Shown in pieces: positions 1 to 39,944 of a stretch of 39,944 nucleotides of DNA (positions are counted from its first letter, which is position 1; each line of letters opens with the position of its first letter). A model generated the notes under the pieces. It was not told the origin of the DNA. It saw only the letters and a program-made list of their open reading frames with translations, and did not search any database. The DNA lies in the IMG/VR virus record IMGVR_UViG_3300025127_000084, positions 1 to 39,944 of that record. One strand, 5' to 3'. Both the position numbers and the translations under genes were made by a program. This DNA comes from a virus.

Positions 1-931
1 CTTTTTTCATTTTCTTTTTCCTTGGACTATCAGTTGATACGTATGTTGGTTTTGCAGCACCAGATTTAGATTGTTGACCAGGATCTGCTTTCTTTTTGCG
101 ACGAGCAGCAGATAATCTTTCTGATTTACTCATGCTTGCTCTCTTTGCAGAAGACACACATTTAGGTGTTCCTTCACCAGGTTCATCACTTGCACAGGTT
201 CCACCTGTAACTACATTAACCCAACCACCTTTTCCGTCTTTGGATTTAGAACCTTTAAACCATTTATGTAGTGAACCCTCATTCATAGACTTGGTTTTTT
301 TCTTCATACTATTTATGAATTTTCGGTAGACTGCTGCTTCAGAGGTTTTACCCATCTCTCTTGCCCTCTGTTCCATAGCAACAGCAGCTTGAATTTTATG
401 AGCATGTGATCTTGATGAACCACGTATCTTTGAGACAGATGCTTTAGCAGTAGCCACGTTCTTAAAACCGAGTCCGTGAATAGTTCCTTTAGGATTTTCA
501 TCTGTGTATAAATCTGAATGTTTCTTAGAGTTTGCTGGTTGTCCCTTCTTTCTTGGGATACGTGGATTTGATTCTTCCATCCTCATGCCATTCCACACAC
601 CATTTGAATCTAAGGTGGGTTTCATGTCCTTTGCACTTACTATATCAATTATTGTTGCATATAAATCTCCATTCGCAGTTTTTATTTCAACGTCTTCTCC
701 CATTCCTCCACCGTTTCCGCCTCCGTTAGATCCACCATTCCCACCACCATTGCCATTACCACCATTGCCATTACCACCATTGCCATTACCATTACTACCA
801 TTTTTTCCTCCATTACCATTTTTTTTCTCAGGACGTAAATATCCACCAAATCCAATACGATATCCTGTTGGAATTGGTTTACATTTTTTATCAGTATAGC
901 AATAGTAATATCCGGACTTACACTTTTTCAT
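1..931 (-). CDS. Phage protein with Cys-motif N-terminus, Gly/Asn linker and DUF5872-like C-terminus (3' end cut off by the window)
   Basis: The reading frame starts at ATG 931 and stays open to the left edge, giving at least 310 residues with no stop seen. Residues 1–30 hold a small cysteine motif (KKCKSGYYYC, then KKCKPIP) that recurs in marine T4-like phage proteins. Residues about 35–80 are a flexible Gly/Asn linker. The next part is basic, with an AHKIQAAVAM helix. The last visible 70 residues (HKWF, GGWVNVVTGGTC, CVSSAKRASMSKSERL, PTYVST) resemble the DUF5872 family as I remember it. Function is unknown; the many lysines fit nucleic-acid or capsid binding, but that is a guess. It is the last gene of the module after the fibre, 34 bases beyond the stop of the 98-aa gene, and an AT-rich late-promoter-like stretch lies in that gap. 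Confidence 0.8.
   Translation of the reverse strand, partial: MKKCKSGYYYCYTDKKCKPIPTGYRIGFGGYLRPEKKNGNGGKNGSNGNGNGGNGNGGNGNGGGNGGSNGGGNGGGMGEDVEIKTANGDLYATIIDIVSAKDMKPTLDSNGVWNGMRMEESNPRIPRKKGQPANSKKHSDLYTDENPKGTIHGLGFKNVATAKASVSKIRGSSRSHAHKIQAAVAMEQRAREMGKTSEAAVYRKFINSMKKKTKSMNEGSLHKWFKGSKSKDGKGGWVNVVTGGTCASDEPGEGTPKCVSSAKRASMSKSERLSAARRKKKADPGQQSKSGAAKPTYVSTDSPRKKKMKK
746..790. repeat. Three exact 15-bp tandem copies coding for a Gly/Asn linker
   Basis: The unit accattgccattacc occurs three times head to tail. On the minus strand it encodes GNGNG units of the linker in the DUF5872-like protein. Degenerate Gly/Asn codons flank it on both sides. Copy number could change by slippage without breaking the frame. 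Confidence 0.85.
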
Positions 932-952
932 TTATATGTAAATTATAACATA

Positions 953-964
953 TATTTATTTATT
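953..964 (-). promoter_or_regulatory. Possible T4-type late promoter
   Basis: Two overlapping AATAAATA octamers lie on the minus strand. Each differs from the T4 late consensus TATAAATA at the first base. They sit in the 34-base AT-rich gap upstream of ATG 931, the widest gap in the left-hand module. Confidence 0.35.
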
Positions 965-965
965 A

Positions 966-1262
966 TTACTCAGTTCCAGGTTCTGGAATATGAGGTGAAT
1001 TTGGATTATTGATTGGATCTGGGTCATACCAATCAGAAGTAGATAAAATTTCTTTTATTTGTGCATGAGTATATGGTCCTAAGTACGTGCTAAGACCTGA
1101 CACAGATGATGGTGTTGATTCACCATCCCATTTAACAAAAGTTTGAGTGCCATCCATAGATTTTCTTACGGTATTTATTGAATACTCAACTACTTCTTGA
1201 AAATTAATTTTTGATACTTCTGAGTAATCAAATATAATCCAGTGTCTATTTTCAAATCTCAT
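966..1262 (-). CDS. 98-aa phage protein, possible fibre-associated accessory
   Basis: The protein begins MRFENRHWIIFDYSEV and has a central VRKSMDGTQTFVKWDG stretch. It ends in an acidic, proline-rich tail (DWYDPDPINNP). I chose ATG 1262 over an upstream TTG at 1286, because the ATG lies 4 bases after the stop of the LamG gene while the TTG would overlap it. I recall similar small proteins beside fibre genes in cyanophages, but know no biochemical role. Its place directly behind two adhesion genes suggests a fibre accessory or assembly factor; this is inference from context only. There are no membrane segments and no signal peptide. Confidence 0.75.
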   Translation of the reverse strand: MRFENRHWIIFDYSEVSKINFQEVVEYSINTVRKSMDGTQTFVKWDGESTPSSVSGLSTYLGPYTHAQIKEILSTSDWYDPDPINNPNSPHIPEPGTE

Positions 1263-1266
1263 TTTT

Positions 1267-2142
1267 TTATAAGGGAGTAAGACCAAATTTTGCTGCGTCT
1301 GCGTTAAAATTTCTTTTCACTTCATTTGCTGTTAACGCTTTACCATTGTAAACTCTAAGTATAGACATCTGACCATCCCAACACCATGAAAAATACCACG
1401 ATGTACCAACATATGTATTTCTCGACCCACCATCATGTCCAACCATATTTTGTATAGACGTATATGGATTAGTTGTATAAGTTCCTGATGGTAGTTCACC
1501 ATTATGATATACAACACTATAGCAGTTATTACTGTTATCTGGATTTGCTGCTCTAGATGACCAAACAAAATGATGCCATACATCGTTAGAAAATACACTT
1601 AAGTCATTTGTCGTAGTTATATAAGGTCTGGACCATGAACCAAATCCATCTCTCCAAAGCATTCCTTGATATCTATTGCTTTCAAATCCAAATAAAAAAG
1701 ATCTTCCATCATTACTATTTTTATCCCATCTCCCCATTGGGAATGTAATATTATTATATAGATTATCGTCTGATCTTACCCAATATTCAATTGTAAAATC
1801 ACCTTGAACACCATTGTAAGCGTTACTAAGATCGAAGTCTGAACCCTCGTCACTATTACTAGCATACCCATAATCATTTGATCCATCAAAATCCCAGTAT
1901 GATACGGTTCTACCATCAAGAGTTGCTTGATAATTGTAAACCGGTGCATTTGGAAAATAAAATCTATAATTATCAGAGTCAGATTGAGGTCCATTCACTT
2001 GATTATACATGTAAGTGTTTGAATGACCAATATCATTATTATCAGCATCAGCCCAAAAAACTAAATTTTCGGTTACAATAGGAAGTGCATTAGTTTGTGA
2101 TATTGCTCCTGATAGACTAGGGACTGAGGCTAATGGTGACAT
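1267..2142 (-). CDS. LamG/concanavalin A-like lectin-fold phage protein
   Basis: This 291-residue protein shows the features of a LamG-type jelly-roll domain (Laminin_G_3-like). It has an opening strand near LVFWADAD, a YWDFDGSNDYGYA strand, then DFTIEYWVRSD, WHHFVWSS and a closing GQMSILRVYNGKALTANEV. Such domains bind glycans, so the likely role is host-surface recognition in the virion. I chose ATG 2142 because it follows the stop of the big fibre gene (TAA at 2144) by one base, TAAAATG, which fits translational coupling. An in-frame TTG at 2169 would overlap the fibre gene and is less likely. The first 20 residues (SPLASVPSLSGAIS) could be an attachment segment. Whether it is a separate fibre tip or a partner of the large fibre cannot be told from sequence. 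Confidence 0.8.
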   Translation of the reverse strand: MSPLASVPSLSGAISQTNALPIVTENLVFWADADNNDIGHSNTYMYNQVNGPQSDSDNYRFYFPNAPVYNYQATLDGRTVSYWDFDGSNDYGYASNSDEGSDFDLSNAYNGVQGDFTIEYWVRSDDNLYNNITFPMGRWDKNSNDGRSFLFGFESNRYQGMLWRDGFGSWSRPYITTTNDLSVFSNDVWHHFVWSSRAANPDNSNNCYSVVYHNGELPSGTYTTNPYTSIQNMVGHDGGSRNTYVGTSWYFSWCWDGQMSILRVYNGKALTANEVKRNFNADAAKFGLTPL

Positions 2143-2143
2143 T

Positions 2144-5100
2144 TTACGTAAAGTTAACTTTATTACCAAATACTAGATATGTAGCATCTGCAGTTTTTAT
2201 GATTTGGAATGTGTAAATATCATATCCACTAGAACCACCACTAGGGGCTGCTCCACCTATCCATTGTTCAGTCACTGCACTTCCATCTATTGTTAGTTGT
2301 TCGTAAGAATAATTAGTGTTATTTGTTGAAGATATTATTGTAACTGTAACAGAATCTCCTACACTTAGTTTTGAATTTAATGTAGTTGAACTGTTAAAAC
2401 GTATATTAGGGGTTGCATCTGCAGTTTCTGTGGTTGAGAAATAATGAACTAGACCATCTTCAAGATTAATATCAGTGGCTGCACTTAATTTATTTGCAAC
2501 TATATTAATTGACTCTTTGGACATTCCATTAAGATTTACTTGTCCAGAGAGACTCACATTAAATGAACTATCACCAGAAATCCAATTCGAATTACCAATA
2601 CCTATTGCTAATTGATGATTTCCAGTTGTAGTTGTTACGGTTGCACCATAACCTACTACCACGTTACAAGATCCAGTTGTGATGCCCATACCTGCATTAG
2701 GACCTATGAGTGTATTGAAATTACCAGAACTTACACTATGTCCTGCACAAACACCGAATACTGCATTACATCCACCAGTTGCAGAACCACTTCCCTTAAA
2801 TGCACATCTACCAATCGCAACGTTATGTGATCCAGTGCTGCGGTTCTTTGCTGCTTGATATCCTAGGAAAACGTTACATCCTCCACATGAGGTTGAACCT
2901 GCTTGCTTTCCAACAAAGACATTAAACCAATTATTTCCACCACTTTGATACTGAGTTTCAGCTCCAATTAAAACGTTACCTTGACCCGTTGTTAAGGAAC
3001 ATCCAGCTTTATGTCCTATTAATACATTCTCAGAACCAGTACAAACACAGTGACCAGATCTCCAACCTATTGCTACGTTTGTATCACCACTAGTAAGTTT
3101 TTGTAAAGTACATCCACCTATAGCCGTATTGTAATCACCAGATATACAATCACCAGATGCAACACCCATTCCACCAATGAATGTATTTCCTTCACCTGAT
3201 TGAAGACACGCGCCTGCCAAACATCCAAATGCTATATTATAACAACCTGTTACACCAGTGGATTTTCTAATTCCACCAGCATTAAATCCAATAAAATAGT
3301 TGTCAGATCCAGTGCATAGGGCAGCACCTGCACAGAAACCTAATGAAACGTTATTGTACCCAGAAACAGCGGTTGCAGAGTCTCCTTTTCCCGCATTCAT
3401 TCCAATAGCAATATTACAATTTCCAGTTGTATTTTTACATCCTGCATATTTACCTAAGAAGATGTTAGAATCACCAGATGTTGTACATTTACCAGCACAT
3501 TCACCTACAAAAATATTAAAACATCCACTAGAACCATCAAGACATTTACCTGCATTTGTACCTGCGACTAAGTTTAGATCATCATCAGGAGAGAATCCAC
3601 CACCACTAATACCAGTTAAATTTGAACCGTCACCATAAAAACTAGTGGCACTAACGATACCAGTAGCACTATAAACAGTCGCAATGCCAGCAAGAGTTAC
3701 GTTATAAGAACTATCACCTGAAACCCAACTGGTATTACCAGCACCAATCGCTAATTGATTATTACCAGTGGCAGATGAAACTGTCGCACCGTAACCTATC
3801 AATACGTTACAAGAACCACTTGTAACTGTGCATCCAGCGTTTCGACCAATTACAACGTTGTCAGATCCACTGGTGAATTCAACCAGTGCATTTTGACCAA
3901 ACGCTATATTATAATCTCCAGTATTATTGGCTAATGTGCTTGATCCTCTTCCTGCACATTGACCAATAAACAGATTACCATCTGCAGCATTACATGCACA
4001 CTTACCAGCTGCTGATCCAATGAAGATCGAATTGTCAGCATCAACAGCACATCTTCCTGCCTCACATCCAATCATTATGGCTTTACCTTCGGCAGCAGCT
4101 CTACCAGCATATCTACCAATGAATATTCCGCATCCATTTGTTGGATCAGCAGCCATGCATCCTGCAAAATATCCAATTGCTATAGTATCATCAGATTTTA
4201 CACCACACCAACCTGCACAAGTTCCAATTACAACGTTTCTACTACCAGGAGCACCACCTCCACCTGCCAGCATACCAAGTGCTACGTTCCTAGTACCACC
4301 AGTCAATTGTTGTAATGCTTGCTTACCGATTGCAACATTACAATTACCAGATACACCTGAACCTGTTGAACCACCAGATTCTGCACCAATTGCTACGTTG
4401 AATACTCCAGTTTCCATAAATTTTGAAGCCTGATAACCAATCGCAATATTACAAGCAGCAGATTCTGTCTTATTACCAGAATAACTCCCTAAGAAAATAT
4501 TATGATTTCCAGTAACAACACATTTAGCCATTGCACAACAACCAAGTGCAATATTATCAGATCCAGTAGTTGAATTAGTACCTGCTAATCTTCCAAGAAA
4601 GATATTACGATCACCAGAACTTATATCACATCCTGCTTGTTTTCCGATTGCTATATTATCATCACCAGTATCTAAATTATAAGCAGATTCTTGACCCATA
4701 ATAATATTATTACAGTGTTCCCCAGTGCCACCAGAAGCAATACCATTACCAAAGAAGATATTGTGACAACCAGTTGTCATGGTAGTACCATTACCATTAC
4801 CAAGCGTAATATTGTAACTTGCAGTGGTCATCAGGCACCCTGATCTCTGACCAAATAAGAAGTTATAAGCACCCGTGGTTATAGACTTACCAGTGTGGCA
4901 TCCCATTAAAATGCTATGACCATATCCTCCGCATAATGCTAAACCAGAGTTACAACCAATCATAATGTTGAAGCAGGTATCAGCATCTTTAGCTGCACCA
5001 GCATTTGTTCCTGCGACTAAGTTTCCTTGATCGTCTTGTGAGAATCCACCAGCACTAATACCAGTTAGATTAGAACCATCACCATGAAACGCACTTGCAG

Positions 5101-7975
5101 TTATGATACCAGATGTATTAATACTTACCGTAGTTCCGATACCAACTGATTTTTCTTGACCACTTTCATCAACAAACTCTATATCACCTGTTGCTGATTT
5201 TTTAATTTTTATTGCTGTACTTCCTGTACCAATTTGTATTTCATCTAAACCACTTATTTTTTTCTCACTTGGATCTAAAGTAATTGATGATGTACCTATT
5301 GTAAGAATTCCTGTAATTCTTGCATCACCATTTACATGTAAGGAAGTTCCAGATGCACCTACAGCACCAACTTCAAGAGTGAATCTTGGAATAGTAGTTC
5401 CAATACCTACGTTATAATCACTATTTCCAATAATCCAACTAGTATGTCCGGATCCAATAGCAAGTTGTGAACTACCTGTGGCAGATGGTAGACAAACAAG
5501 ATTACCAATAGCAATATTACAACATCCACTTGTTGCATTAGCACCAGCATAAAATCCTAAAAATGTGTTTCTACTTCCTGTGACATTGTATCCAGAATCA
5601 GCTCCTAATGCAACATTAAAAGATCCTCCAGTTGAAGTTCTTCCAGCACTCTCTCCTACGAATACGTTTCTGTCTGATGTCGATCCAAGACAAATTCCAG
5701 ATAAATTACCAAGTGCAATATTACCCTGACCTGCACAACCTCCAGATCCACTTGATCTTCCTGCATAACAACCAATAAAAATGTTAGAAGTACTACCAGT
5801 TGCATCTTTACCTGCTTTATGTCCTAAGAATATGTTGCAGTCACCAGATGTCATAGATGTTGCATTTTGATAACCAACAAAAATATTATATTTTCCGTTT
5901 GTGTGAGCTGTACCAACTTGGTATCCTAATCCAATATTTCCTAAACCAAGAACTCCAGAAGGATAATGTGTATTTTGATTTTCTAAAACATTATATCCTA
6001 TTGCTATATTGGCACATGATCTTTTAGAATTTTTTAAAACACCATTACCAATACCTATATCCCAACTTCCATCAGTAGCACAACATCCTGCATCACGTCC
6101 AATGTAAGTGTTAACGAGTCCACCTGATAGAGATTTACCTGCATTATATCCAAATAAAATATTACAACCACCATCAGTCACAGATTTACCTGCACAAGAA
6201 CCAATTAAAAGATTACTTACTCCACTTGTTAAATTACATCCAGAGCAAGTATTAGATGGAAATAAGTTTTGATTGCCATCAGCAGTAAATCCACCAACAC
6301 CAGTTAAATTAGAACCATCACCATAATATACAACCGCAGCACCATCTGACCCAATACTTTTACCAGCACCAATTCTTATACCCTCTCTTGCTGTTATTAA
6401 TCCTACCGAGTCTATATTTGTTACATCTTCATACGTAAGTGTGCCAGCGATAGAAACTGTTGTTGCTTCTAATGTTGCAATAGTACCTATACCAGTTACA
6501 TTTAAAGTAGTTAAACTAGCAGGAAGAACTCCTTCGGGTAAACTGCCATTGTTAATATTAGTTGCATTAATATTCTGAAGATTACTACCATCACCGAAAT
6601 ATACTGGTGCCAAACCGCCTGGTAATGCAGTTACGATTCCTACCGAAGTAATTCCTGAATTAATTATATTTTTGAAAGAAGATATTCCAGTTACATTAAT
6701 ATCATTAGAAAATGTTGATACTCCAGATACATTTAATTGATTAAAGAATGAACCTCCTGTTGTGCTTATACCAACAACACTGCCTCCTCCACCTCCACCA
6801 GAAACAGTTTCAAAAACAAAATTCTTACCAGCTGGTTGTGATGTATCTACTTTAAGAAATTTACCATCATACTCACTCAAATTTGTAGCAATACCGACAA
6901 TATCATCAAGATATTGTAACCTCGTCTCTCCACCACCACCTAATGTGGATAATTGAGTTTGTATGCGTCCTAAAAATAATCTATAATGTTGTTGAAGTTG
7001 ATCTAATGTAACATAGTTTTGATCAAGAGGTGTTAATGGATCTGATGTTTCTGTGGATGGTAATGTTTGTTCAATTAAAGTTTCATTTATTTTACTTTCT
7101 TCTTTTAATTTTTCATATACTTCTTCAAGATGTTTAATTTTTGTAGAAAGAACAAAATTTTCTTTCTCCAATTCAGGGACATTTAATTTTTCAATCGTGT
7201 CTTTAAAACCATTTTCAATTTTTTGAAAGTTAATGTTTTGTTCCTTTAAGTTATTTTCTCCTCTGATTAATTCTATTTGAAGATTTTCAACCTTTTCTTT
7301 AAGACTCTCGTTGATTGTTTTATTTACTTTTAATTCTTCTACAACCTTTTTCTTTAATTTTTGTATTTCATTTACTTTAACTTTAAGTGTATTTGATATA
7401 CTTTTATTGCTATCACCAATATCTTTTATATGATTCTCTAAATTACTTACAGCTTCATTAAGATTATTTTCTGAGTTGTTTGATATTTCAAATTGTTTTT
7501 TATCGATGTCGTCGGATAATTGACTTATAACATTATCAAACTCTTCCTTAAATTCAATAAATTTTTGATCTGTTTTTACTTCTACGTCTACTATATTTTT
7601 TTTATACTTAGGAATATCAACTTCAATGAATTCATTTACTACATCTGTAACATTTGAAACTTTTGATTTAATTTCTGCTAATGTTTTTGAATTTATACTT
7701 TTTACATTGCTTTGTAAGTTTTCAATGCTTTCTTCTAATAAGAAAACATAAGAAAGCATTGCATTATCTAAATCTTCTTTCTTAAGAAAATTCTGTAATT
7801 CTTCTTTTAACTGATTGACAACCTCAATAGTTTCTGTAATTTTCTCAAATTTAGACAGATTTTCCTTGAAGGTGTTAAATGATTCTGAATATGAATTCAG
7901 ATTAGGATTACCCACCATGTTTTTTATATTATTACTTTCTCTCTTAAAGTAATCTGAAGGTTTCTTAAGACCCAT
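2144..7975 (-). CDS. Giant tail-fibre-like adhesin with coiled coil and about 56 YadA-head-like repeats
   Basis: The protein has 1943 residues. Residues 1–300 are charged heptad-rich coiled coil after a short MGLKKPSDYFKRES start. Residues about 310–400 (QNYVTLDQLQQHYRLFLGRIQ, a Gly-rich hinge) resemble a segment I know from cyanophage fibres. Residues about 400–560 hold YGDGSNLTGI-type repeats. Three blocks then follow, at about 563–860, 975–1428 and 1457–1812. They consist of the motif N-hydrophobic-x-hydrophobic-G-x-x-A-G every 19–27 residues, like the left-handed beta-roll of YadA-type trimeric adhesins, and are rich in cysteine. The C-terminal 130 residues (SVGDSVTVTI, LTIDGSAVTEQWIGG) match a common cyanophage fibre end. 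No S74 peptidase is visible. It starts two bases after gp16 and is likely a trimeric host-binding fibre. The family role is inferred. Confidence 0.85.
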   Translation of the reverse strand: MGLKKPSDYFKRESNNIKNMVGNPNLNSYSESFNTFKENLSKFEKITETIEVVNQLKEELQNFLKKEDLDNAMLSYVFLLEESIENLQSNVKSINSKTLAEIKSKVSNVTDVVNEFIEVDIPKYKKNIVDVEVKTDQKFIEFKEEFDNVISQLSDDIDKKQFEISNNSENNLNEAVSNLENHIKDIGDSNKSISNTLKVKVNEIQKLKKKVVEELKVNKTINESLKEKVENLQIELIRGENNLKEQNINFQKIENGFKDTIEKLNVPELEKENFVLSTKIKHLEEVYEKLKEESKINETLIEQTLPSTETSDPLTPLDQNYVTLDQLQQHYRLFLGRIQTQLSTLGGGGETRLQYLDDIVGIATNLSEYDGKFLKVDTSQPAGKNFVFETVSGGGGGGSVVGISTTGGSFFNQLNVSGVSTFSNDINVTGISSFKNIINSGITSVGIVTALPGGLAPVYFGDGSNLQNINATNINNGSLPEGVLPASLTTLNVTGIGTIATLEATTVSIAGTLTYEDVTNIDSVGLITAREGIRIGAGKSIGSDGAAVVYYGDGSNLTGVGGFTADGNQNLFPSNTCSGCNLTSGVSNLLIGSCAGKSVTDGGCNILFGYNAGKSLSGGLVNTYIGRDAGCCATDGSWDIGIGNGVLKNSKRSCANIAIGYNVLENQNTHYPSGVLGLGNIGLGYQVGTAHTNGKYNIFVGYQNATSMTSGDCNIFLGHKAGKDATGSTSNIFIGCYAGRSSGSGGCAGQGNIALGNLSGICLGSTSDRNVFVGESAGRTSTGGSFNVALGADSGYNVTGSRNTFLGFYAGANATSGCCNIAIGNLVCLPSATGSSQLAIGSGHTSWIIGNSDYNVGIGTTIPRFTLEVGAVGASGTSLHVNGDARITGILTIGTSSITLDPSEKKISGLDEIQIGTGSTAIKIKKSATGDIEFVDESGQEKSVGIGTTVSINTSGIITASAFHGDGSNLTGISAGGFSQDDQGNLVAGTNAGAAKDADTCFNIMIGCNSGLALCGGYGHSILMGCHTGKSITTGAYNFLFGQRSGCLMTTASYNITLGNGNGTTMTTGCHNIFFGNGIASGGTGEHCNNIIMGQESAYNLDTGDDNIAIGKQAGCDISSGDRNIFLGRLAGTNSTTGSDNIALGCCAMAKCVVTGNHNIFLGSYSGNKTESAACNIAIGYQASKFMETGVFNVAIGAESGGSTGSGVSGNCNVAIGKQALQQLTGGTRNVALGMLAGGGGAPGSRNVVIGTCAGWCGVKSDDTIAIGYFAGCMAADPTNGCGIFIGRYAGRAAAEGKAIMIGCEAGRCAVDADNSIFIGSAAGKCACNAADGNLFIGQCAGRGSSTLANNTGDYNIAFGQNALVEFTSGSDNVVIGRNAGCTVTSGSCNVLIGYGATVSSATGNNQLAIGAGNTSWVSGDSSYNVTLAGIATVYSATGIVSATSFYGDGSNLTGISGGGFSPDDDLNLVAGTNAGKCLDGSSGCFNIFVGECAGKCTTSGDSNIFLGKYAGCKNTTGNCNIAIGMNAGKGDSATAVSGYNNVSLGFCAGAALCTGSDNYFIGFNAGGIRKSTGVTGCYNIAFGCLAGACLQSGEGNTFIGGMGVASGDCISGDYNTAIGGCTLQKLTSGDTNVAIGWRSGHCVCTGSENVLIGHKAGCSLTTGQGNVLIGAETQYQSGGNNWFNVFVGKQAGSTSCGGCNVFLGYQAAKNRSTGSHNVAIGRCAFKGSGSATGGCNAVFGVCAGHSVSSGNFNTLIGPNAGMGITTGSCNVVVGYGATVTTTTGNHQLAIGIGNSNWISGDSSFNVSLSGQVNLNGMSKESINIVANKLSAATDINLEDGLVHYFSTTETADATPNIRFNSSTTLNSKLSVGDSVTVTIISSTNNTNYSYEQLTIDGSAVTEQWIGGAAPSGGSSGYDIYTFQIIKTADATYLVFGNKVNFT
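2540..3605 (-). repeat. Fibre repeat block 3 (about 18 beta-roll repeats)
   Basis: The block opens with GGFSPDDDLNLVAGTNAG and closes with a cap motif, QLAIGIGNSNWISGDSSFN. In between I count about 18 copies of N-h-x-h-G-x-x-A-G. Many copies have cysteine just before the Asn or in the xx position. Boundaries are accurate to about 20 bases. Confidence 0.75.
3690..5050 (-). repeat. Fibre repeat block 2 (about 24 beta-roll repeats)
   Basis: The block opens with GGFSQDDQGNLVAGTNAG and closes with QLAIGAGNTSWVSGDSSYN. I count about 24 copies of the N-h-x-h-G motif. Blocks 2 and 3 share nearly identical opening and closing segments, and are joined by a YGDGSNLTGI linker. Confidence 0.75.
5395..6290 (-). 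repeat. Fibre repeat block 1 (about 14 beta-roll repeats)
   Basis: The block opens with GNQNLFPSNTC and closes with QLAIGSGHTSWIIGNSDYN. I count about 14 repeats. Several are less regular than in blocks 2 and 3 (for example a lost AG in GNGVL and GYNVL), so this block may be older or under different constraint. Confidence 0.7.
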
Positions 7976-7977
7976 TA

Positions 7978-8421
7978 TTAAGACTTATCATTGGAAGTAG
8001 TATTATTATTTAGAAGACCATTTTTAAGCAGTTTTGAAAGTTCGGCAGTTGATCCAACAAATAAAGAGTTGTTAGTAACATTATTTGTTGTTTTCTGTGT
8101 GTCCTCGTCAATATCTTTTAGTTTTTTCTGCAAATCGATAAGTTTATCAGTTGTGTCAGCTACGGATTTAATTATCTGACCAGCAACTTCATATGCTCTT
8201 GGACTTGCACTCTCACCTGCTACCTCCATTATACCATTTATTGCCTCTTGTCCCTTTTCTATTAAAGAATATAACTGACCTCTTGTATAAGTATAGTCCT
8301 TTTCAATATCATTGACTTTCTCAATTTCATTTTTCACAGGTTTTTTAGGACTAGTAATAGCCTCTACCTCTACAGGATCTGTATTGAACGTGTCATTTAA
8401 TGATTCGAATGAGTCTTTCAT
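7978..8421 (-). CDS. 16: Terminase small subunit, gp16-like
   Basis: The product has 147 residues; T4 gp16 has 164. It is almost all helical: an acidic N-terminal 45 residues, then a YTYTRGQLYSLIEKGQEAI segment and a long helix pair (SPRAYEVAGQIIKSVADTTDKL) ending in a Ser/Asn-rich tail. The central part matches what I know of cyanophage gp16. The small subunit recognises DNA and stimulates the large terminase gp17 during packaging. The order gp13-gp14-gp15-gp16 supports the call. ATG 8421 lies 6 bases after the stop of gp15, and the next gene begins two bases beyond its stop. gp17 is not seen in the window and would be expected beyond the left edge. Confidence 0.8.
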   Translation of the reverse strand: MKDSFESLNDTFNTDPVEVEAITSPKKPVKNEIEKVNDIEKDYTYTRGQLYSLIEKGQEAINGIMEVAGESASPRAYEVAGQIIKSVADTTDKLIDLQKKLKDIDEDTQKTTNNVTNNSLFVGSTAELSKLLKNGLLNNNTTSNDKS

Positions 8422-8427
8422 GGTTCA

Positions 8428-9225
8428 TCATATATCTTTTTGTTGAGTAGGACTATATGATTTTGCGTCACTGAAAAATGCAGTAGTTTCACTAAATCCA
8501 AAATCATCATCAGGTCCTGCGTCAATTGGATCTGGAGTAACTGTGTATCTTACTTCACGTTTTGCATTCTTAGTATTTGTATCTGTGCTGTAATCAACTT
8601 GAACTTTTCTAATTAATCCATCAGTTGAATCGGCAACAGGACCAAACAGATAAGTCTTTGCAGTAAAACTTAATGTATATATTAACGCTCTCCGAGTTGA
8701 AAAATCACCCTCATAATCATCTTGAAAATTAATAGAGTCCAAAACTATTGGTATGTCTCTTTTCTCTCCAATGGAATTTACTAAATCAACAGTTAAATTG
8801 AAAGATGGTTGGAAGAAAGGTAGTATTTGTTCTACAATCTGTAAAGAATCATCATTTAATTTAGCAAGAATATTTAATTCAAATCCTATGTTGTACGGGA
8901 CAGGCATAAAAACTTTTTTTAAATTAGTGCCATCAGATGCTTTGAATGTTTGTGTAACTCCTGTTTTTCTTGTAGGATCGTAAGTCACATTAGTCATTTC
9001 AAATGACATTCGAGGTAGTGTTATTTGAACTGGTTTATTTAAATCTGCTTGTTGCTCTAATCTTGCTAAGAATTTCTGTGATGGTCCATAAGCTAAGGGA
9101 ACCTTTATTTCACTATAAGTATTCCCATCTTTATCATCATGTCTGATGTAGATTGAATTAAATAATGTTCCAAACGAAACGATTGTTTTTCTAATTATTT
9201 CGTGATAGTAATAAGTTCCTAACAT
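8428..9225 (-). CDS. 15: Tail sheath stabiliser and completion protein, gp15-like
   Basis: This 265-residue protein is close to T4 gp15 (272). The opening MLGTYYYHEIIRKTIVSFGTLFNSIYIRH, split by its conserved YYHEIIRKT core, is the typical start of cyanophage gp15. A long central region (PLAYGPSQKFLARLEQQ, LPRMSFEMTNVTYDPTRK) follows. Gp15 forms the hexameric ring closing the head-proximal end of the tail and joining it to the neck. The start codon overlaps the gp14 stop (TAATG), so translation is probably coupled. The last 50 residues are acidic and low in structure. Confidence 0.85.
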   Translation of the reverse strand: MLGTYYYHEIIRKTIVSFGTLFNSIYIRHDDKDGNTYSEIKVPLAYGPSQKFLARLEQQADLNKPVQITLPRMSFEMTNVTYDPTRKTGVTQTFKASDGTNLKKVFMPVPYNIGFELNILAKLNDDSLQIVEQILPFFQPSFNLTVDLVNSIGEKRDIPIVLDSINFQDDYEGDFSTRRALIYTLSFTAKTYLFGPVADSTDGLIRKVQVDYSTDTNTKNAKREVRYTVTPDPIDAGPDDDFGFSETTAFFSDAKSYSPTQQKDI

Positions 9226-10655
9226 TAAAATGTACCAAATGGATTTCCTTCTGAAAAGTCAATGATGTCATCAGCTTCACTTTCGATTTCATCACTCTTA
9301 TCGTATTTATCAGCAAATTCTGCTGATTCTATAAAGTCAACGGTAAATCTTGCTCCAGAAGTGCTACCTACTGCCACATCACCAGATATGAATGTACCAT
9401 CCGTAGTGCCTAATTTAAGAACATTTTGAACAGAATCCCAAGACTTAACCCTTCCTCTAGCACCAGAAATAGAACCTGTAACAAGTTCATTAAATTTATA
9501 TGTTCCGATACCGGTTATTACTGGAGGTGGGGTAACAGTTGCTATACCAGTTCCTGATGTATATCCAATTCCTGCATCTGATATTAATATTGATGTAACA
9601 AAACCAGCAGCATTTACTTTAGCAATACCAGTTGCAGTGCCCACTCCTGATGTTGGCGTCGTAAATGTAAGAGTTGGATCAATTGCATATCCACTTCCAC
9701 TTGATGCAATACTTACTGTTCCGATACCTGCAGAGGTTTTGACCAAATAAGCAGTTGCAGCAGCACCAACACCATAAGATGTTGAACCGACACCTATAAC
9801 AGTTGATGCAGCACTGACTATTGTTACTGTCGGTGTTACTGTGTATCCTGCACCGGGATTTGTCAACAATATTTCCTTCACAGAAAATACGTTATTAACA
9901 CTTGTTGTAATTGCAACAGCTGTTGCATCTATTCCACCAGCTGGTGCTGTAGATATTGATACATTTGGTGTTTTAGTGTAACCTGAACCATCATCATTTA
10001 ATATAATTTTACGAATGTATCCTGAAGTAGTAGTTACTCCTAAAGTCGCAGTAGATCCTATTGATATGAGTTTAAGAGAAGTTATATATCCTTGATTGAC
10101 TAATTGACTATCAATCGACTGTGTAGTGGTGTTAAGTTGATCCCAACCACCCATCTCATCTTCTAATTCGAAGAGTTCACACTTTAATTGATAGACATAA
10201 TTTTTACCTAATTGATAAAATGGTTCTTCGTGTTCAACAAACTTTATTTCAAAAATTCTTTGTCCTAATGGAAAATAAATTAAATCTCCCTCTCTTGGTC
10301 TTGTAGACACTTCAATTTCATCAGCTGGTAAACTTGCTAAAAATGGTGATATAAAGTCTTCAAACCTTTCCTTAGATATGGTAACTGTCAATTCATCCTT
10401 TAAACTCATACCAAATTTTGTCATTACATCACCTGCACCTCCGTATCCATCAAAGGTATTGACATATGCTTCGATCAAAAAAGTATCATTAAATGTAGAT
10501 GATTGGATTTCAGTTAAAATCGAATCTTTTTTTATAATTTTACGAGGTAAATATACTACTTCTACACCATAAATTTTTAATTGTTCATTAATTAATTCTT
10601 GAACAAGTCGTTGTTCACTTTGTGATCCTTGTAGGAAAAAGGGATTTAGTGCCAT
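9225..10655 (-). CDS. 14: Neck protein gp14-like with an inserted GxGY repeat region
   Basis: Residues 1–170 (MALNPFFLQGSQSEQRL, PRKIIKKDSILTE, GDLIYFPLGQRIFEIKFVEHE) match cyanophage neck protein gp14, which with gp13 forms the head–tail connector ring. The last 30 residues (FADKYDKSDEIE, then EGNPFGTF) also look like a normal gp14 end. Between them, residues about 195–385 hold four GxGY-type repeats (DGSGYTKTP at 222, GAGYTVTP at 269, GSGYAIDP at 320, GIGYTSG at 361) followed by a KFNELVTGSISGARGRV domain. The total of 476 residues is far above T4 gp14 (256). The repeats resemble those in the baseplate giants of this window. The start is ATG 10655, 5 bases after the gp13 stop. Confidence 0.85.
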   Translation of the reverse strand: MALNPFFLQGSQSEQRLVQELINEQLKIYGVEVVYLPRKIIKKDSILTEIQSSTFNDTFLIEAYVNTFDGYGGAGDVMTKFGMSLKDELTVTISKERFEDFISPFLASLPADEIEVSTRPREGDLIYFPLGQRIFEIKFVEHEEPFYQLGKNYVYQLKCELFELEDEMGGWDQLNTTTQSIDSQLVNQGYITSLKLISIGSTATLGVTTTSGYIRKIILNDDGSGYTKTPNVSISTAPAGGIDATAVAITTSVNNVFSVKEILLTNPGAGYTVTPTVTIVSAASTVIGVGSTSYGVGAAATAYLVKTSAGIGTVSIASSGSGYAIDPTLTFTTPTSGVGTATGIAKVNAAGFVTSILISDAGIGYTSGTGIATVTPPPVITGIGTYKFNELVTGSISGARGRVKSWDSVQNVLKLGTTDGTFISGDVAVGSTSGARFTVDFIESAEFADKYDKSDEIESEADDIIDFSEGNPFGTF

Positions 10656-10660
10656 ACATC

Positions 10661-11506
10661 TTACCCAATAAAATCAAGAGGTGGTAACTCATATTCCAGA
10701 GTCATTCTTTCTCTGATGCTTGTCAATTCTCTTTCAGCGTCTTCATATATTTCTCTTCCGTTCAATTCTATACCACCAGGAAGTTTAACTCCTTTAAATT
10801 TGATAAGATTTTGTCCCCATTGTCTTTTTAAAAGAGCTGTCAAATACATCTTAAGAAATGGATCATCAAAGACTTTTGTAAATTCTGTAGGGTCTAAAGC
10901 TCTGTGGCAATCAATTATCAAATAATTATCAACTTCCTGTGCTTTCCAATCAATGTCCAAATACAATCTATTTTGTCTTCTATTAAATCTAATTTGTTTA
11001 TCTGTTGTTAAAAGAAAATCTATATCTTCAAGATAAGTTTTTGTCATGGAATATTGCAATAAATCGACAGAATTAAAACGATACAAATCATTTAAAAATA
11101 ATTGATATTTAATACTAAACATCCCACCAGAAATAGTGCTTGAATCAAATTTAAAAACTTTTTCTATACCTATAACAGAGTCTGGAATTTGTATGAAATT
11201 TGAAGTTTCATAAAAATTCGAGGTTATAGTTCCCATTCCACTTATATTTGTTGATGTTCCTGTGGTGGTAACAATTCCCACACCATCAGTGCCACTTGCT
11301 TTTCCCCTATCTAAATCCTCTTGAGTCAATTGATATTTTAAGTACATTCTCTCAATACCATCATAATGTCGATTATTAAAAAGTTGTATGGCATCATCGA
11401 CAGAATCATCAATTTGATCATCATCAATATTAATTTCAAGCACAGGTGCACCTAATTTTCTTAGACAATAATCTATTAATTCTTGTCGAGTACTTGGTTT
11501 TGCCAT
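10661..11506 (-). CDS. 13: Neck protein gp13-like
   Basis: The product has 281 residues; T4 gp13 has 309. The N-terminal stretch LIDYCLRKLGAPVLEINIDDDQ followed by DAIQLFNNRHYDG is a hallmark of cyanophage gp13. The C-terminal part (YLTALLKRQWGQNLIKFKG, GREIYEDAERELTSIRERM) is a helical segment of the connector fold. Together with gp14 it should form the neck ring that completes the DNA-filled head. The start ATG overlaps the stop of the preceding 127-aa gene (TGATG). A Ser/Gly/Thr-rich loop at residues 75–95 (TTTGTSTNISGMGTI) looks like a small insertion. Confidence 0.88.
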   Translation of the reverse strand: MAKPSTRQELIDYCLRKLGAPVLEINIDDDQIDDSVDDAIQLFNNRHYDGIERMYLKYQLTQEDLDRGKASGTDGVGIVTTTGTSTNISGMGTITSNFYETSNFIQIPDSVIGIEKVFKFDSSTISGGMFSIKYQLFLNDLYRFNSVDLLQYSMTKTYLEDIDFLLTTDKQIRFNRRQNRLYLDIDWKAQEVDNYLIIDCHRALDPTEFTKVFDDPFLKMYLTALLKRQWGQNLIKFKGVKLPGGIELNGREIYEDAERELTSIRERMTLEYELPPLDFIG

Positions 11507-11889
11507 CAGAAAGCACCTCCATCAAGGTCTGCCACATCACCCGTGAATGTTACGACACCTGATACTCCTGTAATTATACCTGCTTGTATTTTAATTCCAC
11601 TCACCGTTGTTATTCCAGTCACATTTAGTTCAGTTAAATCTCCAACGACAGATCCTGTAATACCTGTTAGTTTACTTCCATCACCATAGTATGTAACTAA
11701 TCCTACACCACTTGTTGCTGTTATGAATCCAGTCTGTATTTCAACTCCACCAAGCGTAGAGATACCTGTTACAAGTAATTGTGATACAGAAGCAATTCCT
11801 CCGATTACATTTTTTGTAGATTTTGTGCTAGATGTGGTTAAAACCTTGATTGCGTCTGATTGACCAATTCTAATGTTAAGATCTGACAT
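11506..11889 (-). CDS. Small virion protein with fibre-type YGDGSxLTGI repeats
   Basis: This 127-residue protein begins MSDLNIRIGQSDAIKVL. It then runs into beta-rich Thr/Gly/Ile repeats, including YYGDGSKLTGI and two copies of LNVTGI/LLVTGISTLGGVEIQ-like strands ending in ITATSGVG or ITGVSGV. The same YGDGSxLTGI element links the repeat blocks of the large fibre at 2144–7975. It lies between the baseplate and neck genes in a chain of TAATG and TGATG overlaps, so it is probably a virion protein, perhaps a short fibre or adaptor. I recall equivalents in this place in cyanophages, labelled only as structural or hypothetical. No enzymatic motif is seen. Confidence 0.8.
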   Translation of the reverse strand: MSDLNIRIGQSDAIKVLTTSSTKSTKNVIGGIASVSQLLVTGISTLGGVEIQTGFITATSGVGLVTYYGDGSKLTGITGSVVGDLTELNVTGITTVSGIKIQAGIITGVSGVVTFTGDVADLDGGAF

Positions 11890-12227
11890 TATTGTGTTAC
11901 ACCCTCCCTGACTAAAGCAGAACCTTCAACGACTCGTGTTTTTATATCACCTGTCGTAACGACAATATCATATACGTATCTGCCTGGTTTAATAGCAGCG
12001 GTTGTTGTTGCAGCAAGAGCAACATTAATGAGACCATTATCAGAATCTACAATTACAGACTCAAAGTCTGTTGCTGTAGAACTAGCAGAGTGTTTTCTTA
12101 ACTGTGCAGCTATAGTATACCCAGATAAATTAAATGGCGCATTATCCTCAGTAGATCCTAAGTCAAAACTTTGACTAAAAGTTGATCCTGCGTTAATAAT
12201 TAAGTTTGAGACATATACTGCTGACAT
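11889..12227 (-). CDS. 112-aa beta-sandwich-like phage structural protein
   Basis: The product (MSAVYVSNLIINAGSTFSQS) has the look of a small all-beta baseplate domain. It has an opening NLIINAGSTFSQSFDLG, a polar loop, GYTIAAQLRKHS, then a series of short strands ending IKPGRYVYDIVV and a C-terminal GSALVREGVTQ. This pattern is like the N-terminal domain of phage baseplate upper proteins (BppU-like), which is a weak fold-level resemblance from memory. Its neighbours are baseplate and neck genes, so a role as a baseplate or neck decoration is likely. The gene is preceded by a 26-base gap with a possible late promoter, and its stop overlaps the next start (TAATG). Confidence 0.75.
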   Translation of the reverse strand: MSAVYVSNLIINAGSTFSQSFDLGSTEDNAPFNLSGYTIAAQLRKHSASSTATDFESVIVDSDNGLINVALAATTTAAIKPGRYVYDIVVTTGDIKTRVVEGSALVREGVTQ

Positions 12228-12245
12228 CTGTTTAAAGTGATCCTA

Positions 12246-12257
12246 ATTAATATTTAG
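12246..12257 (-). promoter_or_regulatory. Weak late-promoter candidate with a short palindrome
   Basis: On the minus strand, CCTAAATATTAATTAGG upstream of ATG 12227 contains TAAATA, 6 of 8 bases of the T4 late consensus. It also forms a CCTAA/TTAGG inverted repeat. It overlaps the stop of the 68-aa gene. The evidence is thin. Confidence 0.2.
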
Positions 12258-12460
12258 GTCTTGTTAAGGTTTTTAATTAATAAAGAAAGTGATTCTTTAA
12301 TTTCTTCAATATCATTTTTCATTTTATTCATTTCATCTTCTTTGTTTTTTTGAGTTTTTATCATTTTTAAGTGTTGCTCATATCCAAGATCATCACAATT
12401 TACGATAGCTCCTGTAGATTTATCTCTATAGAGATTTGAATGTCCTTCAACTTTAATCAT
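12254..12460 (-). CDS. 68-aa coiled-coil phage protein
   Basis: The N-terminal 30 residues (MIKVEGHSNLYRDKSTGAIV, then NCDDLGYEQHL) are a compact conserved-looking segment. The remaining 38 form a charged heptad helix (MNKMKNDIEEIKESLSLLIKNL), probably an oligomerising coiled coil. I recall the VEGHSNLYRD start from cyanophage genomes, where the gene follows the large DUF4815 protein and has no known function. The ATG overlaps the stop of the 2521-aa gene by four bases (ATGA), a strong sign of coupled translation and of a joint role in the baseplate, either as a small subunit or a chaperone; that role is inferred. Confidence 0.8.
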   Translation of the reverse strand: MIKVEGHSNLYRDKSTGAIVNCDDLGYEQHLKMIKTQKNKEDEMNKMKNDIEEIKESLSLLIKNLNKT

Positions 12461-15400
12461 CTGACTGCAATAGTCCTCAACTCTTTCAATTTTGGATATT
12501 CTGATTGATTTGAACTAAACATAACAATTTTCACAGCATATCCAATAAACTCATCCAAATTATCTGCAGTAAATTGATATTCTCTATATTCATTATTAGC
12601 ACTTGTAGGCACAAACGAATCTGGTCTACCATCATTTTTTACTGAATCTACAACTAAATCTCCAAATCCATCATCAGGATCAACTCCAACCAAATTTTTA
12701 TAACCAGGAAATAGTTCAAAAGATTGTGATATATTATCAGAATCTTTCTTAAGTAAACTGTATAATACTCTGAAATCAGAAGATGGTGGTCTGTATCCAG
12801 TTAAAAATACTTTTAATGAGGTTGCAGGTTTATTTAATGTAATTAAATTTGTTACATATGTGGCACTATGAGGATCATCATTAATTGATTTAACCAAATT
12901 ACTGCTACTATAATTTTCAAATCCAATAGGATTATTGATTCTATGTGAAATAAATTCAACTTCAAAGGGTTGAGACATATCTATCGCTGGAGATAAATTT
13001 TCATTATTTGAAGAAAAGTTCATCAATAACGTGAAAGATTTATTTCTTGGTAAAGAAGTCAAATATGCATTTTCATTTAATTTAGATGCAACTAATCTTG
13101 TTCCATTTAAAGAATTGTATGTGTTAAGTTGAATAGGTTCATAACCTTTATCAGCAAATGAAATCTCACTTCCTCCAACACTTGTTCCAGATACAGTTCT
13201 GATTGAAGCTTCAATATTTGTTTTATTTACCTCACCATTTTCTTGAACACCTACAGGGGTTAATGTATCAAAAATTGGAACCAGAGAATCAAAAGCAATA
13301 TTTTCTGTTGATTTGACTTCAAGTCCACCACCAGCTGCGTTTGAATTAAATGATAACTGAGGAGCACCTGTGAAACTTAAAGGGTCAATAGATCGACTTG
13401 CACCATTTTTTGTTCTATCTATTTCTACAAAATAACTATCTAAATCACCTTCTATACTACTAACTGATAGATCATCTCTAACAATCCTTCTAAGAGAAAC
13501 ACCATTTAATTCATATTTTGATACTAGTGATCCTATATCATGTTTTGGAATAATATTTGTGTTATCGACACCTCTTCCATTTGAACCTGATGCTATTTTG
13601 AGTACACCAACATCAACTGCATTATATCCTATAATTTCATTGTTTATTTTAACATATCCTGTATTCGCAGATCCAACTGGGAATCCCTCAAAGGATACAA
13701 AGTTTGTTGTATTTGCAACACTAATATTAGTTAATTCTGAACTTAAAAGATCAGTAGTTAACTCTGTAGGAGTAACATCACTAGCAACATCAGAAATACT
13801 TAATTTATTAGTGCTTGAGTGCATTCCATGATCAAGTGCTTTAACTTTAAACACTTTACCAGAATTTTTACCTGTTTCATTAAATACAGAAGTTACAATT
13901 GTAGTGGCTGCAAGACTAACTATATCACCAGAATCATTAAAGAAACTAACTGCGGATCCAACTGAAAATGTATTCTGATCTCCCTGTACATCTGTAAGGT
14001 AAATAGTATCAATTTTAAGTTGATTACCAAAACCAACTGTAAACTCTGCACCAGTACCTGTTGCTACTCCAGCAGATCCTCCAACAGTTGAAGTTACAAT
14101 TCCTATCTTATCACCTATTCTGTACCCTTGTCCTATACCACCAGCAACTGCTCCTGTTATGACTGTGCCGCTATCAATAACACCATCAGTTGCTGATATA
14201 TTTAATTTTAATCCAGAACCTTTACCAGTTATTGCAAAAGTTTCTACAAAAGTATCAGTCACATAATTTGTTCCTCCATTTGTTAAAATAAGACAATTTG
14301 GATTAGTACCTACTGATTGACCAACACCAGTTATTGTAGCAGTAGTAGCTGAATTTCTTCCACATATTTTTCTTCCTTCTGTCAGAATACCAACTAAAGG
14401 TGATCCAGAATTAATTGTAGTAATTCCGATAGTTCCTGTTTTCGGGAAAGTTTCGATTGGATTTGGACTTAAGTTTGGAACATATCCATTACTAAAATCT
14501 AAATCAGGATTTGTGAGGAACAAAGATCCACTCTGAACAAATTTTGCTTTATATAATTTAAATGTTAAATCTTGCTCGTTATCTTCAGTCCAAAGTGCAC
14601 CGTTTTGTGATTTAAATAATGCACCATTTGCATATTGTTTAGAATATTGTAATGCAGAACCACCAGACGCACCAGGTATTGATTGAGCATTGACAGCAGT
14701 CTCACCATGAACTCCGGTATGAACAATATACTTCTTAGATGATGGAGCTAAAAGAACAATCGCATATGATTTTCCTGCTGGTAAATAAACAGGCTCTGAG
14801 AATATAAATTTAGTTCCAACTGACGCATCATCAGATGTTAAAATATTAGGAGTAACTACTCCATTTAAAACATTAGTAGGTGCTAATGTTTTTGAAGCTA
14901 AAACAGTTCTTGATGGTCTTGCTCCTTGAGTTGTTTCTCTTAATTGTAAAGTAATTTCTCTTTCTTCATCTATAGTTTTGAAAAATACTTCAACTGCAGT
15001 AATAAACGCACCATTTTGATCTTCACTAGTATTGTTCGCAGTGATCTCAACATCACTACCACTTCCAACTACAAATGTCTGTGCTAAAGGATCATAATAC
15101 TCAGCTACAACCGTGACCCTATCCTGATGAATTACACTTATCTCAGTATCAATATCAGCTTCAAATGAATTGTTTATATTTAAATTAACTGAACTTACAG
15201 TTGTTATTACATCATTTTGCCATCTTTCAACGGTTCCACTTGCAGTATAAGGTATTTCTGCTGCATAAACATCTGGATCAACACCAGGAGTAAAACCACT
15301 ATTTGATGGACTACTTGTTATCTTTAAAGTTTTTGTTCCTGTGGAAATACGTATTGGTGGTCTAGGATTAGTATATGGGTTTCTTATAAAGAATGATCCC

Positions 15401-18400
15401 TGTAAATCCCCAAAGTTATCACTTATTAACTTTACATCCTTCACAAATGCCACTGCATTTGATTCTTGCCCTTCGAGTCTAAAGTTTTTACCCAAATATC
15501 CATAGTAACTACCTTGAGCCTCTTCACTTAAAGATCTAGTATCTACATTAATTACAGTTGATGTTTGTGAATAATTTTGTGGTAATGCAATTCCTGATTC
15601 AGCGTATGGATCAAATTGATATGTTTGTGTTGGATTATTAAATTCACCTTCTTTATGGTCAGGTTGACATGCCCTGAAAATCATTGTTGGTGTTTGATTA
15701 TTATTTGTTGAGTCATATACATTTACCTGTTCACCAATTATAAAAGTCCCTTGTGATCCATTTGTCTCACCATTTATGTTTGGAGTTATCTCAACTAACT
15801 TAGGAATAAAATCAATAGCTTGACCATCTAAAAATACATAAAATCTCTTTCCTGATGGAAAATTACTTACTGAAAATTCTGTATTTCTAGATCTCATAAA
15901 ATCATCAGTATCTGATGACTCTCTTTGATTTCTAATAGTAACATCTGCATTATTGAAAGTAGTGCTTCCACTTGCATTTCCTAATAATGATAAATTACCA
16001 GTTATTGTATTTTCACCTGTAATATCACCTAATTTTGTTGTTATGACATCACCATTTGCAACTCCTAATTGAGCTCCTTGACCAGGTCTGAGTCTCTTAG
16101 TTTCAGTGGTATCATTAAAATTAGTCATTGAACCTTGCAGTTCAGCACTAACATTAGTATTCATATTGATTGTGCGATTAATAGGTAGACCAGTTTGAGT
16201 TACGTGATTGTCATCTAGTTGAATTAATCGTGTCCACATATCCATTCTTGGATTAAGGGAAATTTCACCTCTATATGTTGGTATTAAAAATGGGTTTACA
16301 TTTTCAGTGCTTGTTGCAAATACTTGATCTATCCATCCTACTTCTTCATAATCTAATGTAATTAAGTTTCCAGTTTTTCTTACATTCGTATCAAATAAAT
16401 CATAATCTATGGATTGATCAGTAGTTGCACTTGTTGTTGCAACTTTGGGAAGTGGTACTAGTTTAAGAGTATTTCTTGATCTCTCTGGTATAAGTTCGTT
16501 AGATTTTGTGTCTATTTCACTACTAGAAAGTAATTTATTTCTTCTATCATAATTTCTAAATGGATCTACAAAAAATCCACTTTTAAATCTATTTCTACCT
16601 TCAGAATCTAATATCTGTAAAGATTGTACATTTGTTTCTAATAATGATAATGATGTTACCTCTTCTAAATTTGAAACTCTATCCTCTAAAAATCCAATAT
16701 CTTTCATTCGATATCTTTTATTTTCAGTGATAATAATCATAGCGTTCTGAGGAACATAAAGATAGGGTGGTAAAGTTATTGTTGCCAACTTCATCAAACG
16801 ATCATTTCTAACTGGTGGTTTTGGATCAATGGATGAAACACCCTTGTCATACACAAATTCACCCCTTTCACTTAAATATAAACAATCAGTTCTTGGTAAA
16901 TAATAATTATATCCAAGCAGAGTACTTTCATTTGGTGTAATGAATTGTGTTATTGAAGAATCAAAATTTCTAGATCCAAAATCAAATGGTGATTTAGCAT
17001 TTGTTGAAGTATTATAGACAGGGACTCTTGGTCTAAAATCAATTGTATCAGAAGCTCTTATTCCTGAAGAATCTATATTAGGGATGTCATTGGTATATCT
17101 TTCTTTGTCATAACTAAAAACTGTGAAAACATCTCCAGTATCATCTACAGGAACTGAATAATAATCAAATACGATTAATAAACGTCTTGTTGGTTCAGGG
17201 ACTCCTTTTTTTCTTATGATTCTTGAATAATCATAATAATCTTCTCTTTGACCCTTATCTAAGTTATAAGAAAATGTAAGGTCTTTAAATTTGCCAGCAT
17301 TTACTATCGTATTTACTTTTGTTTTAATATCGGATTCATCAAACGTGACTTCATCTTCAGCTGAGAATCTATCACTCGTGAGATAAACTATTCCTAATTG
17401 GTTAGATGCTGGTTTAGAAATAATCCTAGCAACCGCATTACCACCAATTATATTTTCACCAATTATAGCATTATTATTAACATCCACAGTATCACTAAAA
17501 CTTATAGTATCTACCACAGGATCATTATCATCTAATGATTCATATATTGCAATGACTGCAGAAACATCAGGATAATTTAATGATATTTCATCATCTTGAA
17601 CTCTTAAACCAAATCTTTTATCGGGTGTCAATCCATTTGATATTCCACCAAATGGTGAATTTTTTGTTAATCTTACATTATAAGATTGACTTTTGTTAAA
17701 TGTTTTTATTTTACTTTTTATTTCATTCTTCTTAAGAGTCGCATTAAAAATAACAGCATCATTAGTTAATCCATTAATTGTTAATGATGATCCATCTCCA
17801 CCTAAACTAAAAATTTGTTCTGATATGCCTTGAATTGTACCATCATCATTATGAATTGAGTATCTTTCTTGATCAAAACTTTCAAAAGTAGTATTGACGA
17901 TACCAGAATCGGTGGCATTTACACTTAATTGATTGCCAGTTACTGATTTTCCTGTAATTTGTTTAGTAACAGTTAATCTAGAATTTGATAGATCAACAGA
18001 CTCAACATTTAAATTATTAAGTGGAACATAAAGATTTCCACTTCCTCTTATATTTGGAGCTCCTGCGAATAATGAAACTTGCACGTTATTATTTGGAAGT
18101 GAACCATCAAAAATACCAGTTACACTATTTAAAGGTTCTATTATAACTGATAGTCCATCAGATGCAACTTCTTTAACTTTATTAAATATTTCAATGCTAC
18201 TACTAAGTCTATTATATCTTACAACACTACCTTTTCTTAATCCTAAAAATGAATCTCCTCCGGCGGTAATTGTAGAAACACCACCACTTCTATTAGATAT
18301 ATCAACAACGTTAATTCCATTTGGAATTCTAAATGTTTCGAGAAATGAATCAGCTCTAAAACCATCTCCACCAATATTTGGATAACCTGCCGAAGTTGGT

Positions 18401-20022
18401 TGAGATGCTGATTTTATATTTTGAACATTTGATGCAGTAACTACACCTACTGTTCTTGATAAATCAATACCATCTACAGTTAATTCCTCTCCTGGTGCAA
18501 AAGTTCCTGATGTTTGACCAAGAGTAACTATTCCTATATTTCCAGTTTGATGATAAGGTCTAATAAATCCAGAAGCATTTGAATTTTTACCTTTAATAAA
18601 AGATCCCTCTGGTATATTTAAATTATTAATTTTAGTATTTAATGATAATGTTGAAAAAGTTTGTATATCAAATAGTCTTAAATCCCATCTTGTGGTGGTG
18701 CCAGAATATGCAGAATCTTCTAAATTAAAGCTATAAACTCTCGCACTACCTATTAAATCACCCGTACCATTAAAATTATTAAACAATTTAACCACTGATC
18801 CTTGTTTTGGAATACCTCTGACATTATTTACTTTAAGGACGTTACCCATATTAAAATCTATACTAGCATCACTTTTTATTCCTACATCTCTTGGTTTCTC
18901 TACATCTAAAATATTTGTTCCCTGTTTATTTACTCTAAATCCTCTGACGTAAGAAAGACCTGGTGATATTTTTACGCTCATCAAATCATCAGAAGGTGTA
19001 TTTCCGCTTTGTGTAGTATCACCTTCAAAATATAAACCATTATTGCCTAGATTATTATTTAAAGAATTATGTACTGATACTATAAATGGTTTTACAGAAT
19101 AATTTCCAGACTCTTCGAATGTTCGTTCTGCGAGTACCTTTCCTAATTCATTTAAAACACTGGTCTCATCAATTTTTTTTATTTTTCCATTTTCTACCTG
19201 TAGGACTTCAAGAAAATCTGTATCACTTTTATCAGTTAATTCTTTTTTTGTAAGTGTTAATGTAATTTTTAATCTATCCGCACCTGGTGCAGCAAAATTA
19301 GTAAATCCAGATGCGTTATCATAAAGTGAGGAATCATCTTTTGCATCGACTATAGTTTCATTTATTTGTAAACCTATTCTATATGATGGTTTATTGGTAA
19401 AATAATCTAATATAATAGTTTGTTGTAAAACGTCAACAAAATATCCACGTATAAAATACACACCTTTTTCAATACTTGCAATTGATCCAAAAGATGTCGA
19501 ATCACTAGAAATTAAAGATACAAATGGAGTATTAGCGTTTATTGTTGTATTACCATAGATTACATTTTCTGAACATACTAATGATTCTCCATCAATAAAT
19601 TTTGATACTTCTTCATTTCCAAAATTAAAAGCTGTAATATACAGAATGATGTCATCTACAGGATCTGTTGATGGTTTTGCTATGAATTTTATTTCTCCAC
19701 TTATTTTTGATTCTTGACCTGTTACTTTTTTACCCAAAAAATTATCAATATAAACTGATACGTCAACTCCCAAATTACTTGGATTAACCTTAAGTGCAAG
19801 TATATTATCTTCAAATGAGGGATCGCCAGGAATTACTTTAGATCCATCTTTAAATACATAAGTACCAAATTTTTGAATTTGGTTTTGAATTATTGACTGT
19901 GCAGTTGTAAGTTCTCTAGCTTGTACAGGGTAACCAGGTTTATATAAAACTTTATAGAAATCTTTACTCCTATCAAAATCATCATAATATGGACTTACAT
20001 TTAAATTTGTTTTTTGTGTCAT
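12457..20022 (-). CDS. Giant baseplate/tail structural protein with DUF4815-like N-terminus
   Basis: The protein has 2521 residues. The N-terminus (NVSPYYDDFDRSKDFYKVLY, then GYPVQARELTTAQSI) is the signature start of DUF4815-type phage structural proteins. Around residue 1645 lies YYDPLAQTFVVG followed by a jelly-roll-like stretch (EVFFKTIDEEREITLQLRE, LPAGKSYAIVLLAP) typical of the same family. The last 250 residues (FTLLMNFSSNNENLSPAIDM, KPATSLKVFLTGYRPP) match cyanophage versions of this protein. GxxY repeats such as TNGGTNYV occur near residue 1910. In cyanophages this gene follows gp8 and is often placed at the gp9/gp10 position of the T4 baseplate; I do not assign a T4 number. It lies 5 bases beyond gp8 and probably forms a baseplate-peripheral or pin-like part. 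Confidence 0.82.
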   Translation of the reverse strand: MTQKTNLNVSPYYDDFDRSKDFYKVLYKPGYPVQARELTTAQSIIQNQIQKFGTYVFKDGSKVIPGDPSFEDNILALKVNPSNLGVDVSVYIDNFLGKKVTGQESKISGEIKFIAKPSTDPVDDIILYITAFNFGNEEVSKFIDGESLVCSENVIYGNTTINANTPFVSLISSDSTSFGSIASIEKGVYFIRGYFVDVLQQTIILDYFTNKPSYRIGLQINETIVDAKDDSSLYDNASGFTNFAAPGADRLKITLTLTKKELTDKSDTDFLEVLQVENGKIKKIDETSVLNELGKVLAERTFEESGNYSVKPFIVSVHNSLNNNLGNNGLYFEGDTTQSGNTPSDDLMSVKISPGLSYVRGFRVNKQGTNILDVEKPRDVGIKSDASIDFNMGNVLKVNNVRGIPKQGSVVKLFNNFNGTGDLIGSARVYSFNLEDSAYSGTTTRWDLRLFDIQTFSTLSLNTKINNLNIPEGSFIKGKNSNASGFIRPYHQTGNIGIVTLGQTSGTFAPGEELTVDGIDLSRTVGVVTASNVQNIKSASQPTSAGYPNIGGDGFRADSFLETFRIPNGINVVDISNRSGGVSTITAGGDSFLGLRKGSVVRYNRLSSSIEIFNKVKEVASDGLSVIIEPLNSVTGIFDGSLPNNNVQVSLFAGAPNIRGSGNLYVPLNNLNVESVDLSNSRLTVTKQITGKSVTGNQLSVNATDSGIVNTTFESFDQERYSIHNDDGTIQGISEQIFSLGGDGSSLTINGLTNDAVIFNATLKKNEIKSKIKTFNKSQSYNVRLTKNSPFGGISNGLTPDKRFGLRVQDDEISLNYPDVSAVIAIYESLDDNDPVVDTISFSDTVDVNNNAIIGENIIGGNAVARIISKPASNQLGIVYLTSDRFSAEDEVTFDESDIKTKVNTIVNAGKFKDLTFSYNLDKGQREDYYDYSRIIRKKGVPEPTRRLLIVFDYYSVPVDDTGDVFTVFSYDKERYTNDIPNIDSSGIRASDTIDFRPRVPVYNTSTNAKSPFDFGSRNFDSSITQFITPNESTLLGYNYYLPRTDCLYLSERGEFVYDKGVSSIDPKPPVRNDRLMKLATITLPPYLYVPQNAMIIITENKRYRMKDIGFLEDRVSNLEEVTSLSLLETNVQSLQILDSEGRNRFKSGFFVDPFRNYDRRNKLLSSSEIDTKSNELIPERSRNTLKLVPLPKVATTSATTDQSIDYDLFDTNVRKTGNLITLDYEEVGWIDQVFATSTENVNPFLIPTYRGEISLNPRMDMWTRLIQLDDNHVTQTGLPINRTINMNTNVSAELQGSMTNFNDTTETKRLRPGQGAQLGVANGDVITTKLGDITGENTITGNLSLLGNASGSTTFNNADVTIRNQRESSDTDDFMRSRNTEFSVSNFPSGKRFYVFLDGQAIDFIPKLVEITPNINGETNGSQGTFIIGEQVNVYDSTNNNQTPTMIFRACQPDHKEGEFNNPTQTYQFDPYAESGIALPQNYSQTSTVINVDTRSLSEEAQGSYYGYLGKNFRLEGQESNAVAFVKDVKLISDNFGDLQGSFFIRNPYTNPRPPIRISTGTKTLKITSSPSNSGFTPGVDPDVYAAEIPYTASGTVERWQNDVITTVSSVNLNINNSFEADIDTEISVIHQDRVTVVAEYYDPLAQTFVVGSGSDVEITANNTSEDQNGAFITAVEVFFKTIDEEREITLQLRETTQGARPSRTVLASKTLAPTNVLNGVVTPNILTSDDASVGTKFIFSEPVYLPAGKSYAIVLLAPSSKKYIVHTGVHGETAVNAQSIPGASGGSALQYSKQYANGALFKSQNGALWTEDNEQDLTFKLYKAKFVQSGSLFLTNPDLDFSNGYVPNLSPNPIETFPKTGTIGITTINSGSPLVGILTEGRKICGRNSATTATITGVGQSVGTNPNCLILTNGGTNYVTDTFVETFAITGKGSGLKLNISATDGVIDSGTVITGAVAGGIGQGYRIGDKIGIVTSTVGGSAGVATGTGAEFTVGFGNQLKIDTIYLTDVQGDQNTFSVGSAVSFFNDSGDIVSLAATTIVTSVFNETGKNSGKVFKVKALDHGMHSSTNKLSISDVASDVTPTELTTDLLSSELTNISVANTTNFVSFEGFPVGSANTGYVKINNEIIGYNAVDVGVLKIASGSNGRGVDNTNIIPKHDIGSLVSKYELNGVSLRRIVRDDLSVSSIEGDLDSYFVEIDRTKNGASRSIDPLSFTGAPQLSFNSNAAGGGLEVKSTENIAFDSLVPIFDTLTPVGVQENGEVNKTNIEASIRTVSGTSVGGSEISFADKGYEPIQLNTYNSLNGTRLVASKLNENAYLTSLPRNKSFTLLMNFSSNNENLSPAIDMSQPFEVEFISHRINNPIGFENYSSSNLVKSINDDPHSATYVTNLITLNKPATSLKVFLTGYRPPSSDFRVLYSLLKKDSDNISQSFELFPGYKNLVGVDPDDGFGDLVVDSVKNDGRPDSFVPTSANNEYREYQFTADNLDEFIGYAVKIVMFSSNQSEYPKLKELRTIAVR

Positions 20023-20027
20023 TTTTC

Positions 20028-21647
20028 TTAAAATTCAAGGATAATTTTGATGTCCTCTTTTTGTCTGGAGTTTCTTTCAACCAATTCTCTATTGTCTATG
20101 TAAATGATATCTCCTGTCTTTTTATTTATCTCAGAATCAGCAATGCCTCCCTCAAATGTCACACCTAAATTAATTACTTTATTATTGATGGTTGTTAGAA
20201 TACCAGTAAATCCAGTATCAACTGATTTTGAAAACGATAAATCAGGATCTGTTGTATCAGATATTATACTATTACTTGAACTTTGAAAAGGAAGTATTTG
20301 AGATTGAACAGATACATTCACATTATCAGTTTGATCATTACCATTTACAAAGAATAATGATCTATCTTGAAAATATTTTAATACTTTTGTTTCTTTATCA
20401 TAAGAAGCAATATAACCTCTAGCTACACCATCAGTAACTGATTGAGTAATACCAACACCAACTAAAGATTTGTTTATACCAATATCTTCAGAAAGTTTTA
20501 TTGATTTAAGTGAAGAAAATTGATTAGATGTAAATGTAACACTTGATCCTACTTGACTTGGATTTTTTATAATTCCAACTTGTGCAAATTTAGTATCGGT
20601 GGGGAAATCTTTTGATGCATCATCAAATCTAGCATAAACTAATACTTTATCAGATCCGAGTTCATCATATACGTTAAACCCATGTCCCTTTGATGGTGGA
20701 ATAATCGGTATTAATTTAGCAGCGTCTGTTGGAGATAAATTACCAGCAGGATTAATTAATGCTGTTCCTAAATCTACAACTCCAAACGTATATCCTGAAC
20801 CTCCAGATGTCACTTTAGTAGATGATATTTTTCCATTTGAATCGACGACAATCTGAACTTTTCCTCCAGACCCATCACCTAATATATTCATTTCATATGT
20901 TCCGGTCTGATATACTGCCTGACTTGAACTACCTGCATCCTCTATGTATACTTTTTTAATTTGATTAAAGTTCACACTTGAATCACCTGCTTCCCTTACA
21001 CTTTGAATTTGGGAATCTGTTGATGTTTCCCAATCATTAGGTAAAATAATATATTCAGTTGAGTCAAATTTAATAATATCAGATGGTTGAGTTGTAAAAA
21101 GATATTTCCATACGTATCCATCACCACTTATTCCAGCAGCTGTTGGTTCTAAATCAGTAAATTTTGGCTCATCCTCTGATATGTTACCCTTAGTATTGCT
21201 TCCACTTGATCCATTATCAATACAAATGTAAACTCTAAAATCACTATTGATAACAAAATAATTAGTATCGAATAAATTACCTGTATTTCCATTAGGAGCA
21301 GGATTTACTATGACTTGATAATCATGTCTATACATGTCATATCTATTATTTGCTACCCAATTATGTCTTTTTACTACTCTTCTGATATTAGCGCTATTAA
21401 CTTTCTTTCCAAACATCATAGTATCACGATAATGTGATCTATATTGGAGATTATCAATTGGAGAGGGTGTATTAGTATTCCAGTCTGATGTTCTACCGAA
21501 GCCAACTATACTTGATGAAAAGGGTATAAATCCTGATGGATTAGAGAGTCCTAAAAATACGTAATAGGAATTTTCTCCTGTTAATACTGAATTAACAAAA
21601 TTATTAGCATTTAATATTCTAAACTGATCTGTTACAATTGCTGGCAT
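20028..21647 (-). CDS. 8: Baseplate wedge protein, gp8-like
   Basis: The product has 539 residues; T4 gp8 has 334. It begins MPAIVTDQFRILNANNFVNS, then GENSYYVFLGLSNPS and a WVANNRYDMYRHDYQ segment, which I recognise from cyanophage gp8. GYVWKYLFTTQPSDIIKFDS, split around residues 175–195, is another family hallmark. Residues about 240–300 carry a GGSGYTFG repeat of the type seen in gp14 and the giant proteins, which partly accounts for the extra length. Gp8 is part of the wedge that joins gp6 and gp7 in the T4 baseplate. An exact TATAAATA late promoter lies 18–25 bases upstream of ATG 21647, so gp8 may head its own late transcript. No transmembrane segment is visible. Confidence 0.8.
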   Translation of the reverse strand: MPAIVTDQFRILNANNFVNSVLTGENSYYVFLGLSNPSGFIPFSSSIVGFGRTSDWNTNTPSPIDNLQYRSHYRDTMMFGKKVNSANIRRVVKRHNWVANNRYDMYRHDYQVIVNPAPNGNTGNLFDTNYFVINSDFRVYICIDNGSSGSNTKGNISEDEPKFTDLEPTAAGISGDGYVWKYLFTTQPSDIIKFDSTEYIILPNDWETSTDSQIQSVREAGDSSVNFNQIKKVYIEDAGSSSQAVYQTGTYEMNILGDGSGGKVQIVVDSNGKISSTKVTSGGSGYTFGVVDLGTALINPAGNLSPTDAAKLIPIIPPSKGHGFNVYDELGSDKVLVYARFDDASKDFPTDTKFAQVGIIKNPSQVGSSVTFTSNQFSSLKSIKLSEDIGINKSLVGVGITQSVTDGVARGYIASYDKETKVLKYFQDRSLFFVNGNDQTDNVNVSVQSQILPFQSSSNSIISDTTDPDLSFSKSVDTGFTGILTTINNKVINLGVTFEGGIADSEINKKTGDIIYIDNRELVERNSRQKEDIKIILEF

Positions 21648-21664
21648 ATTAATCGTTTTTTAGA

Positions 21665-21672
21665 TATTTATA
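21665..21672 (-). promoter_or_regulatory. T4-type late promoter upstream of gp8
   Basis: The minus strand reads GTATAAATATC, an exact match to TATAAATA, in the 34-base gap between the 4181-aa gene and gp8. Sigma factor gp55 with clamp gp45 reads this motif in T4 and presumably in cyanophages. The expected transcript start is close to 21658, about 10 bases upstream of the start codon. Confidence 0.7.
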
Positions 21673-21681
21673 CATATTATT

Positions 21682-24600
21682 TTAACTTACACCCGGAGTT
21701 TTCAATGCACCAGTTTTTCTGAGTGTTTCTTCACCACTATTTCTGATGATTGTTGGGAATGTAGTTAATCCTACATCAACAGTTAAACCTGTAACACCAA
21801 TCGATATCGGACTTGATGATCTTGTTAAATTACTCATTTTTCCAAGAGAAAATTTACCAACTGGAATATCAGGAGTGCTAATAGTGGTTCCAATACCAAC
21901 ACTATTTGAATCAATCGTGCAAGTTATAATACCTGTTACGGTATTACCTCCTCCAACTACTCCTAATGTCGTAATTCCTGCAATTATGTAGATATTATCA
22001 ACAAAAGATGTACCAATTCCAACAATATTTGTGTCAACACCATCAGTTGATGTAACTCCATTACCAACAGTTGTATCGTATATGAAAATTGGGTCTCCAA
22101 TTTGAAGTGGAACTAAACCTTCAGTGTTTATACCTGTAAATTCAATTGATAATTGAGAATTAAATGTTGTGGTTGTTATTCCTGTTATAATACCTGAAGT
22201 TGACAAAATTGATATATTACTTCCAGCTACTGTTTCCTCTATGACATCTTGTCTGGGAATTAATACACTTGGTGGATTTGAAGAGGTGTATCCTATACCA
22301 CCACTCAGAATTAAAGTTTCTGATATAGTTCCACCAGCTCCTATAGTTGCTGTAGCTGTAGCTGTTGGATTTGCAGTTGTTCCGATTCCTGTTGTTGGAA
22401 TACCTATTGATATGGAAGTTGTTGCTCCAAGATATCCAGATCCTCCACTTATAATATTTAAAGATGTAATCGTTCCGGCTGATGAAACGTTTGCACTCAA
22501 TGATGCTGCAACTGGATCAGGATTTCCAGAGATCAATCTAAAAGAGAAATTTGGACTGGCATCATCCTCATAATTAAACAAAGAAACATCATCAAAAAAT
22601 AATTGTTGATCTGAAGTAGACACTTTACCAATTACTTTAGCTGTTGGAAACACATAAGTCTCAATTAAATTTCTTGTTTTCGGTATTTTAATACCATTAA
22701 CTTCTAAATCTGTTTTTTGTTTGAATAAATTTACAGGTTTAAATACGTTTTCGTTAACTCCCTCTCCATAGTAAATATTAGTTTCTAATTCATCAGAATC
22801 TCTAATAGATGTAAATCTTCTTTTTGTTTGTGATATTGTTGTATCATCAGATGGATTTTTTAATAATTGCAATTCATCACCAACTTCAATAGGAGAAGTT
22901 TCTGCATCAACAACAAGTGAATCAACTTGAGTTGTTCCTTTATAAAAATATATTTGAATATTATCCTGTGCTTCAGGAGGGTCAATGAATACTATTGATG
23001 TTCCACCTTTGAAGGTATAAGTTGTTGATGGATCTTGTACAACACCATTTCTCATTACTAATAAAACGTTTGCGAGATCAGTTGTATAATTGCTACCTTC
23101 TTCTATACTTATTAAATTATTATTATATTTTAATGGAAATCTTACTCTTTCTCCATTCTGTAATTGTTTAATAGAATCAATATAATCCAATTCACCAAAT
23201 TGCCAAAGTGTAAAATCATCTTGGAATACTTTGGTAACTTCTAACTCAAAGTTTTTTACCGGTTGAGCGTAACTAGAGTCAGTAACTAAACCCACGACAG
23301 TAAATTTATCTCCAATCTTAAATGCATTTCCATTTCCTAATAATTTGAAATTTTTAACCTCAAATAATGTTGATCCTATACCTACATTAGTAGAAACTGG
23401 TCCTACATTTAAAGTAACCTTTACATTACTTCCAGTTTCAGTTGTTGGACCAATACCCAATCTAGACAAACCTGTTATTGGTAAATTATCATAACTTGGA
23501 GAAGATACAAATATTTTTGGATTCTTATAGTCTGTGCCACCTGCACCAATACTGAAAGATAATGATCCTCCAGCATCAATACTTGAAACACTAATAACTG
23601 CACCAGAACCTACATTAGTTCCAACATTAGCACTGAAAATATTATCAGTTACCTTTGTTATTGCGGTTGATATACCACCACCTAATGGATCAGTTGGTCT
23701 GGGATATGAATGCTCTGTGAAGTAATTATCCTTTGAACATGTATATGTTAAGGAATAATTATCAATTGTAATTAAATCATCTGTAGACATTCCATGATTA
23801 TTAACAGTAAATGTAATAATTCCAGATTTAGGATCATAATCTGCAGATGTAGGTGTTAATTGAGCTGCATCACTACTTCTATTAATAGCTCCAGTATTTG
23901 CAGATACAAATCTATGAATATAACCGGGATCAAAAACTGTGACTCCAATACCACCAATTCCATTATATCCTGATCCAAAAGTAAGATCTCCATAAAATGG
24001 TAATATTTCACCTCCACCATTATATAAGTGAGTAGTAGCTCTTTGACCAATATTTACACCAATTATATTAGTAGCAGCAACAGAAACAACTGGGAAAGTC
24101 CCTCCAATAGATAGACCTCCACTAAATGGCACGTTTATCAATTGGACTTCATCTTGACTTTGATCACCAAATACCCAATCAGGATCTGTTTGAGTTGTTA
24201 TCGTTAAAATACCAGTTGTATTATTATAAAAAGCTGTGACAATACCTAATGATGATCCAGTTGTAGCTACTCCAACTATTCCTGTTATAGTTCCGTATGA
24301 GTCGAATTTTGCCTTTAAATTAGCACCTTTTAGTGGAGCAAATCCTAAACCGGGTGTAGATCCTAGAGAGACAATAACCCCTCCTCTGGGAAGTTGATTT
24401 TGATTAACGTCTTCATCACTTATTACAATATTATTACTCTCAATTAATCCTGTAAATTTGACCGTTGATACACCAGATGCAGCATCTTCAACTATTTCAA
24501 AATTTCCATCTGCATTGTTAAATGTAGTTGGAGTTTGAAATACTCCATTTAATAAAAGTAATCCATTTCCTGTTGTACCAACTCCAACAGTATCAGCTGC

Positions 24601-27600
24601 TCCCACTTTAAGAGTAAAGGATGAATCAATACCAGTAAATTGATCGGATACGTCATCAAAGATAACATTAGTGTCATAACTATTTCTTAAATAAACTCTA
24701 CCTGTAAAGGTTGACCTTGGGAAAGGTAAATTACTTGCAAGAGTTGTTCCTTGAGGATTTCCTCTAGGTGGTTCAGTAAAATGAATTTTTGATTTAACAA
24801 TGTCAAATGATCCTCTGAAAAGATTTACATTAGATGGTTGTGAGTGAGTAGTTGCTTTTGATCCTAAAAATCCACGACCAACTTGAACTAATGGGAATGT
24901 TCCAATACCAGGTGTTATTGGTCCGGCAAATGTTGTTCCAATACCAACATTTGTAATTTCCATAAATTCATCATCGATTTTTATTATATCTGTGACTTGA
25001 ATAGATGAAATACCACTTAAACTGAATATTGAACTTGAAGCACTCAAAGGTTGATTATTATTTTGTAAAATATGTACAATATTTGTTGGAGTAATTGGAC
25101 TTTGAGTAATTCCATCAATGGTTATGATAGTTTTTTCTTTGTTTTTAGACATAGAGAAACTATGAGCATTTCCTTCACCAAGATCAGTAAATGTGACAGC
25201 TGTTCCAGATCTTGTTGTTGATATAGAAAAAGTATTTTCACTATCGGTTATACAAAATACATTTTTTGGTAGGTATGTAGAAACACCTGCATTTTTATAG
25301 GTTATTGATGTCGATCCAACTCCAACTATCGTAGATCCAAATTCATAAATCAACTCTTCATTATTTCTGAAGAAATGATTTTCTATAGTAAATAAACCTG
25401 TAGCTGGATTTAAAATACTACTGTTTGTTGGATTAAATGTTTTACTGAATATTGGAATTCCATTTGATTTTAAATTAAATTCTGTCCTGTTAATTCTTTC
25501 ACCACTAATACCATTATAAAATAATATATCTATTGACTCAGAAATTTCTCCGTAATTTAGATCTAATGGAGTGTTATCAACATCAAAAGATGAATAAAAA
25601 CATTTATTGAAAGCATTGACAGTACAAATACCAGTTAAGTCATCAGGATGGAATTTAACAACTAAATTTCCTGATTCAAATTGACCACTAAATGTTCCTA
25701 ATCCAACACCATCGTCATAAATCGAAGTGCCACTAACAGATAAAAATTGTGCTGGTTGAACATATACACTTGCATTATCATGAATCACACTTATTTGATG
25801 TAAAGCTTTTGATGATCCTACACTAACCTCAACTATTGATTTAACACTGTCAAATATGTTAGAACTTAATCCAACAAATGATGTTGTTCCAATACCGGTT
25901 TTTGCAATTCCTTGTAATAATACACTTCTTTCTTGTCCATCAGTTTGATCAGTTGATTTAAATCTATACTCACCATCTCCTAAACCTGTTGTACCAATAC
26001 CGATTATTTTTGATTTTAGAACGACATCTCTAGAAACATTATTTTCAAATTTAAGTTGGAAATTTCCTCCAGATAAATCCCCACTAAAAATTCCTATTCT
26101 TTGTTTGTTTGCTAAATTAGTATCTGCATAAAATTCTGCTAAGTAAGTATTTGTTCCATCATGAGTTACATATGTTTCAACAAAATTTACATTATTAGTG
26201 TCAGGATCAATTATTTGTGTATTTGCAAAGTATGATTGGAATTTAGATGATGAAAGAGAAACAACATTCACTGAAGATGAAGGAGATACGTTAAGATTTG
26301 AGGATATTAATTCAATAACATTTAAAGATATACTTCCAATACCAGAGGTTGCATTTCTGTTTGTGTTAAAAATATTTTTTAAAATTTTAATATTATAGTC
26401 AGTTGTAAATGGATCTTTTGGTAAAAATCTTAATACACTTTCTTCAATTGCGTTTGTTTCAATAGAAAATGATCCGTAATTGTCCTCTTTGTAATTAGTA
26501 AAACCTATTCCAGAATTACTTAGTTGAGATTTGACTAAAAGAACGTTATTATCCGATACAAGATTAGAACTCGGTGTGTTTAAAACAACTAATTCAGATA
26601 ATTGTATTTCATTTTTATTATCTGATTCAATTTTTACAAGTAAATTAATAAATGATTGACCATTATTTAAAGTTACTAGGTTTAAAAAATCATCAGGATC
26701 ACCTTCATCTTTTGAAAATTCATTTCTTATATTATCAACACTTAATACATTATTTGTATTACATTCCACATAATCAACAAGTCTTGTTTTGTCTAGTTGA
26801 ATAAATTTAGATTTAGATTCAAATGAGTCTTTATCTACACCTAAATCAATATTTTTAATTATATCTACTCTTTCATTTTCAATTAAATCAATGGTAATTG
26901 AAGTAACAGCTGATGATCCAATACCTACACTTGAAGATGATAATACTTCCGTATCTGCAAAATTCTTAAGACCTGCAGTATGTAATAAATTATTAACCGG
27001 TGTTTCCAATTCAGTCCATGTTATAGGACTTTTTATAGAGTAAGATAAATTTTGATAATAATCATTATCAGGTGTTACTTGACTATCAACACTTAACTTT
27101 CCTATTTCATCATCCCAACCAATATTTTTTCTATTAGAAAATCCAACATTAAAGATACCTTTACCCTCTGTTATTTCTCTTATTTCAGCTGTAGAATTAC
27201 TAGTTTCACCTTTTAATTGATCACCAATTTTTAATGAAAAACTCCCAGACACTTTAAGATTATTTTGATTAAATCCACTCACTTTTAAATCTGTTAAAAA
27301 ACCATTAACGATTATTTTTTCTCCAATTTCAAAGGTAGATTTTATTAATGTTGTTTCAAAAGAGGGATAATTTACTTTATTAACAATTGTCGCAAAGTTA
27401 TTTTGATCAGTTACTGCTAAACCAACATTAGTGCTTACTCCAGTTGATCCTGTTGTTGTCAAACCTGAAACAGATATTTTTACTTTTCTAGGATTGAGAG
27501 AAGTGTTATATTCACTGACTCTGAAAAATGCGTACTTATAATCTGATGAATTAAATCCGGTTCCATCTTCACCAAATTTTTGTATTCCCTCTATGAATAC

Positions 27601-30600
27601 ATCATCGCCAACTTTAAATGGTTCAACAGGAAATCCATTAATTGGAGTTGAGAGAACACAAGTAAATGCAGTTCCAGAATTTGACTCAACTGAGGATATG
27701 GTTATACCATTTGTATTATTGACAGATTTTAATAATACATCATTATCAGGTAATCCCGATGGTTTTTCAACAACATCAACTCTTATAATTGAATTAGACA
27801 ACAAAATAGGATTCAAAAATCCACTATTAATTTCAACACCAGTATCTGAATTAACAATAATAACTTTTGGACTATCAATGAAGTTAGATCCACCAGAGGT
27901 GATTGAAACAATTCCAATTGTATTTGCATCTTTTGTTTTTAAAACTGGAGAGATTGATGCATCAGGATTTAATGTTTTATCTGTTGAATATTCATATGAT
28001 TCACTTACAACTCTTACCTTTTTAATTTTACCTATAGTATTAGATTCAAAATTAACTATAGCTTCAGATGCAATGGTTGATGAAGATCCGACTAATGTAG
28101 GGAATTTTTTATAATTTGATCCCCCAGAAAGTATTTCAATAGTGTCAACACCACCATCGTCATTCACAGATGTGGTATCGTATTCCATTAAACTTATATC
28201 AACATTCTCATATGATAAACGTTCAGGTTCATTTTTAAGAAAAATATCAAAAGTTGTTGACCCTATTGAAGAAATTTTATAGTCATTATTGTAATTACTA
28301 TCAATATAATTAATAGTTGAATAATTTGTTACTTCTTTATCAGCAGTGCTTATAAATCCAGATTTAGAGATATTATAATATAACTTTGATGGTAACGATG
28401 ACCCATAACTAACTGTTAAAGCTGATCCAACATTAATTACATTGAACGTGGTTGTTGATCCAATTGATGAAAATTTATTGATAAAAGCATTATCATAAAA
28501 AATTTGTAATTGATAACCACTTAATGAAGAGTCTGATAAATCAAAAACAACATTATTATTTTTTATAATATTAATTTGTGGGTTAATTTTTGATAAAGAC
28601 TGGGTTGATCCTCCCGTAGAACCAATTCCTATTATTTTTGGTGGAAAAATAAGTGATTCTGTTTTTGTTTCAGTAAGATTGATATTATTATCATCTATTT
28701 TATACACAAAATAATCTTTATTTAACAATCCTGAAGGTAATATATCAGATGAATATTTTACTTTATCACCTGTTTCAAATTTATGAGATGAAATATTAAT
28801 GGAATTTGAAATTGTATTAATACCTGTTGAATTGAAACCTACCGTATCAACTAAAAGATAACCAGTTTCAGTATCTCTTGTTAATTTGACAGAAGATGAA
28901 GTTCCAACACCAACATTTAAACTTGGATTTATTTTTAATGAAATAACATCATCAACTTTTAGAGTATGAGAAGTTGATAAAGTCACTCTAGATTTTGTTT
29001 TTACAACGTCACATGTTATTTGATCAAAAGTACTCTCAAACAAATACTCATCATGATTGTTCGCACCCGCACTATCTCTGAAGAATAGTTCGTTAAATGA
29101 AACACCTATTCCTGTTTTTAAACCAATTAAGTCTTTTCCAGAGTCAACCACATATAGATTTGATGTAGGTAAGTTAAAAGTTAAAGCTGTAGGAGTTGTC
29201 GAAACAGATATATTTCCGCCTGCCGGATCTTTTGCGAATGTTATTTTTTGATTGTTTGAGAAAGGATGATTTTCTAAAAGAATTCTTTGTGTAGGTATAC
29301 TACGATCTATTGTTCGACCTGCAAATCTAAAAGATATTGAATGTTCTAAACCTGCAGTTGTTCCTATTCCAACAGACTCAGCAGGATTAAAAAATACTTT
29401 ATCATTTACTTTAGAATCAAAAGATGGAACGGACTTTTTAATTTTTATTTCCGTAGGTTGAAAAACAATCGATGACGATTCACTATGAGAGATGCCTGTA
29501 AGACCTCTCTTAACACGAAGAACATTTAAATCATTAAATACATTCAACACTTTCATAGTCTCAATACCGACTGTTATAGTGGCACCTGAGGAGACATTAC
29601 TTGGTATGTTAGATACAAAAATCTCAGTGGATACACCTGCTGTTCCCGATGTTATAGTTGCAAGACTTGGAGATGTAAAAGTTTTGACACCAACAATAGT
29701 GAATCCATCAATTTTAAAAGCTGATGTCGTTACTCCTGATATACTAACAAAATCTTTATCAATAAATTTATGAGATTCATTCGTGGTAATTGTGATTTCA
29801 TCCTGAGACCATGTTAATACTGAATTTTCATTCTTTTCAACTGAAGTATTAATTTCTGATATTTCTTTTCCTTTTATTTTTACAATCTTAGCTATCAGTC
29901 CATCTCCATTTGTTCCTGTATTGTCAAAAGTTAAAGAGTCATCTACTTTATATTTTTTTCCAGCATTTACAACATTTATTTTACTAATTGAACCTTGCTC
30001 AACACTCTCTATTACACTTTTTTGTCTAGTAATTTCATTTGTTTCAATAAGAAAATCATTATCAGCAAATTGGTCAAATACTTTGTAAGGGAAAGTGTTA
30101 CGTCTTAAATCAGAATCATTAAAATTAAAAGATTGATTCAAATCAGATACGTTATCTTTGATTAAATTTGATCTAAATTGATCTCCAATAAAATATGGGA
30201 AAGATGGTTCTCCTAAATTGTCAACTAAAGCATGATAAGCGTAAACCCCATCAGGAAAATCACTGTTTTTTTCAAATCTGCCATTATATCGATCTAAGTC
30301 TCCAGAATTGTTAAATTTATAATCTTCTATAAAAAATCCTTCTCCAAAAAGATTGATAGATGGTCTATCACTGTATGATGTATCTAAAATATAACTTGAT
30401 TGCAATAATATAACATCTGTACCTAAACCTTCAGGGTCATTTAATCCATAAGGTCCATAAATTGGATTTCCATCATAAGCCCAACCAATGATATTTGATG
30501 AGTTATCTCCCCCATCTCTAAAGGGTTGAGTGCTATATCCACATAAGGAATATTTTAAAGTATCATCAATTTCAGTTAGTAATTCTTTTTTACTAAATGT

Positions 30601-33600
30601 TTCATTTAATGATAGATCTCTCACATCACAATCAAATACTTGATTCTTTCCAGATGATTTTACAACTATGTTAGAAGATGTTGAATATCCGATACCTGCT
30701 TTGGTTACGACTACATCAACAACTTTTTGATTAGAGATAACTGCTCTTATTTCTCCCCCTCTACCAGAACCTGTTTCATCAACTATTGTTAATTTTGGAC
30801 TTGAGAAATATTCAAATCCACCAAACTCTATATTTACTGAATTTATTTGACCATTAATAATATTTGGAGTTAAAATTGCAGAATTTCCATTTTTAACTTT
30901 AAAATTAGGTTTTTTATGTAAATTTAATATTGTTGATCCATATCCAGTTCCAGATTCATACATATCCAAACTTGTAATACTACCATTAACCATTGGTGTT
31001 AACTCAATTGATGTTGTTCCTACTCCAACTGACACAAAATCAATAAAACATCGTATTTTTGGATAAGTAAATTGTTGATATCCTGTTCCAGTCGATGATA
31101 TTTCTACAATATTTTTATTTTGATAATTACTAAAAATAGTTCCAGCTATACCTGCATCACATAATCTAAATGAATCATTACTTTCTTTCAATACATAATA
31201 ATCATTTGTAGTTGTTAACCCTGTGATTATTTGAGGAAGTGTTGATCCTAAACCAACAACACTATTATATTGAACTACATCTCCGTCATTTAATCCATGA
31301 TTAACAAAATTAATTTTGTTATATTGAGTGGAAATTCCAGATGGCTTTACTAAAAGAGTTTTATTTTTATAATTTTTTCCTTCATTTAATACTTCAACAC
31401 TGTTTAAGGTGTTTTTTGAGTTTTTAGTTCTAAATTTTTGTAGTCCTGATCCACCATTTAAAAAATTAATTTGATTGGTGTTGTTTTCTAAATCAGTTTT
31501 TGTATTGAATAGTTGTATAGAAAGATTGTTAATATTTTTAACAAAATAATTTGATCCATTTATTAATGAAGTTGTTGAAGTTGATACTTGAATTCCTAAA
31601 TTTGAATCATATGTTATTTCTTCACCACTTATAAATCCGTGATCACTTAAAAATATAATTGAATTAGTCGATGTATTAATGCCACCACCATTTGTTAAAT
31701 TTCTAGCGTCAAAAACAACCTCTCTAAATCTTTCAGTCAATACTGGTTCTAAGACACAATCTACACCGTTTCCCCCTGTAACTCCGATTGATACAACTCT
31801 TTCTACATCAAAATTTTGAGGATCAACAAATACTTTTTTCACAGATCCACTTAAACTAGGTTTTACCAAAGCTGTGGTTCCTACTCCAGTGGAAATGATT
31901 ATCTCTGGTGGATTAATAACATCAAATTCACTTCCTCCGTTTAAAACTTTTGCAGATTTAAGAGGTCCGAAGTAAATTTTGTCTAAAGATTTATAATTTG
32001 ATATTTCAATACCATTTATTAATAAACCTAATCCACCTGGATTTGTTGTCTCCCCTATTCCATTTTTTATGTTTGGTTGTAATGGAAATTTTTTAAGAAG
32101 TTTTTGAGGACTTATTATTTCTGACTTATGTTTTTCTAAAATAAAGATATGAGTGCTAATTCCTGTTGGTGCAACAAAAGATAAAAATGAATTACTAGGG
32201 ATACTAGTCCTTGAATTAAATAATCTTAACTTTTTATTATTTTCAGAATCAGAGGAGACATAATATGATCCTGTATTAAGTCCTACTAATGGTTCTCCCG
32301 TGGGTTGATAAAAAACTTCAGATCCAGTTAAAAATTCAACAGGATCATTAAATATTATTGAAGTAAACTTTTCATCGAAATTTAAATCTGAAAGCTCACC
32401 TGAAGTGTTTATTCCTAAGTTTAAAGTGCTTTTTAATACTTTAGCTGTAATTTGATCTGTAAACTTAAAATCTTTTTGTATTAAATCAAAATTGTATGAG
32501 GGAAAAGAATTTGAAGCTACATAAGCAAATTCATCCGAATTATCCACATACAAATTTTGAATATCAGATATGACCTGTTGATTACCAAATTCTATTTGTG
32601 GAGATGTATTTGATGCTGATGCTTTATTAATTTTTCTTCTTAATTTATATTTTTGATTTTCATCTCTTGAGAAATTGAAATTTCCTAAACTTAATGACTT
32701 ACTTGTAACAATTGCATTTATGAATGGAATATTATCACCTAATTCTTCGATTGGATATACTACTTCATTTGTGCCTGATCTCAACAATTCAAATTTATCA
32801 CCTACTTTTAGACTAGATCTATCTACATCAGAATTTAATGTTATAGATGAATTGCTTAAAAACTCATCTATTTCATATGTGGAGCTTGTATTGTATATCC
32901 ATGAATTAGCAAAAATTTGCTTATATGATTTATTACTTGATGGGTTAATAATTTTAGTTCCAACATTTCGAACAAAAATGGAATCATTTTCTTCAACATC
33001 AATATCACCTAAAGTTTCAAAATCTTTTAAAACACCTGTAAAATTAAGTTCAACTTTTTTTGAAATATCTCCATCTTCATAACCATAATAATTTGAACTT
33101 GATTTTATTGTATCTGTATTGTTGATAGATGAACTAATTCCTGAACAATTAAAAAATTGATTTATACTTTTACTTTGATACGTAAAAGTTGTAAAACCTG
33201 TAGTTAGAGTTCCGGTGGTTCCAAATCCGATTGTAGAATCTACGTTAACTATTGATGCACCAATTGATACGTTCTCTAAACATTTTGTAGAGGGTAATAA
33301 TTTAAAATCTTCGGAAACATCTGATTCATTATCGTATCCAACAAAAAGATTAAATTTAAAATATTGTTTATTATTTCTTGTAAAAGGTTCAACTACTGAA
33401 ACTGCGGTATTAATATTTGTATTACCTAAATCACTTTTATATAATGTTTGCCCCTTTAATTTTAAAGGATCTCCACTTATCACTTCAGCTATGGCAACAT
33501 CTGATCTAACATATTTTGCTGTTGATGGTTTTATTAAATTATCTTCTAGATTTATTATATTAGGGGTAATATTATATAAAACATTAAATAAAATTCTAAA

Positions 33601-34227
33601 AGATTCATCAGTTCCCTTTGTCTGATAAAATGTTCTTGCATTTTTAAGAAAATTTCCTACATTTAAATTTTCTGTAAATTCAGTTTTTTCTAAACCTGGA
33701 GTGAATGTGGATTTTATTTTTTGATAAAATTCCTTTAAAAATAAAACACTTAAGTTTTTTACTGAAGAATCAGAATCATGTGGTGAAGCTTGAGATGTGG
33801 AAAAAACAAGATCTTCTTTTTCATTTTCATCATGATAGCTTGTAATACCACTAAACCCACGTTGACAACCTGTAAATGTATTAGTTGTAATTCCAGTATA
33901 AGTTATTATTTCATCATCAATTTTAAGTAGACCATATTGATTCGGAAATCCTTTTGTGCTATCAACATGAATTGTTTTAGCACCAATGGTAGTGATACCA
34001 GTTAAAGTTGTAGAATTTTGAATTACATTTGGAGTTAAATTATCAAAATTTAAATATTGATCTAAATTATCTGATAAATCGGTTGGCGCACCTTGATGCT
34101 CTTGAGAAATATAATATTGATTCAAAAAATCAACCGTATAAGGACTCTCATCCAAAATAAATTTTGGAAGTTGATTTGTTAAAACATCTTGAATTTTAAT
34201 TCTAGTATTAATTCCAGTTCCTATCAT
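21682..34227 (-). CDS. 4181-aa giant baseplate-region structural protein at the gp7 position, with YHYH domain
   Basis: This 12.5-kb single open frame lies between gp6 and gp8, the place of gp7 (1032 aa) in T4. The N-terminus (MIGTGINTRIKIQDVLTNQL, QYYISQEHQGAPTDLSDNLD) resembles the start of long structural proteins in cyanophages. Residues about 90–130 hold a TTITGxITTNTFTGCQRGF-like strand. A YHYH-type domain lies near residues 1240–1345 (GWAYDGNPIYGPYG, then YAYHALVD and FPYFIG). Many GGSxY, GTGYG and GIGYS beta-repeats occur between residues 750 and 2100. The C-terminal third has NGVVQDPSTTYTFKGG-type modules common in cyanophage virion proteins. No gp7 homology can be claimed by eye. 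ATG 34227 follows the gp6 stop by one base. A baseplate wedge or tail-spike scaffold is the likely role. Confidence 0.8.
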   Translation of the reverse strand: MIGTGINTRIKIQDVLTNQLPKFILDESPYTVDFLNQYYISQEHQGAPTDLSDNLDQYLNFDNLTPNVIQNSTTLTGITTIGAKTIHVDSTKGFPNQYGLLKIDDEIITYTGITTNTFTGCQRGFSGITSYHDENEKEDLVFSTSQASPHDSDSSVKNLSVLFLKEFYQKIKSTFTPGLEKTEFTENLNVGNFLKNARTFYQTKGTDESFRILFNVLYNITPNIINLEDNLIKPSTAKYVRSDVAIAEVISGDPLKLKGQTLYKSDLGNTNINTAVSVVEPFTRNNKQYFKFNLFVGYDNESDVSEDFKLLPSTKCLENVSIGASIVNVDSTIGFGTTGTLTTGFTTFTYQSKSINQFFNCSGISSSINNTDTIKSSSNYYGYEDGDISKKVELNFTGVLKDFETLGDIDVEENDSIFVRNVGTKIINPSSNKSYKQIFANSWIYNTSSTYEIDEFLSNSSITLNSDVDRSSLKVGDKFELLRSGTNEVVYPIEELGDNIPFINAIVTSKSLSLGNFNFSRDENQKYKLRRKINKASASNTSPQIEFGNQQVISDIQNLYVDNSDEFAYVASNSFPSYNFDLIQKDFKFTDQITAKVLKSTLNLGINTSGELSDLNFDEKFTSIIFNDPVEFLTGSEVFYQPTGEPLVGLNTGSYYVSSDSENNKKLRLFNSRTSIPSNSFLSFVAPTGISTHIFILEKHKSEIISPQKLLKKFPLQPNIKNGIGETTNPGGLGLLINGIEISNYKSLDKIYFGPLKSAKVLNGGSEFDVINPPEIIISTGVGTTALVKPSLSGSVKKVFVDPQNFDVERVVSIGVTGGNGVDCVLEPVLTERFREVVFDARNLTNGGGINTSTNSIIFLSDHGFISGEEITYDSNLGIQVSTSTTSLINGSNYFVKNINNLSIQLFNTKTDLENNTNQINFLNGGSGLQKFRTKNSKNTLNSVEVLNEGKNYKNKTLLVKPSGISTQYNKINFVNHGLNDGDVVQYNSVVGLGSTLPQIITGLTTTNDYYVLKESNDSFRLCDAGIAGTIFSNYQNKNIVEISSTGTGYQQFTYPKIRCFIDFVSVGVGTTSIELTPMVNGSITSLDMYESGTGYGSTILNLHKKPNFKVKNGNSAILTPNIINGQINSVNIEFGGFEYFSSPKLTIVDETGSGRGGEIRAVISNQKVVDVVVTKAGIGYSTSSNIVVKSSGKNQVFDCDVRDLSLNETFSKKELLTEIDDTLKYSLCGYSTQPFRDGGDNSSNIIGWAYDGNPIYGPYGLNDPEGLGTDVILLQSSYILDTSYSDRPSINLFGEGFFIEDYKFNNSGDLDRYNGRFEKNSDFPDGVYAYHALVDNLGEPSFPYFIGDQFRSNLIKDNVSDLNQSFNFNDSDLRRNTFPYKVFDQFADNDFLIETNEITRQKSVIESVEQGSISKINVVNAGKKYKVDDSLTFDNTGTNGDGLIAKIVKIKGKEISEINTSVEKNENSVLTWSQDEITITTNESHKFIDKDFVSISGVTTSAFKIDGFTIVGVKTFTSPSLATITSGTAGVSTEIFVSNIPSNVSSGATITVGIETMKVLNVFNDLNVLRVKRGLTGISHSESSSIVFQPTEIKIKKSVPSFDSKVNDKVFFNPAESVGIGTTAGLEHSISFRFAGRTIDRSIPTQRILLENHPFSNNQKITFAKDPAGGNISVSTTPTALTFNLPTSNLYVVDSGKDLIGLKTGIGVSFNELFFRDSAGANNHDEYLFESTFDQITCDVVKTKSRVTLSTSHTLKVDDVISLKINPSLNVGVGTSSSVKLTRDTETGYLLVDTVGFNSTGINTISNSINISSHKFETGDKVKYSSDILPSGLLNKDYFVYKIDDNNINLTETKTESLIFPPKIIGIGSTGGSTQSLSKINPQINIIKNNNVVFDLSDSSLSGYQLQIFYDNAFINKFSSIGSTTTFNVINVGSALTVSYGSSLPSKLYYNISKSGFISTADKEVTNYSTINYIDSNYNNDYKISSIGSTTFDIFLKNEPERLSYENVDISLMEYDTTSVNDDGGVDTIEILSGGSNYKKFPTLVGSSSTIASEAIVNFESNTIGKIKKVRVVSESYEYSTDKTLNPDASISPVLKTKDANTIGIVSITSGGSNFIDSPKVIIVNSDTGVEINSGFLNPILLSNSIIRVDVVEKPSGLPDNDVLLKSVNNTNGITISSVESNSGTAFTCVLSTPINGFPVEPFKVGDDVFIEGIQKFGEDGTGFNSSDYKYAFFRVSEYNTSLNPRKVKISVSGLTTTGSTGVSTNVGLAVTDQNNFATIVNKVNYPSFETTLIKSTFEIGEKIIVNGFLTDLKVSGFNQNNLKVSGSFSLKIGDQLKGETSNSTAEIREITEGKGIFNVGFSNRKNIGWDDEIGKLSVDSQVTPDNDYYQNLSYSIKSPITWTELETPVNNLLHTAGLKNFADTEVLSSSSVGIGSSAVTSITIDLIENERVDIIKNIDLGVDKDSFESKSKFIQLDKTRLVDYVECNTNNVLSVDNIRNEFSKDEGDPDDFLNLVTLNNGQSFINLLVKIESDNKNEIQLSELVVLNTPSSNLVSDNNVLLVKSQLSNSGIGFTNYKEDNYGSFSIETNAIEESVLRFLPKDPFTTDYNIKILKNIFNTNRNATSGIGSISLNVIELISSNLNVSPSSSVNVVSLSSSKFQSYFANTQIIDPDTNNVNFVETYVTHDGTNTYLAEFYADTNLANKQRIGIFSGDLSGGNFQLKFENNVSRDVVLKSKIIGIGTTGLGDGEYRFKSTDQTDGQERSVLLQGIAKTGIGTTSFVGLSSNIFDSVKSIVEVSVGSSKALHQISVIHDNASVYVQPAQFLSVSGTSIYDDGVGLGTFSGQFESGNLVVKFHPDDLTGICTVNAFNKCFYSSFDVDNTPLDLNYGEISESIDILFYNGISGERINRTEFNLKSNGIPIFSKTFNPTNSSILNPATGLFTIENHFFRNNEELIYEFGSTIVGVGSTSITYKNAGVSTYLPKNVFCITDSENTFSISTTRSGTAVTFTDLGEGNAHSFSMSKNKEKTIITIDGITQSPITPTNIVHILQNNNQPLSASSSIFSLSGISSIQVTDIIKIDDEFMEITNVGIGTTFAGPITPGIGTFPLVQVGRGFLGSKATTHSQPSNVNLFRGSFDIVKSKIHFTEPPRGNPQGTTLASNLPFPRSTFTGRVYLRNSYDTNVIFDDVSDQFTGIDSSFTLKVGAADTVGVGTTGNGLLLLNGVFQTPTTFNNADGNFEIVEDAASGVSTVKFTGLIESNNIVISDEDVNQNQLPRGGVIVSLGSTPGLGFAPLKGANLKAKFDSYGTITGIVGVATTGSSLGIVTAFYNNTTGILTITTQTDPDWVFGDQSQDEVQLINVPFSGGLSIGGTFPVVSVAATNIIGVNIGQRATTHLYNGGGEILPFYGDLTFGSGYNGIGGIGVTVFDPGYIHRFVSANTGAINRSSDAAQLTPTSADYDPKSGIITFTVNNHGMSTDDLITIDNYSLTYTCSKDNYFTEHSYPRPTDPLGGGISTAITKVTDNIFSANVGTNVGSGAVISVSSIDAGGSLSFSIGAGGTDYKNPKIFVSSPSYDNLPITGLSRLGIGPTTETGSNVKVTLNVGPVSTNVGIGSTLFEVKNFKLLGNGNAFKIGDKFTVVGLVTDSSYAQPVKNFELEVTKVFQDDFTLWQFGELDYIDSIKQLQNGERVRFPLKYNNNLISIEEGSNYTTDLANVLLVMRNGVVQDPSTTYTFKGGTSIVFIDPPEAQDNIQIYFYKGTTQVDSLVVDAETSPIEVGDELQLLKNPSDDTTISQTKRRFTSIRDSDELETNIYYGEGVNENVFKPVNLFKQKTDLEVNGIKIPKTRNLIETYVFPTAKVIGKVSTSDQQLFFDDVSLFNYEDDASPNFSFRLISGNPDPVAASLSANVSSAGTITSLNIISGGSGYLGATTSISIGIPTTGIGTTANPTATATATIGAGGTISETLILSGGIGYTSSNPPSVLIPRQDVIEETVAGSNISILSTSGIITGITTTTFNSQLSIEFTGINTEGLVPLQIGDPIFIYDTTVGNGVTSTDGVDTNIVGIGTSFVDNIYIIAGITTLGVVGGGNTVTGIITCTIDSNSVGIGTTISTPDIPVGKFSLGKMSNLTRSSSPISIGVTGLTVDVGLTTFPTIIRNSGEETLRKTGALKTPGVS
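30192..30507 (-). other. YHYH domain inside the giant structural protein
   Basis: This covers residues about 1240–1345 of the 4181-aa protein. The segment opens with WAYDGNPIYGPYGLNDPEG and closes with GVYAYHALVD and PSFPYFIG. That is the pattern of the YHYH family (PF14240 as I remember it), with DGNPIYGPYG and the Y-x-Y-H tetrad. In this copy the tetrad reads YAYH. The family's function is not established. GxxY-type repeats flank the domain on both sides. Confidence 0.7.
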
Positions 34228-34228
34228 A

Positions 34229-36145
34229 TTATGCTCGTTTTAATGATCCATTCGAGTAACTTGATGTGTAGAAATCTCTGGTGAATTGAACACCTGATAT
34301 TTCATCTCCAGATGATATTACATCTCTAACCATATTTATTGTACTATCTCCGACACTAAATGAGATGTATAAATCTTTTAATCCTACTACATCATTAGAT
34401 TCAGGGAAAGCTTGTATCTCAATAATATTATTTGGTTTAACTGTTGATGTAATATTTACTGTGGTGAGAATTATCTCTCCTTTAATATAATCAACAATAC
34501 CAGCATCAGGTTTTACGACGGTGAATACACTTGTGTTACCTGTCACATTTTCTTTAACTATTGATAGAACACCTGTTCGTAAATCCGAGTTTGGTACATC
34601 TGTTAAGTACACGATTGATGATTCACCTCTAATGAAAAACCCAGTTGATTTTATATTGAATCCAGATGTATTAACGTGGAATTGATTTCCAAAACACAAT
34701 TCATATTGTGCAAACTGATTTGTAGAAGCTTGCAAATCTCTCCTCATTATAACTTTTGTGATGTTTGATGTAATCGCATTGTCAGTTTTATCAATCACCT
34801 GAAGAACTTTACTATATTTAAATCTTCCACCAAATTGATTTAATTGAACTGAGTTTGCATATGCATTTAATGAATTAATTACTGATGTTTTTAATGTTGA
34901 TGATGACGATACTAGTGAATTATTATAATATACGGAAGAAGCAATTTCAACATATAATATCTTAAGATCAACTATTTTTTGATTTATTCCTGAAACAGAA
35001 TATTTTTTTAATTCTGATAAAATAAGATCTTTTGAAAAATCAGAAACAAAACTACCATTTTTTGGTTTAATACTTATATTAACTGTTCCAAATTCTGGTG
35101 GATCAAGTTCTTCTCCTCCGATTACAGATACCGACTCTGTATTTGGAAAAACTTTTTTTATGATCGTTTCATAATCTCTTGAAGTTACAGCTCGATTTTG
35201 AGATGAGTACGTAAAAGGTGAATAATACTTAATTGAACTTAGTGATTCGATTTCAGTTCCATTTACTGAGGATTGAATCGTATTGATAGAAACTGTATTA
35301 TTGGGTGTAATTATTCCGCCATTTTGATTTGTAAATGTTCCCGAAAATGTGAAGTTTTCAACACCATTTCCATCATCACCATCGGTGGTTATATATTGAA
35401 CTGTAATTATATCTCCATCATCGTCCAAGTCTGTTCCTAATTTCTTACCGAAGATGCCATCTCCGAAAATTAACTCATATCTCTCATCCTGTATTTCACG
35501 AATAAAGAATACTCGTGAATTTGAATCGATATTATTGATATCATTTACAAGTGAATATTTTATACCAATACCATTATCTCCCTCTTTTCTAACAGACACA
35601 CGAACTGAGGATGTATCAATATTTTGATTTTCAAGTAAAAACCTTTGATCAAGTGAATTATCAAATTTAAATATTCGAGTTAAATATACACCTTGATAGA
35701 TATTTACATTATTAAATGATGCAGTGTTGTCTGATACAGTTGATGTAATCGTATCGACAGTTGAAAATGTAAAGCTAGTGTCGTTTAAATCACCTGTACA
35801 CACTAGACCTGGCTGTAATGACACAGATGATACACCATCTGCGACACTGACGTTGAAAGAGATCTGTGCAAGTGCTGCTGTTCTTGAACGAGGAACATAT
35901 CCGATGTTACTTGCGAGTGATACAACATTCTCTCTTAATGTTGCAGAATCTAAAAAAGATTCATTGACAATCATGTTTGAGTTAAATGCATTGATGTAAG
36001 TGTTATATGCAAGTGTATCGATTAACACGGAAAAGTTTGAACCATCAAAATCAAATCCAGAAAAAGTGGTATTTGATCTAAGATAGTCCTTAATAGATGT
36101 TTTTATTTGATCGAAATCAAGATTAGCGTAATTGTTATAAGGCAT
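34229..36145 (-). CDS. 6: Baseplate wedge protein gp6-like
   Basis: The product has 638 residues; T4 gp6 has 660. It starts MPYNNYANLDFDQIKTSIKD and has the SGFDFDGSNFSVLIDTLAYN segment followed by ESFLDSATLRENVVSLASNIGY, split at residues 60–80. These are conserved parts of gp6/baseplate-J wedge proteins. A central FGDGIFGKKLGTDLDDGD-like stretch and YSPFTYSSQNRAVTSRDYE also fit. Gp6 dimers form the inner ring of the baseplate, and change shape as the sheath contracts. The start codon lies one base after the gp25 stop (TAAAATG), matching the gp25–gp6 order kept in contractile tails. The frame is intact. Confidence 0.92.
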   Translation of the reverse strand: MPYNNYANLDFDQIKTSIKDYLRSNTTFSGFDFDGSNFSVLIDTLAYNTYINAFNSNMIVNESFLDSATLRENVVSLASNIGYVPRSRTAALAQISFNVSVADGVSSVSLQPGLVCTGDLNDTSFTFSTVDTITSTVSDNTASFNNVNIYQGVYLTRIFKFDNSLDQRFLLENQNIDTSSVRVSVRKEGDNGIGIKYSLVNDINNIDSNSRVFFIREIQDERYELIFGDGIFGKKLGTDLDDDGDIITVQYITTDGDDGNGVENFTFSGTFTNQNGGIITPNNTVSINTIQSSVNGTEIESLSSIKYYSPFTYSSQNRAVTSRDYETIIKKVFPNTESVSVIGGEELDPPEFGTVNISIKPKNGSFVSDFSKDLILSELKKYSVSGINQKIVDLKILYVEIASSVYYNNSLVSSSSTLKTSVINSLNAYANSVQLNQFGGRFKYSKVLQVIDKTDNAITSNITKVIMRRDLQASTNQFAQYELCFGNQFHVNTSGFNIKSTGFFIRGESSIVYLTDVPNSDLRTGVLSIVKENVTGNTSVFTVVKPDAGIVDYIKGEIILTTVNITSTVKPNNIIEIQAFPESNDVVGLKDLYISFSVGDSTINMVRDVISSGDEISGVQFTRDFYTSSYSNGSLKRA

Positions 36146-36146
36146 T

Positions 36147-36548
36147 TTACCTTGTTGCCTCTAATATGAATGAATATTCCTGAGTTGGAAAGTCTTGACC
36201 AACAATATCAAAGATTACAGTTATCTCAAACTCATTTTCATCTGGTCTTGGATCGACCTCGACTCTTACATTTTCGACTCTATCTTCAAAGTTTCTGATG
36301 GAAGTCTTAATTTGATCTTCAATAACTGACGCTGTACCTGCATCAACAAAATCAAAGAGACTTTCATACACATCAGAACCAAATAACGGATTAAAAAATT
36401 TTTCAGTTGGTATTGTTTGCACTATGTTACGCACAGATCTTCGCACTGCATTTTCATTTTTTAAAATTGGAAGATCTTTAGTCACAGGATGTGGCTCAAA
36501 CGACAAACTTATGTCTTTATAAGATCTAAATATCCTCGTTACGGGCAT
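36147..36548 (-). CDS. 25: Baseplate wedge protein gp25
   Basis: The product has 133 residues, like T4 gp25 (132). The protein shows the GPW/gp25 fold features: an N-terminal arm (MPVTRIFRSYKDISLSFEPH), the NENAVRRSVRNIVQTIPTEKFFNPLFGS core with its conserved asparagine, arginines and FNP-x-FGS, and a C-terminal helix-strand region (IEDQIKTSIRNFEDRVENV). It binds gp6 in the wedge and sets the sheath–baseplate interface. It is the first gene of the virion cluster, directly behind an exact late promoter. No strong Shine–Dalgarno sequence precedes ATG 36548, as in several neighbours. Confidence 0.93.
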   Translation of the reverse strand: MPVTRIFRSYKDISLSFEPHPVTKDLPILKNENAVRRSVRNIVQTIPTEKFFNPLFGSDVYESLFDFVDAGTASVIEDQIKTSIRNFEDRVENVRVEVDPRPDENEFEITVIFDIVGQDFPTQEYSFILEATR

Positions 36549-36566
36549 TTAACATAGTTTTTTTAT

Positions 36567-36574
36567 TATTTATA
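36567..36574 (-). promoter_or_regulatory. T4-type late promoter upstream of gp25
   Basis: The minus strand reads CATATAAATAATAA, an exact TATAAATA, in the 45-base gap between speD and gp25. The expected start of transcription is about 36560, leaving a leader of some 12 bases. It marks the switch from the metabolic operon upstream to the late virion genes. Confidence 0.75.
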
Positions 36575-36593
36575 TGGTTTTTTTAAAAAATTA

Positions 36594-36929
36594 TTAACGA
36601 TTGATTGTTCTTATCTTATAATCGTCTGTATCAAAGTAATAAATGAGCTCATTTGCAACTTTTTTGGGTGAAGAAGACCCACATGTGAAGATATCAACTG
36701 CTGCACAACCTTTTTCTGGCCAAGTATGAAGAGAAAAATGACTTTCGGCAAGAGAAATGTTGACAGTCACCCCATGAACCGGAAAAGAGTGACTAAAAAC
36801 GTTCAAAATTTCCATCCCTTCGTCTTCAACCGCAGAAATCATGATTTTTTCAAGATTTTTACGATGATTAAGCAAATAAAATGACACATCGTAAAAATTT
36901 ATCAATAAATGTTTGCCCATTTTTGACAT
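36594..36929 (-). CDS. speD: S-adenosylmethionine decarboxylase proenzyme, prokaryotic type
   Basis: This 111-residue protein has the small bacterial/archaeal class AdoMetDC layout. It converts S-adenosylmethionine into decarboxylated SAM, the aminopropyl donor for spermidine. The motif LAESHFSLHTWPE gives autocleavage between Glu62 and Ser63, where Ser63 becomes the pyruvoyl cofactor. His68 and Cys83 (DIFTCG) are the processing and catalytic residues. These numbers coincide with those I recall for the Thermotoga maritima enzyme. The length is normal and the residues are intact, so it should be active. I use ATG 36929, one base after the stop of the 250-aa gene; ATG 36920 is an alternative that would shift numbering by three. 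speD is a known cyanophage auxiliary metabolic gene, perhaps raising polyamines for DNA packing. It closes the operon beginning at 38995. Confidence 0.93.
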   Translation of the reverse strand: MSKMGKHLLINFYDVSFYLLNHRKNLEKIMISAVEDEGMEILNVFSHSFPVHGVTVNISLAESHFSLHTWPEKGCAAVDIFTCGSSSPKKVANELIYYFDTDDYKIRTINR

Positions 36930-36930
36930 T

Positions 36931-37683
36931 TTAGCCTAATTCTGGTTCAGTGATGATAGTTACGCTTCCCGATTCGGAATTTGCGGTATTTCCTCCTCCA
37001 ATATTGGGATTAGTTTCAACAATTATGGGTTTGTCTGCCCTTTCTTTGGCAGTTTTCCAAAAATAATTCTCTTCTGACCCTAATCCGTCACGATCATGAC
37101 CGTTTTCCACCTGATAGTACACGGTAGAGACTTTAAAATCAGGAATCTTAGGTGTCTCAGGGGTGATACTGTTGTCATAAATCCTCATTCTGTTGTTTGG
37201 ATAGAGACAAAACTGACCATTGTCCAATTCAAGGAGGTTATGAGACTTATGTTCGGCAGGTTGTTCACTTGTTGAGTAGTCAATCGCATCTACGTCCTGA
37301 TGATAATTGTCTAAGGTGCAAATATAAGTGCCGCTTTGAGTGCCATAGTCCCTTGTATAGACTTCATAGTGCATCGAACCGATAAATTGCTTCTGTACTG
37401 CAACAACTCCATAGTCCATACAGTTCCAAAACTGTAGATTATGAAGTGTCATGTCAGGATCGGGTATTTCTGGAGACGAGAGAAACGCAGAAATTGGTAA
37501 CTTATCAAACATCGCTGCATACTCAGGTAGATAAGTTTCAAAATAAAAGGCACGACCAGGTATACTCTTGGCAGATACCCAGACTCCCTTAACAAATTCA
37601 CCATGACCACTCTTATGGTCGGTTAAATATTCTTTTCTAACCCAAACTTCATATGAGGGTAGATTTGTAATTAAGCAAGACAT
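36931..37683 (-). CDS. 250-aa conserved phage protein of unknown function
   Basis: This soluble-looking protein starts MSCLITNLPSYEVWVRKEYL with GEFVKGVWVSAKSIPGRAF next. It has many aromatic and acidic residues (YLPEYAAMFDKLPISAFL, LQFWNCMDYGVVAVQKQFIG) and a long polar tail from residue 215 (KPIIVETNPNIGGGN). I recall similar genes beside speD in cyanophages, without a function. Its ATG shares a base with the TAA of the zinc-ribbon gene (TAATG), and speD starts one base past its stop, so all three are probably made from one transcript. No catalytic motif, signal peptide or membrane helix is visible. Tail or head assembly and a role in metabolism are both open. Confidence 0.8.
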   Translation of the reverse strand: MSCLITNLPSYEVWVRKEYLTDHKSGHGEFVKGVWVSAKSIPGRAFYFETYLPEYAAMFDKLPISAFLSSPEIPDPDMTLHNLQFWNCMDYGVVAVQKQFIGSMHYEVYTRDYGTQSGTYICTLDNYHQDVDAIDYSTSEQPAEHKSHNLLELDNGQFCLYPNNRMRIYDNSITPETPKIPDFKVSTVYYQVENGHDRDGLGSEENYFWKTAKERADKPIIVETNPNIGGGNTANSESGSVTIITEPELG

Positions 37684-37835
37684 TATTTGTGATGAAAGAC
37701 TTCAACGTATGATTGACATTTTGGACAGGTAAAATTTGAAAAGAAATCATATTCTGACTCCTCACCATCATTTAACTCATCCATGGAGTGATCTGCACCC
37801 CAAATTAATTCGGTTCCACAGTGCCAACAGTTCAC
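37683..37835 (-). CDS. 50-aa zinc-ribbon protein, GTG start
   Basis: The product reads (M)NCWHCGTELIWGADHSM, then an acidic stretch (DELNDGEESEYDF) and NFTCPKCQSYVEVFHHK. The two CxxC knuckles (CWHC and CPKC), about 35 residues apart, form a likely zinc ribbon. I chose GTG 37835 because AGAGGA (37844–37849) lies 8 bases upstream at ideal distance, and because the GTG overlaps the TGA of the 47-aa gene. The later in-frame ATG would remove the first CxxC. The stop overlaps the next start as TAATG. A role in binding nucleic acid or protein is plausible, but not shown. Confidence 0.75.
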   Translation of the reverse strand: MNCWHCGTELIWGADHSMDELNDGEESEYDFFSNFTCPKCQSYVEVFHHK

Positions 37836-37975
37836 CTTCCCTGTCCTCTGTATCTTTTACGAGCCGAGTTACGAGCAGTTGCGGAATATTTTGTGTGTTT
37901 TCCTTTTCCCTGTCGAGTTTTTTTCGGTCTGGAGTCAACTCCTCCACTTGTAAATCCGAGAGATCTGGTTGCCAT
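37832..37975 (-). CDS. 47-aa highly basic phage protein
   Basis: The product is MATRSLGFTSGGVDSRPKKT followed by RQGKGKHTKYSATARNSARK and RYRGQGR. Lysine and arginine make up over a quarter, with almost no acidic residues, so it probably binds DNA or RNA. I recall a conserved cyanophage small protein with the same RPKKTRQGKxKxTKY core. It starts two bases after the stop of the 55-aa gene and its stop overlaps the GTG of the zinc-ribbon gene. The strong conservation that I remember, and the coupling, argue that it is a real gene. Confidence 0.75.
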   Translation of the reverse strand: MATRSLGFTSGGVDSRPKKTRQGKGKHTKYSATARNSARKRYRGQGR

Positions 37976-37977
37976 AA

Positions 37978-38145
37978 TTAATCGTCGCTAATAATTTCTG
38001 TAGTAATCGTTGTTCCGTTTGGAAGATTGCCTTCATAAAAGTCTTCGGCAACAGTCTGTATCTTATCAAGATATTCATCCTGTGTAAGTCGATCATGAAG
38101 GACTTTTGTGCCGATGCGAATTCTAAATAACTCTTGTTTTTTCAT
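37978..38145 (-). CDS. 55-aa conserved phage protein
   Basis: The product begins MKKQELFRIRIGTKVLHDRL and continues TQDEYLDKIQTVAEDFYEG with an acidic end (TTEIISDD). The layout is a beta-strand pair plus one helix. I recall small cyanophage proteins with the MKKQELFKIRIG start. ATG 38145 lies inside the end of the glycosyltransferase gene (23-base overlap), while a longer start at 38199 would overlap by 77 bases and add residues in the other gene's frame. Function is unknown. Confidence 0.7.
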   Translation of the reverse strand: MKKQELFRIRIGTKVLHDRLTQDEYLDKIQTVAEDFYEGNLPNGTTITTEIISDD

Positions 38146-38995
38146 GTCCAACACGAATTCTTGGGTCACACCAGATTTCAAAACCTGCTTCCTTTGCATC
38201 TAAACAGAAGCTTACATCCTCTCCACACATATCTTGTACCTCACCTGACTCAAAGACCTGCATCTTTGGTGCAAACCATGGATAAGGCATACCTTCGTGT
38301 TCAAATACACCATTCTTGATTAGTAACCATCCGAAACCTGTATAGTCTACGGTAAACGGCTTCTTGCGTTTTGATATGCTTTCGATGGTTTCGTGATTCA
38401 TCACTCCACCATTACTACGAAAATCGTCTTCTTCTAACCAGTGTGCCACCGATGTGGTTCTACCATCTTCGGTACAATACCATCCTGCGACAATTTCTCT
38501 TTCTTTTTCTGAATCAACCTTTAAATTATAACCAATTGTCTGTTCAGTCTCTTTTCCATCTTCACCTTTAACTTTCTGTGTGACAGGTTCTTGGGTAATT
38601 GCATCTTCTGGAATTGCATCAAGAACAAGTTGCCAAAACTTCTCTGAGTTAAAAACAATATCTGAGTCAATCCAAAGCTGATAGTCATACTTTAACTTAC
38701 CATCCCATGGAATTTGGTTAGGTCCTCGAAGAACGTTTGCACCAAGACACTTACAACGGGCAAAATTTACCATTGATGAATAGTCTTGTGATATTTGTAT
38801 ACTTGCTCCTGCCTGTACAAGATCAAAACAGAGTTGTACAAAATTCTTTAAAAACGTATATGAGACTCCTCGACCAGGCAAACAGAATACAATTGCCTTT
38901 CCTTTTATTAACTGTTTTGCTAAATCATAATTCCATTCTGGTTCTTTTGATTTTTTAGTCGGTGTCTTTGCTTTAACAGTAAATCCTTTAGCCAT
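38123..38995 (-). CDS. GT2-like glycosyltransferase (GT-A fold)
   Basis: The product has 290 residues. After a lysine-rich 25-residue start, KGKAIVFCLPGRGVSYTFLK opens a Rossmann-like GT-A region. YDYQLWIDSDIVF has the DxD-type metal/nucleotide-sugar motif (Asp110-Ser-Asp112), and GFGWLLIKNGVFEHEG lies further on. CGEDVSFCLDAKEAGF with an acidic GED at 258–260 could supply the catalytic base, and DPRIRVGHEK closes the fold. Such proteins transfer sugars; the acceptor may be phage DNA, virion protein or host lipopolysaccharide. It is the first gene of the operon ending with speD and has its own sigma70-type promoter. A lysine/acid-rich insertion (VKGEDGKETEQT) lies at residues 142–155. Confidence 0.8.
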   Translation of the reverse strand: MAKGFTVKAKTPTKKSKEPEWNYDLAKQLIKGKAIVFCLPGRGVSYTFLKNFVQLCFDLVQAGASIQISQDYSSMVNFARCKCLGANVLRGPNQIPWDGKLKYDYQLWIDSDIVFNSEKFWQLVLDAIPEDAITQEPVTQKVKGEDGKETEQTIGYNLKVDSEKEREIVAGWYCTEDGRTTSVAHWLEEDDFRSNGGVMNHETIESISKRKKPFTVDYTGFGWLLIKNGVFEHEGMPYPWFAPKMQVFESGEVQDMCGEDVSFCLDAKEAGFEIWCDPRIRVGHEKTRVI

Positions 38996-39017
38996 AATTT
39001 CTAATAGTTACATTCAT

Positions 39018-39046
39018 ATCATACCATTTATATAGCAGGTTGTCAA
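39018..39046 (-). promoter_or_regulatory. Sigma70-type promoter of the glycosyltransferase–speD operon, with embedded late-like box
   Basis: The minus strand has -35 TTGACA (39041–39046), a 17-base spacer and -10 TATGAT (39018–39023). That is a full -35 match and a -10 match of five of six. The spacer contains TATAAATG (39025–39032), one base from the T4 late consensus. The -35 overlaps the stop codon of the AbrB-like gene. The expected start is near 39011, giving a leader of about 16 bases. Confidence 0.7.
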
Positions 39047-39216
39047 TCGTCCTCCACTGCTAAACTGATATAGTCTCCATCGATATTCCATTTAAGCTTC
39101 ATGTCCTCATACCAATCGAATTCATTTATTATTTCTTCGGGTATTGTAATGTGATATCTGTCTGTGACCTGATCGATCTCTATGGTCGAAAAAATCTGGT
39201 CGAAATTTTTTTTCAT
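39043..39216 (-). CDS. 57-aa AbrB/MazE-like swapped-hairpin protein
   Basis: The product is MKKNFDQIFSTIEIDQVTDR followed by YHITIPEEIINEFDWYEDMK and LKWNIDGDYISLAVEDD. The ITIPEEIxxxF-x-W-x-E-G-like core (here ITIPEEIINEFDWYEDMKL) followed by LKWNIDGDYISL is the pattern of AbrB/SpoVT/MazE-type domains. These dimerise through swapped hairpins and bind DNA or a toxin. The usual Gly-Asp of the turn is replaced by Glu-Asp. An AAAGG Shine–Dalgarno (39225–39229) and a sigma70-type promoter support the start at 39216. No partner toxin is adjacent. It may be a transcription factor of the phage early phase or a modulator of host regulators; that is inference. Confidence 0.7.
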   Translation of the reverse strand: MKKNFDQIFSTIEIDQVTDRYHITIPEEIINEFDWYEDMKLKWNIDGDYISLAVEDD

Positions 39217-39236
39217 TCAGTGAACCTTTGCACTTG

Positions 39237-39265
39237 ATTTTATATATGCGAAATTTTTTTTTCAA
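39237..39265 (-). promoter_or_regulatory. Sigma70-type promoter of the AbrB-like gene
   Basis: The minus strand has TTGAAA (39260–39265), a 17-base spacer and TAAAAT (39237–39242), each one base short of consensus. Transcription would begin about 39230, only just ahead of the AAAGG ribosome site. Runs of A and T here raise the chance of a fortuitous match. Confidence 0.55.
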
Positions 39266-39332
39266 CCATGAAATATAAATGTGCCTTTCGTAACACTTTG
39301 TAGACTAGGGGAGTCACGCAATTTTATATAAG

Positions 39333-39350
39333 GGGGGCATCAACGCCCCC
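39333..39350 (-). terminator. GC-rich hairpin, probable terminator of the 83-aa/54-aa pair
   Basis: A six-base perfect stem GGGGGC/GCCCCC encloses a six-base loop. On the minus strand it is followed by CTTATATAAAATT, a weak T-rich tail. It sits 26 bases after the stop of the 54-aa gene and upstream of the AbrB-like promoter. The span 39217–39375 holds only this, the promoter and the ribosome site. Confidence 0.65.
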
Positions 39351-39375
39351 TAACTGCTGTTTCACGAACGAATGA

Positions 39376-39540
39376 CTATAATAAAGACATGAACTCCTTA
39401 TACTCATAATCTGCATATGCTCTTCTGTCCTGTGGGCAAAAGTCCTGCCAGTCCGTGCCGTCTATCTTATAGGATAGGTTGCCGTTCTCTATTTGATAGA
39501 GAAAGTGGCAACCGTCAACAGGTGATGTAAATGTTTTCAT
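39376..39540 (-). CDS. 54-aa phage protein of unknown function
   Basis: The product is MKTFTSPVDGCHFLYQIENG followed by NLSYKIDGTDWQDFCPQDRR and AYADYEYKEFMSLL. It has two cysteines, several aromatic residues and an acidic surface. ATG 39540 shares its A with the TAA of the 83-aa gene (TAATG) and is preceded by GAGG seven bases upstream (39548–39551). Stop is TAG at 39376. I do not recognise the family. As a short gene ahead of a terminator and in front of phage metabolic genes it may act on the host during early infection. Confidence 0.7.
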   Translation of the reverse strand: MKTFTSPVDGCHFLYQIENGNLSYKIDGTDWQDFCPQDRRAYADYEYKEFMSLL

Positions 39541-39791
39541 TATGCCACCTCTCTGATGTATCCGTTCTCTGCTTTAATGAACGCATCAAGTTGTTTGATG
39601 TCTAACTCAGGATTGAACGTAAAATCTCTGAATGACTTGTAAGACTCAAAGAAGTCAACTCCTGCGATGTGATCGACACCCCACTCAAGGATCTCTGTTA
39701 CGAAGTCTGCGAAGTCATCACAGCAACATGCCATGTTCTGAAAGTTGTCAACTTCAAGGATTCTCTTAATTACTCTGTCTGTTTTTGTCAT
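39540..39791 (-). CDS. 83-aa acidic phage protein of unknown function
   Basis: The product (MTKTDRVIKRILEVDNFQNM) has a run of three cysteines (ACCCDDFADFV), several helices (VTEILEWGVDHI, IKQLDAFIKAENGYI) and a net acidic charge. I do not recognise the family. The ATG at 39791 is preceded by CCCTTTCCCTAC, with no purine-rich ribosome site, so initiation must rely on something else. It shares TAATG with the 54-aa gene. A TATAAT box at 39824–39829 lies 33 bases upstream. Confidence 0.65.
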   Translation of the reverse strand: MTKTDRVIKRILEVDNFQNMACCCDDFADFVTEILEWGVDHIAGVDFFESYKSFRDFTFNPELDIKQLDAFIKAENGYIREVA

Positions 39792-39823
39792 GTAGGGAAA
39801 GGGAATAAATTGCTTATACTGTT

Positions 39824-39829
39824 ATTATA
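39824..39829 (-). promoter_or_regulatory. Possible -10 box (TATAAT) of the 83-aa gene
   Basis: The minus strand has an exact TATAAT, 33 bases upstream of ATG 39791. At the usual distance I see no good -35 element, and the hairpin of 39831–39855 occupies the site. It could use an activator, or be fortuitous. Confidence 0.4.
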
Positions 39830-39830
39830 G

Positions 39831-39855
39831 TACCCCACCCATCACGAATGGGGTA
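39831..39855 (-). terminator. Hairpin after the edge gene, with two alternative stems
   Basis: Outer arms TACCCCA/TGGGGTA (39831–39837 and 39849–39855) can pair; alternatively CCCAT/ATGGG (39838–39842 and 39848–39852) pair. The two stems share bases in the right-hand arm. No T-tract follows on the minus strand. It lies 15 bases beyond the stop of the edge gene, so it may end that transcript. Confidence 0.45.
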
Positions 39856-39869
39856 TATGTAATATTAAT

Positions 39870-39944
39870 TTACAAACTTTTTATCAGTTCGTTCATCTCT
39901 CCGACGTGTGCCTCTCCGTAGTCTGCACCGTCTGGTGTTGCAAA
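39870..39944 (-). CDS. 3' end of a phage gene cut by the right edge
   Basis: An open frame enters from the right edge and ends at TAA (39870–39872). The visible 24 residues are FATPDGADYGEAHVGEMNEL followed by IKSL. The coding strand agrees with all neighbours and a hairpin follows the stop. Too little is visible to name it. Confidence 0.5.
   Translation of the reverse strand, partial: FATPDGADYGEAHVGEMNELIKSL

Follow-up and report, generated by a model that had tools for sequence, protein, structure and literature searches.

We consider it reasonably probable that the long repeat protein encoded on the 39,944-nt stretch of viral DNA analyzed here (IMG/VR record IMGVR_UViG_3300025127_000084; hereafter the window) is a modular virion fibre of an uncultured marine T4-like cyanophage, built from traded, capped solenoid blocks, with an exchangeable tip and with cysteines studding the turns of its coils. 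Its three blocks appear to be members of an interchangeable pool recombined among related viruses, and not copies made within the gene. The open reading frame lies at 2144 to 7975, as originally predicted, but on the minus strand; it starts with ATG, encodes 1943 aa and is directly downstream of gp16 (small terminase). The surrounding genes run gp25, gp6, gp8 and gp13 to gp16, and the gp6 of the window matches that of S-SKS1 best (67%); together these place the window among the T4-like cyanophages, in agreement with the T4-like setting first proposed. The PHROG matches of the fibre were phrog_6002, a virion structural protein (E 1e-86), and phrog_4636, a tail spike (E 3e-64); Pfam and NCBIfam searches returned nothing useful, and a search of the PDB by sequence gave no match at E 0.1. 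A second assembled contig (L001) is 99.98% identical to the window over 13,159 bases and carries a fibre of unchanged length, so misassembly of the window alone does not account for the coil arrays described below.

The N-terminal 380 aa (6836 to 7975, minus strand, as are all features given here) form a helical, coiled-coil-like region with a hydrophobic period of 3.6 residues and only 5 Gly and 4 Pro in 300 aa, followed by a conserved SDPLTPLDQ...ETRLQYLDDIVG segment. This adaptor, presumed to be the part that attaches to the virion, is 89% identical to that of the sister phage L002, 74% to that of L003 and 42% to that of S-SKS1. We infer a virion location for the protein from homology, and consider it rather unlikely that it is another virion structure, such as a baseplate decoration or whisker, in place of a tail fibre that reaches the receptor: its PHROG labels do span head and packaging to tail spike, and the S-SKS1 adaptor homologue is annotated as a baseplate wedge subunit, but the build is fibre-like, with adaptor, long shaft and exchangeable tip, and the adaptor homologues in B23 and S-CAM7 are annotated as tail fibre.

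The shaft of this putative fibre consists of three arrays of coils, each closed by a cap. Block 1 contains 15 coils (aa 588-854, 5414 to 6214), has its opener GFTADGNQNLFPSNTCSGCNL just upstream, from aa 562, and ends in cap 1 (QLAIGSGHTSWIIGNSDY, aa 837-854, 5414 to 5467). Block 2 begins with the opener NLVAGTNAGAAKDADTCFN, contains 25 coils (aa 985-1424, 3704 to 5023) and ends in cap 2 (QLAIGAGNTSWVSGDSSY, aa 1407-1424, 3704 to 3757), and block 3 contains 19 coils (aa 1468-1805, 2561 to 3574) and ends in cap 3 (QLAIGIGNSNWISGDSSF, aa 1788-1805, 2561 to 2614). The predicted end-cap QLAIGxGxxxWxxG(N/D)Sx(Y/F)N indeed starts at aa 837, 1407 and 1788, and the predicted NLVAGTNAG opens blocks 2 and 3 at aa 985 and 1468. 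The linker GDGSNLTGI, expected at each junction, precedes block 2 (aa 965-973, 5057 to 5083) and block 3 (aa 1448-1456, 3608 to 3634), but the motif match before block 1 reads GDGSNLTGV (aa 552-560, 6296 to 6322). The shorter GDGSNL occurs at aa 461, 552, 965 and 1448, the extra copy at 461 preceding the blocks. The C-terminal tip domain (aa 1806-1943, 2147 to 2560) matches phrog_5906; the window fibre has no Peptidase_S74 domain, and such tips are present in two relatives (L019 and L020 ORF 1-2070).

The 59 coils comprise 56 plus three cap coils, which matches the predicted total of about 56 repeats, in groups of about 14, 24 and 18, once the cap coil is left out of each array. Thirty-seven of the 59 are 17 residues long, with the consensus N-[IV]-x-[IL]-G-x-x-A-G-x-x-x-T-[TS]-G-x-x. 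Residues 481-1800 hold 62 instances of the loose core motif, whereas 1000 shuffles gave 10.4 on average and 20 at most, so the motif is six times as frequent as shuffling would predict. The full string N-h-x-h-G-x-x-A-G, as first written, occurs only 25 times, so the figure of 56 is a count of the looser N-h-x-h-G coil.

Comparison with related loci supports the view that capped blocks of this kind are modular and that their number varies. The same order of linker, opener, coils and cap recurs among fibres of related marine phages, with openers and caps present in L002, L009, L018-L021 and many of L033-L049, and the window fibre falls in the phrog_6002 group both by its sequence match (E 1e-86) and by this shared block grammar. 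Fibres at these loci have from 1 to about 8 openers, with openers and caps called by pattern and block counts being minima because contig ends cut open reading frames; they reach 3700 aa and have at least five kinds of N-terminus. The tip of the window fibre is 89% identical to that of the L013 and L014 fibres, which have neither coil arrays nor Cys, and S-SKS1 keeps the adaptor homologue with a different shaft (1192 aa, without coils). Judged from these comparisons of sequence, openers, interiors, adaptors and tips have had separate histories. A scan of 84,980 prokaryote genomes found the opener in none, at the sensitivity of that scan, and we therefore set aside a bacterial origin for it. 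On five contigs (L040, L041, L043, L046 and L049) we observed two or three different coil fibres each, mostly Cys-rich and with a different N-terminal adaptor each time.

The clean breakpoint comes from one sister phage, L002, whose fibre runs off its contig. L002 is 89% identical to the window at the nucleotide level upstream and 88% in the adaptor up to aa 532, lacks block 1, and then carries the segment corresponding to aa 954-1143 (4548 to 5115) at 93.5% nucleotide identity. This segment, bounded by a linker and by an N-I-A-[LI]-G coil start, takes in the opening ten repeats of block 2, after which L002 switches, in frame and at a DNIA[L/I]G coil start, to different repeats. The first L002 block closes with the same type of cap as cap 1, followed by NVGIGTT, and its second opens like block 1 of the window. 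We suggest that blocks are traded between phages by homologous or micro-homologous exchange, with the linkers, the caps and the conserved N-h-x-h-G starts as the sites. A block traded in this way would stay in register, so that the length and surface of the shaft could change with the fold intact. A phage shaft could thus alter both by exchanging capped blocks where the start of a coil is conserved, with L002 a natural example of the breakpoint. In passage experiments with cyanophage S-TIM4, recombination was inferred within a 2235-aa gene with a YadA domain (PMC6224464), which supports such a mechanism, though in another phage.

The original prediction explained the three blocks as whole-block duplication within the fibre gene followed by a change in repeat number, and took identity above 50% between nearest blocks as support for this. 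The pairwise block identities are 42, 40 and 47%, below that line. When the repeat order of one block was permuted, the observed interior alignment scores were reached in 26, 151 and 81 of 200 shuffles, i.e., the true order scores no higher than a permuted one and there is no collinear signal between block interiors. At the DNA level clear similarity is confined to the ends of the window's blocks (116 nt at 80% and 137 nt at 77%), the openers of blocks 2 and 3 being 80% and their caps 77% identical. Similarity of the same degree occurs between blocks of different phages, the block 3 opener being 79% identical to L002 in nucleotides. In identity rankings on these short segments, which are not a tree, every window opener is closer to another phage's block than to its sister blocks (block 1 to the second block of L002, 65%; block 2 to L018 and L002, 98%; block 3 to L019, 67%), and caps 1 and 2 have their best match outside the window fibre, while among the caps compared the nearest relative of cap 3 is cap 2 (54%). 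We could detect no tandem array at the DNA level in the fibre gene, so slippage-type length change is unlikely, and tandem expansion was likewise rejected; what L002 shows in its place is exchange in frame. Recent duplication of blocks within the gene is contradicted by these results, and whole-block duplication in general we regard as improbable: blocks 2 and 3 resemble each other in opener and cap, which is compatible with an old duplication of these two whose interior was later overwritten, but the non-collinear interiors, the foreign affinities of the openers and the missing tandem array all point away from duplication within the gene.

The earlier suggestion of a YadA-like beta-roll stands in part. 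AlphaFold2 (AF2), given nine homologous stretches of related loci as input, modeled aa 970-1262 (block 2) as a confident solenoid (pLDDT 80, pTM 0.81) with one strand per coil at a spacing of 17-18 residues in most of the model, and this has a YadA-like look. In a run on block 3 plus the tip, strands were about 17 residues apart, with pLDDT mostly 62-88 over model residues 31 to 270, and the tip was poorly modeled. Structure matches in the PDB were led by the trimeric autotransporter heads CbpF (9u93; prob 0.96, TM 0.34-0.38, E 0.13) and BoaA (3s6l; prob 0.92, TM to target 0.55, E 0.57), none reaching E 0.001, and viral structure neighbours extended down to 5e-11 and included FhaB-like, YadA-named and S74 fibres. 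Like the heads of BoaA (3S6L), CbpF (9GH4/9U93) and BpaC, the window fibre is a predicted solenoid with an invariant Gly in every coil. YadA heads have a 14-residue coil with the motif GxNSVAIGAxSxAx (PMC9543794), whereas the coil here has 17 residues and no YadA family in Pfam matched the fibre at E 0.1, which rules out formal membership of the YadA heads. A trimeric autotransporter adhesin was also rejected, in that the fibre matches no C-terminal membrane beta-barrel anchor family and its C-terminus is phrog_5906. The roll nonetheless probably looks and works like a YadA-type roll, and by analogy with other phage fibres and with YadA heads it would be a homotrimer. The "very long rigid rod" of the original prediction is overstated: BpaC measures 81.5 A across layers 23 to 42 (PMC9543794), and if that rise (about 4.3 A per coil) applies, we estimate that 59 coils would give a roll of about 25 nm, in three segments, which the helical adaptor could exceed in length.

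All 60 Cys of the fibre lie within the coil region. Cys makes up 5.9% of residues within coils, about twelve-fold its share (0.47%) of the remaining 10,870 aa encoded in the window. In 26 fibres we surveyed 719 distinct coils of 17 residues (5.1% Cys) and found Cys at 12.7, 14.3, 13.1, 19.2 and 13.2% at positions 6, 7, 10, 11 and 17, respectively; at turn positions 6, 7 and 11 no other residue is as frequent. Cys is almost absent from the coil core, with no instance at positions 3, 8 and 9 and two each at positions 12 and 15 among the 719 coils; zeros at positions 1, 2, 4 and 5 are uninformative because the search pattern fixed them. On this survey, Cys is concentrated on the coil turns in this phage group. 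The opener does not imply Cys, since three opener-bearing marine fibres (L042, L047 and L048) have none. Base composition, or drift at unconstrained turns in one lineage, seems a very doubtful source of the enrichment. The turns are the variable positions of the coil, and TGT accounts for 50 of the 60 Cys codons in an AT-rich genome, but Cys tops three turn positions while making up 0.47% of the remainder of the window, where GC is similar or lower, and other phages with the same coil have 0-2.3%. Cys is also better kept than other turn residues between the window and L018 or L019, at few sites (window versus L018, 7 of 7 Cys against 27 of 47 other turn residues).

This distribution suggests a surface thiol or disulfide system on the fibre. 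Neighbouring coils have Cys in the same column less often than expected (31 versus 41, p 0.03) and Cys are slightly under-dispersed, at about 0.9 per coil (p 0.01), which makes within-chain ladders unlikely; intra-chain disulfide ladders were rejected, same-column Cys being avoided and not favoured. We prefer disulfides between chains or fibres. Seawater is oxidising, and the exposed Cys might act once the virion is released into it, their simplest role being to staple the trimer chains or neighbouring fibres. Less likely, in our judgment, though still a real competitor, is that the Cys are free thiols, metal ligands or host-surface binders: no pairing pattern stands out within or between neighbouring coils and the spread is even, but an oxidising medium speaks against this reading. 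So does the precedent of phage Milano, with a disulfide cross-linked tail and 2.1% Cys in its structural proteins (PMC10811340), which shows that disulfide-linked virions exist. Milano shares Cys-rich virion proteins with the window phage, but its Cys network is in the sheath, tube and baseplate (PMC10811340) and the Cys here are in a repeat fibre shaft. If the Cys cross-link as we prefer, such fibres would be unusually rich in thiols for a virion and would offer a case, open to direct testing, of phage stability adjusted to oxic seawater. More tentatively, and short of an even chance, a group of uncultured marine T4-like phages may have evolved Cys-studded modular solenoid fibres of traded blocks, redox-stapled or redox-sensitive, in which a single chain carries as many as about 165 Cys.

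We found no paper on Cys-rich cyanophage fibres in the open-licence literature. The fibre of marine virus AG-345-L05 (MH319754, 2491 aa, unannotated) has the same coil, with four openers, four caps and 75 Cys, but differs in its adaptor (MAIKISGSTI) and tip and is about 31% identical. The fibres of S-B05 and Syn1 share this coil and have an almost identical cap (QLVIGxGSxxWIxG), but one array each, with 1 and 4 Cys; these cultured phages thus provided single-array, Cys-poor forms only. S-TIM4 ORF108 (2235 aa) and S-SZBM1_54 are virion-associated proteins of T4-like cyanophages, as the window fibre is presumed to be, and both have a YadA domain, the S-SZBM1 protein having been found in virions by mass spectrometry (PMC9146016). 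The multi-block grammar and Cys enrichment set the window fibre apart from these two as far as the accessible portions of their descriptions go.

Other genes of the window were noted in passing. The open reading frame after the fibre (1267-2142, minus strand), without a match in Pfam or PHROG, likely starts at the ATG at 2142, just past the fibre stop, and not at the listed TTG at 2169. Between gp6 and gp8 (21682-34227, minus strand) lies a 4181-aa open reading frame in which Pfam recognizes a YHYH domain (E 2.7e-19), a giant protein of the baseplate region, and gp8 is adjoined by a 2521-aa open reading frame (12457-20022, minus strand) with phrog_358 and DUF4815. Beside gp25 (36594-36929 and 36931-37683, minus strand) are two genes, one resembling S-adenosylmethionine decarboxylase and the other in a "ferredoxin" PHROG. 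The gp13-like neck protein (9225-10655, minus strand) is extended at its C-terminus by a long stretch of repeat-like segments that match tail fibre and baseplate PHROGs.
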